Positions 1 to 64,000 of a DNA stretch of 64,000 nt are shown here, piece by piece. The stretch comes from Anaerolineaceae bacterium (GTDB taxonomy: Bacteria > Chloroflexota > Anaerolineae > Anaerolineales > Anaerolineaceae), in NCBI GenBank assembly GCA_016841525.1, contig JAENYZ010000001.1, forward strand, positions 744,001 to 808,000, written 5' to 3'. A program made the position numbers and the translations under genes. The notes beneath the pieces are model-generated. The model ran no database searches. It worked only from the letters and a program-made list of their open reading frames with translations, and had not been told where the DNA came from. How positions within the stretch are numbered: position 1 is the first letter of the stretch; every line of letters begins with the position of its first letter.

Positions 1-558
1 CAAAACATCATAGCCAAGGTTGAAATATTGGAACTCCTTACCAAGCGGAGCGGTTGGATGCGCCTGGGCAAGTGAACGGGTCGCCTCTTCTAAGGTGCTG
101 TTGGCGCTCAACATCACGCTGTAACCCGACTCAGATAATCCACTGGTATGGTGGAGTAAATGATTTATTGTTATTTTGGCTGAATAGGATTGATCTGCGA
201 CCTCAAACCAAGGAATAAACTGCTGAACAGGAGCATTCAACTTAATTTTGCCCTGTTCAGCAAGTTGGGCGATAATCAAGGCTGTAAACGACTTGCTCTG
301 CGAACCAATGAACATCTGGGTTTGGGGCGTCATGCCGCGTTTGCCGGCAGTGCCATACCCGTTGAGATACACAACCTCATCCCCTTCAATTACCGCCACA
401 GCCACGCCTGGCAGTCCGTGTTTATCCATCTGAGCAGTGATAGCGGCGTCCAGAACTTCGGAATCAAAGGGATTGGCAGGCATTGGTTCTGCCAATGTTA
501 GTGTAATTGGACCAGCGAAAAATATAATTAAGAACAGAGTAGTCAACAGTTTTTTCAT
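1..558 (-). CDS. exported serine hydrolase, class C beta-lactamase/PBP-like (partial)
   Basis: This is the N-terminal 186 residues of a protein that continues beyond the left edge. It begins with a signal peptide (residues 1-23, KK followed by a hydrophobic stretch and LTLA). It carries the SxxK catalytic motif of the beta-lactamase/PBP4* family (S86-Q-S-K89, the nucleophile and general base) and the YxN motif (Y178-F-N180). Between them is the conserved HLLHHTSGL sequence of this family. Such proteins hydrolyse peptides, esters or beta-lactams outside the cytoplasm, and the exact substrate cannot be told from sequence. The start was chosen because the signal peptide begins there; about 840 bases without a gene lie upstream. 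Family is confident, function is open. Confidence 0.85.
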   Translation of the reverse strand, partial: MKKLLTTLFLIIFFAGPITLTLAEPMPANPFDSEVLDAAITAQMDKHGLPGVAVAVIEGDEVVYLNGYGTAGKRGMTPQTQMFIGSQSKSFTALIIAQLAEQGKIKLNAPVQQFIPWFEVADQSYSAKITINHLLHHTSGLSESGYSVMLSANSTLEEATRSLAQAHPTAPLGKEFQYFNLGYDVL

Positions 559-1395
559 TATTTATCATCCTCAAATTGATTTATTCTCCCATGCTTAGGG
601 GCAAGGAAGATGTCGCTATAATAATTAGGAGCAATAAAATTGCATTACATAGTAAACAAAAAATAATGAAACCAAAACTTCTATTTTGTTTTGTGATCAA
701 TTTTCAAATCCAAGTTCCTGTGGTTAGGCAAATTCCTGCGTGTGACTTTCTAAACCAGCAAATAACTAAACCTCAAAATCCTTACCACCTTAGAATTATC
801 AAAGACAAATTTTTGACCGGATCGGCTGGCGGGGTTTAGTAGACGGACAACCAAACTTCATTTGAGATTTAGGATAAAAAGTTCCTTTTTGAAAAACTAT
901 AAAGAGGATGACTTCATCTTGAATCCCACCGCACAATAAAGGCATATTTTTATTTCTATCCTGAAAATTGTAACAAGATGTTTGTTTTAAGGTGAATAAA
1001 ATAATAACAATATCTCATTAAAGGGAATTTAGCAATGTAATTGAGGATTCTCTCCAGAAATGGAAAAATTAGAAATAAAAATTTGTGAGATTCTGGCTGA
1101 TCCTTCCTGATAGAGGAATTTCAACAAAATACCTTACACATAACTTATATCTTCATTTTTTCAGCAGTCATAAATAAGTTGCGTATCTTTAACTGAGTCA
1201 ATGCCCGGCTGATTAATCGACATCACTGAAATCACTTCAATTGGTAAACAACTGCAGATCCTACTTTTAACCTCGATATCGAAGAAAGGATTAAAAGATT
1301 GGAAGAATTCCCAAAATATTTCATAAATATCTAATGTTTAATGTTCGCTCTCGTTTAGGATTCCGGAAATATCTTTTACATCAATTCCAACTTGA
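559..1395. other. AT-rich intergenic stretch, nothing recognised
   Basis: About 840 bases upstream of the serine hydrolase. Open frames here (for example 576-839 on the plus strand) have no recognisable motif and no ribosome binding site. No RNA gene, repeat or transposon remnant was recognised. It ends where the first comM fragment begins. Confidence 0.5.
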
Positions 1396-1857
1396 AGGGG
1401 TCCAGCAGCATTTACGCCAGGAATATCTTTAGGATAGCCTCCAAGCCTGCCACGATAGCAAATGTCTGGCTCAACTTCAGCACCCGGTGATAGGCCCGGG
1501 CCGTCAACTGAAACTGCCGCATGGCGGTTATCATCATCACCTGGCTAGCGTCATCCAGTGCACTGTATTTACGAATTTGTCTTGGTCGCATTTCTGCATT
1601 ACTGGCGATATCCATGCCCTCAAACCGCATGCGCTGGCGTTCCCGGGCTACCTCCACTCTTGCCCGTACTTCCGCTGAGGATTCCCCCTGTCGCATATCC
1701 CGCAGCTTCTGGTATTCCACCCTCGGCACCTGCATGTGAATATCAATCCGGTCCATCAGGGGTCCCGAAATTCGCTTTTGGTACCTGGTCACCGATGATG
1801 ATGAACAGGTGCCGGGTCCCCAAAGTACCCACAGGGGCAGTCGTGTAGCTCAATATT
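1396..1857 (-). pseudogene. comM/yifB 3'-end fragment, copy 1
   Basis: This is a decayed copy of the last third of the full comM gene at 26767-28287, in the same orientation. The translation keeps TRYQKRISGPLMDRIDIHMQ, the VEYQKLRDM and RQIRKY stretches, and the LTARAYHRVLKLS motif of the Mg-chelatase C-terminal domain. Its last 20 or so codons are scrambled (1396-1450), and a small deletion near 1800 shifts the frame between DPA and the TRYQKR segment. On the 5' side comM similarity stops at about 1840, at the CPCGYFGDP region. It is followed by a short sequence (1841-1857) also found beside copies 2 and 7. Without the AAA domain it cannot be a working ComM. Confidence 0.9.
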
Positions 1858-2288
1858 AGGGCAAATACCCTAAAATTAAGAAGATATATTGTAATGACCT
1901 CAAATGAATTATCGATCGATAAATAAGGATTTCTTAATTGGGACATTTTTTGACTAAAATTTCCTCAACTTTAAATTCAACATCACAATAAAAATTTCAC
2001 ATGAACAATTGATTACTCATCTAAAAGACAATTGATTTTCAAATACAAGGAAGTAACAGATGGGACAAGAAAATCTTTTCTCGTATTCGCAAGATGACTT
2101 GTGGAAACTGCCTGATATAGTTCGTCTCCTAATTTTTATTCTCAAACAACATATATTGAGGTTGCTATTATCCTGATTTTTGGTTATATCTGTTTTGATT
2201 TTAATTTTCTTTTGTGCAACGAGGAATTACATGGCTCAACTCAAAGCGTAGAGGCCGTTTAGATAAAAAACACCTGCCAATCAGTAAG

Positions 2289-3080
2289 TTATACTAATTT
2301 AATTTGTTCCAATAACCAATCTTCCAATTCTGGAATATCATCAAGAAGCCTAATTGCTGATACAATCGGCCACCATCGATCAATCTGATCTTGTCCGTTT
2401 TGATTCAATTGGAAATAGCGATCTAAATAAACTTCCCTAAAACGATCAACTGTCTTTTTCAATGATGGGTACATTCGCGAAGCCCCAACCAATATCAGCT
2501 TCGATCTTGCAATATCTTCCAATGGATTTCCAATATGGGAATTGTTCCAGTCGATGACGATTGGTCCTTTTGGGCTTAACAATACATTTAACGGATGAAA
2601 ATCTCCATGACAAATTTGATTGCCTTCTGAGATTTCTTTGATCTCATTAACAAGTGCTTTCTTGAGTTCATCTGATAGAGAATCAATTCTCTCAAGGAGG
2701 TCAGGAAAAAAATCTCTCTGGTGTTGCATCTGCACTTCAACAGTTGTACAAGAATGGATCTGAAAATGAACTTCTGCAAATATTGTTGCTAATTCATTGA
2801 CACGCGGTTCATCATTCTCAGTTAGTGATATCAGTTCATCTAGCAGAGACTTTCCTTCGATTCTCTCATAGACTTGCCCTAAACTATCTTCAATTTCTAA
2901 AAGTTTACCTATTTTAGGAACAGGCAAACCGGCATTATAAAAACTCTTCTCTTTTTCTCCTAATTGCACTACAAATTCTCTTGGAAACTCTGAACCGTAC
3001 ACCTTCAGAATTTGATCTTCACCCCATTTGAACAAATTTCCCGTACCATATATCGGTGCACCCAGATCTTTAATTCTCAT
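2289..3080 (-). CDS. phosphotransferase, aminoglycoside phosphotransferase/choline kinase family
   Basis: This 263-residue kinase-fold protein matches the APH family in length and motifs. The catalytic loop is H158-G-D160-F-H-P-L-N165, where Asp is the base and Asn binds metal, followed by the metal-binding I-D177-W. An N-terminal lobe (residues 10-75) carries the usual KVYGSE strand and YERIEGKSL. The family phosphorylates hydroxyls of aminoglycosides, choline, homoserine or other small molecules; the substrate here is unknown. An AAGGTGAT ribosome site precedes the ATG. The gene stands alone between comM fragments 1 and 2, so it looks like one cargo unit of that region. Its AT-rich codon use differs by eye from the neighbouring metabolic operon, which fits separate acquisition. 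Confidence 0.85.
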   Translation of the reverse strand: MRIKDLGAPIYGTGNLFKWGEDQILKVYGSEFPREFVVQLGEKEKSFYNAGLPVPKIGKLLEIEDSLGQVYERIEGKSLLDELISLTENDEPRVNELATIFAEVHFQIHSCTTVEVQMQHQRDFFPDLLERIDSLSDELKKALVNEIKEISEGNQICHGDFHPLNVLLSPKGPIVIDWNNSHIGNPLEDIARSKLILVGASRMYPSLKKTVDRFREVYLDRYFQLNQNGQDQIDRWWPIVSAIRLLDDIPELEDWLLEQIKLV

Positions 3081-3291
3081 ATTATCACCTTAATCAAATT
3101 CTTAAAATTTAATAATAATTATACAACAATTCATTATCCTGATTTGGTAGATTATAATTCAGACAACTTCAATCCGAAACATCTCCCTGTATTTTGAGTT
3201 TACGGGGCACCCACAATAACTGCATAATCAATCTTTATGTTTATAACAAAGTAGTAGCATACTTTTCAAATTAGTCTTTTGAGAATAAGTA

Positions 3292-3384
3292 ATCCTCAGT
3301 TCTCGCCGGTCTATATTACCCCTGGAGAGAAGCGGAGAGAGGCCTGGCCTTGCGAGGGGTTTAATAGCTAGGTTTCCATCAAAC
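3292..3384. repeat. comM downstream-flank repeat, copy beside fragment 2
   Basis: The sequence around CAGTTCTCGCCGGTCT, then a GCGGAGAG-containing stretch and GGGGTTT, is a recognisable copy of the region directly downstream of the intact comM (26677-26766). Both lie immediately 3' of the comM coding end. Duplication therefore took in the flank as well as the gene end. Shorter traces of the TTCTCGCCGG core lie just beyond fragment 3 (near 18270) and fragment 7 (near 23541). Confidence 0.75.
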
Positions 3385-3880
3385 TTACATCAAAATCAGC
3401 TTCAGCCGGTACTACAGCGCTTCCGCCAGGTGAGCCTGGGTGATCGCTTCCGACCCTGCTAAATCTACAATCGTGCGGCTCAACTTCAGCACCCGGTGAT
3501 AGGCTCGCGCGGTCAGCTGCAGCTGGCGCATGGCCGTCTTCATCAGCGCCTGGCAGGGCTCATCCAACGCGCAGTACTTCCGAATTTGTGCTGGCCTCAT
3601 ATCCGCGTTACTAGCAATATCGGTACCCTCAAAACGCTTTCGTTGATGTTCCCGAGCAGCTTACACCCGTTGACGCACCTCAGCTGATGTCTCGCCCGGC
3701 CGCATATCCCGCAGCTTCTGGTATTCCACCCGGGGTACCTGCATGTGGATGTCGATCCTATCCATTAATGGACCAGAGATGCGTTTCTGGTAGCGGGTGA
3801 CCGATGATGAGGAGCAGGTGCAGGGTCTGCCCGGGTCGCCGTAGTAGCCGCACGGCCAGGGGTGTAGTCCAGTACAGTAG
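3385..3880 (-). pseudogene. comM/yifB 3'-end fragment, copy 2
   Basis: This is a nearly full-length copy of the comM 3' third, ending with a TAA at the same place as the intact gene (3385-3387). Two in-frame stops disrupt it: a Gln codon became TAG near 3414, and a Glu codon became TAA near 3663. Conserved stretches include CGYYGDP, CTCSSSSVTRYQKRISGPL, VEYQKLRDMR and LQLTARAYHRVLKLSRT. Similarity to comM stops at about 3860. The next bases (3861-3880) match the arms beside copies 1 and 7, giving a reading YCTGLHPWPCGYYGDP where the intact protein has AAMNPCPCGYFGDP. Confidence 0.93.
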
Positions 3881-3891
3881 CGCTTTAAAAT

Positions 3892-3922
3892 ACACAATCC
3901 GGGGGCTTCTCCCGGATTGTGT
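3892..3922 (-). terminator. probable terminator of the catabolic operon
   Basis: A perfect 12-bp inverted repeat (ACACAATCCGGG / CCCGGATTGTGT) with a 7-base loop lies about 85 bases downstream of the last gene of the minus-strand operon (stop at 4008). On the minus strand the stem is followed by ATTTT, a weak T-run. It also separates the operon from the conserved arm of comM fragment 2. Confidence 0.65.
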
Positions 3923-4007
3923 TAATGATTGTAATGCACTATGGTTAATATTTTTTTGACTGATTCATACCGATAGGAATTTCTAAAACCTTCTTTCGTG
4001 TTGTTGC

Positions 4008-4364
4008 CTAGCCTATCGGTTCAAATTTCAGGCCAAAAACATCTTCTCCAGCTTGCACTCTGACTGATTCCCAGCTTGGACGTACCTCCATACCCAACTT
4101 AAGCTCATCAATTGAATCGGCCTTTATCTGTCCCATAGCCTTGATCTTATTCTCAAACTCGGCTACGCCAATGATCAAGAATCGCTGGTCAAAACCCCAC
4201 GGCAGGTTATAGATGGATGTGTAGGTTAGGAGCTTGGCGTTTCCCTGGGGTTTGATCTTCTCAAACTCTCGGTTTTTACATTCCAGGCAGCGATCATGGA
4301 AAGGGTAATGAATCCGGCCGCACTTCTTACATTTGAATGCTGTAATGGCTATTTCATTTTTCAT
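4008..4364 (-). CDS. DUF35 zinc-ribbon/OB-fold protein, partner of the thiolase-like protein
   Basis: This 118-residue protein has an N-terminal zinc ribbon of two Cys pairs (CKKCG at about 12-16 and CLEC at about 27-30) followed by a small OB-fold, the architecture of DUF35. Such proteins bind acyl-CoA and form heteromeric complexes with thiolase-superfamily partners, for example BbsA with BbsB or ChsH2 with Ltp2. Its start overlaps the stop of the thiolase gene as ATGA (4361-4364), so the two are translationally coupled. That supports a complex. It is the last gene of the operon and is followed by a hairpin terminator. The family is clear; the substrate is not. Confidence 0.92.
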   Translation of the reverse strand: MKNEIAITAFKCKKCGRIHYPFHDRCLECKNREFEKIKPQGNAKLLTYTSIYNLPWGFDQRFLIIGVAEFENKIKAMGQIKADSIDELKLGMEVRPSWESVRVQAGEDVFGLKFEPIG

Positions 4365-5554
4365 GGCTCTGTCCTCTTCAGTACGAAGGAAACGACGTTG
4401 TTTCCGAACCCGCCAAAGTTTATGGTGAAACCATGTTTCGCGTTCTTTACTTGGCGGTCTTTTGGTAACTCATGCCTCAGTTGAAAGGTGATATCCACTA
4501 TTTGAGCAACGCCGGTCGCGCCGACTGGATGGCCTCGCGACTTCAAGCCGCCAGAGACATTGATCGGGAGTTGCCCCCCAAGGCGGGTTTTGCCGGCAGC
4601 AGCTGCTTTTCCGCCCTCACCTTTTTTAAAGAAGCCGATATGTTCACTCTCTGCAATTTCCAGGATTGTAAAGGCATCATGCAATTCGGCGACATCAATG
4701 TCTTTCGGTTTGAGCTTGGCCATATCAAATGCCTGTTGCGCAGCCAAAGTGACCGCTTTTAGATCAGTCGGGTCATCGCGCTCCTGGAGGGTGTGGGTAT
4801 CAGTGGCTTGCCCAAAACCAGCAATTAAAACAGGCGGTTTATTTTGCAGTTTTTTAGCCATATCCAGCGGACAGAGAATGACCGCTGCCGCTCCATCACT
4901 AACCGGGCAAAGATCGTAAAGATGCAGCGGTGTAGCCGCAACGGGATTGTTAACAACGGCATGCGGGCTGTCAAAAATTCCCTCACGATCTAATAACATC
5001 TCAACGTGAGCATAAGGGTTCAACGCGCCCATCTCCTGGTTCTTCATTGCGACAGCGAGGAGGTGTTCCCGTGTTACGCCATATTTCTCCATGTACAACT
5101 GCGTGAACATGCCTGCCATGCCGGGCAGGGTGATGCCGTATGGATATTCAACCTCTGGGTGGGTCATGGTGGCAACGAAATCAGTGGCTCTCCAGCCTGT
5201 GATTTCGCGCATTTTCTCGCCACCTGCAACCAGCACGTAATCGTAATAACCGGAAGCTACAGCCAGGAGGCCATTTTTCACTGCCGATCCGCCAGATGCT
5301 GGCCCGTTTTCGACAACATCAGCGGCAGCAGGCAGCAGGCTGAGCCGGTCCACCAGCGAACTGGCAATAGATGTCTGGTGCTGGATGATACCAGCGCCCA
5401 TATTCCCAACATAAACGGCGTCGACAGTTTTGTCTCCCATACCAGCATCATCAAGGGCATTAAGTGATGCATAGGCAAGCATGTCCAATAAACTGTCTTC
5501 GTCGCGTCGACCGAAAGGGATCATGCCAACCCCAATGATTGCAACATCTCTCAT
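4361..5554 (-). CDS. thiolase-superfamily protein (SCP2/Ltp2-like) lacking the nucleophilic Cys
   Basis: The protein is 397 residues, normal for a thiolase. It has the N-terminal MRDVAIIGVGMIPFG, the HDAF motif (H292) and the C-terminal GHPVGATG (H342). The position that normally holds the nucleophile in the CASG motif reads N83-G-P85-A-S-G-G-S, so Cys is replaced by Pro. The codon is clearly CCA. The C-terminal NFGGFG also lacks Cys. Ltp2-type aldolases, which pair with DUF35 proteins and cleave C-C bonds by retro-aldol chemistry, likewise lack this Cys. A CoA-linked aldolase, or a degenerate acyl-binding role, is therefore likelier than true thiolysis (inference). A strong AGGTAGGTG site precedes the ATG, and the DUF35 gene overlaps its 3' end. 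Confidence 0.88.
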   Translation of the reverse strand: MRDVAIIGVGMIPFGRRDEDSLLDMLAYASLNALDDAGMGDKTVDAVYVGNMGAGIIQHQTSIASSLVDRLSLLPAAADVVENGPASGGSAVKNGLLAVASGYYDYVLVAGGEKMREITGWRATDFVATMTHPEVEYPYGITLPGMAGMFTQLYMEKYGVTREHLLAVAMKNQEMGALNPYAHVEMLLDREGIFDSPHAVVNNPVAATPLHLYDLCPVSDGAAAVILCPLDMAKKLQNKPPVLIAGFGQATDTHTLQERDDPTDLKAVTLAAQQAFDMAKLKPKDIDVAELHDAFTILEIAESEHIGFFKKGEGGKAAAAGKTRLGGQLPINVSGGLKSRGHPVGATGVAQIVDITFQLRHELPKDRQVKNAKHGFTINFGGFGNNVVSFVLKRTEP

Positions 5555-5558
5555 CTTT

Positions 5559-6248
5559 TCACCTACCTTTCAAACCTGCAATACGCTCACGAATGGCTTT
5601 CTCGTCAGCATGTAAAATCTCTTTTTTGGCCTGATCGAGCAAGTCTTTCGGAACTGGGCGATCACCCACGACCAGGCGGGGTTTGGCAGCAAAATAGAGA
5701 TCTCGCGTCAGGCGATACGATTCGACTCCGCCCAATTCGTGTGAGATCTTGGTTTTTTCAAGTGGATATTCAATCATCCAGCGCCGGAATCCGATTGGGC
5801 TTTCAGCCACGATCAAGACCTCTTCTTGCCCCAAATACTCAATGTGATATTCCATCTTGGCGGCAAACAGGTGCGAGCCAATGCGCAACCCACGGTCAAT
5901 TGCCAGGGTATGATAACTGATGCCCACTTTCTCAGTCTCCATCCGGCCATTGACAATACCGACCAGATAGCCGTCTACCTGTCCCACCAGACAATAGGCA
6001 CTCTTTACCCGATATCGGTAATATGCCAGTAATTCACCGTAAAGCCTCGCACTGACAACGTCATAATAATCCCGTTCGATAAACAAACAGGGGTGAACTG
6101 TTTTCAGAATGGCGGGTACATCCTCTCGCTTTGCCTGGCGAACCACCATTTTTTTACCGTTCGCCAGGGTGATGACTTTTGGCGGATAGGGCGGCATTGG
6201 ATATTGAATCGGACGTAAGACTGCTTCAAGTTCTACATCTACTGCCAT
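5559..6248 (-). CDS. GNAT-family N-acetyltransferase-like protein
   Basis: This 229-residue protein has a central GNAT-like fold: VRQAKREDVPAILK (strand 1/helix 1), then YCLVGQVDGYLVGIVNGRM (strands 2-4), then LAIDRGLRIGSHLFAAKME, which corresponds to the acetyl-CoA pyrophosphate loop (R/Q-x-x-G-x-G/A: RGLRIGS). Both termini extend beyond a minimal GNAT domain. The acceptor is unknown. An AAGGAG site precedes the start. Its stop is 4 bases from the thiolase start and it lies 50 bases after the cyclase gene, so it is part of the catabolic operon. It may acylate or deacylate a CoA-linked intermediate (inference only). Confidence 0.75.
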   Translation of the reverse strand: MAVDVELEAVLRPIQYPMPPYPPKVITLANGKKMVVRQAKREDVPAILKTVHPCLFIERDYYDVVSARLYGELLAYYRYRVKSAYCLVGQVDGYLVGIVNGRMETEKVGISYHTLAIDRGLRIGSHLFAAKMEYHIEYLGQEEVLIVAESPIGFRRWMIEYPLEKTKISHELGGVESYRLTRDLYFAAKPRLVVGDRPVPKDLLDQAKKEILHADEKAIRERIAGLKGR

Positions 6249-6298
6249 ATTTTTTCTCCTTTATTGGTTATTCTGATTAGCAACTATTTCACTCCGTA

Positions 6299-7192
6299 TT
6301 AATACCCAGCCATGTTTTCTTTGCTGAGTTTATTCAAGCTCTCAACATGCTCCGGATTGTAGCAATCACCAAAGCGAGTTTTGGGCATTGATTCTTTCCT
6401 CTTCAACAATTCTTCGTACTCATCATCTTCCACCATGGCAACACAACGTCCAATACTGGCTTCGCCATCAACAAAACGCCACGGGAAGAAGCCTACCGTC
6501 AAACGGCGGTTAAGAACGAGGTCAATGTCGCCGCCGAGGCATTCTGCGTGCAGAATGACCCAGGGATCAGGGAACATTTCCAGGTGCATCAACTGGTACT
6601 TGCTGTCATCAAAGAACTGTTTCAACTTCTTGCCAAATTTCTTTTCGAAGACAAATTCAGCCTGCTTGGCCTGGCGGGGCATCCAGTCGCGGATAATGGT
6701 ATTCATAGGATGGTCGGCAGAACCGCAGTCCACGCCAATCCAGCGCAGTTTCATTTTCTTGGCCCATTCCGCAAATTCGCGGTCGGGACCGGGGTGCTGT
6801 ACCATGTAGCGCACTTCATCGCCTGTTGGGTGATCCCAGCCAAAATGGTGATAACCGGTGTGAATAATGAGGATGTCTCCTTCTTTTACCTCAACGCGGT
6901 CTGTGACCATTTTGCTAGTATACACATCATAATCACCAGCCGCATCACTCAAGTCAACGATTGCCGCTTTATGCACCAAGTAATCCATTGACAGGGAAGC
7001 AATGTCCACACCAGGAGTGTAGAAATGGCATTGGCCATCCAAATGGGTACCCAAATGGTTTGAGTGAGTCACAATTTGACCATTGGCGCCATTGGGGGCT
7101 AAGCGCTTGAAATACTTCACCTGCAGAGGTTCATAGGTGGGCCAGGGGGGGGTGCCGATACCGAGAGGTATAGTCAAATCAATAAATTTCAT
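6299..7192 (-). CDS. cyclase family protein (metal-dependent, kynurenine formamidase-like)
   Basis: This 297-residue protein carries the signature H46-L-G-T-H50-L-D52-G-Q-C-H56-F of the PF04199 family, in which the His and Asp residues bind catalytic metal. The family contains kynurenine formamidase, isatin hydrolase and related enzymes that hydrolyse amide or lactam bonds, often after ring hydroxylation. The ends are somewhat longer than in kynurenine formamidase. Its place behind a molybdenum hydroxylase and FdrA/DUF1116 genes suggests that it opens the ring, or cleaves an amide, of the compound handled by this operon (inference). An AAGGAGAAAGCT site precedes the ATG. Confidence 0.88.
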   Translation of the reverse strand: MKFIDLTIPLGIGTPPWPTYEPLQVKYFKRLAPNGANGQIVTHSNHLGTHLDGQCHFYTPGVDIASLSMDYLVHKAAIVDLSDAAGDYDVYTSKMVTDRVEVKEGDILIIHTGYHHFGWDHPTGDEVRYMVQHPGPDREFAEWAKKMKLRWIGVDCGSADHPMNTIIRDWMPRQAKQAEFVFEKKFGKKLKQFFDDSKYQLMHLEMFPDPWVILHAECLGGDIDLVLNRRLTVGFFPWRFVDGEASIGRCVAMVEDDEYEELLKRKESMPKTRFGDCYNPEHVESLNKLSKENMAGY

Positions 7193-7231
7193 AGCTTTCT
7201 CCTTAAAAGGTTTTTAAAAATCAGTTTAGTT

Positions 7232-8641
7232 TTAGAAATACTTTTTCTGAAATGCTTCAAAAGCATCCGCAAAGCATTTTTCAGGGGCACGCAAAATGCC
7301 TGCCCCAATACCACCAACGCCTGGGTCTTTGTGGGAAATGCCGGTATTTAATTTCGGCAGAATTCCTGTTTCCATTACTCTACGCACGTCAATACCCAAC
7401 GGGGTACCGCGGTAGTTGAGCACTGGAATGGTAAAGCCCTCATGCTCCGAGAAATTGATCTCATACATTTCCAGCGTGGCGCTCACTGCCATATCCGGCG
7501 TACCGCCCACGAACTGGGTGATCGCAGGTGCAGCTGCCATGGCAAAACCGCCATACCCAGCTGTTTCAGTGACCGTGCTGTCGCCAATATCCAGGTTAGC
7601 ATCGGCTGCCGAGAATCCCGGGAAATACAAACCTTCCACTTCACCGGCTGGCGCAATAAACCAGCGATCCGGCATACTGGACAGGCGAATGCCGAAATCC
7701 GTGCCATTGCGTGCCATCACTGTCAAAATGCTGGAACCTTCCACGCCTTCAGCCGGTTCCAGGGCTGCCTTGCCAGCAGGCATGGATAGATTCAGGAAGA
7801 AATGATCATTTTTGTCAATAAACTCTATCACCTTTGCTAAGACTTCATTGTCTTGATTAGTACGCGCCAGTGCAGGGCCAATCGCCCGTAAGAACAGGGA
7901 AGTACCTGCCCGGTTGCGGTTGTGGCCTTCATCTCCCATATGCAATGCCTGGGCGATCAACGCCTTCAAGTCAATCCCTTCAGGCATCGATTGCAGCGCC
8001 CGCTTCAAGACAGGGTAAAGCACATCTTCCATCCACTTCAACCGTTCATATACATCTGGCCCCATGCCGCCATAGCGCAGCACCTTGCCGAGGCCTTCAT
8101 TCTGCGTGCAGTATGCCTTGTTGCCGTACGTCTTATTCTCAACGATAAATACCGGCATACTGGGCGAAACAATGCCCGCCATTGGGCCTACCGTTTGATG
8201 ATGATGGCAGGGAGAGAACTCAATTTCGCCGCCAGCAGCCATTTTTTCTGCCGCTTCTTCGTTTCCGGCAATGCCTTCATATACCAGTGCGCCCATCACG
8301 GCACCCTTCATCGGGCCGCACATACGCTCCCAGGTGATCGGCGGGCCAGCATGCAGGATCATCCGATCATGCATCCCGGGAATGACATTCTTCGCCACAC
8401 CCATATCCACCAGGGTGGGTCGTGCCTGCTTGATGCGCTTCACAACTTCTTCGTTGGCTTCGTCAATATTGATTCCCGACTTGGTGATCCGTAAATGCTT
8501 CACACCTTCCTTAGGTGGCTGCCAATCTAACTGAAACGTGGGAACACCCTGGTCTTTGACAGCCTGGGCCATACTTTCCAGTCCAACATTAACCACTGCC
8601 AGCGGTTTTCCAAAAACGTCGTTAATTTTGCCTTTTTTCAT
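7232..8641 (-). CDS. DUF1116 protein (YlbE/AllG-like, FdrA partner)
   Basis: About 469 residues starting MKKGKINDVFGKPLAVVNVG. It belongs to the DUF1116 family by its AGPPITWERMCGPMKGA, FSPCHHH and GTSLFLRAIGPALAR segments. In E. coli the homologue YlbE (AllG) works with FdrA (AllF) and the DUF2877 protein (AllH) in oxamate carbamoyltransferase activity. A DUF2877 gene is present here at 17263-18162. The start at 8641 was preferred over a GTG, TTG or ATG 66 bases upstream. It has a GAAGGCGG ribosome site and begins two bases after the fdrA stop, whereas the longer form would overlap fdrA by 64 bases. Cytoplasmic; probably in a complex with FdrA. Confidence 0.88.
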   Translation of the reverse strand: MKKGKINDVFGKPLAVVNVGLESMAQAVKDQGVPTFQLDWQPPKEGVKHLRITKSGINIDEANEEVVKRIKQARPTLVDMGVAKNVIPGMHDRMILHAGPPITWERMCGPMKGAVMGALVYEGIAGNEEAAEKMAAGGEIEFSPCHHHQTVGPMAGIVSPSMPVFIVENKTYGNKAYCTQNEGLGKVLRYGGMGPDVYERLKWMEDVLYPVLKRALQSMPEGIDLKALIAQALHMGDEGHNRNRAGTSLFLRAIGPALARTNQDNEVLAKVIEFIDKNDHFFLNLSMPAGKAALEPAEGVEGSSILTVMARNGTDFGIRLSSMPDRWFIAPAGEVEGLYFPGFSAADANLDIGDSTVTETAGYGGFAMAAAPAITQFVGGTPDMAVSATLEMYEINFSEHEGFTIPVLNYRGTPLGIDVRRVMETGILPKLNTGISHKDPGVGGIGAGILRAPEKCFADAFEAFQKKYF

Positions 8642-8643
8642 GG

Positions 8644-10212
8644 TTACACCGCCTTCTTTTCGACGATCATCCCGGCCAGCCGCGACGCTGCTGCATTGCT
8701 GGGACATACGATCAAGCCGTATCTCTCCAGCGCTTTTGCCTGGCGTGTCAAACCTTGTGGGTCCAGTTCCGTGCCGGTCACTGAAGCAATCACGATCACT
8801 TCTCGGCCCTCGGCTTTCGCTTTGGCTTTTGCCTCCTGGACCGCAAGCCCCAATTCAGAGGCCGGATCCATGTGCGCGCCATAGCCAATGACCACATCCA
8901 TCATGATCACAGCCACCTCGGGATCGGCCGCTTCCTGATAAATGCGCCGAATACGCAGATCATTATCGATCATCGGATGCGGACGGCCTACAGTAAATTC
9001 TTCTTCACCGAGATCGACCGTGCAATGACCTTCACTGCGCGTTGAATCCTCCATCGTTTTGGCCTTGTTCAGTGGAGCATTGGATAGTACCGGCTCAGAC
9101 ATCAGCTCTTCCCAGATGACCTGGGACTCGTAACACAGCGTGCCGCCAGAGAACAAACCGCGCAGATAGCGCTGCCCATCGCTCAAGGTGGTTGCCAGTT
9201 CATCAGCCTGAACCTTCAAATCAGCTGTTTCTCCGGCAATCAATGCATCAATATCCGGTAGATCAGCACCAGCCAGTTTAGCGCCCAGTAGACCGCCTTC
9301 CTGCAGCGTACGCACAGCCATGGCGTTCTTCACACCGTCAGCCACGGTCACATCGCCACCCATGAAACACATCACCGTTGGCTTACTGCCTTTTGCAACC
9401 TGATCCACAACGAGTTGTGTCACGGATGGTGCCGGCGGCTTACCAATCAGTACAATGTAGTGGGTATTTTCGTCTTCCTGGAGAGCTTGTAAACCGGCCA
9501 GCATCATGATGCCGCCCACCGATGCTTTTAAATCGCGCCCGCCCGTGCCGATACCCTGAGTGATGCCGATGCCATTCTTGGCCAGCAGTGTGCTCACCTC
9601 TTGTAGACCGGTACCAGCCGCCGAAACGATGCCCACCGAGCCTGCTGGAACCACATTGGCAAAGCCCAACGCTACGCCGTTGATGATCGCCGTACCTGCG
9701 CCAGGGCCCATCAGCAACAAACCATGCTCAGCAGCGAATTTCTTCAAGGCGATCTCATCTTCCAACGAGACATTGTCGCTGAACAGCAGCACATGCAGAC
9801 CCTGGAACAACGCTTCCCATGCTTCTTCTGCCGCATACCGTCCTGCCACCGAAATAATCGCCATATTGGCTTCAGGATGAGAGCGGACAGCACCGCGTAC
9901 CGATTTGGCAAGAAATTCTGCGCCTTCGCCTCCTACAGTACTCTTCTTTGAGAGGATTTTTTCTGCTTCTTCCAGTGCTTTCTCAGCCACAACATTATCT
10001 GCTTTGACCGCAATGATCAGGTCATTGGGCGTGGTCGCATCTGCTTCTGGTGTGAGCAAACCTGCCTGTTCCAGCAGGGATTTATTGGCCTCTGTGCCCA
10101 TCACAACAGAAGCATCTTCCACTCCCGGAAATTCAGTAAGCTCCCGCGCGACCAGCATCAAGCTGACCGAGTCATGATATTCACTGGTTTTGATTAGGAC
10201 TTTTACAGACAA
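8644..10212 (-). CDS. fdrA: FdrA family protein (acyl-CoA/succinyl-CoA synthetase-like; oxamate carbamoyltransferase component)
   Basis: The 522-residue protein has the two CoA-ligase-type domains of FdrA, with LLMGPGAGTAIINGVALGFAN and the GTGGRDLKASVGG segment in the first half. The FdrA hallmark FSGGTLCYESQVIWEELM lies in the second half. In E. coli FdrA sits in the allantoin/oxamate cluster with DUF1116 and DUF2877 partners, as it does here. The start is a TTG (TTG TCT GTA AAA) with a very strong AAAGGAGG ribosome site; no ATG fits better. It lies 39 bases downstream of the Mo-hydroxylase subunit gene. It probably handles acyl-phosphate or carbamoyl transfer at the end of the degradation route. 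Confidence 0.92.
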   Translation of the reverse strand: MSVKVLIKTSEYHDSVSLMLVARELTEFPGVEDASVVMGTEANKSLLEQAGLLTPEADATTPNDLIIAVKADNVVAEKALEEAEKILSKKSTVGGEGAEFLAKSVRGAVRSHPEANMAIISVAGRYAAEEAWEALFQGLHVLLFSDNVSLEDEIALKKFAAEHGLLLMGPGAGTAIINGVALGFANVVPAGSVGIVSAAGTGLQEVSTLLAKNGIGITQGIGTGGRDLKASVGGIMMLAGLQALQEDENTHYIVLIGKPPAPSVTQLVVDQVAKGSKPTVMCFMGGDVTVADGVKNAMAVRTLQEGGLLGAKLAGADLPDIDALIAGETADLKVQADELATTLSDGQRYLRGLFSGGTLCYESQVIWEELMSEPVLSNAPLNKAKTMEDSTRSEGHCTVDLGEEEFTVGRPHPMIDNDLRIRRIYQEAADPEVAVIMMDVVIGYGAHMDPASELGLAVQEAKAKAKAEGREVIVIASVTGTELDPQGLTRQAKALERYGLIVCPSNAAASRLAGMIVEKKAV

Positions 10213-10251
10213 ACTTTGCCTCCTTTATCACCCTGAAAAAATACGCTACGA

Positions 10252-12600
10252 TCAATCCAGAATACCGGCATCCTTCATTGCCAGATAAACTTTCTCTGGT
10301 AGGAAGGGAGGACCTTCCAATCGTATTCCGGTTGCATCGTAGATCGCATTTCCCAAAGCTGCAATGGTAGGGGTCATCGGGTGTTCGCCAATGCCGCGAG
10401 CCCCGAAGGGGCCATCATCCTGCGGCACTTCTACAAAATATGTCTCCATTACCCTGGGGACATCCACAGTGGTGGCAATACGGTAATCCACAAAGCTCGG
10501 ATTCTGCATCACACCTTCTTCAAGGATTATCTCTTCAAAGATGGCTGAGCTGATACCCTGCATCATACCGCCTTCCATTTGGGCTTTTACCAATTCGGGA
10601 TTCAGCGCACGTCCTACATCGAAAGCTGTGACCGCTTTGAGGATCTCAATCTTGCCAGTATCCTTGTCAATTTCAATATCAAAGCCCTGGGCACCGGTTG
10701 TATAATGGACAACAGCGCGTGGTCCCTGCCCTGTTTCGGGATCCAGGCCGGTGACATAAGAGGGCATAAAACTGCCCTGTCCCACCACCGGTCCACCAAT
10801 CCAGCCCTGGTCATCCTCTTTCGGAATGCCATAGACCGCAATATTCTTCAGTGACATTTCCTTTTCGGATCTATAGGAAACAACGATACCATTGATGATG
10901 TCCAGGTCGTCCACATCCTCATCCCAGGCTTCCGCTACCATTTCCAGGATTTGCCGGCGAGCATCTGCTGCTGCAAACCTCACTGCATTCCCCATACTCC
11001 AGGTCAGCCGGCTGGCGACAGTTTGCCATTCATAAGGGCTGTATTGCGTATCCAACGGTCCGGCAATGCGGATATCTTCCATCGGAAGCCCAATCGTAGC
11101 AGCTGCAATCTGGGCGGCTACGGTGAAAGCACCCTGCCCAATTTCCTGTCCGCCCACATTGACCGTCGCTGTACCATCTTCATTCATCTCTATAAAGGCG
11201 CTTGAACCGGCATTGGGGGGCATGGCCGGTGCCTTCCAGGATATGGCAATACCTTTACCACGCAATTTATTGTCAGAACTGGCTTTTTCCTTCACACCCC
11301 AATTGATGCCTTTGGCAACCTTGTCAATACACTCCTGCAAACCAATGGGGTGCATCTTCATTCCGGTTACGTTGATATCACCACCCTGAATAGAATTCCT
11401 TTTCAAAAATTCCACCTTGTCCATGCCGATCTTTTCGGCCAGCTCATCCATCACCTGGCCAATACCGGTATGCAGCTCGGACATGCCAAAGCCTCGATAG
11501 GCACCGCCAATCGGGTGGTTGGTGTAAACGCAAAAGCTGTCTGTCTTAACATTGGGAATATCAAAGGGGCCAGTGGAGCTGTATCCGCCAGCACGTGTAA
11601 TATTCACACCATACTCGGTAGAAGCGCCGCCGTCCCAATACATTGTGTTTTCCATTGCCAGCATGTTGCCATCTTTATCACAGCCCACTTTGAGCTTGAT
11701 CTTCAACCCCTGACGAACAAAATTGGTATAAAATTCTTCTTCACGGGTGAAGCGCATCTTGACTGGATGCCCCTTTGCCTTAAGGGCAATGGCAACCGGC
11801 ATTGCTTCCATGGTCACACCAGCCTTACAGCCAAAACCGCCGCCAACATACGGGGCAATCACGCGCATATCGGATTCCGAAATACCAAGTGTCTTCGCGA
11901 TCAGGTTGCGCTGCGCAAATGGGGATTGCGATGAAGCCCACAAAGTAACCCGTCCGTTGTCATCAGTTTTGGCGATGGCAATATGGGGTTCAATGGGCAC
12001 ATGCTGCACCTGCGGAATATGGAAAGATTTTTCAACTATCGCAGCACAGTCTTTCCATGCGCGATCCACATCCCCTTTGCGTGCCTTAAAATGGTTGGAA
12101 ATATTCGTTCCCGGTTTGGGGAAAATAAAATTCGCCACTTCATAATCACCCATATCAGGGTGGATCAACGGCGCGTCCGGACTTGCGCCATAAATTGAAT
12201 CAAAAACCGGTTCCAGAAGTTCGTATTCAACTTCAATCAATTCACAAGCTTTCTCGGCGATCTCCTCGTTCACAGCTGCGACGCCGGCTACAGCTTCGCC
12301 AACAAAGCGAACACGATCTGTCGCGAAAATATTCTTGTCCTTCAAATACAAGCCGATACGCTGGGGATAATCCTTACCGGTAACAATCACTTTCACACCC
12401 GGCAAAGCTTCTGCCTTGCTGGTATCAATCTTCTTGATCAAGGCATGAGGGTGCGGGCTGCGCTTCACACGGGCATACAGCAGGTTTTTTCCAAACTGAA
12501 TATCATCTGTGTAGATCGCCGCACCAGTAACCTTCCCATGAACATCAACGCGCAACGGGCTTTTTCCGATCAATTCTGGCATTTTATCTGTGACTGCCAT
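10252..12600 (-). CDS. xanthine dehydrogenase-family hydroxylase, molybdopterin-binding subunit
   Basis: This 782-residue large subunit of a molybdenum hydroxylase starts with the aldehyde oxidase a/b hammerhead domain (about 20-125). Molybdopterin-binding motifs follow: GGGFGCK near 250, GAYRGFG near 370 and GGQEIGQGAF near 480. The catalytic glutamate lies in G733-ARGIGE739. The VAYRCSFR loop of CO dehydrogenase is absent, so this belongs to the xanthine/aldehyde/N-heterocycle group. It hydroxylates carbon next to ring nitrogen. The 2Fe-2S and FAD subunits are encoded just upstream. The NCS2 permease in the same operon points to a nucleobase-like substrate, but sequence alone does not separate xanthine from other heterocycles. 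Confidence 0.92.
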   Translation of the reverse strand: MAVTDKMPELIGKSPLRVDVHGKVTGAAIYTDDIQFGKNLLYARVKRSPHPHALIKKIDTSKAEALPGVKVIVTGKDYPQRIGLYLKDKNIFATDRVRFVGEAVAGVAAVNEEIAEKACELIEVEYELLEPVFDSIYGASPDAPLIHPDMGDYEVANFIFPKPGTNISNHFKARKGDVDRAWKDCAAIVEKSFHIPQVQHVPIEPHIAIAKTDDNGRVTLWASSQSPFAQRNLIAKTLGISESDMRVIAPYVGGGFGCKAGVTMEAMPVAIALKAKGHPVKMRFTREEEFYTNFVRQGLKIKLKVGCDKDGNMLAMENTMYWDGGASTEYGVNITRAGGYSSTGPFDIPNVKTDSFCVYTNHPIGGAYRGFGMSELHTGIGQVMDELAEKIGMDKVEFLKRNSIQGGDINVTGMKMHPIGLQECIDKVAKGINWGVKEKASSDNKLRGKGIAISWKAPAMPPNAGSSAFIEMNEDGTATVNVGGQEIGQGAFTVAAQIAAATIGLPMEDIRIAGPLDTQYSPYEWQTVASRLTWSMGNAVRFAAADARRQILEMVAEAWDEDVDDLDIINGIVVSYRSEKEMSLKNIAVYGIPKEDDQGWIGGPVVGQGSFMPSYVTGLDPETGQGPRAVVHYTTGAQGFDIEIDKDTGKIEILKAVTAFDVGRALNPELVKAQMEGGMMQGISSAIFEEIILEEGVMQNPSFVDYRIATTVDVPRVMETYFVEVPQDDGPFGARGIGEHPMTPTIAALGNAIYDATGIRLEGPPFLPEKVYLAMKDAGILD

Positions 12601-12670
12601 TTGTCTCTCCTTTGATAATTCTCATTCCCAGATGATTCCATTCAAAGCATTTACTACTTTTATATTTTTT

Positions 12671-13138
12671 TTATTTCTCGACAGAGGCCTTGACTGCGTC
12701 TATAATGCGCACATACCCGGTACATCGACATAGATTTCCGACCAGGGCTTCACGAATTTCATTTTCAGAGGGATCGGGGTTTCTTTTCAGCAGTGCAAAA
12801 GCCGAAATCAACATACCTGGTGTACAAAAACCGCACTGAACGCCGCCTTTAGCAATCAACATTTCCTGCAGCTTGATCAACTGTCCATTATGCGACAGCC
12901 CTTCTACCGTTATTACTTCAGCCCCATCACATTCAGCAGCCAGCACCATACAGCTGTTCACCGGCTCACCATTCATCAAAACAGTACAAGCGCCACACTC
13001 ACCTGCTGCGCAGCCATTCTTCACGCCGGTTAATCCCATTTCCTCGCGCAGCATGACCAGCAAAGTCATGTTGGCAGGAACATTAACCACTTCAGTTTCT
13101 CCATTCACTTTCAGGGTAATTTGATGATACGATATCAT
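12671..13138 (-). CDS. xanthine dehydrogenase-family hydroxylase, 2Fe-2S subunit
   Basis: This is a 155-residue small subunit with all eight cluster-binding cysteines. C43, C48, C51 and C63 form the plant-ferredoxin-type cluster (NGCAAGECGAC). C102, C105, C137 and C139 form the helical cluster (QCGFC and LCRC). It passes electrons from the Mo centre to FAD. The ATG at 13138 was chosen over a start 48 bases upstream because it overlaps the stop of the FAD-subunit gene as ATGA (13135-13138). That is a typical coupled junction, and MISYHQITLKVNG is a natural N-terminus for this family. Confidence 0.95.
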   Translation of the reverse strand: MISYHQITLKVNGETEVVNVPANMTLLVMLREEMGLTGVKNGCAAGECGACTVLMNGEPVNSCMVLAAECDGAEVITVEGLSHNGQLIKLQEMLIAKGGVQCGFCTPGMLISAFALLKRNPDPSENEIREALVGNLCRCTGYVRIIDAVKASVEK

Positions 13139-14058
13139 CGATTTGCCTCCAATCCGTTTTCCGTTCTGCTTTGCAGCTGACCCCACACTTCGGTAATAGC
13201 GTTGCGGGTAAGGTTTCGCACCATTTCCTTACGGTATCTAGCACTCCCTCTCACGTCATCGATTGGAAAGCACGCATCCATGCTCGCATTAGCAGCTTCC
13301 TGGATCGTGTCTTCCGTTATTTCATTTTCCGATAATACAGTCTCAACAACTGGCGGCATTAACGGTGTTGCCGCTACAGAAGCTAAAGCCACTTTGATAC
13401 GGAACCCCGATTCTGTCATCTTGTCCGGGAATCCATACACGGTTACCCCGACGATCGCCAGGTCGCTCAATTTATTGCGGCCTAGCTTGAGATACGTTCC
13501 CGTTGCGCCTTTTTCCGGCAGCGGGAAGTTGATGGATGTAACAATTTCACCAGGCTGCAAACTGGTCTTGCCCGGTCCTTTGAAGAAGGTGACAAGGTCT
13601 TCAAAACGCTCGCCGTCCTTACCATATATATTGAGGCGGCCGCCAAGCAAAAGGCAGGCTCCCAGTGTATCACCAGCCGGGGAAGCATTACAGATGTTTC
13701 CCACAATTGTGGCGCGATTTCTTAATTGATAACTGGCTACGCTTTTCGCAGCCTGTGCAAGAAGCGGGTAATGCTTTTGAACATCTGGATGAGCCACTAC
13801 CCGGTTCATGGGAACTGCTGCACCAATCTTCAACCCGCTGCTCGGGTCAAATGCCAGCACATCAGTGCCTTCCAAACCCTTGATATCAACAACATACGCC
13901 GGTTTGAAAGCTTTATCCCGCATGCGCACCAACAAATCAGTGCCACCCGAGATGAGCCGCGCCTCGCCAGCATGTTCTACCAGGAAGCCACAGGCTTCAT
14001 CCAATGAAGCAAGTTTTACATAGGTGAATTCTGGAAGTCCTGGATGCGGATTCAACAT
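13135..14058 (-). CDS. xanthine dehydrogenase-family hydroxylase, FAD-binding subunit
   Basis: The medium subunit is about 307 residues, starting MLNPHPGLPEFTYVK. It shows the FAD-binding motifs of this family, with ISGGTDLLVRMR near residues 36-47 and TIVGNICNASPAGDT near 115-130. The CO-dehydrogenase FAD C-terminal domain makes up the last third. The start at 14058 follows an AAGGAAAAAAAC ribosome site; an in-frame start 54 bases upstream would take in a hairpin. Its 3' end overlaps the 2Fe-2S gene. The subunit order FAD, 2Fe-2S, Mo is common for bacterial hydroxylases of this class. Confidence 0.93.
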   Translation of the reverse strand: MLNPHPGLPEFTYVKLASLDEACGFLVEHAGEARLISGGTDLLVRMRDKAFKPAYVVDIKGLEGTDVLAFDPSSGLKIGAAVPMNRVVAHPDVQKHYPLLAQAAKSVASYQLRNRATIVGNICNASPAGDTLGACLLLGGRLNIYGKDGERFEDLVTFFKGPGKTSLQPGEIVTSINFPLPEKGATGTYLKLGRNKLSDLAIVGVTVYGFPDKMTESGFRIKVALASVAATPLMPPVVETVLSENEITEDTIQEAANASMDACFPIDDVRGSARYRKEMVRNLTRNAITEVWGQLQSRTENGLEANR

Positions 14059-14079
14059 AGTTTTTTTCCTTTTGTAGGT

Positions 14080-14110
14080 GTTATACCGGCGGGCTTGCCG
14101 CCGGTATAAC
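14080..14110 (-). promoter_or_regulatory. intercistronic hairpin between permease and hydroxylase genes
   Basis: A perfect 13-bp inverted repeat (GTTATACCGGCGG / CCGCCGGTATAAC) with a 5-base loop fills the gap between the permease stop (14154) and the FAD-subunit start (14058). No T-run follows on either strand. It more likely partly attenuates transcription or stabilises the mRNA end than fully terminates it. Confidence 0.6.
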
Positions 14111-14153
14111 ATTCATTCTCCATTCAATCAGATTACCAAATGCATTAACCAAA

Positions 14154-15548
14154 TTACGTGTTGAGGTTTTCCCGTTCACCAACACCAAATTTCGCGGGCG
14201 GCAAAATCAGGAAGATCGAATTCAGTACAATACCAACGATGGCTGCAAACACAATGGCCGGGATGCCATCGGGGAAGACAGCAGGAATCGGGAAGGGGAA
14301 CATACCATTGGGCAAGGCCATGCTGCCGCCGATGCCTGTAACTAGGATGGCCGAACCAATTGCCAGTTGGCGGGGATCAAACAGGTTGACCTTCTCGGAC
14401 ATGATCAAAGCCACCCCCTGCATTCCAATTACGCCAAACAGGTAAATCGACAGGCCGCCGGTCACTGCCAACGGGATCGAGTTCACCAAAGCAGCCAATT
14501 TCCCAATAAAGCCCAGCAAAATGGCGATGCCGCCGGCTGTCATCAACACAGAGACAGAGTAGTTGCGCGTGATAGCCATCAGCGAGTTGTTCTCGCCATA
14601 GTTCGTGCCTGAACAGCCTCCCATGAACCCGACAATCATATCATCCGTACCATCTGCAACCAGGTTCAAACCGATCAGTTTCTTGATCTCAATCGGTTCA
14701 CGGCCTATTTGCTTGGCAAGCGCATCAATGTACAGACTCATCTGGTACAGATGAGCAGTAGATTCGGGAATGGTAGCGATAGCGATCAACGCTATGCTCA
14801 ACACCGTACCCCATGCAGCGGGGTTGCCAAATGCTGGCAAAGTGATATTGGGAACGCGCACCCACTGAGCGGCAACAACACCACTGAGATCAGCCAGCCC
14901 AAAGAACGCAGCCACAATATAACCAAATACAGCGCCCAGCAAAATAGGAAGCATGCCAATCAAACCCTTACCCTGCAAGTAGACTGAGAAGACTACTGTA
15001 GCAACAAGGGTGATCAAAGCCACTGCCCAGTTCGCGGAGGCCATATCAAGTGCAGCGCCTGCCAGGGCAATACCAATCGTGATCGCGATGGAACCAGTGA
15101 TAACGGGTGGGAGAAATTTGTCAAGTGCCTCCTTACCGATACGCATGATCAACAATCCCACGAGAATGTTGAGCACACCAGTACCCATAATACCCACCTG
15201 CACGATGCGGACACCGTCCGGGCAGTAGGTCGTGGCGGCATTGCCGAAGCAAGCCGGGTCATAAATAGACATGACTGAGGCCACAACAGCGATGTAACTG
15301 AAGCTGGAACCGTAGTACATGGGAATCCGGCGACCGCTGACCAACAAAGCAATGATGGTGCCGATACCGCTGGCAAGCAGGGTAACGCCAACATCAAACT
15401 TGGTCAAAATGGCAACGAGAACGGTGGCCGGGAACATGGTCAGCACTTGCTGGAAGCCGAGGCTTAGCATTGCGCCAACGGGCGGGACATCTTGCGGAAG
15501 GTACCCAATTACTTCATCTGGCGATTTTATCGCTTTAGATTTTTTCAT
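14154..15548 (-). CDS. NCS2 family nucleobase:cation symporter (xanthine/uracil permease type)
   Basis: This 464-residue polytopic membrane protein has about 12-14 hydrophobic segments and NCS2 motifs. The first is PPVGAMLSLGFQQVLTMFPAT near the N-terminus. The second is GTNYGENNSLMAITRNYS in the second half, equivalent to the TTYGENIGVMAIT of uracil/xanthine permeases. It imports a nucleobase-like compound with protons or sodium. It is the first gene of the long minus-strand operon, preceded by AGGAGCCAATAAA and a long leader with a terminator hairpin. Its position before a molybdenum hydroxylase suggests a purine or similar heterocycle as substrate. Direction and family are secure, the substrate is inferred. 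Confidence 0.92.
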   Translation of the reverse strand: MKKSKAIKSPDEVIGYLPQDVPPVGAMLSLGFQQVLTMFPATVLVAILTKFDVGVTLLASGIGTIIALLVSGRRIPMYYGSSFSYIAVVASVMSIYDPACFGNAATTYCPDGVRIVQVGIMGTGVLNILVGLLIMRIGKEALDKFLPPVITGSIAITIGIALAGAALDMASANWAVALITLVATVVFSVYLQGKGLIGMLPILLGAVFGYIVAAFFGLADLSGVVAAQWVRVPNITLPAFGNPAAWGTVLSIALIAIATIPESTAHLYQMSLYIDALAKQIGREPIEIKKLIGLNLVADGTDDMIVGFMGGCSGTNYGENNSLMAITRNYSVSVLMTAGGIAILLGFIGKLAALVNSIPLAVTGGLSIYLFGVIGMQGVALIMSEKVNLFDPRQLAIGSAILVTGIGGSMALPNGMFPFPIPAVFPDGIPAIVFAAIVGIVLNSIFLILPPAKFGVGERENLNT

Positions 15549-15932
15549 TTTATTGGCTCCTGATTATTACATAAATTAGTGATTACATGCGGACATGAAA
15601 ACAAGAAATTAATGCAAAACGATCTTGGGTATTTTTGCAAATAAGCCTCCTTCCTAAGGAAAAAATATAAAAACTGACCTCAGAAAATTTCTCTGAAAGG
15701 TCAGCCTCAACACAACTAAAAAATATTGTCCGGAATAGACAAAGTAAGCAAGTTTATTTTGATAATGCCCTGGACCACTTATACAAGAATGGAACCGCGA
15801 CATCGTTTTCAAATTACATCCCCCTGTATGAACGTTGAAGGAAGCATAATTTAAATTCTTTCCTTTAGTGAAAGAGTGCCAATGCTTGTCGCTCAATGAA
15901 GTCTTATCTTTTAATTTTTCCTACAACTAGAA
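15549..15932 (-). promoter_or_regulatory. long 5' leader of the permease operon with terminator hairpin (possible attenuator or riboswitch)
   Basis: The transcript from the promoter at 15940-15968 would have about 380 untranslated bases before the permease ATG. Within it, 15674-15704 forms a stem (CTGACC/GGTCAG outer, TCAGA/TCTGA inner, small bulge). On the minus strand this is followed at 15661-15673 by a T-rich run (TTTTTATATTTTT), the form of an intrinsic terminator. A terminator inside a leader implies regulated read-through. I could not match the upstream part (15710-15930) to a known purine, guanidine or Moco riboswitch, so the class is open. The 80-codon open frame here has no ribosome site and was not called. 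Confidence 0.55.
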
Positions 15933-15939
15933 TGGATTA

Positions 15940-15968
15940 ATCATAAAGCCATTATTTAGGTTTGTCAA
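15940..15968 (-). promoter_or_regulatory. sigma-70-type promoter of the catabolic operon
   Basis: On the minus strand, TTGACA (15963-15968) and TATGAT (15940-15945) are separated by exactly 17 bases. This is a near-consensus housekeeping promoter pointing toward the permease gene. Confidence 0.75.
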
Positions 15969-16205
15969 ACAAAAAATCAAATATATTCCAAGACTTTTGA
16001 CTTGTGCAATAGCGGCATTATGAAAAATACACCTTTGTTGATTTCCTTGTAAGAGAAGTAAACCAGGACAACCTGGATACCTGCTCTCATTCTTAAAAAT
16101 AGGAAATTTATAATTTGTAATTTAAAATGATACACTTACTTTCACTGTGCATCAGAAGACGCATTTCATGATATCATAAGCCATGAATTATTGAGGAGTT
16201 ATCAA

Positions 16206-16517
16206 ATGAAACTGGATACTGGTATGATCATCGTCATTGCTATGGTCCTACTTTTCTATTTGCGATTGATCATCATCCAATGGGGAAAAGCAGATCGCTA
16301 TAATCGTGCAAAAAATGATGGTAAAAAATCCGCGCATCAGAATTATGCTTCTCTCAAATTCAATTTCAACTGGCTGCTGATCGGCATTGGCGCTGCCCTT
16401 ATCATTCTTGCCGCCATCATGAAAGCCACTGGCATCTTTGGCACATGGCTGGAACAAAACTGGTGGATCTTCGCTTCAACCGGTATTTTTGTTTTCGGTA
16501 TGGGCATCCGCAAATAA
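16206..16517 (+). CDS. small membrane protein, unknown function
   Basis: This 103-residue protein starts MKLDTGMIIVIAMVLLFYLRL after a GAGGAG site 6 bases upstream. An in-frame ATG 15 bases earlier lacks such a site. Two or three hydrophobic segments are visible: residues 7-23, about 58-74, and about 86-99. Between the first two is a basic, polar loop (WGKADRYNRAKNDGKKSAH). I recognise no family. It is divergent from the permease operon and begins a plus-strand run with the next two genes. Confidence 0.7.
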   Translation: MKLDTGMIIVIAMVLLFYLRLIIIQWGKADRYNRAKNDGKKSAHQNYASLKFNFNWLLIGIGAALIILAAIMKATGIFGTWLEQNWWIFASTGIFVFGMGIRK

Positions 16518-16651
16518 CTCATCTCCGGATTGCTTCAGAAGATTCAGGCATGTATTGCGCCCTCACGGCTTCTCGCGGCGGTGAGAAAAACCGGTGAACA
16601 TTTAAACGTTTTGCATATTGACAGAAATTATTATACTGATGAAGGACACCC

Positions 16652-17260
16652 ATGAAGAAACTGGATACCATCTGCCCGCAATGCAACACAAGCAAAGAGG
16701 TCTACAGAGTCAGCGAGATCTACCTGTCCGGCCTCGAAAGTATCAAATCCAGCAAACCCCCACAGGATAACGCCTTTGACCTCGTTTTCGGTCATCCCAG
16801 CCAAAAGTTCGGTCGACGATTCGTCGATCAGACAACCAAACGCACCCTGGTCAGCAAATTTGCCCCCCCTTCCAGCAGCAAACAGCGCATCTTCCGCAGT
16901 CTCTCTCCAGATTTCATCATGTTTGCTACTTTCTTATTAAGCATCTTCATGCTCTACCAGATTTTCACTCAACAGCGGGAAGTCTTCGTTCCTGCACTGC
17001 TCATCATCCTCGCTGTGAGCACCGCCTACCTCTTCACCCGTAAAAGGATTGTTGCCAGGTTCATCGAAAAGCAAAAAAATGAAGCCAGAGAAACTGAGCA
17101 GGTCAAGGAAGCCATTGAACGCTGGATGAACCTCTATTACTGTGCGGCAGATTTCATTGTTTTTGACAATGAACACCGCATCTCTATCCCATTGCAGCAA
17201 ATGAACAACTACCTGATGTCCCCTGAAATCTGGTTGAATCAGGCTGCACAAGACGAATAA
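16652..17260 (+). CDS. membrane protein with N-terminal zinc-ribbon-like Cys pair, unknown function
   Basis: The 202-residue protein begins MKKLDTICPQCNTSKEVYRV, half of a zinc ribbon (CPQC), with no second Cys pair nearby. Two adjacent membrane segments follow in the middle (about 88-106, FATFLLSIFMLYQIF; about 113-130, VFVPALLIILAVSTAYLF). A polar C-terminal region of about 70 residues contains a possible helical linker (KNEARETEQVKEAIERW). AAGGA precedes the ATG. Its stop is 2 bases from the start of the DUF2877 gene, so the two are likely co-translated. No known family was recognised. Confidence 0.72.
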   Translation: MKKLDTICPQCNTSKEVYRVSEIYLSGLESIKSSKPPQDNAFDLVFGHPSQKFGRRFVDQTTKRTLVSKFAPPSSSKQRIFRSLSPDFIMFATFLLSIFMLYQIFTQQREVFVPALLIILAVSTAYLFTRKRIVARFIEKQKNEARETEQVKEAIERWMNLYYCAADFIVFDNEHRISIPLQQMNNYLMSPEIWLNQAAQDE

Positions 17261-17262
17261 TC

Positions 17263-18162
17263 ATGTTCCATGCCTTATGTGTGGGGAACTGCATCGCTCA
17301 ACAGCTTGCTGGTGATCAAGATCTCAAACTCATCGGCCAGACCTCGCGCGGGTGCTTTCTTCAGACTGCTGACCCACCCGTTTGGACAGTTTTCATCAGC
17401 GAAGAGACGGCTCACGGTCCGCTGACCATCAATCTTCCATCTGGCGTCATTACCCCCATCAAGCAGGCCGCCGCGCAAACCATCGCCTTGCGTCATGGCA
17501 TTCTCCATTTTTCCAATTCGGTTCAGCTTTCCCTGCAAAATATTCCCCACTGGCAGACACCTGCCACTCTCAATCCCATTCAGCCACTCGTCTCCCGCCA
17601 GGCTACAATTGCCGAAGCCATTCGCACCATCCAGCAGCGCAAGCCAGGAAACAATCTAGCCGGTATCCTGCCGGATTTGCTGCCCATGTTAGCGATGTCC
17701 TCGCTCCCTTCTTCAACAGGCGGACAATTTACTGAAAAGCTGCACCGATTAATCGCCGGTTTGCATGCATCCGACACCAACTCCATGGCCAGCCTTCTGG
17801 CCACATTCCTCGGCCAGGGCAGTGGTCTGACCCCCTCCGGGGATGATTTTCTGCTCGGTTTCTTCCTCACCCTGCAACGTTGGAGAGCTCATTTATCCCT
17901 GGCGGATTCCGTATGCCCCCTGGGACGAACCATTGCAGAATTGGCAAAACACCAGACGACTTATCTCAGCTCAAACCTGATCGAATGCGCCATCTTTGGG
18001 GAAGCTGACCAGCGCCTCATCAACGCATTGGACGGGTTGATGACAGCCGAAAAATGCGACCTCGCCTGGCTGGACGGACTCCTTACCTGGGGCAGCTCCT
18101 CTGGCCTGGATGCATTCGCCGGCATGATACTCGCAAATGATTGCCGAATTGCAGGGGTTTGA
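17263..18162 (+). CDS. DUF2877 protein (YlbF/AllH-like), third component of the FdrA/DUF1116 system
   Basis: This 299-residue protein carries the DUF2877 hallmark GQGSGLTPSGDDFLLGFFL near residues 184-202 and a C-terminal GSSSGLDAFAGM. In E. coli the corresponding protein (YlbF, AllH) is encoded beside fdrA and ylbE and is linked to oxamate carbamoyltransferase. Here it lies on the opposite strand, about 7 kb from fdrA and across the permease promoter, but clearly completes the set. It starts 2 bases after the preceding stop with no ribosome site of its own, so translation is probably coupled. The assignment to the carbamoyl-transfer step follows family knowledge and context. Confidence 0.88.
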   Translation: MFHALCVGNCIAQQLAGDQDLKLIGQTSRGCFLQTADPPVWTVFISEETAHGPLTINLPSGVITPIKQAAAQTIALRHGILHFSNSVQLSLQNIPHWQTPATLNPIQPLVSRQATIAEAIRTIQQRKPGNNLAGILPDLLPMLAMSSLPSSTGGQFTEKLHRLIAGLHASDTNSMASLLATFLGQGSGLTPSGDDFLLGFFLTLQRWRAHLSLADSVCPLGRTIAELAKHQTTYLSSNLIECAIFGEADQRLINALDGLMTAEKCDLAWLDGLLTWGSSSGLDAFAGMILANDCRIAGV

Positions 18163-18302
18163 TATGACGAATCTTACCAATTTTCCTCATCACAAAAGAC
18201 ACCACCCTTAACACTGAAAGCAGTATAGTTTCTTCAATTATTGGAATCCTAACCCATAGGAAGTATCATTCTCGCCGGCGAAGATACCAAAAAGGAAATC
18301 CC

Positions 18303-18560
18303 TTAAATTAACTCCAGCTTGGGTCGATACTGCAGCGCCTCCGCCAGGTGCCCCTGGGTGATCGCCTCGGAACCCGCTAAATCCGCAATCGTACGGCTTA
18401 ACTTCAGCACCCGGTGAAAGGCTCTCGCGGTCAATTGTAACTGGCGCATGGCGGTTTTCTTCAGTGCCTGGCGGGGATCATCCAGCGCGAAGTACATGCA
18501 AACTTGCTGAAGTCCCATTGCAATATTTTTAGCGAAATCAGTACCTGGAACCCTCTAGAG
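18303..18560 (-). pseudogene. comM/yifB 3'-end fragment, copy 3
   Basis: About 255 bases correspond to the last 75-85 codons of comM, including the natural end (PKLELI, then TAA at 18306-18308). The translation keeps LQLTARAFHRVLKLSRTIADLAGSEAITQ and HLAEALQYRPKLEL. Upstream of about 18510 similarity decays (QQVCMYFALDDPRQAL versus QIRKYCALDDPCQAL) and is lost by about 18560. Same orientation as comM. It lies between the DUF2877 gene and the S41 peptidase gene. Confidence 0.9.
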
Positions 18561-19032
18561 CTGGTGTTGTTAATTTGCATTCATCTTCGTCATCTGCTTG
18601 CAGATACTTCTTCAACCTTTGAAATATATTCATTTTGGAAATGTCAATCATAGAAGAACCACAGCACTAAGACCTAATATTCCCTAATTGAAATAATTAT
18701 GGGGAAATCTATCAATTTTTTGTAGAATCTACAAATCCATAATAACTCTTTATCAGAAAACAGCATATTTTCTCTAAAATTGTTACTACATGAAGGTTCG
18801 AGTTTCCATATCACTTGAGTCCTCCACCTTACTCATATCTCTAAAAATACTCCAACAAAAAAATAAGCATAAAACCAAATTGTGATGAAAATATTGAAAA
18901 TACTTTAGATTTCTTATAAAATAATTAAACTGGTGGTCTGATCTCAGGTTGCAGCGCTAGTGGAAATATTCATCTAATCATCCCAGTCCACCTGGCAATT
19001 TAATATAATTTCTATCCAAGAAAGGCTGAATA
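18561..19032. other. AT-rich intergenic stretch, nothing recognised
   Basis: About 470 bases between comM fragment 3 and the S41 peptidase gene. No open frame with a ribosome site, no RNA gene and no clear inverted repeat was seen. The peptidase promoter presumably lies at its right end but has no consensus form. Confidence 0.5.
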
Positions 19033-20301
19033 ATGGCAGAAAAAATTACAAAAAGTTCACTTCATAAACTTGTACATAAGATAAGCCATCTTATCGAGGA
19101 ATATTATCCATTCCCTGAGAAATCCCAAAAAATGATTTCTCAAATTCAGAAAAAATTACGCGAGGATGCCTATGATTCCATTGAAAATGCCCACGAACTT
19201 GCTCAAACATTAACCGGAGAATTACAGGACATTTCACACGATTATCATATAACTGTCATTTATTCTCCAAAAGATGCAGCTCAAATCAGCGAAAAGCTAA
19301 AACTCGATCCTTTGAATGAGAATTATGAATCAAATTGGTGGCAGTGGATTCACAGCGATAATTTTGGAATTCCAAAAATAGAATACCTGATAGGTAACAT
19401 TGGATATATTGATATTCGCTATTTTGCCCCCGTCAACCTAGCAGGAGAAGTTGCCGTCGCTGCTATGAACTTCCTGGCGCGCTGTGACGCCTTGATCTTT
19501 GATCTTCGCCAATGTGGGGGCGGTGATCCATTCATGACACAACTTTTCCAAAGCTATCTTTTTGATAAGAACAAAAAGCCAAAATTGTTATTAAGCAAGT
19601 ACCATCACGCAAAGAGTGAAATCCATCAGAATTGGACCTATCCCTTCATACCAGGGAAAAGACTATCGGAAGCGCCTGTCTATATCCTTACTAGTGCACG
19701 AACTTTTTCGGGCGGAGAAGATATGGCCTATACATTAAAACATCATGGAAGAGCTACAATAGTGGGAGAAATTACGGGTGGTGGCGCGCATCCGGTGACC
19801 GAACTTCTTCCCGGGGAGGGTTTTATTCTCATTTTGCCTGAAGGATATCCAACTCACCCGGTTACCAATTCTAATTGGGAAGGTAAGGGTGTTCAACCTG
19901 ATATTGAAATTGTACAGGAAAATGCACTTGAGATTGCTCACCGTCATGCCATGCAAAGCTTGTATAAAAATAATGATAACCAGGTGGATGCCCATACCCT
20001 AAAATGGTACCTTCAACGACTTGATGCAATCTATAAACCGATTAATCTCGCCCCCGAGGTGCTAGAGAAGTTTATAGGCAAATATCGTGATTACGAGATC
20101 ACTCTCAGGGATGGGAACCTAATATTATCACGCATTGGTAGGCGCGATAACTGGGTGATGATCCCCTATAGTGAAAATTCATTCACTGCTGATGAGGATT
20201 ACAACGTTCGCTTCGAAATGAGTGAAAACAATAATGCCTCAGCGTTGATTTGGCTAAGGAGGAATAATCCAAAAGAGATTAGAATGGCAAAAACAGAATG
20301 A
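19033..20301 (+). CDS. S41 family peptidase (C-terminal processing peptidase/IRBP-like)
   Basis: The 422-residue protein has an N-terminal helical region (1-95) of the kind seen in S41 IRBP-like proteins. The tail-specific-protease fold follows, with LIFDLRQCGGGDPFMTQLF near 155-173 and the catalytic serine region LTSARTFSGGEDMAYTL near 218-234. IVGEITGGGAHP follows. The C-terminal 85 residues (KFIGKYRDYEITLRDGNL) resemble the small beta-domain often appended to such hydrolases. No signal peptide is visible, so it may be cytoplasmic. An AAAGG site precedes the ATG. It is a lone cargo gene between comM fragments 3 and 4, with AT-rich codon use. Confidence 0.87.
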   Translation: MAEKITKSSLHKLVHKISHLIEEYYPFPEKSQKMISQIQKKLREDAYDSIENAHELAQTLTGELQDISHDYHITVIYSPKDAAQISEKLKLDPLNENYESNWWQWIHSDNFGIPKIEYLIGNIGYIDIRYFAPVNLAGEVAVAAMNFLARCDALIFDLRQCGGGDPFMTQLFQSYLFDKNKKPKLLLSKYHHAKSEIHQNWTYPFIPGKRLSEAPVYILTSARTFSGGEDMAYTLKHHGRATIVGEITGGGAHPVTELLPGEGFILILPEGYPTHPVTNSNWEGKGVQPDIEIVQENALEIAHRHAMQSLYKNNDNQVDAHTLKWYLQRLDAIYKPINLAPEVLEKFIGKYRDYEITLRDGNLILSRIGRRDNWVMIPYSENSFTADEDYNVRFEMSENNNASALIWLRRNNPKEIRMAKTE

Positions 20302-20423
20302 ACCATTCCGCCGTTTTCGCTAATAAAAAAGTTCCATCAATCCAGTTGAAAAAGCACTTCATTATAAACCACTAAAAAAAATATACGCATGCTGTAAACA
20401 TCTCAAATAAGGAGAGAAAGTCC

Positions 20424-20570
20424 AGTTACATCAGCTCCAGCTTGGGACGGTACTGCAATGCCTCTGCCAAATGCACCTGGGTGATCACTTCCTACCCCGC
20501 TAAATCCTCAACCGTCCGGCTGAGCTTAAGCACCCTGCAATTAGCCCTCGCCGTCAATTGCGATTACCAT
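20424..20570 (-). pseudogene. comM/yifB 3'-end fragment, copy 4
   Basis: About 145 bases match the extreme 3' end of comM, including the stop (TTACATCAGCTCCAGCTTGG on the plus strand). They continue to the position encoding LTARA, then similarity ends abruptly near 20570. The copy is too decayed for a useful open frame (a stop codon interrupts it near 20492). It sits between the S41 peptidase and the SpoIIE phosphatase, in the same orientation as comM. Confidence 0.85.
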
Positions 20571-20642
20571 ATTGTAATCTTCAATTTCACTTGGCGGGGG
20601 GTATCTGGTGAAAATTAATTCCGTCTCCAAAGTAACTGAAAC

Positions 20643-22061
20643 TTAATGCCTTTTCACAATCACAGTTGTAAAATCATCCTGGTGGGGAATTTCTTCACTA
20701 AATTCTTGCACAGCGGTCCAAAGTTTTTCACAGATCATATTTGCCTTTTCTTTTCGAAAAGTAACTAAAAGTTCTTTAACGCGTTCAATTCCAAATGCCT
20801 GACCAGATGAGTTAAAAGCCTCATACAATCCGTCACTGAAAAATAATACTAAACCACCTCGGGGGATTGTACAATGCTGTTGATCAATAATTAAATGATC
20901 AAATATTCCCAATGACTTTCCGGTCGCTACAGGAAAATTGACGATCTCACCTTCCTTATTCACCATGATTGGCGGTAGGTGTCCAGTTCGAAAATAATCC
21001 AGGGTGCCGGTTTTTAGATCCAATATGCAATAGAGCAAGGTTACAAACATATTCGCGTTCATTTTGCATAAGAACTTGTTAATATTCTCTAAAATTCTTC
21101 TCGGATTATTGTTCCTGCTAGTTTCTACTCTTGTCAAACTAAGTGTAATTGCCATAAATAGCGCTGCTGGTAAGCCTTTATCTGAAACATCGCCAACGAC
21201 AATACAAAGGCGCTGATCATCCAATGGAATGAAATCATAGAAGTCTCCACCAACTGCTCTTGCTGGAATGATTAAAGAACCAAAATCATACCCTCGAAGC
21301 CGAGGAGATTGCATGGGCAAAATACTTTTTTGCGCCTGGCGAGCCAACTCCATTTCACTTTCCATTTGGTTTAGCATGCGTTGGGTTTCATCAAATAAAC
21401 GAGCATTTTCCAGTGATTGGCCCATGCTATTAGTTAATGTTGTCAATAGATTAATATCTGAATTAGTGAAAGCGTTTTCAATGTCTAGATTCTGTAAACT
21501 TACAATCCCTCTTACTTGGTTTCCTACCAGTAAAGGTACTCCCAGCCAAGTTTTTGGTACTTCTGTTCCAGGAACGAGTGCCATTGGGGAAATATGCATA
21601 GATGGGTCAGATAGGTCAATGATTTCCTGCCCATTGATCATGAATGGTTTTTTCGTTTGAACTACTCTATATCTTGAAACATCGATTGGGGACCAACCTG
21701 GAATTTGAAGGTGTTGTCCCCGTTCAATCGCGTAATGGTGGTATATTTTCTTTGTAATAGAATCATATTGAGAAATCATCACGACCTGGGCATTAAATGT
21801 GTCCCTTAGTTTATCTCCAACCAGATCGTAAATTGCTTGCATCTCATATTTTGAGGATAAGCCTTCTTGCACACTATTAATCAAAGCTAATTCAACCGAC
21901 CTTTGTTCCAAGCATTCCTCAAAGTATTTTGCAGCATCCTCCCAATTTCCTTCAGCTTTTGCCTTAATCGCCTGGGAACTAAAATCCCGGATTAAAGGGT
22001 CATCTTTTTGGTGTCCTATGGAATTAACAGCCTTTTCTTTACTTTGGTTTTGGGTAGTCAT
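20643..22061 (-). CDS. GAF domain + SpoIIE-type PP2C serine phosphatase
   Basis: The protein is about 472 residues. A short helical N-terminus (AEGNWEDAAKYFEECLEQ) is followed by a GAF sensor domain (about 75-215), a coiled linker (about 215-240) and a SpoIIE/RsbU phosphatase domain (about 245-472). Metal-binding motifs GGDFYDFI, VGDVSDKGLPAALFM, FFSDGLYEA and the final DDFTTVIV are all present, so it should be active. Such enzymes dephosphorylate anti-sigma-factor antagonists in partner-switching pathways; no partner gene is adjacent. The ATG at 22061 was preferred to a TTG 18 bases upstream because GGAG lies at a reasonable distance. It is one cargo gene between comM fragments 4 and 5. Confidence 0.88.
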   Translation of the reverse strand: MTTQNQSKEKAVNSIGHQKDDPLIRDFSSQAIKAKAEGNWEDAAKYFEECLEQRSVELALINSVQEGLSSKYEMQAIYDLVGDKLRDTFNAQVVMISQYDSITKKIYHHYAIERGQHLQIPGWSPIDVSRYRVVQTKKPFMINGQEIIDLSDPSMHISPMALVPGTEVPKTWLGVPLLVGNQVRGIVSLQNLDIENAFTNSDINLLTTLTNSMGQSLENARLFDETQRMLNQMESEMELARQAQKSILPMQSPRLRGYDFGSLIIPARAVGGDFYDFIPLDDQRLCIVVGDVSDKGLPAALFMAITLSLTRVETSRNNNPRRILENINKFLCKMNANMFVTLLYCILDLKTGTLDYFRTGHLPPIMVNKEGEIVNFPVATGKSLGIFDHLIIDQQHCTIPRGGLVLFFSDGLYEAFNSSGQAFGIERVKELLVTFRKEKANMICEKLWTAVQEFSEEIPHQDDFTTVIVKRH

Positions 22062-22079
22062 CCAAGTATTACGCTCCAA

Positions 22080-22477
22080 ATTTCAATGTGCTTGATCCGG
22101 CAATACCATTGGCTTTATTTGTTGGTTGTAAATTTTAGTAAAAACAATGACCAAAGGAAAATGATGACTGTGTTATTTTAAGTTATCATTTTGGAATTAT
22201 CTTGCACAGCAATTTAAATATTTTTTGCCCTGAAAATTTAGTATATCATAACTTCTGTATTAACCATTAAAAATCTGGGTCTAACTTGGATGATGAAACA
22301 TCTATTTTATGAATTGGATCATCAACCTTTCCATCCTCTACGGAGTCGTTGATGAAGAGCCTCCCCCGGAAAAGTGGAGCACGATATTCAAAGGTGCCAG
22401 ATGCATTCTTTCATCATTTCCTAGAGGGTTACAAAATAAGTGTTCGATTCCCGCAATTATCGTATCGCTTATTCCTA
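22080..22477. other. intergenic stretch, nothing recognised
   Basis: About 400 bases upstream of the GAF/SpoIIE gene. Overlapping short plus-strand frames (22309-22537) lack motifs and ribosome sites. No structural RNA or repeat was seen. The right end runs into comM fragment 5. Confidence 0.45.
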
Positions 22478-22856
22478 CATCCTTGGCCAGGTGCACCTTG
22501 GTGGTCTAATTTGACTCAGCTAAACCCACAATCCTAAGGCTGAGTTATAGCAAGCAACGATACACACCCTCATTCAGTTGGAGCTGGTGCAGGACTGTTG
22601 TTATCAAAGCCTGGCATGCCTTTTCTAGAGTACAATATTTGCGGATCTGTGCTGGGTGCAGATTGGCATTTCTGACGAGATGCATCCTTTCGAAGCGGTT
22701 TCTCTGGATTTCATTTATGGCCTTCATCCTCCCCAGCACTTCCATTGTGTCTTTCATCCTGTGCAAGTCGCGAAGCTTCTGAAATTCAACCCTGAGCACC
22801 TGCTTATAAATCAATACGATCCATCAGAAGATCCGAGACACGTTTCTGTTTAAGAG
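22478..22856 (-). pseudogene. comM/yifB 3'-end fragment, copy 5 (strongly decayed)
   Basis: Heavily mutated but recognisable over about 380 bases. The translation VLRVEFQKLRDLHRMKDTME corresponds to VPRVEYQKLRDMRQGESSAE of the intact type, NANLHPAQIRKYCTLEKACQAL to NADMRPAQIRKYCALDDPCQAL, and LHQLQLNEGVYR to MRQLQLTARAYHR. The right end, ATCCATCAGAAGATCCGAGA, matches the LMDRI..SGP region. It stops before the CPCGYFGDP boundary. This is the oldest-looking of the longer copies. Confidence 0.85.
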
Positions 22857-22914
22857 ATAGAAGAAACTTCCAAATATTTCACCCTAATTGGATAATATTT
22901 ATGCTAAAAATTAT

Positions 22915-22995
22915 TATTGCAGCGCCTCCGCTAAATACACCTGGATATTCACCTCTGATCCCGCCACATCCTCTATCATTCTGAAAGTTTGAGGC
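22915..22995 (-). pseudogene. comM/yifB 3'-end fragment, copy 6 (short)
   Basis: About 75 bases beginning TTGCAGCGCCTCCGCTAAAT match the segment coding for the last 25 or so residues of ComM (AEALQ and the preceding QVHL, GSE and SRTI positions). The copy lies directly beside copy 5, in the same orientation. It has no coding value. Confidence 0.75.
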
Positions 22996-23289
22996 CCTAG
23001 TTATCGGCTACAGCTTTAAGTTGGAACTAAATAGATAATTCTTAACTTGGGAAAGTCAAAATCAAATGATGATTTTTTTATATTACTGCTTTCATCAATT
23101 GTTATGTGATCATAGATAATCAGTTAAGAAAGAAGATTTTATAACCTCTAAGGTTAAATGATGAAAGAATAATCAAAATCTACTTAGCGCTAAAAAGATG
23201 TCTGCTATTCATTTTGGACATAAGGTTAAATTGCATGTATCTCATGATCATGTGCATTAAAACTGAAAAATTTGGAGATCATCTCTGAC

Positions 23290-23450
23290 TGGACCCCATA
23301 ACTTGTACCAATCTTTATGATAGTCCAACGGGCTGGATTTGTGTAGGATGAATCAGGATAGCCGCAGGCACTGGGGGTTGAGAACCCAACGAGCTATGTG
23401 GGCGAAACTTGTTACAATATCTGCACAATATTATCATCAGAAAAGGTTTT
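23290..23450 (-). mobile_element. remnant of an IS3/IS481-like transposase 3' end with terminal repeat
   Basis: The minus-strand translation reads RYCNKFRPHSSLGSQPPVPA and ends at a TAA (23315-23317). The R-Y-x-N-x-x-R-P-H-S-S-L-G pattern is the well-known C-terminal motif of DDE integrase-type transposases of the IS3 and IS481 groups. Just beyond the stop, TGGACCCCATAACTTGTACC (plus strand, from 23290) has the look of an IS3-family terminal inverted repeat. An in-frame stop lies about 45 bases upstream of the motif and the rest of the transposase is missing, so it is a dead fragment. Confidence 0.75.
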
Positions 23451-23577
23451 CAACGGTGAATAATCCTTCTAGTGCAAAAGTCAGTCATATCTTGTAGCGC
23501 GATAAATCAAGGTGAACATAGGGGATAATTTTCTATTGTTCTCGCTGGTGTCTCACCTGTGAGCGATTCCATAAAAA

Positions 23578-24068
23578 CTACATCAATTCTAGCTTTGGTC
23601 GGTACTGCAGTGCCTCCGCCAGATGCACCTGGGTGATCGCCTCAGACCCCGTCAGATCAGCAATTGTCCTCGAGAGCTTTAGCACCCGGTGGTAAGCCCG
23701 GGCTGTTAACTGCAGCTGACGCATGGCAGTTTTCATCAGCGCCTGGCAGGGGTCATCCAGCGCGCAGTATTTCCGGATTTGTGCCGGGCGCATGTCGGCG
23801 TTGCTGGCGATATCTGTACCTGCAAAGCGCTCTCGTTGACGCTGACGGGCAGTTTCCACTCGTTGACGCACCTCTGCTGAAGATTCCCCCTGGCGCATGT
23901 CACGCAGCTTCTGGTATTCCACCCTCGGCACCTGCATGTGGATGTCAATCCGGTCCATCAGCGGACCCGAGATGCGCTTCTGGTAGCGGGTCACAGCCGA
24001 AGAGGAGCAGGTGCAGGGTCGTGCCGGGTCCCCGAAGTACCCGCACGGGCAGGCGTGCAGTTCAGTAT
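23578..24068 (-). pseudogene. comM/yifB 3'-end fragment, copy 7 (open frame intact)
   Basis: This is the best-preserved fragment and the one nearest to the intact comM. An uninterrupted frame runs from the conserved boundary (YTELHACPCGYFGDPARP on the protein) through TRYQKRISGPLMDRIDIHMQ to the natural C-terminus PKLELM and TAG. From the first internal ATG it gives 138 residues. It lacks the N-terminal and AAA domains, and no ribosome site precedes it, so I treat it as a pseudogene fragment even though the Mg-chelatase C-terminal domain is complete. comM similarity ends near 24052. Bases 24053-24068 are the arm shared with copies 1 and 2. Confidence 0.9.
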
Positions 24069-24456
24069 AAAGGTGGTTTAAAAATTACTAAATTTTTTAA
24101 AATTTAGATTTTTTGCGTATTTATAATAGAAAATTGATAGGTGATTTTCGCTTATATAGTGACAGGAAACTAGAGTTTATCACCTCATTAGAACCATCTC
24201 TTACGAATACATCTTGGTCAAAATTATGAAAATTATTAATTGTCCTACAATAGTTCTCTGATTTATTATAAATATGGAAATTCTTGACAGTAACCCTCAA
24301 TTGGATCCTGCTTGGATTGAGCTCAGAGAAAATGTATAATATTAAGTGATAATTTCTAATCTCGCATCCCATCGTGCAATAGTCATCTCCATCACCACCC
24401 GTTTCTGCGGGTACACACCTGACATTTGTCCTTTAGATCATCATCAGGAGGAGAAC

Positions 24457-26061
24457 ATGAAAAGAAATTTATCCAAAGGATTGGCGATCACAATAACCAT
24501 TTCCATCATGGGACTGTCGATTGGAGGAATGGTGCATGCTAAGCCCTTATCCCAAGAAGCGAGGAGCACTATTCTTTTTGTGAAACCAAGTGCTGATGAT
24601 GATTGCTCTGATTGGGACCATGCCTGCGACCTTCATACTGCCCTATCTTCTGCGACAAGTGGAAATGAGATCTGGGTGGCAGCCGGAACTTATATGCCCA
24701 CCGTAACAAATGATCGCACCATATCCTTTCAATTGAAATCCGGAGTTGCTATTTATGGAGGATTCCCTGCTGATGGAGGGGGATGGGAAGAACGAAACTG
24801 GGAGACCAATTCCACTACGCTTAGCGGGGATATTGGAGTAACAGGCAACAACGCTGACAACAGCTATCATGTGGTAACTGGAAGTGAGGTGGACGGGACT
24901 GCTGTTCTGGACGGATTCACCATCAGGGATGGGAATGCCAACTCGTCATTCTCTCCACATTATTTTGGCGGTGGAATGTACAACGATAACAGCAGCCCCA
25001 CCCTGACCCATGTCAAATTTTCTGGAAACTCAGCTACAGCTGGCGGTGGAATGCGTAACTCATCCAGCAGCCCCACCCTGAACGAGGTTAACTATTCGGG
25101 AAACACGGCATCTTCAGGCGGGGGGATGTCCAACTCTTCCAGCAGCCCCACCCTGACCAATGTCACCTTTTCAGGAAACACAGCATCTACTAGCGGTGGC
25201 GGGATAGCCAACTATAACAGCAGCCCCACCCTTAACGAGGTTACCTTTTCCAAAAACATAGCGCGGGATGGCGGCGGGATTAGTAACTATAAAAGCAACC
25301 CCACCCTGACCAATGTCACCTTTTACGAAAACACATCTGAAACCGGCGGTGGGATGGACAATACCGGCAGCAGCCCAATCCTGATCAATGTTACCTTTTC
25401 AGGAAACACGGCGTCTGATGGCGGCGGTGGGATGTCCAACTCTGATAATAGCAACCCCACCCTGACCAATGTCACCTTTCACGAAAACACAGCGTCTGAT
25501 GGCGGCGGGATGTATAGCTATCAATGCAGCTCCACACTGACCAATGTCACCTTTTCAGGCAACACTGCGTTTCATTATGGCGGAGGCATGTACAATACCG
25601 GCAGCACCATCACTTTGACCAATGTCACCTTTGCTGGAAACACAGCGGATTATTATGGTACCGGGGGTTATCGTGGCGGCGGGATATACAATAGTACTCC
25701 CAGCACCACCATAACAAACGCGATATTTTGGGGCAACACACCTGACCAAATTGATGGCTCAGCATCCGTAACGTATAGTGACATTCAGGGCTGGAGCAAT
25801 TACACCAACGGCAACATCAGTGCTGACCCACTATTGGGGACTCTGGCAGACAACGGCGGCTTTACCCAGACGCATGCCTTGCTGCCCGGAAGCCCGGCGA
25901 TCGATGTCGGCAATCCTACTATCTGCCCTGCCACTGACCAGCGTGGTTATTTGCGTCCAATCGATGGTAACGGGGATGGGGTGGCGCGTTGTGATATGGG
26001 TGCTTATGAATATGGGTCGTTCATCCCTATATTTTCCTTCCTGCCGATGATAATCCGCTGA
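24457..26061 (+). CDS. secreted right-handed parallel beta-helix protein
   Basis: The 534-residue protein has a signal peptide (MKRNLSKGLAITITISIMGL, cleavage near VHA). It then carries the LFVKPSADDDCSDWDHACDL start typical of choice-of-anchor Q/beta-helix proteins. Residues about 165-425 are a dozen degenerate repeats of 25-30 residues built on SSPTLTNVTFSGNTASxGGG, the pectate-lyase-type parallel beta-helix. The C-terminal part has the PGSPAIDVGNP and TDQRGYLRPIDGNGDG motifs of such proteins. It ends in FIPIFSFLPMIIR, resembling the hydrophobic tail with final Arg seen on many Chloroflexota secreted proteins. AGGAGGAG precedes the ATG, which decided the start over an upstream in-frame ATG. 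Surface adhesin or polysaccharide-binding protein is likely; no catalytic residues are evident. Confidence 0.87.
   Translation: MKRNLSKGLAITITISIMGLSIGGMVHAKPLSQEARSTILFVKPSADDDCSDWDHACDLHTALSSATSGNEIWVAAGTYMPTVTNDRTISFQLKSGVAIYGGFPADGGGWEERNWETNSTTLSGDIGVTGNNADNSYHVVTGSEVDGTAVLDGFTIRDGNANSSFSPHYFGGGMYNDNSSPTLTHVKFSGNSATAGGGMRNSSSSPTLNEVNYSGNTASSGGGMSNSSSSPTLTNVTFSGNTASTSGGGIANYNSSPTLNEVTFSKNIARDGGGISNYKSNPTLTNVTFYENTSETGGGMDNTGSSPILINVTFSGNTASDGGGGMSNSDNSNPTLTNVTFHENTASDGGGMYSYQCSSTLTNVTFSGNTAFHYGGGMYNTGSTITLTNVTFAGNTADYYGTGGYRGGGIYNSTPSTTITNAIFWGNTPDQIDGSASVTYSDIQGWSNYTNGNISADPLLGTLADNGGFTQTHALLPGSPAIDVGNPTICPATDQRGYLRPIDGNGDGVARCDMGAYEYGSFIPIFSFLPMIIR
24985..25650 (+). repeat. degenerate tandem repeats inside the beta-helix gene
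   Basis: Units of roughly 75-90 bases recur, each with AGCAGCCCCACCCTGACCAA, a following TCACCTTT and a GGCGGTGGGATG-like segment. They correspond to beta-helix coils, keep the reading frame and vary by whole codons. They could drive length variation of the surface protein by recombination or slippage. Confidence 0.8.
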
Positions 26062-26766
26062 AAATGTGCTTGTAGCGAAGGATCAGGACCATTTATCATT
26101 ATCAAGAAATCATAAGGGCACGGTAAAATCCCAGTTCAGTTTTCCGATTAGTTCTCTGGTCATTTCCAAGAAAGGTGCTGGTTGGTTTTCTATCTTGGGA
26201 TACCTTGTCCTGATTTCTGAAGTCCGATCTGTTGGCAAAATGATCAATGTTGTGAGCGCCTGGACCATGCACAGGATGACAGCAAACGACATTGTTAATT
26301 TCCAAATGGGGACACATCCCGCGTTAACCTCATCCCCGATCGTTTTTCCTATTGACAATGCAGCAGACAATGTACTATCTATTCGAAATTGACAACAAGC
26401 ATACTCTAGTTTGGTTGCCAGAGTAGGTGAGAGAAAAAATCCCGCCTGCTTTTTTGTTTATCGAAAAATTTCCGTGTCACCATAGGTGAGGACACCCGTG
26501 TGATCTACGAAGCCTTGGGATAATATCCAACATCTCCATGTACCACCAGGTGGAAATTAAACGCTCTCGTTCTAAAAGTCCCAAGGACATATCACCCTCT
26601 GAAAAGCAAAATTGGGTCTCCACTTCATTATTGAAAACCCTATTACCATTCAAGATCAATTAACCTTAAGCTCTTCCTCAGTTCTCGCCGGTCTTTATTA
26701 CCATTGAAGCAAAGCGGAGAGGGGCTGAACCGAGGGAGGGGTTTGACCATAAGATCTCTCTTAAAA
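26062..26766. other. intergenic stretch with comM downstream flank
   Basis: About 700 bases between the beta-helix gene and the comM stop. Two opposed open frames (26066-26392 plus, 26110-26370 minus) overlap each other. Neither has a ribosome site or a family motif, so neither is called. The sequence near 26476-26505 holds TAGGTGAGGACACCCGTGTG, a relative of the perfect hairpin at 35132. Bases 26677-26766 (CAGTTCTCGCCGGTCTT and following) are the downstream flank of comM, duplicated at 3292-3384. Confidence 0.6.
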
Positions 26767-28287
26767 CTAAATCAAATCCAGCTTAGGTCTGTACTGCAGC
26801 GCCTCCGCCAGATGCACCTGGGTGATTCCCTCTGACCCTGCTAAATCGGCAATCGTCCTTGAGAGCTTGAGTACACGGTGATAAGCCCGCGCCGTGAGCT
26901 GCAGCTGGCGCATGGCGGTCTTCATCAGCGCCTGGCAGGGCTCATCCAACTCACAGTACTTGCGGATTTGTCTCGGGCGCATATCAGCATTGCTGGCAAT
27001 GTCCGTCCCCTCAAAGCGCTCCCGCTGACGTTCGCGAGCTGTTTCCACTCGTTGACGCACCTCGGCTGAAGATTCCCCTTTGCGCATATCCCGCAGTTTC
27101 TGGTACTCCACTCTTGGCACCTGCATGTGGATGTCGATCCGGTCCATCAGAGGTCCCGAGATGCGCTTTTGGTAGCGAGTGACAGACGAAGAAGAACAGG
27201 TGCAGGGGCGTGCCGGGTCACCAAAGTACCCGCAGGGGCAGGGGTTCATTGCAGCAGCTAATTGAAAATTGGCGGGAAAGGTCAGCGAACCCTGCGCCCG
27301 GCTGATGGTCACCACCTTATCCTCCAGGGGTTGGCGCAAAACCTCCAGCACCTTGGAACTGAATTCGGGCAGTTCATCCAGGAACAACACTCCTCTGTGT
27401 GCCAGGCTGATCTCCCCCGGGTGCGGCCAGTTGCCGCCGCCCACCAGTCCGGCATGGCTGATGGTATGATGCGGTGATCGGAAGGGTCGCGCCCTGATCA
27501 AAGGCACATCAGAAGGCAGCAAGTCCGCCACGCTGTAGATGCGGGTCACATCCAGCTGCTCATCAATGGTCATGGTCGGTAAAATCGAAGGGAGCGCGCG
27601 TGCCATCAGGGTCTTGCCAGCACCAGGCGGACCGATCATCAGCAGGTTATGCCCACCGGCTGCAGCCACTTCCAGCGCACGTTTAACATGCTCCTGTCCT
27701 TTGATCTCGCTGAAGTCCGTCTCTACAAAAACGTCTGCCGGATCGTGCGGCGGTGCCTCAGCAGGAGACAAGGGGACTATCCCCGTCAGGTGGTCATACA
27801 GCGCGTTCAGTGTCGGTGCTGGGATGACCTCGATATCCGGAATTAATGCCGCCTCAGGCGCATCCACTTCCGGGACGATGACCCGCTTATAACCCACTTC
27901 CCTGGCGAGGGCAGCCATGGGCAGCACGCCTTTGACGTGGCGCACGCTCCCATCCAGCGAAAGTTCCCCGATGATCAACGAGTCTTCTACTGCTTCTGGA
28001 TCTAACTGGCTGGTTGCAATCAACACTCCCACAGCAATTGGTAAATCATAAGCCGGCCCCTCTTTGCGCACTGATGCCGGCGCCAGGTTGACAGTCAGCT
28101 TCTTACGAGGATAATAAAACCCGGCGTTCTTAACTGCGGATGCCACACGTTCACGACTCTCCTGTACTGCAGTATCTGGCAAACCAACGATGACCATCTT
28201 CGGAAGTCCCCCACCTGTATCCACTTCTACTTCAACAACAACGCCGTCCAACCCAATCACGGCGCATGAGAAAACTCGTGCCAGCAT
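26767..28287 (-). CDS. comM: YifB/ComM family Mg chelatase-like AAA+ ATPase (intact)
   Basis: The 506-residue length is normal. The N-terminal ChlI-like domain spans about 20-140 (VDTGGGLPKMVIVGLPDTAVQ). The AAA domain spans about 190-395, with Walker A MIGPPGAGKTLMA, Walker B region GVLFLDELPEF and the zinc-finger-like NPCPCGYFGDP..CTCS loop. The C-terminal Mg-chelatase domain follows (RISGPLMDRIDIHMQVPRVE to LQYRPKLDLI). In naturally competent bacteria ComM is a hexameric helicase that promotes branch migration of incoming DNA. MLARVFSCAVIGLDG at 28287 fits the family start; a GTG two codons upstream is possible. Seven partial copies of its 3' third lie downstream, all in the same orientation. 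Confidence 0.95.
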   Translation of the reverse strand: MLARVFSCAVIGLDGVVVEVEVDTGGGLPKMVIVGLPDTAVQESRERVASAVKNAGFYYPRKKLTVNLAPASVRKEGPAYDLPIAVGVLIATSQLDPEAVEDSLIIGELSLDGSVRHVKGVLPMAALAREVGYKRVIVPEVDAPEAALIPDIEVIPAPTLNALYDHLTGIVPLSPAEAPPHDPADVFVETDFSEIKGQEHVKRALEVAAAGGHNLLMIGPPGAGKTLMARALPSILPTMTIDEQLDVTRIYSVADLLPSDVPLIRARPFRSPHHTISHAGLVGGGNWPHPGEISLAHRGVLFLDELPEFSSKVLEVLRQPLEDKVVTISRAQGSLTFPANFQLAAAMNPCPCGYFGDPARPCTCSSSSVTRYQKRISGPLMDRIDIHMQVPRVEYQKLRDMRKGESSAEVRQRVETARERQRERFEGTDIASNADMRPRQIRKYCELDEPCQALMKTAMRQLQLTARAYHRVLKLSRTIADLAGSEGITQVHLAEALQYRPKLDLI

Positions 28288-28413
28288 AAGCACCCCGATT
28301 CTTCGATAAAAGCTGTAATGTCAATGTCCAAATTTTAACATACTTTTGGATCCCATTAATGGGATTCGGATTGTTAGGCTTTATTCCATTGTTTCTATGT
28401 TTCCACAGGTCGG

Positions 28414-28454
28414 GACACTTTTTAAGAACAGGAGCCTCCTGTTCATGAAGTGTC
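28414..28454. other. long interrupted hairpin between acyltransferase and comM genes
   Basis: The inner stem is GAACAGG/CCTGTTC around AGCCT, and the outer stem is GACACTT/AAGTGTC, separated by short asymmetric internal loops. It sits between the acyltransferase stop (28556) and the comM start (28287). It may end transcription of the acyltransferase operon or be a copy of a small dispersed repeat, since the adjacent CCACAGGTCGGGACAC resembles motifs near 26480 and 35132. Confidence 0.5.
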
Positions 28455-28555
28455 TTGTAAGCAAAGAACCGGCGAACTGATGGTCATAAATGGCACTCGA
28501 CCAGGGCATAAACCGCTTCGCCTCTTGTGTCAGTACAACTAATGCCCGTCCAAAA

Positions 28556-29452
28556 TTAGGCTAAAAAGTCCCCAAAAAACGCCTTCGATTCCCTATAAAG
28601 CGCCCTAACGCGATTCAGAATAATCGGAAAAATTTCTCCAGTCCCCGCTTCCTGCCTGAGTTCCCTTTCAGAGAAGACATTCCCAAAAGAAATCCTGGGC
28701 CTTAGCATCAGTTTTCCGGGATGTCGCAACTGGTAGATGACCTGCCCAAATTCCGCCAGGCGCTGCCTATCAATTTGCTTTTGCCGAAACCAGGTGATGG
28801 GATGATTAACCCATTTCTCTGTAATCACACCGCTGATGATCACAGGGAGTACGCTTAAATCTTTGACATATTTAAAGAAAATATCAAAAACATTCAACCA
28901 GTGATCAATTGCGCCTTCTCCCCCTGGATAAACTCTCGGATCCGGATCACGATGCCCAGCGCCAAAGTAAACAAGGGTCCCCCCTTCTTTAAGGTGTCTG
29001 ATGCCGTTTCGCAGAACCAGCATGCGCTCATAGACATCTTCCCGAGGCGTGAAAAGGAAATGCTGACTGGCATTTGGTAAAAGCTGTAGAAATGGGATAA
29101 CACTTGATACGCTGCGTATTCTATGCCCTTCAAGATTGGAATACAAGCCCAAGGCATCATATGCGCCAGGATGGTTGGACACGACCAGCAGCGGTCCATG
29201 GGATGGGATATTTTCAGCCCCGTGAAGTATTGGCCCGTGACAGAACTGTGTTAATGCCCATGAACTGGCAGCAGGAAAACCCTTTTCTTTTGTTAATCGA
29301 TCAAAGGTATGGCCTAAATTGGCTAATCGATCTGTGGTATTTTGGAAAAATCTCCGGAATAAGCGATGGGTAAACCGAGTCTTCGGCAGCCCAACAGCGG
29401 TAACAATCTCATCAATTAGCGTGTCACTGAAAGTCAAAATCTCCGCTGTCAT
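28556..29452 (-). CDS. 1-acylglycerol-3-phosphate O-acyltransferase-like protein (PlsC domain)
   Basis: In this 298-residue protein the PlsC domain starts near residue 75 (HGAENIPSHGPLLVVSNHPGAYDALGL). It contains the catalytic NHxxxxD motif (N-H-P-G-A-Y-D, near 92-98). A downstream GGTLVYFGAGHRDPDPRVYPGGEG corresponds to the substrate-binding FPEG block. The N-terminal 70 residues are a helical extension without a clear membrane segment. Such enzymes acylate lysophospholipids or related acceptors at the membrane. It lies 75 bases downstream of the cNMP/SpoIIE gene on the same strand. Confidence 0.82.
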   Translation of the reverse strand: MTAEILTFSDTLIDEIVTAVGLPKTRFTHRLFRRFFQNTTDRLANLGHTFDRLTKEKGFPAASSWALTQFCHGPILHGAENIPSHGPLLVVSNHPGAYDALGLYSNLEGHRIRSVSSVIPFLQLLPNASQHFLFTPREDVYERMLVLRNGIRHLKEGGTLVYFGAGHRDPDPRVYPGGEGAIDHWLNVFDIFFKYVKDLSVLPVIISGVITEKWVNHPITWFRQKQIDRQRLAEFGQVIYQLRHPGKLMLRPRISFGNVFSERELRQEAGTGEIFPIILNRVRALYRESKAFFGDFLA

Positions 29453-29527
29453 CTTTAATCCCTATCAAAGCATTCTAATCATAATAACACAGCTTCAAAC
29501 GAAGCTATCATCCATTTCAAGATTTTT

Positions 29528-30772
29528 TCAAAAGGTGACCTCAGATCGCAGCACAACTACCGTAAAATCATCCTTGATCAGGGATTCTCCCGAAGAGCCG
29601 GCAGCCGTCTTCCAGAGTTCTTCACAGAGCCCCTGGGCACTTGGTATTTTCGACCTTAAAATAGATGCACACAATTGAGGTAAGTCGGGGGGATTTTCTT
29701 GGTCTTCTAATGTTTCGCTTAATCCATCACTGTAGATCATTAATGTTCCTCCTTCAGGAATGGACAACGTCTCGTGATCAAGCGTAAACTCCTCAAGAAT
29801 ACCAACTGCCTGTCCGAGATTATAAGGAACAGGTAGTGGCTGATGATCACCATCTAACAAAATAGGCTTTGGATGACCTGCACGGGCGTAATCAAAGGTC
29901 ATTGATTTGCTGTCCAAAATCCCATAAATTAAGGTAACAAACATATCAGAGCAATCAATCTGCAGCAGATGCTGGTTCACTGCCTTTAATGTCTCGCGCG
30001 GATTGTTATTGCGAAGGGCTTCCGTCCTTACAGAAGAATATGTCAGTGCCATCAGCAGCGCTGCCGGCATCCCTTTGTCACAGACATCGCCAATCACGAT
30101 CCCCACCCTTGTATCATCCAGAATAACGAAATCAAAAAAATCTCCCCCCACCTGTTTTGCCGGTATCATCAGTGCACCAAAATCTAAATCGGGGAGATGC
30201 GGCAGTGTTTTGGGGAGGATATTGCGCTGAATCTGGCTGGCTAAGCGCATTTCCTGTTCTAATTTTTCCTTCTCAATCATCGCAGCCTGGGCAACTTTCA
30301 AGTCAAGATATGCCTGTGTAAGCTGGCGGTTTTTCTCACGTAAATCTGTAATGGTCAGATTTTCAGAATGGTCCAGGCGACTGCAGTAAAGCCGCATCAA
30401 ATCATATGCCAAATCTGGATGCCGGCTCAAAACCGCATCCAGCCAGGAAAAAGGAACTCGCAGCAATTTACACGAAGTATAAGCCCTCACGCTTGCGGTA
30501 TGGGTACCGTCCTGACTGAACCTGCTGATCTCCCCAAGCAGTGAACCCCGAGTGCTGATCCCCAGGCGACGTTCATCTGACGTCCCCAATGATTTTATGA
30601 CCTCAATGTCGCCATCTAAAAGTATGAAGAAGTAATCGTTCCGAAAACCCTCTCTTAGCAGAACCTCACCTGGCTGAAAAATACATTCATACGATGCCGC
30701 CGCTAATGAGTCCAGCTCATCATCTGTAAGGTTCTTGAATAATGGGATTTTACGGATTATATCAGAAAACAA
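29528..30772 (-). CDS. cyclic-nucleotide-binding domain + SpoIIE-type PP2C phosphatase
   Basis: This is a 414-residue fusion. A CRP-like cNMP-binding domain fills residues about 5-125 (FQPGEVLLREGFRNDYFFILLDGDIEV, RGSLLGEISRFSQDGTHTASVRA). A coiled coil (about 145-185) leads to a SpoIIE phosphatase with GGDFFDFV, IGDVCDKGMPAALLMAL, MIYSDGLSETLED and DDFTVVVL. The start is a TTG preceded by GAGGAG 8 bases upstream; no ATG fits. The design suggests a phosphatase gated by cAMP or cGMP. The next but one gene upstream encodes a nucleotide-cyclase-domain protein, so a local second-messenger link is possible (inference). Confidence 0.9.
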   Translation of the reverse strand: MFSDIIRKIPLFKNLTDDELDSLAAASYECIFQPGEVLLREGFRNDYFFILLDGDIEVIKSLGTSDERRLGISTRGSLLGEISRFSQDGTHTASVRAYTSCKLLRVPFSWLDAVLSRHPDLAYDLMRLYCSRLDHSENLTITDLREKNRQLTQAYLDLKVAQAAMIEKEKLEQEMRLASQIQRNILPKTLPHLPDLDFGALMIPAKQVGGDFFDFVILDDTRVGIVIGDVCDKGMPAALLMALTYSSVRTEALRNNNPRETLKAVNQHLLQIDCSDMFVTLIYGILDSKSMTFDYARAGHPKPILLDGDHQPLPVPYNLGQAVGILEEFTLDHETLSIPEGGTLMIYSDGLSETLEDQENPPDLPQLCASILRSKIPSAQGLCEELWKTAAGSSGESLIKDDFTVVVLRSEVTF

Positions 30773-30915
30773 AGTCTGCGCTCCTCGATTAAAAGCGGGA
30801 GAAAAAATGCCAGGTATCTTAAAAAAAGATCAACCAGTACCAAAGCAAACCAGACAGGTGTGACCAATCATCACCTGTTTTCAAAAATTTTATAAATCAG
30901 CCAGGGATAATTGAC

Positions 30916-31347
30916 TTATTTACCCCAGGCCAGGGTTGGATCATCAGCCCACTCCCTGATCTTGACTTCTGCGATTTGTGCAGTGGTGGGAGGCAGGATC
31001 TGGTAGTCGTAGGATGGATCACTGATAATCACCCATTGCTTCAAATCCCAATAGGCTAACTTTAGGTTATCAACGTCTCCACCAACCTTCGTCAAATCCT
31101 CTGAGTTGTAGCTAATTCTGAGTTCAATTGGCGGATCAAATTTCACCAGAGGTTTTCCATGGGATCCTTTTGTGAACAAAGCTATATTTCCAATAGTACG
31201 GATCAACTCAAATTTTTTCGGAGTATCAACAATACCTTTGGGGAGATCTTTAAACGCAATTTCGTGGTCTTGATCAATCTGATCCGGTAGGAATATCGAT
31301 AAACCTGGATAGTGGTGAGGTCTTTTGTTCATGCCTTTTTCTGCCAT
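30916..31347 (-). CDS. hypothetical protein
   Basis: This 143-residue soluble protein starts MAEKGMNKRPHHYPGLSIFL after a perfect AAGGAGG site, so it is clearly a real gene. It has no signal peptide, membrane segment or family motif that I recognise. A possible beta-rich core (LIRTIGNIALFTKG, IELRISYNSEDL, LKLAYWDLKQWVIIS) suggests a small domain with an aromatic pocket. It lies between the giant cyclase/ATPase gene and the cNMP phosphatase on the same strand, which hints at a part in that signalling set. Confidence 0.7.
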   Translation of the reverse strand: MAEKGMNKRPHHYPGLSIFLPDQIDQDHEIAFKDLPKGIVDTPKKFELIRTIGNIALFTKGSHGKPLVKFDPPIELRISYNSEDLTKVGGDVDNLKLAYWDLKQWVIISDPSYDYQILPPTTAQIAEVKIREWADDPTLAWGK

Positions 31348-31426
31348 CTTAATCCTCCTTTAGTAAAAAATTTGTCGTGATTCTTTCTTTAAACTAACCT
31401 TTGAATTCAATCTCAAAGGAAAACTT

Positions 31427-34400
31427 TTATCTATCAAATGCAATCAGTGCCCGATTCTCCGGGATATTATCACGGTAGGCCAGTTTCCAATCCTCATCTT
31501 GAATCATAGCAATTTGATCTTCAATCTCCTTCAACCCTTGCTTCAATACCTGTTGAACCGTATCTCTGTCTCCTAAGGCATCAAATACCTTGATGCAGGA
31601 AAGATAGGCAAGAATAGGTAATTCCAAACCCTGGGGTCCTTCCTGGCTCAAATAGTGAATGACCTGGAGCGCTAATTTTTCTGCTCTAGAAATATCACCA
31701 GCTTGAATCGCCAAGCGTGCCAGGCCAGCCTGTGTTTCTACAATCCCCGAGGTAACACCAATATTCTTAAAGGAATCAACTGCTGAAGTGAAGTGTATAA
31801 CTGCTTCAGAAAGATTTTCTTCTGCTTCGAAGCTAAGCCCGATATAAAACTGCCGGTAGGCCAGACCTCTTTGGTCCTCCAAAGATTCTAAAACATCCCG
31901 ACTGCTTTCCAAGACTTTTATGGCTTCTTCAGATCGACCCAAACGCCACTCAGCAAGTCCAATATTAAGCAAACTATAAGCCTTGCAAGTCCTTGCGCCT
32001 AATCTTTGGGCAATCCTTAGCGCGCGTTCAAGCAATTTACGACCAAGTTCAAAATGACCGAAGGAAAGATAAGAATAACCCAGGTTGAGCAATCCATAGG
32101 TTTCACCCAGGTGATTGCCCTGTTGTCGATTAATTTCTATCTGCTCCTGGTAAAATTGCACACTTTTTGAAATATCACCAATTGCCTGGTAATAAGGTGC
32201 TAGATTGTTCAACGCACGAGCAAGGACATCAGCATCCCCGGTTTGGCGTGCTAATGCCAGTGACTGTTCAACTAACAATCCTGCTGCTTTAAAATTTCCC
32301 TCTTCTGAAAGTATTGAAATCTTCATAGGGAGAATCAGCGCAGGCAGCAGTAGATCTTTGGTACGGTTAGCCAAGTCTAAGGCTCGATCCAGGGCGCGCA
32401 ATGCTTCCTGGTTATTGCCCTCTCGATAGGCCTGACTGCCGACTCGATAATAGGCTTCCGCAATTCGTCCGTCATCTTCGAGACGTTTTGCAATATTGAG
32501 CAAGCTTTCATCGTCTGCATGGCGTGCATCCAGCTCACCTATTGTCCCAACTGCCTCATCATGTCCCAGAGTAGCCCGCCAAAGCCGAGCCAAATCCTGA
32601 TTACTGATCAAGTTCAAAGCTTTTTCAAACAAAAGTATTGCCTCTTGCATTGAACAAAGATTGAGCGCCCGTTCTCCTGCTTTAATAAACCAATCTGCAG
32701 CAAGGTCTTTTTGCCCAGACTCCAAATAATGATTGGCAATCAAAGCCAGATGCTCCTCCAACCGATCACCAGAGTTTTCTTCAATCCATTTTGCAACTTG
32801 TTTGTGAAATCTGCGCCGATTTTTTATGAGAACCGTCTCGTAAGCCTCGTCACGCAGCAAGGCATGCTTGAAAAGGTATTCCTGATAGCCAGCCAGGCTT
32901 GAGCGCTCGCGGTGGTAAATCAGCCCGCGTTCACGAAGGTCTTCGAGCATAGCATTGATTTTTTCTGTTTCCATCTTTTCTTCTGTTAAAGCCAGCAGCA
33001 AACCATCCCAAAAAGTTCGCCCAATAATCGCAGCCCGCTGCAGCACCTCTTTTTCAGCAAGCGGCAAAGAATCAAGACGAGCTTGCAAGATGCCTTTCAA
33101 GGTTGAAGGCACGTGTAAATCTTCCAGTCTCTCAAGTTCAATCAACAAAGAAGCCTTCTTTGTTGTAATCACTTCCTCATCGAAAAACATCTTGATCATT
33201 TCTTCAATGAAAAACGGATTTCCCCCTGCTTCATCGATAACACAACGGTAAAATCCCTCAGGAATATCTTCAACCCCGAAAAGGATTTCATCGATCAGAG
33301 ACCGACTTTGCAGGCTGGATAATCTTCTTAACCAAAAATCTCTAAATCCATGAATTCCTTCACCCCATTTCGGACGCGCTTCAAAAAATTGCGTTCGGGC
33401 AGTGCAGAGAATCATCATCTTAAGATCGCTGATACTGCCGTACTCAAGCAATAGCTCCGAAACGAAGTCAAGGGTTTGGTCATCCACCCACTGAAGATCT
33501 TCCAGGATGATCATTAAAGATTTTTCAGCCAGACTTCGCATATAACTTTTCAGATATAGCTCGGCAACCTCCCTTGTATATGGACTGATTTTAAAATCAA
33601 AACCGACCAGTTGACCGATTAAATCCGCCTGCTCAGTATCAATAAAATTTTCGGTTCCTCGCCGGAATTTCTCCAAAGCCTGGGCACTGGTATCTGTTTC
33701 AAGAATCCCAAAGCTCCGGGCAAATAAATAACGCAAAACACCGTACGGCACATCCTGAGTCCCTGTTATTGCCCGACCTCGCAACAAAATGGGGGTGACA
33801 GCTTGTGACCTCACCCAGGCTGTAAATTCATTGACCAGGCGAGTCTTTCCAATGCCCGGATCTCCACTTATCAAAACCAGAGAAGTTTCCCCTCCCTGGA
33901 TTGCATCCTGGTAGATGTTCTTCAAGGCAGCCATCTCAGGCTCACGTCCAATCATGGTCGTTGATACACCATCCAATCCCCGTTTCTGTATCCGCAGGTG
34001 ATCAGGCTTTCGACGCTCAACCAGGTAAGTTTTTTCTATTCCTTCACGACCTTTTACAATTAATGGCGCTTGTTGTTGAACATCAAACAAACCCCGTACG
34101 TGCTGATAAGTTGAATGACTTATCAGCACAGCATCTTCGGGAGCGTTTTGCTGTAAACGAGCTGACAGGTTTACTGCATCCCCCATTGCAATGTAATCAA
34201 GATGCTTCTCTGGGTTCATTTCTCCTACAACAACCAAACCAGTATTTATTCCAACCCTAACATGAAAACCATCAAGGATTTGTGCCAGCTGCAGTTTCTT
34301 GGCGTAGGTTTGGACCCGTGCAACAATCTCTAATCCCGCTAATACCGCCCGTTCAGGATCATCCTCCCGGGCTGAAGGAGCACCAAAATAAGCGAGCACA

Positions 34401-34810
34401 CCATCGCCCATCACCTGAACAATCATTCCATCTAATTTGTGAATGGGTTCAAGAAGGCATGGATAAGCATCATGCATAATATCTGCCAGGTTTTCGGGAT
34501 CAATCGCCTCAGAGATTGTTGAGTAACCGGCAATATCCGCAAATAATATTGTGACGTTTCGCCGCTCATAAGGATCAATATGATTCGAAAGGGAATCGGA
34601 TAAATGAAGGGGTTGTGGTATTTCTTTTTCAGGCCTTAATAAGTCAGTACCCAATTGAGCAGGCAAACGAACACCGCATTGAGAACAGAAAGCTGCCCCT
34701 GCCTGTGTGCTTACCCCACATTCAGGACAGATTACTTTGATTTGCACACCGCAATTCGGACAAAAGATTGCCCGTTCAGAAATCTCATAACCGCATTCAG
34801 GACATCGCAT
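31427..34810 (-). CDS. zinc-ribbon + nucleotide cyclase + AAA ATPase + TPR signalling protein
   Basis: The protein is about 1127 residues. Two zinc ribbons fill residues 3-50 (CPECG, CPNCG, CPECG, CSQCG). A class III adenylate/guanylate cyclase domain follows at about 85-265, with NVTILFADIAGYSTISEA and GDGVLAYFGAP carrying the metal-binding aspartates. Then come an AAA/STAND ATPase (Walker A ISGDPGIGKTRL near 315, IILEDLQWVDDQ near 435) and TPR repeats to the end (about 690-1110). This is the architecture of large signal-transducing cyclase/ATPase fusions. It may make cAMP under control of the TPR sensor. The ATG at 34810 was chosen; a GTG directly before it is an alternative. Confidence 0.92.
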   Translation of the reverse strand: MRCPECGYEISERAIFCPNCGVQIKVICPECGVSTQAGAAFCSQCGVRLPAQLGTDLLRPEKEIPQPLHLSDSLSNHIDPYERRNVTILFADIAGYSTISEAIDPENLADIMHDAYPCLLEPIHKLDGMIVQVMGDGVLAYFGAPSAREDDPERAVLAGLEIVARVQTYAKKLQLAQILDGFHVRVGINTGLVVVGEMNPEKHLDYIAMGDAVNLSARLQQNAPEDAVLISHSTYQHVRGLFDVQQQAPLIVKGREGIEKTYLVERRKPDHLRIQKRGLDGVSTTMIGREPEMAALKNIYQDAIQGGETSLVLISGDPGIGKTRLVNEFTAWVRSQAVTPILLRGRAITGTQDVPYGVLRYLFARSFGILETDTSAQALEKFRRGTENFIDTEQADLIGQLVGFDFKISPYTREVAELYLKSYMRSLAEKSLMIILEDLQWVDDQTLDFVSELLLEYGSISDLKMMILCTARTQFFEARPKWGEGIHGFRDFWLRRLSSLQSRSLIDEILFGVEDIPEGFYRCVIDEAGGNPFFIEEMIKMFFDEEVITTKKASLLIELERLEDLHVPSTLKGILQARLDSLPLAEKEVLQRAAIIGRTFWDGLLLALTEEKMETEKINAMLEDLRERGLIYHRERSSLAGYQEYLFKHALLRDEAYETVLIKNRRRFHKQVAKWIEENSGDRLEEHLALIANHYLESGQKDLAADWFIKAGERALNLCSMQEAILLFEKALNLISNQDLARLWRATLGHDEAVGTIGELDARHADDESLLNIAKRLEDDGRIAEAYYRVGSQAYREGNNQEALRALDRALDLANRTKDLLLPALILPMKISILSEEGNFKAAGLLVEQSLALARQTGDADVLARALNNLAPYYQAIGDISKSVQFYQEQIEINRQQGNHLGETYGLLNLGYSYLSFGHFELGRKLLERALRIAQRLGARTCKAYSLLNIGLAEWRLGRSEEAIKVLESSRDVLESLEDQRGLAYRQFYIGLSFEAEENLSEAVIHFTSAVDSFKNIGVTSGIVETQAGLARLAIQAGDISRAEKLALQVIHYLSQEGPQGLELPILAYLSCIKVFDALGDRDTVQQVLKQGLKEIEDQIAMIQDEDWKLAYRDNIPENRALIAFDR

Positions 34811-35190
34811 CACAGGACCTGATTTCGTATCTATTCGATTTGGATTTTTATCCTTCTGTTAATATTAAAAGTACCCATAAGCTAAAGCAGAAGAGAAAAG
34901 AAACAGTTAGAGATCTTAAGAATGACATCTTTTATGTTTGTATTGAAATTTAGGTAAGAGACACAAAATCAAAAACCTTATAACTCTTGATTTAACTTCA
35001 TCTATTGGGTGAGAAAATACTTCAAAGATGGGAAGCAACAGAAGTTACCTTAAGTATATAAAATAAAACGAACATTTTCAAATTTTTATTACACAGGTGA
35101 TTAATTTTGCATACCCCCAAAAACCTCGATCCCACAGGTGAGGACACCTGTGGAATCTACAAAATTGTATGAAAAACAAATGGATATTGA
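34811..35190. other. intergenic stretch with one perfect hairpin
   Basis: About 380 AT-rich bases upstream of the cyclase gene and downstream of the aldo-keto reductase gene. At 35132-35153 a perfect 9-bp inverted repeat CCACAGGTG/CACCTGTGG flanks an AGGA loop. On the minus strand it follows nothing (the reductase ends at 35191) by 38 bases, so it may terminate that gene. Related sequences occur near 26480 and 28402. Nothing else was recognised. Confidence 0.55.
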
Positions 35191-36183
35191 CTATTTTGAT
35201 TTATACATAATCTTATCAATTTCTTCTGTGCGATCTGTGGCTATTGCTGGTTTTTGAGTGATGCTCGAGATTCTATCGTAGAGGTCCTTTGGCATCTCGA
35301 TTTCCACTGATTTGAGAGACTCCTCTAATTGCTCCAGGTTTCGCGCCCCGATGATCGGTGCTGTCACCGCCGGATGCGCAGCCACCCAACGCACAGCCAA
35401 GCTTGCGGGCGCAACACCCAGGCTTTCCGCCAGTTGAGAAAATTCACCAGCAGCTTTAAGCATCCAATCCTCGCCATACCTCACAGAATACATATCATTC
35501 GTCAGGATCCTTCCATTCTCAGGCTTTTTGTCAGGTCCATATTTTCCCGTCAGCAATCCGCCGCCAAGCGGGCTGTAGGGGATCACGCCCAAGCCCTCTG
35601 AAAGCGCAAGTGGTAAAATCTCCACTTCTGCTTGCCGTTTGACTAAATTGTACATCGGTTGAATCACTTCAAACCTTGCCAACTGCTCCCGTTCAGAAAT
35701 ACCAAGCGCTTTCATAATCTGCCAGGCTGCAAAATTACTCACAGCAGGATACAGAATTTTCCCTTGCTTAACCAAGTTATCCAGGGCTCTGAGCGTCACC
35801 TCCAAGGGTGTGTTTTGGTCAAAGTGATGGATGAAATAAATATCGATCCAATCCGTGCCTAACCTTCGCAGGCTTTTTTCTACTTCTAAATTGATTTGAC
35901 GGCGATTTGCACCCCTTGCGTTGACATCCTCACCTGTCGGAAAATATACCTTGCTGGTGATAATGACTTTTTCTCGTTCTGAAGCAATAAATTTCCCCAG
36001 CAATTCCTCTGATCGTCCGCCTGCATAAACATTGGCGCAGTCAAAGAAATTAATGCCCACCTCCCGGCAGCACCGATACATTTTTTCGGACATATCCTCG
36101 TCAGCAATGTCCCCGAAGGACATGGTGCCAAAGCATAAAGAAGAAACTTTTAATCCCGTCCGACCCAATGTTCGATATTCCAT
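35191..36183 (-). CDS. aldo/keto reductase
   Basis: The 330-residue protein is a standard AKR by MEYRTLGRTGLKVSSLCFGTMSFG at the N-terminus. It has the catalytic Asp and Tyr (FFDCANVYAGG near 47-57), Lys (VIITSKVYF near 75) and His (IYFIHHFD near 116) of the tetrad. The C-terminal VAAHPAVTAPIIGARN forms the NADPH-binding end. It reduces aldehydes or ketones with NAD(P)H; the substrate is unknown. It stands alone, followed by the 35132 hairpin. Confidence 0.93.
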   Translation of the reverse strand: MEYRTLGRTGLKVSSLCFGTMSFGDIADEDMSEKMYRCCREVGINFFDCANVYAGGRSEELLGKFIASEREKVIITSKVYFPTGEDVNARGANRRQINLEVEKSLRRLGTDWIDIYFIHHFDQNTPLEVTLRALDNLVKQGKILYPAVSNFAAWQIMKALGISEREQLARFEVIQPMYNLVKRQAEVEILPLALSEGLGVIPYSPLGGGLLTGKYGPDKKPENGRILTNDMYSVRYGEDWMLKAAGEFSQLAESLGVAPASLAVRWVAAHPAVTAPIIGARNLEQLEESLKSVEIEMPKDLYDRISSITQKPAIATDRTEEIDKIMYKSK

Positions 36184-36338
36184 GATGCCATCCTTTCTTA
36201 GTTAGTGTCATCTTTACTATTTAAGGGTAACACAGAGATCACCAAATTTTTATTGCGTCTCATAAATCTTGTTAGTAGACCGCAATGCAGATCTGGATTT
36301 TACCAACATTCCCCGTCAAAGAACCGGAGATAAACCTA

Positions 36339-37913
36339 TTACTTCAAGCGTTTATTAATGCGATCGGCAGCCAACTTCCCTGTAATCAAGGAGACCGGCA
36401 AACCCGATGGGCTGTAAGTCCACTGCCCTGCCTGGTGAACGTCAGGCAGCGGCGTTTTCACAGCATTAGCGATCCTCACCAGGCGGCTTTCTGCGGGCAC
36501 CGGGTTATTTGTGAAGGACCACCCAGTTATCGCCCCATCCGTGCTGCCTGTGATCTTTTTTATACTCAAAGGTGTTGAGGTAAAACTATCAATCACGGAC
36601 CCGGCTAAACCTGGATATATATAGGCATCAAGCGTATTTATCATCAACTCAGATGTATACTCTCTGAACTGTTCATCCCAACCCTGGTCAGCAATATACT
36701 TTGAAAGCTGGTAATCAAACAATACGCTGATGATCAATCCTGCCTTACCCTCCGGTGCAAGCTTGCTGTCACGCAAGACCGGGATGGCTATTTCGTAGGT
36801 TGTGAATTCAAACAAGGATGCCAGCCATACCCTGACTTCTTCCCAGGTGCCGCCTACAGGAATAGCTCCTGCTTTTGATTGCCCTTTTCGACTGGGGGTA
36901 TAAAAGAAATGCCCCGTAGCAATCGACTCGAAATATGATTTATCAAGTTCCGAACTTACATATAAAGTAAAAATCGAATCATTTCCTATTTTGTCTGCAA
37001 GGAAGTTTTGCTTTTCCCGGACGACATCAATTGTTTTCTGATTCCCCAGGCTCTCAATATTGATGCTGCTGTAAAGGGCTTTTTGATCCGCAGCCCACAG
37101 CAATTGTCGATATTCAAACACGTCTCCATCCATTGTGGTGACTGTCTTTTTCTCCAAATCGATAGATGAAACGGCTCTATTCGTCCTGATTTCACCCCCA
37201 TGCTTCAAGATGAAATCTGTTAACTTGTCGATGAAGACCCCGGTGCCGCCTTTTGGATAATAATAATCCTGGAAGAGCTTGAAATAACTGAGGGCAAAAT
37301 ATGCGGGTGTGTCCGTAAAAAAATGCTGGGAGATAATATCGATCAGCGCTGAGTTCTTGGTAAATTGTTGAAGATACGGGATTGCTGCCTGGTTTTTCCC
37401 CATAATTTTTGGGGCAGTAATCGCATACTTGAACATCCAGGGAAAGACCTCTTTAATGAAGTAATCACGATCCGCTTTGATATCTAAAAATAAGGGGTTA
37501 TCGATGCCATACTGAACATCCATCAAATCCATTATTATTTTGATATCTTTAATAATGGCAGAAATGTCTTCACTGGACTCTGGATAGAGGTTCTTGAGCA
37601 TTTTTTCGTAATCCGTGAGTGCCATATCAGAATCAACCCTGATGATTTGATCCTCAATGCCAAGGGACACATGATTTTTTACAAACTCAATTTCTATGCC
37701 GAGATTCCGCAGCATCGTGAAAAGTGCACCGGCATCGTCCAAAGCCCGAATGCCGCCGTCAAATGTAAAACCATCCCGCGTAAAGGAATTGACCAGCCCG
37801 CCGCAGTGGGGTTGCTTTTCCAATAAAAGGATGGAACGGCCGTATTTTGCCAGAAAGGCTGCTGAGGTCAATCCAGAAACGCCAGCACCAACAACAATTG
37901 CATCATAAATCAT
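36339..37913 (-). CDS. FAD-dependent oxidoreductase, phytoene desaturase/carotenoid isomerase-like
   Basis: This 524-residue protein has the dinucleotide-binding motif VVGAGVSGLTSAAFLAKYG at residues 8-26 and LLLEKQPHCGG, typical of the CrtI/carotene isomerase family. Near 245 is FKLFQDYYYPKGGTGVFIDKL. The C-terminal NAVKTPLPDVHQAGQWTYSP aligns with the FAD-binding end (usually LYLAGQWT.PGGG). The role may be desaturation or saturation of an isoprenoid or retinol-like chain. Its start overlaps the SDR stop as ATGA (37910-37913), so it is coupled to that gene. Confidence 0.87.
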   Translation of the reverse strand: MIYDAIVVGAGVSGLTSAAFLAKYGRSILLLEKQPHCGGLVNSFTRDGFTFDGGIRALDDAGALFTMLRNLGIEIEFVKNHVSLGIEDQIIRVDSDMALTDYEKMLKNLYPESSEDISAIIKDIKIIMDLMDVQYGIDNPLFLDIKADRDYFIKEVFPWMFKYAITAPKIMGKNQAAIPYLQQFTKNSALIDIISQHFFTDTPAYFALSYFKLFQDYYYPKGGTGVFIDKLTDFILKHGGEIRTNRAVSSIDLEKKTVTTMDGDVFEYRQLLWAADQKALYSSINIESLGNQKTIDVVREKQNFLADKIGNDSIFTLYVSSELDKSYFESIATGHFFYTPSRKGQSKAGAIPVGGTWEEVRVWLASLFEFTTYEIAIPVLRDSKLAPEGKAGLIISVLFDYQLSKYIADQGWDEQFREYTSELMINTLDAYIYPGLAGSVIDSFTSTPLSIKKITGSTDGAITGWSFTNNPVPAESRLVRIANAVKTPLPDVHQAGQWTYSPSGLPVSLITGKLAADRINKRLK

Positions 37914-38836
37914 AGAACCTCTCTTAAATAAGGCTGAACCAATGCTTCACTTAGCTCCCAAACCGCAGCCCTTTGCTCTTGCCTCACGGAATACCAGGCT
38001 GGTTTTTCTTCAATCGTCTGGTTGAAATATTTTCCCGTGACCCCGTCTAATTCCGGGTCCGCTGCCAGGTAGTAAATAGCCTCGGCTGAATGAGCAGGAT
38101 CTTTCAGGAACCTTTGCAGGATGTAGCGGTTGTATAAACGGTAAATAATCGGGTTATCCATGCCAATATTCGTTCGCACTGCCCCCGGGTGCATCAGATT
38201 GACTGTTACGCCGCTGTCCTTCAGCATATCTGCAAAAACCATGGCGGTGTGGATTTGCGCAATCTTTGCTCCCCCATATGCCAGCATGCCGATGAAAGGA
38301 CGTGTAGACCAGTTAAGATCGTTAACTTTAAGCCAGCCAAAACGGTGCGCCTCTGAACTGATGTAAAGCACGCGAGACGAGGCAGCTTTCTTAAGATTTT
38401 CTGCCAAAAGTTTCGTTAACAAAAAGGAGGCAAGGTGGATTACCCCAAAAGTCATTTCATGACCGTCGGGGGTCAGCCTACGCCGCTTTTTAAAAACGCC
38501 AGCATTATTGATCAAGACGTGAATTTCCGGGTAGTTTTGCCTGATTTCCAAACCTGCTCTTTGCACCTCGGATAATTTTTGAAAGTCTGCAATGACAACC
38601 TCCGCCTGGCAGCCATACTCTGCAGCAAGCATTTGCTTAATTTCGACTGCTTTTTCTGCATTTCTGCAGACCATCACAAGCTGGGCACCCCCTTGCGCAA
38701 GCCGTTTGACAGCCTCGTAACCAATCCCAGAAGTTGACCCGGTGATCACACAGACCTTGCCATCCATCCTGGCATCGGTGGTTTTTTGTGTCTTCAAGTT
38801 ATTTTGGATGAACTGCAATTCTTCAGGTAGCTTCAT
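37910..38836 (-). CDS. short-chain dehydrogenase/reductase
   Basis: The 308-residue protein has the cofactor loop VITGSTSGIGYEA (about 31-43), VLINNAGVF (about 106-114), the active-site serine in LYISSEAHRF and the catalytic YGGAK (Tyr and Lys, about 184-188). It resembles retinol dehydrogenase/WW-oxidoreductase-type SDRs, which fits a desaturase-like neighbour acting on isoprenoid substrates (inference). It lies 12 bases after the NTF2-like gene and overlaps the next gene, so the three form an operon. Confidence 0.92.
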   Translation of the reverse strand: MKLPEELQFIQNNLKTQKTTDARMDGKVCVITGSTSGIGYEAVKRLAQGGAQLVMVCRNAEKAVEIKQMLAAEYGCQAEVVIADFQKLSEVQRAGLEIRQNYPEIHVLINNAGVFKKRRRLTPDGHEMTFGVIHLASFLLTKLLAENLKKAASSRVLYISSEAHRFGWLKVNDLNWSTRPFIGMLAYGGAKIAQIHTAMVFADMLKDSGVTVNLMHPGAVRTNIGMDNPIIYRLYNRYILQRFLKDPAHSAEAIYYLAADPELDGVTGKYFNQTIEEKPAWYSVRQEQRAAVWELSEALVQPYLREVL

Positions 38837-38848
38837 TAATCATCATCT

Positions 38849-39316
38849 CTATCCAAACAAGCGTTTCATAAATCGTGGGTAAAATTTCTTCATAAAGGGC
38901 ACATTTACAAAAATATCGCCCCATAAATCATAATAATCTCTTTGATGCGTGATCCGCCCATCATCTCCAAGGGTGAGCTTGGTACAGCCAAAAAGTGAGG
39001 TGCTCGGGGTTTTTCTGAAGATCATGGTCATTTCCCATTCCATGAAAATCTCGTCTTGATTAGCGGCAATAGAGAATATTTTCATTTTCAATTCTTCACA
39101 GCGCTCTGTCAATCGGTTACACATTGCTAGAAAGGCTTCTTTTCCCTCAACTTTTTGAATGGTATCCTGGAAAATGATATCTTCGTGATAATAGGGGAAA
39201 ATATGCGACCAATCCGGTTTACCATTGGTGTTGTATGTTTTAGACCATAACCGCAGAACCACCTCGTTATCAAGGGGCTCAAGATTGTTTTCTTGTCTTT
39301 CCTGGTTTGTTTTCAT
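38849..39316 (-). CDS. NTF2-like/SnoaL-like protein
   Basis: This 155-residue protein has the cone-shaped NTF2 fold pattern: LWSKTYNTNGKPDWSHIFPYYHEDIIFQDTI at the N-terminus, a helix (KEAFLAMCNRLTERC), then strands KIFSIAANQDEIFMEWEMTM and GCTKLTLGDDGRITHQRDYYD. Proteins of this fold are isomerases, cyclases, hydroxylases or simple binding domains. It is first in a three-gene operon with the SDR and the FAD oxidoreductase, so it may act on the same hydrophobic substrate. No catalytic residue can be assigned. Confidence 0.78.
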   Translation of the reverse strand: MKTNQERQENNLEPLDNEVVLRLWSKTYNTNGKPDWSHIFPYYHEDIIFQDTIQKVEGKEAFLAMCNRLTERCEELKMKIFSIAANQDEIFMEWEMTMIFRKTPSTSLFGCTKLTLGDDGRITHQRDYYDLWGDIFVNVPFMKKFYPRFMKRLFG

Positions 39317-39449
39317 AAGTAACAGTATCTTTGTAAATCAATCGAATTATAAACGGATAAAATGTTGCAAACAATTATACCCATTGCTGACGAGGAGGTA
39401 AGCGTTCATGCATTATTATTAATGTAATTCACATCAGTTTAATCAATTG

Positions 39450-39479
39450 TTGAATTAGACAGAGGAACAATTATATAAT
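39450..39479 (+). promoter_or_regulatory. candidate promoter of the ACT-domain gene
   Basis: TTGAAT (39450-39455) and TATAAT (39474-39479) are separated by 18 bases, about 80 bases upstream of the ACT-domain start codon. Confidence 0.5.
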
Positions 39480-39556
39480 AGTAATGAGCAAGGCGTTTTG
39501 ATCTTGATGATGTTTAATTTGACCAATTAAATCATAAGACTCAGGAGGAGAAGATC

Positions 39557-39922
39557 ATGAAAGATATCGCTGTTATCTTAAGGGACAGCCCAGGAACCCT
39601 TGCAGACCTTTGTGAACTTTTAGCAGAAGGGGGTGTTAATATCGAAGGCATCAGTGTTACCACATACAAGGGTGAATGTCCAATTCACGTTCTTGTCGAT
39701 GATGCCGGTCAGGCGAGAGAAATCCTGGAAAAGAACTGGATGGAAATCATCAGCGAGCGAGAGGTGCTGTTATCAGAAATCTCTGATGAGGTGGGGGCTT
39801 TAGGAAAGATCTCCCGCCGCCTGGCAGATAATGATATTAACATAGAAGTGATCTATCTCACCATCACCGGGGACCTTGCCATGGTCGTTGATGACCTGGA
39901 CAAAGCCCAATGGCTGCTGTAA
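39557..39922 (+). CDS. tandem ACT-domain protein
   Basis: The 121-residue protein consists of two ACT domains: residues 1-70 (IAVILRDSPGTLADLCELLAEGGVNIEGISV) and 72-121 (LLSEISDEVGALGKISRRLADNDINIEVIYL). Free-standing ACT proteins bind amino acids and regulate enzymes or transcription. AGGAGGAG precedes the ATG. It is a single-gene unit, divergent from the NTF2/SDR operon. Confidence 0.88.
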   Translation: MKDIAVILRDSPGTLADLCELLAEGGVNIEGISVTTYKGECPIHVLVDDAGQAREILEKNWMEIISEREVLLSEISDEVGALGKISRRLADNDINIEVIYLTITGDLAMVVDDLDKAQWLL

Positions 39923-40022
39923 ATTCCAGGTCATAATGCATGTAAATTTTTCATCACCAACTTCCAAGGATTTAGTTACTCGGCAGAAAAATCATAATTA
40001 ATGTCATTGTTAATTGAATAGT

Positions 40023-40919
40023 TCACGCATTTGCCAGAATTGCAACAAACAGGAAAAAATCCGACGCAGCGTGTATGATAACCGGACCCCAAATGCTGTC
40101 CGATTTGACCATCAGGTAACCACAAGCCAGCCCAAGAGCGAGGGTGTTAAGCGCAAAGAATGGGATTGCTTCAGGCATAAAATAATAAGCGAAGCTGTGC
40201 ATTGCGGCAAAGATCATCGAAGTTAGCCAAACAGAACCTTTTTCTCCAAGCACCAGTGTAAATTGATCCAGGAAGATCCCTCTCAGCCATAGTTCCTCCA
40301 TAAAAGCGTTAGCAAAAGAAAAAACCAGTCCCCATACTACCGCGTTTTTTAGCGTTTCCAAACTCGTAAAACGCTGCGCAGCGAACATAAAAGAAGCAGG
40401 CGCGAGAAAGAAGAATACAAGCCAACCAATACCCAATCCCAACTTCAATTTTCCGCGTTTCAGAAATATGGAACCAAAATCAGCACCAGAAATTCTTACA
40501 AGGGCAAGGATTGGGAATACTTTGATCAGCATTTCACTAATTTTTTCGATTGCTAATCCCTGGGAAGTTTCTGTTGCCATCGAGAACCAGTCCAGCACAG
40601 CTCGAATCCATCCATCCAGAAGAGCGGTTATCGGATAAGCTATCGATGCAACAAGAAAAGCAAATGGAATGCGCCAGTATTTATTTAGATTGACATCCAT
40701 CCTGAACCATAAAGAAGCAGCAAGGAAGACAGCACACAGAAAAAGATTATAAACCAGGTTTTTATTTGTTGGAAAAACATCAAAATAATATGAACCGAAG
40801 ATAAAAATCGCCGCTTCGCAGATTAGAAGGACAAGGAATAATCCAGCACGAAGAAAACTGTTTCTTCGTGCTGAAATTTTAATTAAGCCAGAGACTGTGT
40901 CCAACATTCGATCTTTCAT
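40023..40919 (-). CDS. CPBP family intramembrane glutamic protease
   Basis: This 298-residue polytopic protein has about eight hydrophobic segments. The first CPBP/Abi motif is FMEELWLRGIFLD (the EExxxR form, near 215), and the second motifs are FAAMHSFAYYF (His, near 247) and the C-terminal PVIIHAASDFF (His, near 285). The family includes CAAX-type prenyl proteases and immunity or maturation proteases. It ends the small minus-strand group with the DUF333 lipoprotein gene, starting 9 bases after that gene's stop. The substrate is unknown. Confidence 0.9.
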   Translation of the reverse strand: MKDRMLDTVSGLIKISARRNSFLRAGLFLVLLICEAAIFIFGSYYFDVFPTNKNLVYNLFLCAVFLAASLWFRMDVNLNKYWRIPFAFLVASIAYPITALLDGWIRAVLDWFSMATETSQGLAIEKISEMLIKVFPILALVRISGADFGSIFLKRGKLKLGLGIGWLVFFFLAPASFMFAAQRFTSLETLKNAVVWGLVFSFANAFMEELWLRGIFLDQFTLVLGEKGSVWLTSMIFAAMHSFAYYFMPEAIPFFALNTLALGLACGYLMVKSDSIWGPVIIHAASDFFLFVAILANA

Positions 40920-40928
40920 CTCTAAACT

Positions 40929-41885
40929 TTATGGGACGGTTAATGATGCAATGATCATCTCACCCACATATTGATTTTTCCCTTCCAGGAAGGCACCAGC
41001 CTCACAATGGCTGCCAGCAGAAAAGATGAAGCCAAATTCCATATCACCCCGGGATATATTGGGTTCTCCTTCAGCACCATGGTACCAAATTGCAGTAATA
41101 TCTCCACTTGGGCAAACCAGTAACATTCGTTGAGCCGCCTTTTCAGCGATATCAAGGGTACCCTGCTCGACGAATTCTCCTTGACCAACACCGGTTGGCC
41201 ATAAAAGGATATCTTCACCTGATTCTCTGAAAGTCAGACGAATACTCTGTTTTTCCGAAATGTCTTCCGGATGGATTTGAAGGATATGGCCAACTAACAT
41301 CGGGCTTGTTGTATCTTCTTCTACTTCCCAATCTTCAGGCAGCATCAATGAGAAACCGAATTCAGGATGCGTATAGGTCCACCAACCTTCATAATCTTCA
41401 GGATTGATGGGAATGGCAGTAGGGATTCCAGATGCATTCGTTGGTTCATCACTCTGATCGGCTGGGGTGCACTCACCACGGAAGAATGCCCATTCGTCAC
41501 ATTCGCTCCCGTCAGGGAAGACACAAACGCCGCTCTGGCTGCCATCCTCAGCAGTCACAATCTTGACTGTGCCGCCATTTTCTTCACAATACACTGAAGC
41601 AGGGTTAGGCATGTTCGCATTCCCTTCCAGACTGTCGCCAGGTTGACACTCACCTCGATAATATGCCCATTCATCACATTCGCTCCCATCAGGGAAAAGA
41701 CAGTAACCGACCTCTCCGCCCGACTCGTCCTTTCGGATTTCGAGCACGCCGCCATTCTCTTCACAATAAACCGAGGCTGGATTGGGCATATCCGCCTGTG
41801 AATCATTGTTTTCCAAATCACCAGATACAAGTGAACATGCGGTGAGAAGAAGTACAACGATAATTAATATTATTTGCTTTTTCAT
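40929..41885 (-). CDS. lipoprotein with two DUF333 (hemolysin-type) repeats
   Basis: The 318-residue protein begins with a lipoprotein signal (IILIIVVLLLTACS, lipobox L-T-A-C17). Two near-identical DUF333 modules follow (about 34-80 and 91-138), each with MPNPASVYCEENGG, a CxFPDGSECDEWA core and FRGEC or YRGEC. They are separated by acidic linkers. The C-terminal 160 residues form another domain (HPEFGFSLMLPEDWEVEED) like the PsbP/DUF1795-type fold seen in Chloroflexota lipoproteins. Cell-surface location is confident, function is unknown. Confidence 0.87.
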   Translation of the reverse strand: MKKQIILIIVVLLLTACSLVSGDLENNDSQADMPNPASVYCEENGGVLEIRKDESGGEVGYCLFPDGSECDEWAYYRGECQPGDSLEGNANMPNPASVYCEENGGTVKIVTAEDGSQSGVCVFPDGSECDEWAFFRGECTPADQSDEPTNASGIPTAIPINPEDYEGWWTYTHPEFGFSLMLPEDWEVEEDTTSPMLVGHILQIHPEDISEKQSIRLTFRESGEDILLWPTGVGQGEFVEQGTLDIAEKAAQRMLLVCPSGDITAIWYHGAEGEPNISRGDMEFGFIFSAGSHCEAGAFLEGKNQYVGEMIIASLTVP

Positions 41886-41911
41886 CGAATTCTCCTTTTG
41901 AGCTTTTGTTT

Positions 41912-42154
41912 TTAGATATTCTCATCCTTTTCATCAAGGCTGTCGACAGATAATACTGTGAAATTAAAGTTCCAAAATTGTTCCAATAAACCCCGTAATG
42001 CTGCTTGATCGATGATGTGAATCTCTATTTGGGTTTCATTGTTATCCTGTCTTATGACCCTGGCTTCTTTCATCCAGTCAAATGAAGCAGGGTTGAAAGT
42101 TCCTTTTATCCTTATCATATAGATGCTGCCACTCACTCTTTTGTTCCATTTCAT
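41912..42154 (-). CDS. small hypothetical protein (Chloroflexota IDQAALRGLL type)
   Basis: This 80-residue protein reads IRIKGTFNPASFDWMKEARV, then QDNNETQIEIHIIDQAALRGLLEQFWNF. This small beta-alpha protein with the VDQAALHGLL-like motif recurs in Chloroflexota and other bacteria without assigned function. A GGAAGGA sequence lies about 12 bases before the chosen ATG; an internal ATG at residue 13 would give a form closer to the usual length. It lies 26 bases upstream of the DUF333 lipoprotein gene on the same strand. Confidence 0.7.
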   Translation of the reverse strand: MKWNKRVSGSIYMIRIKGTFNPASFDWMKEARVIRQDNNETQIEIHIIDQAALRGLLEQFWNFNFTVLSVDSLDEKDENI

Positions 42155-42227
42155 TATTGTTAGATTCCTTCCGGCTAACAGTGATTCGTATTCCTGTTTC
42201 GGAGCAGCTTATGTACTCAATTAATCA

Positions 42228-42977
42228 TCATTGAATTTTTATCACCTGCCCTGCATAAATCTGGTTTGGGTTTTTAATCTCAGGATTCAATTTCATTAAT
42301 GCTTCCAGACTCATTCCAAAACTATCAGCAATTTTCTGAAGCGTATCTCCACGGGCAACAATTACAGAAGATATTTCTTCCGGGATATTGAGTTTTTGAT
42401 TGACATAGATGATGTTGATGTTTTTTACCTGCGGATTGAGTTTGATCAATTCCGTCAAGGAGATACTCAGGCGATTGGAAATCTTATTCATCCAATCACC
42501 CCTTTGGACAATGTAGATCTTCGTATCATCAACAGGCGGATCCTCAGGAGGGGCAGAATTAGGTGACGGGACATTCACATGCTGACCAGCGAAAATCAGG
42601 TTGATATTTTTAATGGATGGATTTAGAGAAATTATATTGGACAGCGTTGTATTGAATAATCTGGCAAGTTCTGAAAGGGTGTCACCATGGTTGACAATAT
42701 AAATGTCAACATTATTACTGCCTTTGATCACCACCCCAGGCATGAGCAGAACCTGCCCCACTTTGATCTGGTCTGCATCTGTGAGATCATTGGCTAATTT
42801 CAACGCAAATACCGAAGTTCCACACCGAGTTGCAATTTTATACAGCGAGTCGCCGCTTACAACGGTAACACTCCCCCCACAAGGGCTTGATCCTGCCATT
42901 ACAGGTTCAGTACAGACGATCAGCAGAACAAGTAAAGTAACAAATATGAACCATCGGATTGATTTTTTCGTAAACAT
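42228..42977 (-). CDS. secreted protein with four LysM domains
   Basis: In this 249-residue protein, the signal peptide (residues 1-28: WFIFVTLLVLLIVCTEPVMA) is followed by four LysM repeats. Each begins with a V-x-x-GD-x-L-x-K-I-A type strand: near 38 (VSGDSLYKIA), 93 (VNHGDTLSELA), 156 (VQRGDWMNKIS) and 205 (VARGDTLQKIA). Each ends in a V/I-x-x-G/N-Q-x-L/I-x-I/V-P strand. LysM domains bind peptidoglycan or chitin. There is no catalytic domain. AAAGGAG precedes the ATG. The promoter region carries a direct repeat (see 43003-43061), and the MalT-like regulator gene is directly upstream. Confidence 0.93.
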   Translation of the reverse strand: MFTKKSIRWFIFVTLLVLLIVCTEPVMAGSSPCGGSVTVVSGDSLYKIATRCGTSVFALKLANDLTDADQIKVGQVLLMPGVVIKGSNNVDIYIVNHGDTLSELARLFNTTLSNIISLNPSIKNINLIFAGQHVNVPSPNSAPPEDPPVDDTKIYIVQRGDWMNKISNRLSISLTELIKLNPQVKNINIIYVNQKLNIPEEISSVIVARGDTLQKIADSFGMSLEALMKLNPEIKNPNQIYAGQVIKIQ

Positions 42978-43002
42978 TTTTTACTCCTTTCTTAGCATTT
43001 AC

Positions 43003-43061
43003 ATCATATAAGAAAAGAGGCTTGGATACAGCCCCTAAACAGGGTATTTGACAGGGTATTT
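43003..43061 (-). promoter_or_regulatory. candidate activator-dependent promoter of the LysM gene
   Basis: A -10-like TATGAT (43003-43008, minus strand) has no good -35 box. Upstream of it lie two perfect 11-base direct repeats, AAATACCCTGT at 43051-43061 and 43039-43049, separated by one base (12-base period, about one helical turn). Tandem sites before a weak -35 suit a direct activator such as the adjacent MalT-like LuxR protein. Confidence 0.5.
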
Positions 43062-43101
43062 TTTGAGGAAATCTTTGAAAATATGGAATAAATTATTTTA
43101 C

Positions 43102-45870
43102 TTAAATAATCTTCAATGCTTGAGCACGTATAACAGCTTCGACTCTACTATGCACATCAAGCTTGCTGTATATATTCTTAAGATGTTGATGAACCGTATC
43201 AGGTGTAATGAACAGTCTCTCAGCGATGATTTTGTTTTGAAAACCTTGTGTGATTAATTGAAGTACTTCCATTTCTCGTTCTGTAAGTTTCTCCACAAAT
43301 GGGTCATGGTAAGGATATTTCACAGCTTCAACTTGATTTTGACCCTTCTTGGCGGTTATATCCTCTTTGAATGTTTGTCCGAATTCCTCGATCATTTTAG
43401 ACACATACAATTTAATACCAACAATATAAGAAGTCTGAACAGTCGGTTTGATTTTATTTAGTAAATCCATCAAATGCTCATCCGATAACCTACTCAATAT
43501 CCTGAACATTTCATGCATGGTCTCGCCTTCATCCAGAAAAATCCTTATATACCCACCCGGCTGTGCCAGAATAATCGCGTGCACTAAGTTAATCACAGCA
43601 TCATCTACAAAACCCATGGATTTAAAATTGATCGTCGCCAAAACTAATATTTTTATCTCTTCATGAACCCATCCGGCGAATTTTGCTGCAATTTGCAATC
43701 GATCTAATAGAATTTTGGCTGTTTTAAAACCCGCTGATGAATTATTTCTTATTTGGTTGATAACGAGCACTCGAGCCAAATTCTGATGATGAAGATCTCT
43801 TTGATATTCAAAAGAGTCCGAAAATGAGAGCTCAGTATTTTGTTGCCACAGCTTAATCGCCTCATAATCACCAACAGCTTGCCAGGCTCTTATCCTACAA
43901 TCATCAATCCAACACAAAATCCATGGGTCCACTGTAGATTTGTAGGCTAATCTTTCAACTTTTTCCAAAACTTTATGAGTCTCATCAATATCACCACATG
44001 CCAATTTGTATCTTGCTAAACAAACATATGCATCACTGAGAATATCTGGCTGCCCCAATTCTTCACATTGAAGGACGCCTCTTGACAAGTAATCAGAGGC
44101 CATCATGAGACAATTTTTCTCACGCCAGACATCACCCAATCTGCAATTTGCAAACCCAGCCATCGCCATTTCTTTTCCACCCGGCAAAACCGACATCTTT
44201 AAACTGGATTGAAAGGTCGCAAGAGCTTCATTTAGATAACCTTGTTTTATTAGTTGAATGCCAATAAAAACTGTGCTGCCTGCAGCCATTGATAAGTAAT
44301 TAATTCGTAATGCAGAATCACGAGCCTTTCCGAATGCCTTTTTCGCCAATTCAACATCACCTAATGCCCAATAAGACCCCGCAGAAGCAATAGCAGCCTC
44401 ACATCTCATCCGATCATTACCAGGAAGAAGTTCGAGTGCATTATTCGCTAATTTAAGGGCAAGTGATGCATCTTTATTAATTAACAGCTCAGTATGAGCA
44501 CGAATTGTCGAAATATAGCCTGAAAGTATTCTCCTTTGAGTGTCATCAAATAAATGCGAGAAATTATTTTCTGCAGCTTGAAGCCATTCCTCGAATTCCT
44601 CATTTCGATGTCCAGTCCAGTACGATCCCCAGGCTTTATATACACACAACCAGGGATGACTTTTAATAACATCCCTCGGAAGACGATCTAACCATGAATT
44701 TAATAAGGTTTGTTGATTCTGAAAATCAAGATTTTGTGAAATTTTCTCCAAAAGGATTGCCATGTGCTCAAAATCGTTAGCTGCCAGAGCATGATCAATG
44801 GCAATATCCAGGTCTCCCTCAATCTCATACCACGAGCTAGCCCTGCTGTGTAATTCCTTAATTTCAAATGCTGAAGAATTCTTAAGTCTATTTCTCAATA
44901 AATCTAGAAAAAAATGGTGATAACGAAACCATTTTCTTTTTCCATCTACAGAAATTAAAAACAAATTATTCCGTTCCAGGTAAATAAGCTTTTCCTGGCT
45001 GTTTTGAGTTTGAGTTATCGCATTACACAATGAATCTGATAATCGATTCAATATCGCGGTTTGTAAAAGAAATTTCTGTATTTCCTCCGATTGTGAACTG
45101 AAGACCTCCTCAAATAGAAAATCCATAATATAGCGATCTTCACCGCTAATACTTCTAATGTAATCCGAATAATTTTGTCTTCCTTGCAATGATAAGCCAA
45201 TCATCTGCAAGCCTGCAACCCACCCTTCTGTACTTTCCTCCAATCGTAACAAATCAGATTCAGATAGGCTTAGATGCATAACATTATGCATAAATTCGTT
45301 GACTTCACTTTTAGAAAAGCATAAATCCGCCATCCGAAATTCAGCCATTTGTGAATGGCTTCGTAATTTAGCCAATGGCAAAGGTGGATCCGCTCGAGTC
45401 AAAAGAATTAAATGAAAATTTTCAGGAGCATAGTTGATCAAAAATGAAATACCATCATGGATTATTTGTGAATGGATAATGTGATAATCATCAATAACTA
45501 AGATCACGGAGGATTGATAAAGCTCAATTGCATTCAAATGTTCAGTCAGATTGATCTCAAAAGGAGAAAAATTTAAAATCGTTAGGTTTTCAGGCAGCAG
45601 AAAGGTTTTGATCAATGCATGATGAATATAAGACCAAAACCTTACAGGATCATTATCTGCATCGTCTAACGAAACCCATGCTGCTTGATTTTTATAAGTG
45701 GATAACCAATCAAGAACCAGACATGTTTTCCCATAGCCTGCTGGGGCTGAAATGAGAATCAACTTTTTATCCAAACTACTTTGCAGACGCCCGACCAGGT
45801 GCGGACGATGCACCCAGATCTTCCGTAATTGAGGAACTTGGAGTTTGGTCGTTAGAAGAACGCCTGACAT
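43102..45870 (-). CDS. LuxR family regulator, MalT-like (ATPase + TPR + HTH)
   Basis: The protein is about 922 residues. It has an N-terminal STAND ATPase (about 1-330; LISAPAGYGKTCLVLDW Walker A near 38, VILVIDDYHIIHS Walker B near 130), a long helical TPR sensor region (about 380-820) and a C-terminal LuxR helix-turn-helix (LTEREMEVLQLITQGFQNKIIAERLFI, residues about 860-920). MalT-type proteins bind ATP and an inducer, oligomerise and activate promoters with repeated operators. It lies 125 bases upstream of the LysM gene, same strand, and is its likely regulator. The start ATG at 45870 follows a GTG alternative; no clear ribosome site is visible for either. Confidence 0.92.
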   Translation of the reverse strand: MSGVLLTTKLQVPQLRKIWVHRPHLVGRLQSSLDKKLILISAPAGYGKTCLVLDWLSTYKNQAAWVSLDDADNDPVRFWSYIHHALIKTFLLPENLTILNFSPFEINLTEHLNAIELYQSSVILVIDDYHIIHSQIIHDGISFLINYAPENFHLILLTRADPPLPLAKLRSHSQMAEFRMADLCFSKSEVNEFMHNVMHLSLSESDLLRLEESTEGWVAGLQMIGLSLQGRQNYSDYIRSISGEDRYIMDFLFEEVFSSQSEEIQKFLLQTAILNRLSDSLCNAITQTQNSQEKLIYLERNNLFLISVDGKRKWFRYHHFFLDLLRNRLKNSSAFEIKELHSRASSWYEIEGDLDIAIDHALAANDFEHMAILLEKISQNLDFQNQQTLLNSWLDRLPRDVIKSHPWLCVYKAWGSYWTGHRNEEFEEWLQAAENNFSHLFDDTQRRILSGYISTIRAHTELLINKDASLALKLANNALELLPGNDRMRCEAAIASAGSYWALGDVELAKKAFGKARDSALRINYLSMAAGSTVFIGIQLIKQGYLNEALATFQSSLKMSVLPGGKEMAMAGFANCRLGDVWREKNCLMMASDYLSRGVLQCEELGQPDILSDAYVCLARYKLACGDIDETHKVLEKVERLAYKSTVDPWILCWIDDCRIRAWQAVGDYEAIKLWQQNTELSFSDSFEYQRDLHHQNLARVLVINQIRNNSSAGFKTAKILLDRLQIAAKFAGWVHEEIKILVLATINFKSMGFVDDAVINLVHAIILAQPGGYIRIFLDEGETMHEMFRILSRLSDEHLMDLLNKIKPTVQTSYIVGIKLYVSKMIEEFGQTFKEDITAKKGQNQVEAVKYPYHDPFVEKLTEREMEVLQLITQGFQNKIIAERLFITPDTVHQHLKNIYSKLDVHSRVEAVIRAQALKII

Positions 45871-46169
45871 CACTTTAGTATTTAATACATTGAAAATTAA
45901 ACCGGATTATTCGCATTTAATTATATTACTTTTCATAGTTCGAACTCAAGCATGAAATTCAAGGACGTGTTTTGGAATTTCTTAATCAATAAAACAATCA
46001 GAGAAAACAATATTGATAATTAAATTTGATACGGCGAGGAAAACACCTAAGAAACCTCTGTCATAATGCTTTATTCCCCCAATTTGTGAATATTTCCTTT
46101 GAAAATAAAATTAAAAATTATTCCTGCCTAAACAATGCATTTAAGTCGAAACATTACAATCTTAATGAA

Positions 46170-46442
46170 TCAGCGAATGGGGAACCCGCGAAACATATTC
46201 CGCAAACCCTGGCCAATCCCGGATAAGCCTGCCAGCATCCCTTCCAACATGTTTTCAAATCCAGCTGCAACACCTTTAAAATAATGAACCGTTTCATCCC
46301 AGGCATTGGATAGTGCTGGTAAAACGCCCTCAAAAAAATCCCCCAGGTCTGATTCAAACTCTGAAAGCGAGCAGGCAGACAATAATAAAATACAGGAGAT
46401 AAACAAAATAGCATGAGCAGGCTTCATTTTCTTCACAATCAT
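46170..46442 (-). CDS. small lipoprotein
   Basis: The protein is 90 residues with a lipoprotein signal (HAILFISCILLLSACS; lipobox L-S-A-C24). The mature part is about 65 residues and helical, with a pattern FFEGVLPALSNAWDETVHYFKG then ENMLEGMLAGLSGIGQG suggesting two amphipathic helices. A perfect GGAGGAAAA site precedes the ATG. It shares no family I can name. Confidence 0.75.
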   Translation of the reverse strand: MIVKKMKPAHAILFISCILLLSACSLSEFESDLGDFFEGVLPALSNAWDETVHYFKGVAAGFENMLEGMLAGLSGIGQGLRNMFRGFPIR

Positions 46443-46891
46443 TTTTCCTCCTTACCTGGCTTTGACCGCTATTTTATATTATATATTAATTTTTAAAATA
46501 ATTCTACTAATTTAATTAGACATAAGAAAGCAAAAACGACTCTATGGAAATTAGCTAAAGTGGATGTTGACAAATGACACTGAGGTCGATTCTACTCTTG
46601 AGAAAACGCCTCAAAAGTTTAGTTTATGTAAATTAATCAATAATTTATTCTAAACTTACGTGGAAAAGAAGGCAATGAACAATGCTATAATCTATTTTGA
46701 TATTGTTGAGATACAAAATCTGCCAGTATCAATATTAGGTTTGTCAATCTGAAAGAATACACGCCAAATATTGCTTGTGCTTCAATCATGATGATCATCA
46801 AATTCTTTCGCAGTAAAAGGATTTATCAATTCAATTCTTTTTTTCCATACAGTACTGATTTTGTTCCTTAATGAGTATGGAGTTACTAATT
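46443..46891. other. intergenic region between divergent genes
   Basis: About 450 AT-rich bases between the small lipoprotein and cutA. It must hold promoters for both directions. No consensus pair, RNA structure or repeat stands out. Confidence 0.4.
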
Positions 46892-47209
46892 ATGTCCCAA
46901 GAATACTGCGTGATCCTGACGACAACCGGCAGCCAGGAAGAAGCAAATCACTTATCTGAATTATTAGTTCGCGAAAAATTAGCAGCCTGTGTCCAGAGCT
47001 TCCCTATCACCAGTACCTACACCTGGGAAGGTAAGCTGACCCGTGATTCTGAAATTCTGCTGTTGATCAAAACAAGATCAGATAAATACAAGCCAATTGA
47101 AGGATTAATATTGACCCATCACAGCTATGATGTTCCGGAGATCATACGATTGCCTGTTGAAACGGGAAATTCTGATTACTTATCCTGGATTGATAATAAT
47201 ACAGCATAA
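46892..47209 (+). CDS. cutA: CutA divalent-ion tolerance protein
   Basis: About 105 residues starting MSQEYCVILTTTGSQEEA. CutA family features are REKLAACVQSFPITSTYTWEGKL, LLLIKTRSDKYKPIE, and HHSYDVPEIIRLPVETGNSDYLSWI, which is the conserved HPYExPEI..P...G...Y..W block. CutA forms a trimer of ferredoxin-like subunits linked to metal tolerance. The start at 46892 was chosen over an ATG 21 bases upstream because GGAG precedes it at a good distance and the family normally starts there. Confidence 0.93.
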   Translation: MSQEYCVILTTTGSQEEANHLSELLVREKLAACVQSFPITSTYTWEGKLTRDSEILLLIKTRSDKYKPIEGLILTHHSYDVPEIIRLPVETGNSDYLSWIDNNTA

Positions 47210-47229
47210 ACGTCCATTCCTCCTAAAAT

Positions 47230-47874
47230 ATGAAAAATTCAATGCAAAAACTACAATCCATCTTTTCTTCAAGCTTTATCCTCGGCGGTTCTCCTTGCAG
47301 CGGCAAAAGCACTGTTGCAGAGCGCTTATCACAAGATTTGGATATGACGTATTACAAAGTCGATGATCACATAATGCGCCATCTTGAAAAAGCCAACCCA
47401 CAGAAACACCCAACGATGGCAGCCTATGGCCAAATGAGCTGGAATGAGATCTGGTCAAGACCGGTGGGACTTCAAGTGGCGGAGGAGTTCAGTTATTACA
47501 CAGAGCAGTTCCCTATGATCCTTGAGGACTTAATGGAATTTAAAAGCATAAATACGCTCATCATGGAAGGTGCCGCATTTCTACCTTCCCTGGTCCATGA
47601 CTGGTGTGTCAAACCTCACCAGGTATTGTTCATGGTTCCGACGAAGGCCTTCCAAATCGACCATTACTCAAAACGCCCCTGGATCGATCAGATCCTCAAA
47701 GAATGCGCAAATCCTCAACAAGCATTCTCAAACTGGATGGAACGGGATCACCTTTTTGGACTTGAAATTATAAGACAGGCGAAAAGATTCAATTATCCCT
47801 ATGTCATTGTTGATGGCAGCCTCAGTGAAGATGCCCTTTATACAAAGGTCAAAAATCAATTAAGCTTGGTCTGA
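47230..47874 (+). CDS. P-loop NTPase/kinase-like protein
   Basis: The 214-residue protein has a Walker A loop F-I-L-G-G-S-P-C-S-G-K-S-T at about 16-28 and a following YYKVDDHIMRHLE that fits the nucleoside/shikimate-kinase fold. A central SINTLIMEGAAFLPSLV acts as Walker-B-like strand. The C-terminus VDGSLSEDALYTKVKNQL is also kinase-like. The lid and substrate are not recognisable. It may phosphorylate a small metabolite. It lies 20 bases after cutA but has no clear ribosome site. Confidence 0.75.
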   Translation: MKNSMQKLQSIFSSSFILGGSPCSGKSTVAERLSQDLDMTYYKVDDHIMRHLEKANPQKHPTMAAYGQMSWNEIWSRPVGLQVAEEFSYYTEQFPMILEDLMEFKSINTLIMEGAAFLPSLVHDWCVKPHQVLFMVPTKAFQIDHYSKRPWIDQILKECANPQQAFSNWMERDHLFGLEIIRQAKRFNYPYVIVDGSLSEDALYTKVKNQLSLV

Positions 47875-47970
47875 AATATTAAATCTCTGTCAGAATAAAT
47901 GCTGAGGACATAGTTTTTTAGTAGATCAGGGGGTCTTGCGTTATACTAAATAATGAATCAGGATTAAAAC

Positions 47971-50439
47971 ATGGGCGTTAAATCTTCAGCGGGTGATGTC
48001 CAAAAATCGACAAGGCAGGGACTTGGCCTGGCATTGGTTTCTGCTGGGGCGCTATGTTTTGAAATCAACCTGACCCGACTTTTCTCAATCTCACAGTTTT
48101 ATCATTTTGCTTTTATGGTGGTCAGCATCGCCCTGCTTGGTTACGGCGCCAGCGGCACTTTTATATCCCTGAGAAAGCACAAAAATTCAGGAGATGAGGG
48201 AGAAAATTTTACGCTTTTAGCAGGCTTTGCTGGTGCCTGCATTATCGGTTCCTTCATTCTTATAAACAATTTGCCCTTTGATTCTTACAGCATTTTCGTT
48301 GACTCAAGCCAATTAAGTATCCTGATAATTCACTATCTGGCACTCGCATCCCCATTCTTTTTCATTGGGATGATTGTCAGCTTGATGCTGCAAGAATATG
48401 GCAATGTCAGCGGCACAGTTTATGCCTGGAATTTGGTCGGATCGGCTGCCGGCTGTTTGATCACTGTCATCGTCCCGGGGTTGATTGACGGTGAGGGTGT
48501 TGTCGCACTTAGTGGGATCATGGCTTCTTGCGGTGGTTTGTTATTCTTCATCGAAAAAAAACAAAACTCGAAAGGTAAAGGCAAGAGAAACGTCATTGGC
48601 CTGTTTATGATCATCATCACGCTGGTTGTTTCACTGCTCCCACTCAGCATTCGTATCACAACAGGTGAGTTGCCAGAATTTTTCACCCTGAATATCTCCC
48701 CTTACAAAAGCCTGTCTTACGCCCTGCAAAATCCACAAGCTGAAGTCATCAGCAGCCAATGGAACAGCATTTCAAGAATAGACCTGGTCCAAAGCCCGAG
48801 CCTTCATTCCTTGCCCGGATTAAGTTACCGCTATTTGGACCCCCTGCCAGCCATCGAGGGGCTCTTCTGGGATGGCGACAACCTCAATCCGCTCCTGCCC
48901 GCCGATTCATCCACAAATTATGCTGAACACCTTCAATTTGCTATCGCTTATTCACTCAAAGAAAATCCTCGCACCTTGATATTGGAGCCCAAAGGGGGCA
49001 TGTCAATAATGTCAGCCTTAGCTCTGGGGGCAAAGCAGATCACTGCAGTTGAGGCAAACCCATTGGTAATCAAACCAGCAAAGGATATCTATGCTTTGCC
49101 CGGTGTTACTACTGTAACCGCAAGCGGCCGAAGCTTTTTGCGTTCCAATAATAGTCAATTTGATATTATCCAGCTCCCATTAACTGACAGCTATCACCCG
49201 GTCAGTTCAGGTGCTTATGCTTTGGGTGAAGATTACCGCTACACTCTCGAATCTTTTTTAGATATGATCGACAATTTAAAGCCTGATGGGATATTGGTCA
49301 TCACCCGCTGGCTTCAAGAGGACCCCAGTGAATTGCTTCGCACCTTCACCCTTGCTGTAACCGCTTCGGAAAACAAACGGATCGACGCCTCAATGAATAT
49401 CATTGCCCTTCGAGGGTACAACACCGGCACAATACTGGTTAAGAAAAACGTCTTTACACTAGAGGAAAATGAAAAGGTGCGGTTTTTTGCCCAGGAAAAA
49501 GCCTTTGATATTGTGTACATGCCAGGTTTGAATCCTGAAGAGGTCAATCAATTTAATATCCTCCCTGAACCAATCTACTACCAAACTTTCAACAGCTTTT
49601 TAACTTCAACATCAAGAGATAAATTCTACGAAAAATATCCTTATGATGTCAGACCGCCCACGGATGACCACCCATTTTTCGGGCATTATTTCAAATGGTC
49701 ACAAATGGACCAAATCCTTGAATCATTAGGAACCACCTGGCAGCCCTTTGGCGGTGCTGGTTACCTGGCGATCATCCTAATTTTTTTAATTGCGCTCATT
49801 TTATCCACTGGGTTGATCTTGCTGCCCATTCTATTAAAGAGGAACAACAAGGTCAAATTTTCAGACAAGCGCATTCCCATTTATTTTGGACTGATTGGTT
49901 TGGGATTTATGCTGGTTGAGATTCCCCTGATTCAACAATTCACCCTGTATTTAGATCAGCCAGCTTATGCTATGGCAGTGTTGCTCTTCAGTATTTTGCT
50001 TTTCTCTGGCCTTGGCAGTCGTTTTGGAAGCAGCAAGATGTCTTTATCTACGGCATTACTATTACTGCTTGGTTTATTGGGTGTATACATCGTATTTCTA
50101 CCTGGAATTCTACACAAAACCCTTGGGCTTCCACTGTTGATCCGGGTGGCGATGAGCTTACTTATTATCAGCCCACTGGGTTTTCTAATGGGGGTCCCTT
50201 TTCCAGGCGGACTTCGCTGGTTACGAGGGAAAACCGGAACCATGTCTATTAGTAGTGAATGGCTGATCCCCTATGTATGGGCGATAAATGGCGCCTGCTC
50301 TGTCATATCTTCTATTCTCGCCTCATTAATTTCACTCAGCTTTGGGTTTACTGTAACATTTGCCCTTGGTATGGTTTTTTATGCCCTTTCCCTTGCCTTT
50401 TCCATTTCAGGGAAGGAAACCAAACTGACTATTGAATGA
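47971..50439 (+). CDS. membrane-embedded spermidine-synthase-like protein
   Basis: This is an 822-residue fusion. The N-terminus holds about 6-7 membrane segments (LALVSAGALCFEINLTRLFSI, FMVVSIALLGYGASGTF, and SGTVYAWNLVGSAAGCLITV). A soluble Rossmann methyltransferase/aminopropyltransferase-like domain follows (about 240-570; LEPKGGMSIMSALALGAKQI, EANPLV, FDIIQLPLTDSY). Then comes a second membrane block (about 595-815). The soluble domain lacks a clear GGGDG polyamine-binding motif (PKGGMS instead), so true spermidine synthesis is doubtful. Such proteins are widespread with unknown function, possibly lipid or membrane-linked transfer. AGGA precedes the ATG. Confidence 0.85.
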   Translation: MGVKSSAGDVQKSTRQGLGLALVSAGALCFEINLTRLFSISQFYHFAFMVVSIALLGYGASGTFISLRKHKNSGDEGENFTLLAGFAGACIIGSFILINNLPFDSYSIFVDSSQLSILIIHYLALASPFFFIGMIVSLMLQEYGNVSGTVYAWNLVGSAAGCLITVIVPGLIDGEGVVALSGIMASCGGLLFFIEKKQNSKGKGKRNVIGLFMIIITLVVSLLPLSIRITTGELPEFFTLNISPYKSLSYALQNPQAEVISSQWNSISRIDLVQSPSLHSLPGLSYRYLDPLPAIEGLFWDGDNLNPLLPADSSTNYAEHLQFAIAYSLKENPRTLILEPKGGMSIMSALALGAKQITAVEANPLVIKPAKDIYALPGVTTVTASGRSFLRSNNSQFDIIQLPLTDSYHPVSSGAYALGEDYRYTLESFLDMIDNLKPDGILVITRWLQEDPSELLRTFTLAVTASENKRIDASMNIIALRGYNTGTILVKKNVFTLEENEKVRFFAQEKAFDIVYMPGLNPEEVNQFNILPEPIYYQTFNSFLTSTSRDKFYEKYPYDVRPPTDDHPFFGHYFKWSQMDQILESLGTTWQPFGGAGYLAIILIFLIALILSTGLILLPILLKRNNKVKFSDKRIPIYFGLIGLGFMLVEIPLIQQFTLYLDQPAYAMAVLLFSILLFSGLGSRFGSSKMSLSTALLLLLGLLGVYIVFLPGILHKTLGLPLLIRVAMSLLIISPLGFLMGVPFPGGLRWLRGKTGTMSISSEWLIPYVWAINGACSVISSILASLISLSFGFTVTFALGMVFYALSLAFSISGKETKLTIE

Positions 50440-50466
50440 TTGACCAGCCTGTGTTCACGAAAATCG

Positions 50467-51321
50467 TTAAGGTGTCGGGCTTTGTTCTGCCCCTTCAGAA
50501 ACCCCTGATCCAGTGAAGGGCACGAACATCACCGACCCCATATTATACGCAGTCAATTCCCCATTCTGTTTGACAAATTTCCATAAAGTCTGATAAAAGC
50601 CGGGCGGTCCAATTGGGATCACGATTCTGCCGTTTTCCCCAATCTGTTCTGCAAGCGGCGCTAGCAAATGGTCTGGCGCTGCCGTCACAATAATCGCATC
50701 AAAGGGCGCGTACGCTTCCCAACCATAGTAGCCGTCCCCCTGCTTTATGCTCACATTTTCATATCCGAGTTCTTCAAGAATCTCAGAAGATCTCTCATAA
50801 AGTTCGGGCACAATTTCAATCGAATAGACCTCAACATAGCCTAATTCGGCAAGGATCGCCGCCTGGTAGCCAGACCCGGTACCAATTTCAAGAACTTTAT
50901 CTCCCGGCTCAAGTTCGAGCAGTTCTGTCATCTTGGCTACCAATGACGGCTGAGAGATAGTCTGACCGTAGCCAATCGGCAGCGCATAATCCTCATATGC
51001 CTGCGCCACCAGGTCCTCGGGGACAAAAAGATGTCTCGGCACCGAACCCAGGGCTTTGATAACATCTTCGTTTTCCAATTTCTGATGCTCAATGGATTTT
51101 GCGACAAGTTGTTTTCGAGCCTGGATAAATTCAATATTTTCCACTTTAAAGGTTGTCGGTCTTAGGGTCGGAGATGGAGAATTTGTTGAAGTGGGAATAA
51201 ATGATGTTTTGTTGTTTTTCTGAACTGTACATCCATAAAAAAAGATTATTGGAAATAAACATAAAAGAACGACCCATTGTTTACCATCATAATGCCGCCG
51301 AAAGATTTTTAGAAAAACCAT
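50467..51321 (-). CDS. pcm: protein-L-isoaspartate O-methyltransferase with N-terminal membrane anchor
   Basis: About 284 residues. The catalytic part (from about 60) is classical Pcm: IKALGSVPRHLFVPEDL, YGQTISQPSLVAKMTELL, VLEIGTGSGYQAAILAEL (SAM-binding motif) and DAIIVTAAPDHLLAPL. It normally repairs isoaspartyl residues in damaged proteins. Unusually, the N-terminus (MVFLKIFRRHYDGKQWVVLLCLFPIIFFYGC) is a signal/anchor with a lipobox-like FYGC and a Ser/Thr/Pro-rich linker, so the enzyme seems tethered outside the membrane or anchored in it. The start at 51321 follows AAGGTGG; a start 45 bases upstream is less likely. Confidence 0.88.
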   Translation of the reverse strand: MVFLKIFRRHYDGKQWVVLLCLFPIIFFYGCTVQKNNKTSFIPTSTNSPSPTLRPTTFKVENIEFIQARKQLVAKSIEHQKLENEDVIKALGSVPRHLFVPEDLVAQAYEDYALPIGYGQTISQPSLVAKMTELLELEPGDKVLEIGTGSGYQAAILAELGYVEVYSIEIVPELYERSSEILEELGYENVSIKQGDGYYGWEAYAPFDAIIVTAAPDHLLAPLAEQIGENGRIVIPIGPPGFYQTLWKFVKQNGELTAYNMGSVMFVPFTGSGVSEGAEQSPTP

Positions 51322-51476
51322 TATTCCCACCTTAGAATAAATTTGAAGACTATCGCACCCATCCAAATGCTTCGCAAAGATATCATCTTCGGTCTGGATA
51401 TTTTAATTAAACAATTAATTATTCAATTTATCAAGCAAGATTCAATGAGATAATAAAGGGAAATTATTGCATGGGA

Positions 51477-51995
51477 TTAATTACCCAACAGCGGCAGCAC
51501 CGTTTCGTCAAGCATCTCTTGTGTGAGCGGACCCAACCACACTTTTCTTATCCTGCCCGTTTCATCCAGCAACAGCGATGCCGGCAAACCATTGATCCCC
51601 AACGCAATCATGGTATTGCCTGTTGGATCCGACCATACTGGAAAGCTGAATCCATTTGCCGCAATAAATTCTGCAGCATCATCTGCACTCTCACTGACGT
51701 TGATCGAGAGCAGTGTGAATCCCTCAGCTTGGTGTGCCCGGTAAAAGGCTTCAAGGATTGGCATTTCATCCCGGCATGGACTGCACCAGCTGGCCCAATA
51801 ATTCACAAGCACAAGCTGTCCCCGCAAATCACGAAGGTGCACAGTTTCCCCTTCTAAATTCTTCAATGTCAGATCGATCGGGGGTTTGGGTGTCGCTGTC
51901 TCAACTTCCTCATTAGACGACCCTGCCACACAAGCCGTCAACAGAATTAAAATGACAGCCAGTGTGGCAAGGAAGATAATTTTGATACGACTCAT
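51477..51995 (-). CDS. TlpA/ResA-like thioredoxin-family lipoprotein
   Basis: The 172-residue protein has an N-terminal lipoprotein signal (LAVILILLTACVAG, lipobox L-T-A-C22). The redoxin domain carries the active-site C-x-x-C in NYWASWCSPCRDEMP (near 66-80). The G-I-N-G-L-P-A-S-L-L-L-D (cis-Pro) motif lies near 135. It is exported and membrane-tethered, probably for thiol-disulfide exchange or cytochrome c maturation. Its start lies just downstream of the livF stop (3 bases), so it could be read with the Liv operon, although function suggests an independent role. Confidence 0.9.
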   Translation of the reverse strand: MSRIKIIFLATLAVILILLTACVAGSSNEEVETATPKPPIDLTLKNLEGETVHLRDLRGQLVLVNYWASWCSPCRDEMPILEAFYRAHQAEGFTLLSINVSESADDAAEFIAANGFSFPVWSDPTGNTMIALGINGLPASLLLDETGRIRKVWLGPLTQEMLDETVLPLLGN

Positions 51996-51998
51996 TGA

Positions 51999-52709
51999 TC
52001 AGTGAATGCCCAGGTAGGTCTTGCGGACATCGTCATTGGTCGCTAATTCGGAAGCAGGACCTTCCAATTTTATTTGCCCGGTTTCAAGAATGTAGGCGTA
52101 GTCGGCAATGCTCAAGGCTGCTCGAGCATTTTGCTCAATCAGCAGCACCGTTTGGTTTCGTTTTTGATTGAGTTCCACCAATTTGCTCAGCACGTCCTGT
52201 GACAACACCGGCGCCAGGCCTAAAGAAGGTTCATCAATCATCAACAAACGAGGTTTGGACATCAAAGCCCGACCCAGGGCTAACATTTGTTGTTCGCCGC
52301 CTGAAAGGGTGCCCGCACTTTGCGTGTGACGCTCTTCCAACCGTGGAAACAACTCATAAATTTCCTCAATATCAGCCTTGATCTTCTCTTTATCCTTGCG
52401 AGTATAAGCACCCAAAGATAGATTTTCTTTTACTGTCAGGTTCGAGAAAACGCGCCTCCCCTCCGGAACCAGAGCGATGCCTTTCATAACAACCTGGAAT
52501 GACTTTAAACCTAAAAGGCTCTCGCCTTCAAAATCGATAGACCCCTGGTCGGGTTTCACAATCCCCATAATGGTGCGCAGTGTTGTGCTTTTCCCGGCAC
52601 CATTCGCACCAAGCAGCGCAATTATTTTACCTTCCTCAACATTTAGTGAAATCCCTTGTAAAGCCCGAATGCCGCCGTATGATACGTGAAGATTAGATAT
52701 GTTAAGCAT
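51999..52709 (-). CDS. livF: branched-chain amino acid ABC transporter, ATP-binding protein LivF
   Basis: About 236 residues. It has Walker A LLGANGAGKSTTLRT, the signature LSGGEQQMLALGRAL and Walker B LLMIDEPSLGLAP. VPEGRRVFSNLTVKENL is the hallmark that distinguishes LivF. It overlaps the livG stop by 8 bases. It is the last gene of the liv operon and drives uptake of amino acids or amides through LivHM. Confidence 0.94.
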   Translation of the reverse strand: MLNISNLHVSYGGIRALQGISLNVEEGKIIALLGANGAGKSTTLRTIMGIVKPDQGSIDFEGESLLGLKSFQVVMKGIALVPEGRRVFSNLTVKENLSLGAYTRKDKEKIKADIEEIYELFPRLEERHTQSAGTLSGGEQQMLALGRALMSKPRLLMIDEPSLGLAPVLSQDVLSKLVELNQKRNQTVLLIEQNARAALSIADYAYILETGQIKLEGPASELATNDDVRKTYLGIH

Positions 52710-53475
52710 GGTCCACAACTCCCAGGTAGGCTTCGATCACGCGATCATCATTCTGGATTTGTTCGGGATTGCCTTCTGCAATTTTCTCCCCGTGGTCAAT
52801 AACAATAATCCGAGGGCAAATACCCATCACCACACGCATTTGATGTTCAATCAGGAAAATTGTTAAATCAAAGGAATCCAGAATATGTTGAATAAAAGCC
52901 ATCAATTCCTCTGCATCCGAAGGACTCATCCCTGCTGCAGGTTCATCAAGCAAAAGCAAACGGGGTTCTGTTGCTAAAGCTCGGGCAATCTCCAATTTCC
53001 GCTGCAAACCGTAGGGCAAGGATGTCGGCTCATCTTCAGCAAAGCGATCCAAACCAAGGGACTCTAAGAGCGTCATCCCCGTTCTGCGCATTTCGCTTTC
53101 TTCTTTCATATAATTTGGCAAATGCAGAATGGCAGATGCAGGATCAGACGCCAGTCTTAAGTGCTTTCCAACAATTACATTTTCAAGGACATTTAATCCT
53201 TTAAACAAGCGAATGTTTTGGAAGGTGCGAGCAATCCCTCTTTTAGTAATCTGATCCGGTCGCTTGCCAGAAATATCCTCACCCTGGAAAATAATGCTAC
53301 CTTCTGTCGGCTCATAGATACCGGTGATAACGTTAAAAATGGTGGTTTTCCCCGAACCATTCGGACCGATCAAGGCACATAATTCTCCTTCAACCAAGTG
53401 GGTTGAAAAATGATTGACCGCTGTCAAACCGCCAAATCTTTTTGTCAAATCTTTTACTTCCAGTAAAGTGGTCAT
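52702..53475 (-). CDS. livG: branched-chain amino acid ABC transporter, ATP-binding protein LivG
   Basis: 257 residues. Walker A ALIGPNGSGKTTIFNVITG is followed by the LivG segment KRGIARTFQNIRLFKGLNVLENV, a modified signature LPYGLQRKLEIARALAT and Walker B LLLLDEPAAGMSP. The ALIGPNGSGKTT loop and RTFQNIRLF are typical of LivG rather than LivF. Its ATG overlaps the livM stop by 4 bases. Confidence 0.95.
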   Translation of the reverse strand: MTTLLEVKDLTKRFGGLTAVNHFSTHLVEGELCALIGPNGSGKTTIFNVITGIYEPTEGSIIFQGEDISGKRPDQITKRGIARTFQNIRLFKGLNVLENVIVGKHLRLASDPASAILHLPNYMKEESEMRRTGMTLLESLGLDRFAEDEPTSLPYGLQRKLEIARALATEPRLLLLDEPAAGMSPSDAEELMAFIQHILDSFDLTIFLIEHQMRVVMGICPRIIVIDHGEKIAEGNPEQIQNDDRVIEAYLGVVDHA

Positions 53476-54545
53476 GCTTCATCTCCTCCCGTTGATCCGT
53501 CACCCTTTTTCGAACGCAGTCGATTGAATAACCGGAACAAGCCGTCCCACGAAAATTCGTTGTTCCCCATCAACCCCTTACGGGAGAAAAGGATGACCAG
53601 TAGAAGCAAGACAGAGAAGATAACCATTCGCATGCCTGGAATGCCTGGAACAGTAAGTGACCCAATCGTGAACTGGGATTCAAGCGGGCGCAGTGCTTCA
53701 AGAAATATCGTATATAGACTGGCAGAAATGACGCTGCCCGTCAGGCTGCCCATGCCGCCCATGACGGTGACCCCAACTATTTGATATGTCAATGTGAACA
53801 AGAAAACCTTTGGGTCAATCGTGCTGATCAGGTTCGCCATCAATCCGCCTGCAACACCGACAAAGAAGGATGAAACACCAAATGCCATCATCTTATGCTT
53901 AAACAAATTGACACCTAATGCTTCTGCCGCTACTTCATCATCCCTCACAGCAGAGATGGCCCGACCATAAGAGCTGTCCACCAGGCGTTTGATGATAAAT
54001 ACACAAACTGCCAAACACCCCCAGGACCAGAACAGGTTTGTGTAACCCGGGATTCCCTTAAGCCCAAGAGCGCCATTGGTCAGAGACTGCATATTGACCA
54101 TCAGCGAACGGATGATCTCACTAAAACCAAGGGTCGCAATAGCGAGATAATCACCATGCAACCGCAATGCTGGCCAGGCAATCAACATCGATAGAATTGC
54201 TGTTATCAGCCCGCCAACAATTAATGCTAACAAGAATGGTAACTCAACGTTTGCAAGGGGTGAGATAATGGGCTTAAGAAAGAAGTTTACAGCCTTTTGT
54301 GCTGGGGACAGCGTTAGCAGCGCCGCCACATAAGCGCCGATGGCAGCAAAACCGGCATGCCCCAGCGAAAATTGACCTGTGTAACCAAATATGAGATTGA
54401 ATGTTACAGAAAATATTGAATAAATCGCGCACAAATTGAGTATGCGTCTGTAGTAAGGGTTTAGAGATTTTTCTGCAAAAAACAATAAGACAACAATGAC
54501 CAGCAAAGCAATAAAGGTTAAGATTGTATTTCGTTTCAGTTTCAT
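53472..54545 (-). CDS. livM: branched-chain amino acid ABC transporter, permease LivM
   Basis: 357 residues with about nine membrane segments. The LivM motifs are YTGQFSLGHAGFAAIGAYVAALL near 54-76, LHGDYLAIATLGFSEIIR near 128 and SYGRAISAVRDDEVAAEALGVNLF near 193. The C-terminal SRKGLMG is also typical. It forms the channel with LivH. Its C-terminus has an unusual charged tail (RLRSKKGDGSTGGDEA). It lies 4 bases from the livH stop. Confidence 0.95.
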   Translation of the reverse strand: MKLKRNTILTFIALLVIVVLLFFAEKSLNPYYRRILNLCAIYSIFSVTFNLIFGYTGQFSLGHAGFAAIGAYVAALLTLSPAQKAVNFFLKPIISPLANVELPFLLALIVGGLITAILSMLIAWPALRLHGDYLAIATLGFSEIIRSLMVNMQSLTNGALGLKGIPGYTNLFWSWGCLAVCVFIIKRLVDSSYGRAISAVRDDEVAAEALGVNLFKHKMMAFGVSSFFVGVAGGLMANLISTIDPKVFLFTLTYQIVGVTVMGGMGSLTGSVISASLYTIFLEALRPLESQFTIGSLTVPGIPGMRMVIFSVLLLLVILFSRKGLMGNNEFSWDGLFRLFNRLRSKKGDGSTGGDEA

Positions 54546-54549
54546 TGTC

Positions 54550-55470
54550 TTATACCTTTTCCGGTTGGACTTCTCCCATGATCCCGGTAGGCCGGAACAA
54601 CAGCAGGAGAATTAATATAGCGAATGAAAAGGCATCTCGATAGCCTGACAGGCTGGGGAAGAATGCCACCAGCATGATCTCAACAATCCCTAGTAACAGC
54701 CCCCCAATCATAGCACCACCTACGTTTCCAATTCCTCCCAGTACCGCAGCAACAAATGCCTTCAATCCTGGCATCACACCCATCAAGGGATTTATTTGTG
54801 GAAACTTAATCGCCCAAAGAATGCCGCCGACTGCCGCCAGGCAAGACCCGAGCAAAAATGCAAACATGATAGTTTTGTTGGTGTTCACACCCATCAACCC
54901 TGTGGTCTCAATATCTTTTGAAAGCGCACGCATAGCTGTACCAGCTTTTGTGTGATTGATAATCAAAATCAAGCCCACAAAAAGCACCAACGAAACGGCA
55001 ATAATAATGGGGGTATAACTGACAAATGTAATCGACCCGATATTCAGCATTTTGTCCATAAAAGGGGGTCGCGAAAAAGCTTTCGGTCGTCCGCCAAAAA
55101 TAACAATCGCAAGGTTTTCTAACAAAAATGAAACTGCTACAGCTGCCGTAAATAAATTGATGCGAGGAAATTCCCGTAATGGGCGGTATGCAACTTTTTC
55201 CATGACCACACCAACGCCAGCAGTAACACCAACAGCAAAAATAAATGCTGCCCACCATGGAAGAAAAAACATAGAAACGCCATAAAAAGCAAAGTACGAT
55301 CCCAGCATGACGAGATCCCCATGGGCAAAGTTGATCAGCCTTAAGATACCATAGACCATTGTATATCCTATGGCGATCAGGGCATATAAGCTCCCTAAAG
55401 AGATCCCATTGGCTAAGTTCTGAAAAAACGAATCAAAAGTCATAGAATTTATCCAATCGGTAAGATTCAA
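54550..55470 (-). CDS. livH: branched-chain amino acid ABC transporter, permease LivH
   Basis: 306 residues, about eight membrane segments. The motif LANGISLGSLYALIAIGYTMVYGILRLINFAHGDLVMLGSY (described by its ends LANGISLG and GDLVMLG, about 20-55) identifies LivH. TAMRALSKDIETTGLMGVN near 192 is the conserved cytoplasmic loop, and GGIGNVGGAMIGGLLLG near 245 completes the pattern. It partners with LivM. A hairpin (55488-55514) separates it from the binding-protein gene. Confidence 0.95.
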   Translation of the reverse strand: MNLTDWINSMTFDSFFQNLANGISLGSLYALIAIGYTMVYGILRLINFAHGDLVMLGSYFAFYGVSMFFLPWWAAFIFAVGVTAGVGVVMEKVAYRPLREFPRINLFTAAVAVSFLLENLAIVIFGGRPKAFSRPPFMDKMLNIGSITFVSYTPIIIAVSLVLFVGLILIINHTKAGTAMRALSKDIETTGLMGVNTNKTIMFAFLLGSCLAAVGGILWAIKFPQINPLMGVMPGLKAFVAAVLGGIGNVGGAMIGGLLLGIVEIMLVAFFPSLSGYRDAFSFAILILLLLFRPTGIMGEVQPEKV

Positions 55471-55487
55471 AACACCCAGATAACAAA

Positions 55488-55514
55488 AGGGCGCCCGTCC
55501 AAGGCGAGCGCCCT
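55488..55514 (-). terminator. partial terminator between livK and livH
   Basis: Inverted repeat AGGGCGC ... GCGCCCT with a 13-base loop, followed on the minus strand by TTTTGTT. It lies in the 60-base gap between the binding-protein stop and the livH start. This is the common arrangement that lets the binding protein be made in excess over the permease. Confidence 0.7.
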
Positions 55515-55530
55515 ATTCAATTGATTAAGT

Positions 55531-56688
55531 TTACGGGCTAACCGTCGACAGATACTTGAATGCGCCATCCCGAACTTCAAGGACAACCGCATCCTTGACG
55601 GCATCACCGGTTTCATTGATGGTGATATAGCCTGTTACACCCTCAAAGTTCTCTGTGGCAGCCATCGCATCACGAATATCATCACGATCGAAAGAACCTG
55701 CCCTCTCGATAGCATCAATCACCAGCATATACGCATCATAACCTAATGCAGCCATTGCGCTTGGTGCCTCGCCATATTCTGCCTGGAAAGCCTCTACAAA
55801 GGGTGCCGATGCCGGAGTTGTGGCAGCCTCAGCAGAATAGTGAGAACTGAACACCGCACCTTCAGCAGCATCTCCAGCGATATCGACAAGCTCCGGTGCT
55901 TCCCATGCGTCCGTTCCCATGAAGAGACCAGTGAAGCCCATTTCACGCGCTTGTTTCATTAACAAGGCTGCATCGCCGTAATACCCAGGAGCAAAAATTG
56001 CCTGTGCATCACCAATGTCAGAAAGCTGGGCTGTGAAGTCCTGGTCGCCATCCTGGTAGGAGGTCTCACTTACGATGCCTTCCTCTGACCCGGTCAGGTC
56101 AATCCAGGATTGCTTAAAGAAAGCTGCTAAGCCCACAGAATAATCCTGTGAAATATTCTGGATGATGGCTACCTTTTCGATGCCCTGTTCAGTGGCGTAT
56201 TTTGCCATCACACGACCCTGGAATGGGTCAATAAAGCAAGCACGGAAGTAATATTCTTTACCTTCTGTCACAAGCGGGTTCGTTGGTGAGCAGCCCATCA
56301 CAGGCACACCAGCCGCTTCAGAAACCTCACCACCAGCCATTGAGTTTGAAGAACCGTAGCTGCCCACAACTGCAATTGCATTTTCCTGTTCGATCAAACG
56401 TGTCATGGCGGTCGCAGATTCTGCTTTATCGCCTCGGTTGTCAACCAGCACCATTCGAACAGGCACACCTAACACTTCATCTTTTTGGGCATAAGCAAGG
56501 TCAACACCCTGCATTGTCTGGACGCCGCCAGCAGCTTGGGCACCTGTCATCGGTTCGTAGACGCCAATCACAACTTCTTGGATTTCTTCAATTTCACCAG
56601 GCTCTTCCGCTGCAGGCGAGCAGCCAAGCAAAACAGCACTGATCATTATCAGTGCAAACCCGACATTCAAAATTCTCTTAAACAGCAT
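55531..56688 (-). CDS. livK: branched-chain amino acid ABC transporter, substrate-binding lipoprotein
   Basis: About 385 residues. The lipoprotein signal reads MLFKRILNVGFALIMISAVL with lipobox L-L-G-C. A linker (AEEPGEIEEIQE) leads into a type I periplasmic binding fold: VVIGVYEPMTGAQAAGGVQTM, RMVLVDNRGDKAESATAMTRLI, AVVGSYGSSNSMA, and YDAYMLVIDAIERAG. It captures an amino acid or amide for LivHMGF; the ligand is not deducible. The ATG at 56688 follows AGGAGAGG; a TTG 18 bases upstream would include that ribosome site in the coding part. Confidence 0.94.
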   Translation of the reverse strand: MLFKRILNVGFALIMISAVLLGCSPAAEEPGEIEEIQEVVIGVYEPMTGAQAAGGVQTMQGVDLAYAQKDEVLGVPVRMVLVDNRGDKAESATAMTRLIEQENAIAVVGSYGSSNSMAGGEVSEAAGVPVMGCSPTNPLVTEGKEYYFRACFIDPFQGRVMAKYATEQGIEKVAIIQNISQDYSVGLAAFFKQSWIDLTGSEEGIVSETSYQDGDQDFTAQLSDIGDAQAIFAPGYYGDAALLMKQAREMGFTGLFMGTDAWEAPELVDIAGDAAEGAVFSSHYSAEAATTPASAPFVEAFQAEYGEAPSAMAALGYDAYMLVIDAIERAGSFDRDDIRDAMAATENFEGVTGYITINETGDAVKDAVVLEVRDGAFKYLSTVSP

Positions 56689-56891
56689 TAAACCTCTCCT
56701 TTTCAAGATATACTAAAGACCTTAATTGAGTTAAATGGGAAAATTATATAATCTGACGATAGGCGAACCTCCTTTTGGTGAGTTTTGGTCCTGCCGAACA
56801 TTGATTATTTTTCTTACAATGTATTCATCACGATCAAGAAAATTTTACCATAATTTCTTGTTCGCTTTTAAAGTCAAGTCTTTATATTTAC

Positions 56892-57857
56892 TTACAAGCC
56901 TCGCTCCCCACGGATGTAAGGTACACCCAGGGCAGCTGGTGCTCCGCGACGCTTACGCCTGGCTGTACTTGATCCCCAAACCAGGGCAATAATTGTGAGA
57001 ATAAACGGGGTCATCTGTAAAAAGAAAACCAGGTTATGGTCATAAAAGAATGGATTTCGCATCCCAAGAAACGTCATAGGACCCTGCAGGTCAAGCGTAA
57101 ACCGTCGCAGCATGCCAAAGAAATAACCGCCTAAGGCTGCCGGGAAGGGGTTCCAATGGGCAAAGATTACCAATGCAATCGCAATCCATCCCTGCCCTGA
57201 AGTGGTCAGGCTGCTGTACCAACCCGGGGAGATCGCAATACTGATAGCAGCGCCGGCTAATCCAGCCATACAGCCGCCAATAAAGGTGTAAATATATCTT
57301 AATCGATACACGTTTATGCCTAAAGTATCTGCTGCTGAAGGTTTTTCCCCGACAGCTTTGAGGTGCATCCCCGGTCGAGTTTTATGAATGTAAAACCAGG
57401 TTAGCGGCACCAAAATATATCCTAAATAAACCAGTATATTGAAATCCGTAAAGAAAATCCTGCCAAACCAGGGAATGGATGATAATAATGGGATGTCCAG
57501 GCTTGGGAGTATCGCAGCGTTTTTCCCTGTCAGTCCTTCACCTAAAACCAACGCTAACCCGGTGCCTAAAAACGTCAGGGATAAACCGCTCACGGTTTGA
57601 TCCGCCTGAAAGTGAATGGTCACCACGCCATGTGCAAGGCTGAGAATCCCGCCAGCCAGGATGCCTGCCAATAAACCCAACCAGGCATTTTGTGTTGTAA
57701 ATGCCACCTTAAAAGCTGCCATGGCACCAATCAACATCATCCCTTCAACACCCAGATTCATCACACCGGATCGTTCTGCCAGGATTTCACCTAAAGACGC
57801 AAATATTAATATTGTGCCGGTAGCTAAACCGGCTCGTAAAATAACTTCAAAGCTCAT
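56892..57857 (-). CDS. BMP-type nucleoside/purine ABC transporter, permease 2
   Basis: The 321-residue permease has about 9-10 membrane segments. The N-terminus LASLGEILAERSGVMNLGVEGMMLIGAMAAFK (ends LASLGEIL and GAMAAFK, about 20-50) is diagnostic of the NupQ/YufQ-type permeases that work with BMP binding proteins. GMHLKAVGEKPSAADTLGINVYRLRY near 167 is the conserved cytoplasmic loop. Its ATG overlaps the first permease stop. It is the last gene of this operon. Confidence 0.93.
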   Translation of the reverse strand: MSFEVILRAGLATGTILIFASLGEILAERSGVMNLGVEGMMLIGAMAAFKVAFTTQNAWLGLLAGILAGGILSLAHGVVTIHFQADQTVSGLSLTFLGTGLALVLGEGLTGKNAAILPSLDIPLLSSIPWFGRIFFTDFNILVYLGYILVPLTWFYIHKTRPGMHLKAVGEKPSAADTLGINVYRLRYIYTFIGGCMAGLAGAAISIAISPGWYSSLTTSGQGWIAIALVIFAHWNPFPAALGGYFFGMLRRFTLDLQGPMTFLGMRNPFFYDHNLVFFLQMTPFILTIIALVWGSSTARRKRRGAPAALGVPYIRGERGL

Positions 57858-58957
57858 GCAATCTCCTCCTGGCGTTTTACTATGCTGATCCTGTACCGCA
57901 GCAATACATCACTGCTGATCACCAGGAATAAAATCGTGCCCTGGATCATAAAGCTCAACCCGGAAGGCTGAATTTCACGTCCTGCCACTATTAAAGCCCC
58001 AAATAATATCGAAACAAGAATGACCACAAAGGGGTTCAATTTTGCCAACCACGCAACAATCACGCCAGAAAATCCGTAATTGGTCGAAATCCGTTCCTGT
58101 AAGCGGTGCACGACCCCCGTGATTTCAGACATACCAGCTAAGCCAGCCAGGGCACCGGAAACCATCATCACCAAAATCATATTCCGGGCGATATTGATAC
58201 CAGCATACTCCGCCGCTTTTGGATTATCACCAATCAGGTTAATCTCATAACCCCATCGGCTGTATTTTAAGATCAGCCAGAGCACAACTGCCGCTACCAG
58301 CCCAAATACAACACCAAGGTGCAGGGTAATCCCTGAAAAAACCGGGTACTGCTTTGCCAAATCCGCCAATCTGGGCAACCAGGCGACTTTTTCAAAGGTC
58401 GGGGTCATTTGGAAACCGGCGTCGGAATATTTTCCAAAAATCCAGTAGTTGTTCCAGAAGACCGCAACATAGTTGAGCATCAATGTTGTGATGACTTCAT
58501 TGACGTTAAATTTTGCCTTCAAAAAACCGGGGATGAAACCGTAAACGGCACCCCCAAGAATACCCATAACCCCCATCAGAGATAATACTAATACTCTTGG
58601 ACTATCCATAGGCACCAGCGGCACGAGCACAACCAGGCTGGCAAAGAAAGCGCCCATGTAAAACTGCCCTTCCGCACCGATGTTGATCATGTTCATCCGA
58701 AAAGCCAGACTGCAGCCCAAACCAATCAATATTAATGGGGTCGCTTTTACAATGATGTCTGAAAAAGCCCCCCAACTGCCAAAGGAAGCCCTGAAGAAAA
58801 AGCCAAACACTCTTATGGGATCCCCACCAATAGACCAAAGTACAATGCCGCTGATAATAAAGGCAGCGACAACTGCCCCCACCGATGTTGCAAGGGGCAT
58901 CCATTTTGGAATTTCTTCTGTCCGCCTCGTCAATTGAATTCTGAATGGCAGTTTCAT
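57854..58957 (-). CDS. BMP-type nucleoside/purine ABC transporter, permease 1
   Basis: 367 residues. Family pattern: GSWGAFSDIIVKATPLILIGLGCSLAFR near 62-90, MINIGAEGQFYMGAF, VITTLMLNYVA near 156, and NPKAAEYAGINIARNM near 240. These match NupP/YufP-type nucleoside permeases. It forms the channel with the second permease. It overlaps both neighbouring genes by 4 bases, so the operon is tightly coupled. Confidence 0.93.
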   Translation of the reverse strand: MKLPFRIQLTRRTEEIPKWMPLATSVGAVVAAFIISGIVLWSIGGDPIRVFGFFFRASFGSWGAFSDIIVKATPLILIGLGCSLAFRMNMINIGAEGQFYMGAFFASLVVLVPLVPMDSPRVLVLSLMGVMGILGGAVYGFIPGFLKAKFNVNEVITTLMLNYVAVFWNNYWIFGKYSDAGFQMTPTFEKVAWLPRLADLAKQYPVFSGITLHLGVVFGLVAAVVLWLILKYSRWGYEINLIGDNPKAAEYAGINIARNMILVMMVSGALAGLAGMSEITGVVHRLQERISTNYGFSGVIVAWLAKLNPFVVILVSILFGALIVAGREIQPSGLSFMIQGTILFLVISSDVLLRYRISIVKRQEEIA

Positions 58958-60489
58958 TCGTCGCTCCTCAAAGAGCCAGTCATCATCATGCCGACTGTAT
59001 TCAAATCCGCCTGATCAGCATCAAGCTGACCGACCAATTCACCTTCATAAATGACGGCAATGCGGTCACTGAGCTCAAACAATTCTTCCAGTTCTTCTGA
59101 AAGCAGCAGGATCGCAGCGCCATTTGACCGCTGCTCCAGCAGTAATTTTTGTACACTTTCTATCGCTCCCACATCCAAACCCCGTGTCGGCTGCATAGCA
59201 ACGATTAATTTCGGATCACAGGATATCTCCCTGGCGAGAATTAATTTTTGCAAATTTCCCCCAGAAAGTTTTCGTGCCTGGGTGTTCACACTGGGGGCTT
59301 GAATGTCATATAAATCCTTCAAGCCAGATGCATGTTCATCTGCAGCCGGGTAGTTTATCCGCCAGCCATTGCTGATTGGATCCTGACGGTAATTTTTCAT
59401 GATCGCATTACCAGTAATCGAGATATTCGGTGCTGTGCCAACACCTGTCCGGTCTTCAGGAATGTGCGCCATACCGCATTTCATCCCTGCCCTGGGTGAT
59501 TGATTAGCAAGCTCCTGGCCATTAATGCAAATTGACCCGGTACAAGGGCGTAAACCCGTGATCGCCTCAACAAGCTCACTTTGTCCATTACCAGCCACAC
59601 CGGCAATTCCTAAAATCTCCCCTTCTCGAATAGTAAAGGAAACGTTCTTAACCGCTGGCAACCCGCGACTGTTTTCTGCACTCAAATTGCTGACCTCAAG
59701 GACAACTTCTCCTGTTTCCTTGAGATCCTTTTCAATCCTAAAAATAACCTCTCGGCCGACCATCAACTCAGCCAATTGAGTTCTTGTAAGTCCTTCAACC
59801 GGGATCCCCTCAGCGGTCACTTTCCCTTTTCTTAACACGGTCAAACGGTCTGCAACTTGCTGAACCTCATTCAACTTATGACTGATAAAGATGATCGATT
59901 TCCCCTGTGCGACAAGGGCGGACATGGTTTCCATCAAATCGTCAATTTCTTGCGGTGCCAAAACAGCCGTGGGCTCATCCAAAATCAGGATATCGACGCC
60001 GCGGTAAAGCATTTTTAGAATTTCAACGCGCTGCTGCTCCCCCACTGACAACTGCCAGATTTTAGCAGTAGGATCTACTTTGAGTCCATACTTTTCCTGC
60101 AGTTCTCCAATTTTGCTGTTGTATTTAGGCAGATTCATGATGAATTTAGGTTCATCCAAACCTAAAAGGATATTCTCAGTAACTGTCAAGGTGGGCACCA
60201 GCATAAAGTGCTGATGCACCATGCCAATTCCACTTGCTATTGCATCTTTTGGGGAATTAAAGATTGTCGTTTTACCATTAATCTTGATGGTTCCGGACTC
60301 TGGCCGATACAGCCCGGAAAGGACATTCATTAAAGTGCTCTTGCCTGCACCATTTTCACCCAGGAGGGCGTGGATTTCCCCACGTCTTAAAGTGAAGTTG
60401 ACATGGTCGTTCGCCAAAACCCCGGGGAAACGCAGGACAATGTCATGCATTTCCACGGAAAAATTATTTTCTTGTCCTATCGAACTCAT
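58954..60489 (-). CDS. BMP-type nucleoside/purine ABC transporter, double ATP-binding protein
   Basis: The 511-residue protein carries two ATPase cassettes, as in NupO/YufO and RbsA. Cassette 1 has ALLGENGAGKSTLMNVLSG (about 41), signature LSVGEQQRVEILKMLYRG and DILILDEPTAVLAPQ. Cassette 2 has GVAGNGQSELVEAITGL (degenerate Walker A, about 300), LSGGNLQKLILAREI and PTRGLDVGAIESV. The degenerate second Walker A is normal for this class. It energises uptake of nucleosides or purines. Confidence 0.94.
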   Translation of the reverse strand: MSSIGQENNFSVEMHDIVLRFPGVLANDHVNFTLRRGEIHALLGENGAGKSTLMNVLSGLYRPESGTIKINGKTTIFNSPKDAIASGIGMVHQHFMLVPTLTVTENILLGLDEPKFIMNLPKYNSKIGELQEKYGLKVDPTAKIWQLSVGEQQRVEILKMLYRGVDILILDEPTAVLAPQEIDDLMETMSALVAQGKSIIFISHKLNEVQQVADRLTVLRKGKVTAEGIPVEGLTRTQLAELMVGREVIFRIEKDLKETGEVVLEVSNLSAENSRGLPAVKNVSFTIREGEILGIAGVAGNGQSELVEAITGLRPCTGSICINGQELANQSPRAGMKCGMAHIPEDRTGVGTAPNISITGNAIMKNYRQDPISNGWRINYPAADEHASGLKDLYDIQAPSVNTQARKLSGGNLQKLILAREISCDPKLIVAMQPTRGLDVGAIESVQKLLLEQRSNGAAILLLSEELEELFELSDRIAVIYEGELVGQLDADQADLNTVGMMMTGSLRSDE

Positions 60490-60539
60490 AATTCCTGCTT
60501 ATTATTAAAAATAAAAAATTGATGATGCCAATCATACAT

Positions 60540-60578
60540 CACAACCAGGGATTACAAGCATGTCCATCCCTGGTTGTG
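60540..60578. other. perfect hairpin between binding-protein and ATPase genes
   Basis: 13-bp inverted repeat CACAACCAGGGAT / ATCCCTGGTTGTG with a 13-base loop, in the gap after the BMP binding-protein stop (60596). There is no T-run. It is likely an mRNA-stabilising or partial-terminating structure, serving like the hairpin after livK. Confidence 0.65.
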
Positions 60579-60595
60579 ACAAATTCAAGTTTATT

Positions 60596-61840
60596 TTAGA
60601 GATCAGGCAGTTCAGCCGTGATATTTTCGTTCCACCAGTACATACAGGTTTCACATTCACTGCCAAACTCTTTGAAGCCATCCAGGTCCAATTGTTCGAG
60701 GCTCTCGCCTTCTTCCAGGATGACATTACCCTGGTTGTCAACAATGGGTCCGGAGAATACATCAAAGCGGGTAAATTCGCCAGCCAGCATTTGGTCAAGG
60801 ATATCTCGCACCATTTGAAGATCTTCTTCTGGCAGCTCAGCAACGCCGGGCATTAATTCTTCACCTTCCATAAAACCGTACAGACCGAGCGCACCCGTGT
60901 CCCCATCGAAGTACTGCCAACCACCCTTCCAGGTGCCTTCGCGAGATCCTTCAACGATCTTAGCGTATTCAGGACCCCAGTTCCAGTACATGGAAGTTAA
61001 GCAGGTGTCGAGGGTGCAGTTGCCGTAATAATCGTAGGTGATGCCCCATTTACCTTCAGGTGCAGCGATTGCCGGGGCGGGTGTATCAGCACCTGTCATC
61101 ACGACCTGCGCACCCGCAGAGAATAGGGACTCCGCACCTTCCTGTTCCAGGATTGGGTCATGCCATGTGTTGATGAAACGCACGTCAATGGTGCATTCAG
61201 GACAGGTTTCTTCTACACCCAATGCAAAGGCATTGCCTAAGCGCAATTCTTCAGGGATTGGGAAAGTCGCCATATAGCCCAGCTTCGGGTTACCATCCAT
61301 CATTGCACGTGAACCGGCGAGCATACCAGCGAGATATTTGATGTTTTCCATGGCACCCATCAGGTTACCAAAGTTCTCACCATTAGCTTTGTAACCGCTG
61401 ACATGAATGATATCAACATCCGGGAATTCATTGGCAACAATTTCCGATGAGTCCATGAAGCCAAAGGAGGTTGTGAAGATCACATCAAAGCCCTTGCGAG
61501 CGAGGGATCGTGTCACCTGTTCCGAGTCTGCACCTTCAGCTACATTTTCAACATAAGCTGTGTGCACACCTTCCAGGTTTTCTTCCACATACAGACGCCC
61601 AACATCATGGGATTGTGACCAACCGCCATCATCATGGGGGCCGACGTAAACAAAGGCGACATTATAGCAGCCTTCAATCGGCGCAGGGACCTGGTAACTC
61701 CCGACGGATTCGGCAGTGGTTTCAGCTCTGCAATCGACTTCGGTGCCTTCTTCTTCCTCTGGTGCTGTTTCACCGCAGCCGACCAAACCAATCGACAGAA
61801 TAAGCAAAAAACATACAAACATAATAATTTTTTTCTTCAT
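60596..61840 (-). CDS. BMP family ABC transporter substrate-binding lipoprotein
   Basis: About 414 residues. The lipoprotein signal reads MKKKIIMFVCFLLILSIGLV with lipobox L-V-G-C. The acidic linker is PEEEEG. The BMP (PF02608) fold follows: NVAFVYVGPHDDGGWSQSHD, GFDVIFTTSFGFMDSS, IIHVSGYKANGENFGNLMGA and GYMATFPIPEELRLGNAFALG. BMP proteins bind nucleosides, purines or similar. The ATG at 61840 has an AAGGAAAAGAA site; the longer upstream frame lacks one and would hide the signal peptide. First gene of the four-gene operon. Confidence 0.93.
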   Translation of the reverse strand: MKKKIIMFVCFLLILSIGLVGCGETAPEEEEGTEVDCRAETTAESVGSYQVPAPIEGCYNVAFVYVGPHDDGGWSQSHDVGRLYVEENLEGVHTAYVENVAEGADSEQVTRSLARKGFDVIFTTSFGFMDSSEIVANEFPDVDIIHVSGYKANGENFGNLMGAMENIKYLAGMLAGSRAMMDGNPKLGYMATFPIPEELRLGNAFALGVEETCPECTIDVRFINTWHDPILEQEGAESLFSAGAQVVMTGADTPAPAIAAPEGKWGITYDYYGNCTLDTCLTSMYWNWGPEYAKIVEGSREGTWKGGWQYFDGDTGALGLYGFMEGEELMPGVAELPEEDLQMVRDILDQMLAGEFTRFDVFSGPIVDNQGNVILEEGESLEQLDLDGFKEFGSECETCMYWWNENITAELPDL

Positions 61841-62193
61841 TTCTTTTCCTTTTGATAGTGAAAGATATTGAGGGTAAATTTCTAATTTGAAATTTTTCCG
61901 ATAACACTCCTTTCGCAAAATCAAAAATGGTGTTCCTTGAAATAATACTTTCCAATTATAAACCAAAATTTATTCATCATGTTACGAATTGATTCAAACA
62001 AAATAAGGAAAATGAACCATGACCTTGAAACTTATGATGGTCTTCATAACAAGTATACAATTGGATTTAATTTTATATTATGGGCGGATTGGTTTTCATC
62101 TTTGATTTCAATTCTAAATCGAAATGAAATCGACTCAAGAATAAAGAAAATTGCCAGGATGGTCACCAGAAATGATGGTTTGATTCCCAAAGA
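61841..62193. other. intergenic region upstream of the BMP operon
   Basis: About 350 AT-rich bases. It should hold the BMP operon promoter on the minus strand, but no consensus pair is convincing. A plus-strand frame 61979-62203 (74 codons) has no ribosome site, ends in the small gene at 62194-62364 on the other strand, and is not called. Confidence 0.45.
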
Positions 62194-62364
62194 TCACCGG
62201 TGAATAACATCGAAATAGAGCGAGAGCAGATATCCAAGGATTGGTGAAAAGACCTTATCTTTGCTTGTTGAGAGATTGTAAAAATACCCGGAAAGATAAT
62301 AACCGCTGCCGATAATCACATAAGCAATCACCAATCTTTTCACCCAACTGAAGATCAACCACAA
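62194..62364 (-). CDS. small membrane protein with TTG start
   Basis: A 56-residue frame begins at a TTG with AAGGAG six bases upstream, a perfect ribosome-site arrangement. The sequence begins LWLIFSWVKRLVIAYVIIGS, one hydrophobic segment. It continues GYYLSGYFYNLSTSKDKVFS and a second one, PILGYLLSLYFDVIHR. It lies 37 bases downstream of the PHP gene on the same strand, so it is probably the last gene of the alr-PHP operon. Function unknown. The frame is short and the start non-ATG, so confidence is moderate. Confidence 0.6.
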   Translation of the reverse strand: MWLIFSWVKRLVIAYVIIGSGYYLSGYFYNLSTSKDKVFSPILGYLLSLYFDVIHR

Positions 62365-62401
62365 AATTATCTCCTTGTGAATTGATGGATAAAAAATTCT
62401 G

Positions 62402-63082
62402 TTATTTGATTGCTTTCCGAAGATTCTTTACCAACTTAGCAATGCTTGAGTAGAAATGAATGAAGAAAGGGGAAAGCTGTGTAATTTTCTGAGCCTGTCT
62501 CAAACCTGCTCTAAAGCTTTCCGCATCCGAAAAATCAGGCATACGGAGTGTTGCTCTTCCAAGCTCATTTAATGTGTGCGCATCCGAACCTACGGTTTCA
62601 AGCAGTCCATGGCGTTTGGCAAAATCAGCAGCCGCAAGATTTGCTTGTTTTCCAAAACAACGGGCATTGAAGGTTTCAACGGCGTCAAGGTAAGGAACCA
62701 GGGCTTCCAGATCACCAGGGTCCCAGTCCTTTCCCCGAAATGGGTCAAAGGGATGGGGAATGCTGATCACGGCACCCTGTTCTCGCAATCGTTCGATCGT
62801 TTCAATGGGGTTTAAGCCGGGCGGTACCCAGTCTGACATAAAATAGGCAATTAATTCACCTTTTGTCGTCTGGATCTCCTCCCCCACAATCACCATTTCC
62901 GGTGCCATCGCTTTTGCTGATTGGGCAGTGTGAATCTCATTATGATCTGTAATCGCAATTTTATCGATACCAAGCGCTCTACAGCGAGAAAGATACTTTT
63001 CCACCGGCACAAGGCTGTCAACCGAAGCGGATGTATGACAATGCAATTCCACCCAAAGGTTGTTCTTATTTTCAGTGTTCAT
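62402..63082 (-). CDS. PHP-domain metal-dependent phosphoesterase
   Basis: About 226 residues, starting MNTENKNNLWVELHCHTSAS. PHP motifs: VELHCHTSASVDS (H-C-H metal ligands), IAITDHNEIHTA, GEEIQTTKGELIAYF, VISIPHPFDPFRG and TVGSDAHTLNELG. These give the metal centre of PHP hydrolases, which cleave phosphoesters of nucleotides, polymers or small metabolites. The chosen ATG overlaps the stop of alr by one base (TAATG, 63080-63084), so the genes are coupled. A longer in-frame start would overlap alr by about 70 bases. Confidence 0.9.
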   Translation of the reverse strand: MNTENKNNLWVELHCHTSASVDSLVPVEKYLSRCRALGIDKIAITDHNEIHTAQSAKAMAPEMVIVGEEIQTTKGELIAYFMSDWVPPGLNPIETIERLREQGAVISIPHPFDPFRGKDWDPGDLEALVPYLDAVETFNARCFGKQANLAAADFAKRHGLLETVGSDAHTLNELGRATLRMPDFSDAESFRAGLRQAQKITQLSPFFIHFYSSIAKLVKNLRKAIK

Positions 63083-64000
63083 TATTCGGAATATAAACGG
63101 GGTAAGCGGTCGGCCAAGCCGCACACAACTTCGTAATTGAGTGTTCCCCATCGAGCAGCCAGATCATTGGCGCTGATCTCCTGATTTCCCTGTTTGCCGA
63201 GCAGCACAACTTCATCACCGACTTGCGCTTCAGGGACAGAATCCAACTGCAGCATACACTGATCCATGCACACCCTGCCAACCACATTCACCAGCTTCCC
63301 CCTGACGATCACCTGCTGTCCTGCTTCACGCCGAAAGCCATCGCCATACCCGACAGGGATGACACCAATGCGCTCATGATCAGATGTCACATAAACAGAC
63401 CCATAACTGACGCCGTGTCCTGGCGGCAGCACTCGCAGTGATGTCAATCGTGCCTTCCAGGTCAACGCTGGGCGGAAGGTCTCAGGCACCGGTGAACCAG
63501 GAGAAGGGTCCAAGCCAAATATTGCAATACCCGGACGAACCATGTCAAAATAAGCTTTGGGAAAGTTGAGGACCGCAGCAGAATTAGCCGCGTGGATCAT
63601 TGGTGGGCAAAGTCCGGCATCTCTTAACTGCGCTAAAAGTTTATTAAAAATTGCCAGCTGGCTGCCAGCAGAATCGACTTGCGGTTCATCGGCACGCGCG
63701 AGGTGTGTAAAAATGCCGTCGATGTCGAATTTGGGATGATGATGATAATCCGACATGAATTCAAGCGCCAAATCTGGTGCCATCCCCAACCGTCCCATCC
63801 CGGTTTCGATTTTTAGATGCGCCTTAAGTCTGCCATCGACTTTATTTGCCTGTGATTCGTAGGATCTTGCCATTTCAGAATCGTAAATGGCAACATGAAT
63901 ATCATTCTTGATCGCTTCCGGGATCATAACTGGCGCTGTGTAGCCAAGCACCATCACCTCGGATTTAATGCCAGCAGCCCGCAGGTTTAATGCTTCTTCC
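63082..64000 (-). CDS. alr: alanine racemase (partial, runs off the right edge)
   Basis: The C-terminal 305 or so residues are present; the N-terminus with the PLP-lysine lies beyond the window. Visible motifs: HLKIETGMGRLGM, GIFTHLARADE, MIHAANSAAVLNFP, MVRPGIAIFGLDP, VSYGSVYVTSD (the catalytic Tyr of the C-terminal domain is in GHGVSYGSVY), VGYGDGFRRE, GRVCMDQCMLQLD and GDEVVLLGKQG. It supplies D-alanine for peptidoglycan, which implies a cell wall with D-Ala. Overlaps the PHP gene by one base. Confidence 0.95.
   Translation of the reverse strand, partial: EEALNLRAAGIKSEVMVLGYTAPVMIPEAIKNDIHVAIYDSEMARSYESQANKVDGRLKAHLKIETGMGRLGMAPDLALEFMSDYHHHPKFDIDGIFTHLARADEPQVDSAGSQLAIFNKLLAQLRDAGLCPPMIHAANSAAVLNFPKAYFDMVRPGIAIFGLDPSPGSPVPETFRPALTWKARLTSLRVLPPGHGVSYGSVYVTSDHERIGVIPVGYGDGFRREAGQQVIVRGKLVNVVGRVCMDQCMLQLDSVPEAQVGDEVVLLGKQGNQEISANDLAARWGTLNYEVVCGLADRLPRLYSE

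Follow-up and report, generated by a model that had tools for sequence, protein, structure and literature searches.

The locus analyzed here raises the question of what a thiolase-fold protein does when the catalytic nucleophile of thiolases is lost and when its gene stands in an operon that, like its relatives, looks like one for nucleobase breakdown. The locus lies in the window, a stretch of 64,000 nucleotides from an Anaerolineaceae bacterium (contig JAENYZ010000001.1, positions 744,001 to 808,000), and its genes are listed in Table 1. The protein is probably not a working thiolase but an enzyme that removes CO2 or some other carbon unit.

Table 1. Features of the thiolase-fold locus, in window coordinates
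Feature	Coordinates	Strand	Remarks
DUF35 (zinc ribbon and OB fold) partner, 118 aa	4008..4364	(-)	just below Pfam cut-offs; closest solved chain 6esq_E
Thiolase-fold protein, 397 aa, Cys-free at position 85	4361..5554	(-)	Pfam, alignments, trees
229-aa protein	5559..6248	(-)	4 bases before the thiolase-fold gene; GNAT-like by eye only
Cyclase-family (PF04199) hydrolase, candidate ring-opening or amide hydrolase	6299..7192	(-)	
AllG, oxamate-type transcarbamylase subunit	7232..8707	(-)	
AllF (FdrA), succinyl-CoA-synthetase-like transcarbamylase subunit	8644..10212	(-)	
Molybdenum hydroxylase large subunit (xanthine dehydrogenase / 4-hydroxybenzoyl-CoA reductase superfamily)	10252..12600	(-)	
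Molybdenum hydroxylase [2Fe-2S] subunit	12671..13186	(-)	
Molybdenum hydroxylase FAD subunit	13135..14112	(-)	
Nucleobase permease (PF00860)	14154..15548	(-)	first gene of the run
AllH, third transcarbamylase subunit	17263..18162	(+)	in a divergent unit

The Pfam domains Thiolase_N and Thiolase_C_1 score well above the cut-off, and the key residues are P85 (at the position of the nucleophilic Cys), H132, C216, H292 (in HDAF), H342 (in GHP) and N385. On the plus strand of 4361–5554 the matching frame is interrupted by stops. A preliminary description had read Pro for the nucleophilic Cys in P85-A-S-G, and the ORF bears this out with the motif V-E-N-G84-P85-A-S-G. The Cys of CxSG is absent and Pro85 present in all 25 orthologs among the matches listed, which rules out sequencing error or chance. 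These comprise 23 full-length rows (the window's included) and two partial sequences (L007 and L021), which were kept out of the alignments and whose motifs were read separately; the other orthologs are 66–91% identical to the window protein. Both catalytic His (H292 of HDxF and H342 of GHP), whose retention in the window protein had been correctly noted, are present in the 23 full-length orthologs, and H132, Y137, H292, L298, H342 and N385 are invariant there. The lack of Cys in the C-terminal motif, also pointed out earlier, is real but ordinary for the family: column 379 is non-Cys in 32 of 35 Cys-type rows as well, hence this absence is not distinctive. The next Chloroflexota relatives among the matches listed in the phylum survey (L159–L172, 40–46% identity) have Cys85 at all 14 loci; in two relatives the motif is CASA, not CASG. 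Predicted structures (five sequences each) had a mean pLDDT of 31 for the thiolase-fold protein and 47 for the 229-aa neighbor.

In a phylogenetic tree built without the motif columns the window protein falls inside a wholly Cys-free clade (support 100/99), where position 85 is Pro in Chloroflexota, Ser or Asn in haloarchaea and Ser in Sulfolobus ST0096 (PDB 4YZO). The first tree contained 54 of 68 aligned rows; the 14 omitted by hand were eight near copies (orthologs and paralogs) and six of the ten Ltp2-like rows, including the strongest, L082. The second tree (66 of 84 rows), to which L082, seven other Ltp2-like rows and the phylum-survey loci were added, recovered the same clade, which comprises 30 of 54 rows in the first tree and 29 of 66 in the second, with support 100/99 in both. 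We looked in these trees for a placement inside a Cys-containing clade, part of the outcome named earlier as refuting the C-C cleavage proposal; no such placement was found, every member of the clade having a residue other than Cys at position 85. L298 and N385 occur in all 35 Cys-free rows and in none of the 35 Cys-type rows. A paralog from the same genome (L003, Asp) and L035 (Gly) were considered as kin; both fall inside the Cys-type clade and thus represent independent losses of Cys. Judged by its sequence, the window protein is neither a Cys-dependent thiolase nor an aldolase of the Ltp2/Sal type.

By sequence similarity the closest known proteins are the archaeal acetoacetyl-CoA thiolase (6ESQ) and PRK06064-type thiolases; the score against NF004720 is 412 bits at a cut-off of 420, and the top PDB matches are 7yvy and 6esq. 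The 6ESQ thiolase/DUF35/HMG-CoA synthase complex has the same type of DUF35 partner, HDxF and GHP, whereas the window protein has no nucleophilic Cys, belongs to another clade and another operon, and has no HMG-CoA synthase match in that operon. The thiolase-like Sulfolobus tokodaii ST0096 shares the Cys-free clade and retains HDM, GHP and GYGN, but has Ser at position 85 instead of Pro, HDMA instead of HDAF and a long branch; the accessible part of the open-licence literature yielded no function for it. BbsAB, the benzoylsuccinyl-CoA thiolase, is likewise a thiolase and DUF35 pair in a degradation pathway, and the window proteins fall short of its NCBIfam equivalog cut-offs (162 of 750 bits for the thiolase and 38 of 250 for the DUF35 subunit).

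The overlap with a DUF35 gene, which the preliminary description had stated, measures 4 bases and includes the stop of the thiolase-fold gene; the DUF35 ORF encodes four zinc-ribbon Cys (C12, C15, C26 and C29). A DUF35 gene lies within about 0.6 kb of the thiolase-fold gene in 23 of 23 loci. The 229-aa gene is found in 19 of 23, and one of the four loci without it is truncated by a contig end. Its product matches nothing in Pfam or NCBIfam and nothing in the PDB below E 0.9, and GNAT identity was rejected for want of support from these three databases. The operon contains no gene for a known acyl-CoA-forming enzyme and, among the proteins scanned, no second member of the thiolase family. The genome encodes carbamate kinase and, outside this operon, a Na+ decarboxylase beta subunit.

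From the observed residues, clade, DUF35 gene pairing and gene context we infer the following complex, reaction, substrate and pathway order. Together with its DUF35 partner, the 397-aa protein would form a thiolase-fold acyl-CoA enzyme for which, the nucleophile being lost, the usual acyl-cysteine intermediate would be impossible. Pro85 also takes away a main-chain NH that contributes to the acyl oxyanion hole; in PhlC two backbone NH groups make up this hole, one from the nucleophilic Cys and one from a Gly (PMC6392133). The retained His pair could stabilize an acyl-CoA enolate, and the C-C bond next to the thioester would be cleaved, so that a malonyl- or methylmalonyl-type CoA ester is decarboxylated as in the KSQ domains of polyketide synthases. 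We propose such decarboxylation as the end step of nucleobase breakdown tentatively, as the likeliest of the readings weighed, giving it a real chance though well short of an even one.

KSQ domains carry Gln at the nucleophile position, not Pro. They resemble the window protein in how they would work, with Cys replaced and the His pair kept, and differ in belonging to the ketosynthase family, in acting on a carrier-protein-bound substrate and in having no DUF35. In one KSQ decarboxylase the His residues hold the carboxylate (PMC12267109). Among proteins without the nucleophile, Trypanosoma TbSLP, which is said not to have the cysteines of SCP-2 thiolases, is a very slow decarboxylase of malonyl-CoA, and CtSal does not decarboxylate it (PMC12329534).

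This CoA ester would come last in a nucleobase breakdown route that starts with the permease, the molybdenum hydroxylase and ring opening by the cyclase-family hydrolase. AllFGH would then yield carbamoyl phosphate, from which carbamate kinase would make ATP, and a malonate-type carbon skeleton would be left. The known AllFGH reaction belongs to the breakdown of allantoin, a purine derivative, and gives oxamate, not malonate. The degraded ring would be pyrimidine-like rather than purine-like as first suggested; a purine-only route is possible, yet it yields no malonyl-type product.

The gene context was surveyed in 298 genomes of the class, 18 of which have the thiolase-fold gene. A cyclase ortholog was present, among the matches listed, in 17 of these 18 versus 84 of 298 overall (p=2e-9, kinship uncorrected), and AllG in 17 of 18 versus 119 of 298 (p=9e-7, kinship uncorrected). 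We know of no assigned substrate for the AllG-carrying Chloroflexota genomes. The cyclase survey comprised 64 loci, of which 63 belong to genomes lacking the thiolase; the remaining one (L155) is in G251, whose thiolase gene has a different location. Of the 84 cyclase genomes, four (G092, G180, G269 and G277) have partial cyclase matches only and stand outside the 64 loci. A biotin carboxyltransferase (MmdA-like) occurs in five of the 64 versus 0.375 expected by density; three of the five (L093, L095 and L096) were known before the count, and the two fresh ones give P=0.055, one of them (L151) belonging to the same family as L095. At L093 and L123 the MmdA-like gene is accompanied by a Na+ decarboxylase beta subunit. 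CaiB, a CoA-transferase, occurs in five of the 64. Mutual exclusion of the MmdA decarboxylase and the thiolase was considered and dropped (0/23 vs 5/64, Fisher p=0.32, not significant).

Of 13 haloarchaeal Cys-free loci, 8 (L062 among them) have a CaiB gene no more than 8 kb away, compared with none of eight Cys-type loci (p=0.006, or p=0.010 when L062 is left out). These controls are three haloarchaeal and five bacterial loci, and against the haloarchaeal ones alone the comparison is 8/13 vs 0/3 (p=0.10). The CaiB matches are 62–86% identical to CaiB of L062; those at L068 and L074 are short (343 and 293 of 401 aa) and lie at sites without an annotated gene. The nearest NCBIfam models are dicarboxylate CoA-transferases, all below cut-off. 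A nucleobase permease (SLC23) is found near 4 of the 13 loci. With rather less assurance, as a doubtful extension, we suggest that thiolase-fold/DUF35 complexes without Cys at the nucleophile position make up an undescribed family. They would decarboxylate (methyl)malonyl-CoA, or a similar CoA ester, as the last step of an oxidative route by which nucleobases are degraded anaerobically and both the carbon of the ring and carbamoyl phosphate yield energy; haloarchaea would use the enzyme via a CoA-transferase. In favor of the KSQ-like reading we counted the conserved residues and the clade, the KSQ, PhlC and TbSLP precedents, the carbamate kinase, the cyclase, AllG, CaiB and MmdA-like associations, and the neighboring genes at L045 and L046. 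We counted several observations against it: the oxamate known as the AllFGH product, the inactivity of CtSal on malonyl-CoA, the absence of an acyl-CoA-forming gene from the operon and of a match to the CaiB query from the window's own genome, the Na+ decarboxylase beta subunit encoded outside the operon, the weaker CaiB contrast with haloarchaeal controls alone, the two short CaiB matches, the non-significant test for thiolase and MmdA as alternatives, the haloarchaeal loci without CaiB (5/13) or permease (9/13), and the conserved C216.

An unlikely alternative is that CoA attacks an acylurea or 1,3-dicarbonyl of the opened ring directly, with no acyl-enzyme, to give acyl-CoA and urea or an amide. 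Such a reaction would account for the missing CoA ligase in the window; the lack of a CaiB match in the genome, the retained His pair and a urease cluster beside the haloarchaeal locus L065 agree with it, but the CoA-transferase at 8 of 13 haloarchaeal loci would be needless, and AllFGH would already have taken off the carbamoyl group.

It is also unlikely that the protein is catalytically inert and acts as a scaffold, or as a platform that binds CoA, for DUF35 and the 229-aa neighbor. The lost nucleophile and the 229-aa gene only 4 bases away fit this, as does the precedent of phlABC, where an inactive thiolase-family subunit, PhlA beside PhlC, was proposed (PMC2954200). However, six invariant residues in 23 of 23 rows would be unusual in an inert protein, the operon proteins scanned hold no other thiolase-family member, and the 229-aa gene is missing from 4 of 23 loci, counting the one that a contig end truncates.

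C216, in the SDGA loop, might take over the acyl-enzyme role in a thiolase with a relocated nucleophile. All 21 Pro rows and all 13 haloarchaeal rows have this residue, which is a caveat to the view that no nearby substitution supplies another nucleophile, a condition that the preliminary description had named; its counterpart in the Zoogloea thiolase is presumably Ser247, near the pantetheine. The Cys-type rows have Ser in 15 of 21 and Cys in 4 of 21, so that C216 is not tied to nucleophile loss. With Thr at this position in 4YZO by alignment, and the oxyanion-hole NH removed by Pro85, we regard relocation as distinctly unlikely.

Quite improbable, too, is a retro-aldolase like Ltp2 or Sal, which would cleave a beta-hydroxyacyl-CoA from the ring-opened product in a pocket shaped by DUF35. 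The likeness to Ltp2/ChsH2 proposed earlier stands as far as these steroid aldolases (with ChsH2 or Shy as DUF35 protein) share the thiolase fold, the DUF35 partner and the loss of the nucleophilic Cys; kinship is not supported. Their catalytic Tyr replaces the HDxF His (Y294 in TcLtp2, Y302 in CtSal), and Tyr or Gln follows 50 residues further on (PMC12329534). Among our Ltp2-like rows column 292 is Tyr in 10 of 10 (YDxF or YDxY) and column 342 is Tyr in five and His in five, with GHPxG in none, so the second position separates less cleanly than the first. The window protein has HDAF instead of YD[HC][FY], with His in 23 of 23 orthologs, and neither the Ltp2 Tyr nor the Sal Gln stands in place of H342, kept in all 23. 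The Ltp2-like rows form their own clade (100/100; four rows in the first tree, eight with L082 in the second) apart from the Cys-free one, and the operon proteins include no match to a MaoC-type hydratase. CoA-linked C-C chemistry in a ring-degradation operon, the other part of the earlier proposal, we judge plausible, though by sequence not of the Ltp2/ChsH2 type. C-acylation or Claisen-type condensation of a ring or ketoacid without a covalent intermediate is very improbable: the subunit types match PhlC-PhlB, but PhlC depends on Cys88 (Ala and Ser variants dead; PMC6392133), and none of the operon proteins gave a PhlA/HMG-CoA-synthase-like match.

Since thiolases are annotated by fold, members of the Cys-free clade bear names such as 3-ketoacyl-CoA thiolase or acetyl-CoA acetyltransferase despite the missing mechanistic residue. 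The accessible part of the open-licence literature yielded no earlier description that places a Cys-free thiolase-DUF35 pair in the breakdown of nucleobases. The clade spans both domains, has replacements that are fixed close to the active site and recurs in a nucleobase context; it offers a test of how the fold is reused for non-covalent enolate chemistry, and points to an unassigned route from nucleobase carbon to CoA esters in Chloroflexota. At L045 genes for methylmalonyl-CoA mutase and a VOC (epimerase-like) protein adjoin the thiolase-DUF35 pair on the same strand, and at L046 the pair adjoins OTCase/ATCase-like, OMP decarboxylase-PRTase, dihydroorotate dehydrogenase and amidohydrolase genes.

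The thiolase gene overlaps the gene of the adjoining DUF35 protein by 4 bases. Pfam assigns Thiolase_N and Thiolase_C_1 to its product; the top NCBIfam model, PRK06064, scores slightly below its cut-off (412 vs 420 bits), and the BbsB model reaches 162 bits vs 750. The closest solved chains are 7yvy, 6esq and 4yzo. As the preliminary description had stated, Pro replaces the nucleophilic Cys (ENG-P85-ASG), HDAF and GHP are both retained, and the two genes overlap. The absence of Cys from the C-terminal motif, also stated there, is correct but not distinctive, as this column is non-Cys in 32 of 35 aligned rows with Cys at position 85 (Cys-type rows) as well. The DUF35 protein keeps all four zinc-ribbon Cys; among solved structures, it comes closest to the DUF35 subunit found in the archaeal thiolase/HMG-CoA synthase complex. 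The window protein, which is annotated as a thiolase, is a genuine variant of a known fold and is conserved; a predicted non-thiolase role for it is defensible.

Coordinates of the features discussed (window positions, or genome:contig:positions)
Feature	Location	Strand	Remarks
Thiolase	4361-5554	-	397 aa
202-aa protein	16652-17260	+	no Pfam family
Mg-chelatase/ComM-like C-terminal fragment	1412-1792	-	
Full-length relative of the fragment	26767-28293	-	
Thiolase paralog in own genome (L003)	G000:C9:520172-521311		Asp replaces nucleophilic Cys (EAADASGG); HDAT
Thiolase homolog (L035)	G044:C206:467-1609		EAAGASG; YDSF and GNP replace HDAF and GHP
Second AllG homolog in own genome	G000:C3:181665-182312		apart from window operon

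A scan of genome contigs yielded five relatives with 84-91% identity. Among the matches listed, orthologs were found in 18 of the 298 genomes of the class survey, the source genome included; the other 17 are 66-85% identical, and the next matches listed drop to 43% or lower. The phylum survey of 400 genomes, which shares part of its genomes with the class survey, added two further orthologs among the matches listed, one from the same order (86%) and one from outside the class (75%). The 23 full-length orthologs all share P85, H132, Y137, H292, L298, H342 and N385. Since all 25 orthologs carry ENGPASG, and the next phylum-survey relatives (40-46%) carry CAS, along with HDCF, in 14 of 14 fetched loci, the Cys-to-Pro change is, judging from the sequences, fixed and old and no single-genome accident.

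Searching plasmids with tblastn revealed haloarchaeal relatives at about 39-45% identity. These matches and a second plasmid search using one of them as a query gave 13 haloarchaeal Cys-free loci. Position 85 is Ser in 12 of them and Asn in one, and they have the motifs HD[AM]F[TSA][IV]LE and GF[GD]N in common. Eight Cys-type loci (L060, L067, L069-L072, L076 and L077; haloarchaeal and other plasmid loci) were obtained the same way for contrast. Ser also occupies position 85 in PDB 4YZO, a Sulfolobus tokodaii protein named ST0096 in the available text of PMC6392133. In the 54-row tree, built with motif columns excluded, all 30 Cys-free rows group together (support 100/99). In the 66-row tree, to which the strongest Ltp2-like row and phylum-survey loci were added, 29 Cys-free rows group with the same support, and eight Ltp2-like rows form their own clade (100/100). 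Thus the window protein belongs to a Cys-free clade rather than lying inside a Cys-containing thiolase clade. Because 4YZO is unusual in composition and sits on a long branch, its position within the Cys-free clade is unsure. L298 and N385 distinguish Cys-free rows (35/35) from Cys-type rows (0/35) without exception, and C216 is nearly fixed in the Cys-free clade (34/35 rows). The own-genome paralog L003 lies on a long branch inside the Cys-type clade and therefore lost its Cys separately; L035 is another independent loss.

Proline offers neither a thiol nor a backbone NH. According to the available text of PMC6392133, PhlC, a relative with a DUF35 partner, carries the acyl group on Cys88, the acyl oxygen is bound by the backbone NH groups of Cys88 and a Gly, and both Cys88Ala and Cys88Ser are inactive; the window protein has Pro85 instead, with neither thiol nor NH. 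The kinship with Ltp2-type aldolases proposed earlier is not supported by the sequences. Positions 292 and 342 are both His in the window protein, whereas the ten Ltp2-like rows have Tyr at 292 (10/10), Tyr (5/10) or His (5/10) at 342, and GHPxG in 0/10. The active residues given in the accessible part of PMC12329534 are Tyr294/Tyr344 for Ltp2 and Tyr302/Cys304 for Sal; the Ltp2 pair has the same 50-residue spacing as H292-H342. The retained His pair resembles that of a KSQ decarboxylase domain of polyketide synthases, described in the available part of PMC12267109 as binding the carboxylate of the malonyl group. According to Rolfe et al., TbSLP does not share the SCP-2 thiolase Cys; its decarboxylation of malonyl-CoA is very slow, and CtSal does not decarboxylate this ester (accessible part of PMC12329534).

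Most likely, the window protein acts on a malonyl-type CoA ester by way of an enolate. The ester would be held by H292 and H342, with the CoA site closed by DUF35; CO2 would be released, and protonation would follow. Residues, clade and context are observed; the chemistry of each step is inferred, as are the substrate and the ring. The oxidative pyrimidine route leads from uracil via barbiturate and ureidomalonate to malonate. The CaiB query found no match in the own genome; possibly, the CoA ester is formed by AllF, a succinyl-CoA-synthetase relative, or by direct CoA attack.

The window operon is a same-strand run of permease, XdhB, XdhC, XdhA, AllF, AllG, cyclase, 229-aa protein, thiolase and DUF35 genes, with intergenic gaps from -64 to +70 bases. 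AllH is in a divergent unit, immediately preceded by the 202-aa protein gene. A carbamate kinase of the own genome exceeds its model cut-off, and this genome also encodes a second AllG homolog. The sequence does not clearly mark XdhA as a xanthine dehydrogenase: the solved structure most similar to it is that of 4-hydroxybenzoyl-CoA reductase. With kinship ignored, the thiolase genomes are enriched in the cyclase ortholog (17/18 vs 84/298 overall among the matches listed, p=2e-9; missing in G087) and in AllG (17/18 vs 119/298, p=9e-7; missing in G251). DUF35 lies within about 0.6 kb of the thiolase in 23/23 loci, the window counted. Several of these loci end at contig ends; they contain the 229-aa gene (19), cyclase (17), AllG (11), permease (10), AllF (9) and XdhA (8). 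L046 has additional pyrimidine-biosynthesis genes (OTCase/ATCase-like, OMP decarboxylase-PRTase, dihydroorotate dehydrogenase, amidohydrolase). A PnrA-type ABC transporter is encoded close to the pair in L009 and L056, and matching permease genes occur in L051 and L053.

In haloarchaea, a CaiB CoA-transferase is encoded within 8 kb of 8 of the 13 Cys-free loci, L062 counted, with 62-86% identity to that of L062 (the L068 and L074 matches are shorter and unannotated). Its top NCBIfam models are dicarboxylate CoA-transferases (succinate/glutarate, mesaconate, oxalate), all below cut-off. The SLC23 nucleobase permease is found in four of the 13 loci and MoeA in three, one match being partial. Further, L073 contains a cyclase-family gene (44% to the window's) and a hydantoinase-like gene, L065 a urease cluster, and L058 a molybdenum hydroxylase and AMP-binding ligases. 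The eight Cys-type loci yielded no CaiB over 37% and no SLC23 match. For CaiB, this contrast gives Fisher p=0.006 (0.010 excluding L062; 0.10 against only the three haloarchaeal Cys-type controls), the haloarchaeal loci being few and related and picked on thiolase similarity, not context.

The sister set comprised 64 fetched cyclase loci lacking the thiolase. Distant relatives of the 229-aa gene occur in nine of them (37-39% identity to the window's where measured). The cyclase operons L092, L093, L097, L098, L104 and L154 carry such a relative but neither thiolase nor DUF35; therefore this unclassified family also occurs independently of the thiolase. Carbon-nitrogen hydrolase is present in 11/64 sister loci, CaiB in 5/64 and an MmdA-type biotin carboxyltransferase in 5/64, accompanied by the Na+-decarboxylase beta subunit in L093 and L123 and by the biotin carrier in L095 and L151. 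At the MmdA density seen in 30 of the genomes concerned, the 64 stretches would be expected to hold 0.375 MmdA genes (P=5e-5 for at least five; P=0.0006 for at least four, with L095 and L151, one family, counted once), MmdA in L093, L095 and L096 being known before counting and the two new finds alone giving P=0.055. The full set in L151 (CaiB, MmdA, BCCP, cyclase, AllF, carbon-nitrogen hydrolase, AllG) is what a pathway finishing with malonate, malonyl-CoA and acetyl-CoA would require. The parallel between CaiB with MmdA in Chloroflexota and CaiB with thiolase-DUF35 in haloarchaea suggests that the pair substitutes for MmdA; the MmdA counts in thiolase and sister loci (0/23 vs 5/64) do not differ significantly (p=0.32).

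Elsewhere in the window, the Mg-chelatase/ComM-like fragment may be a broken copy.
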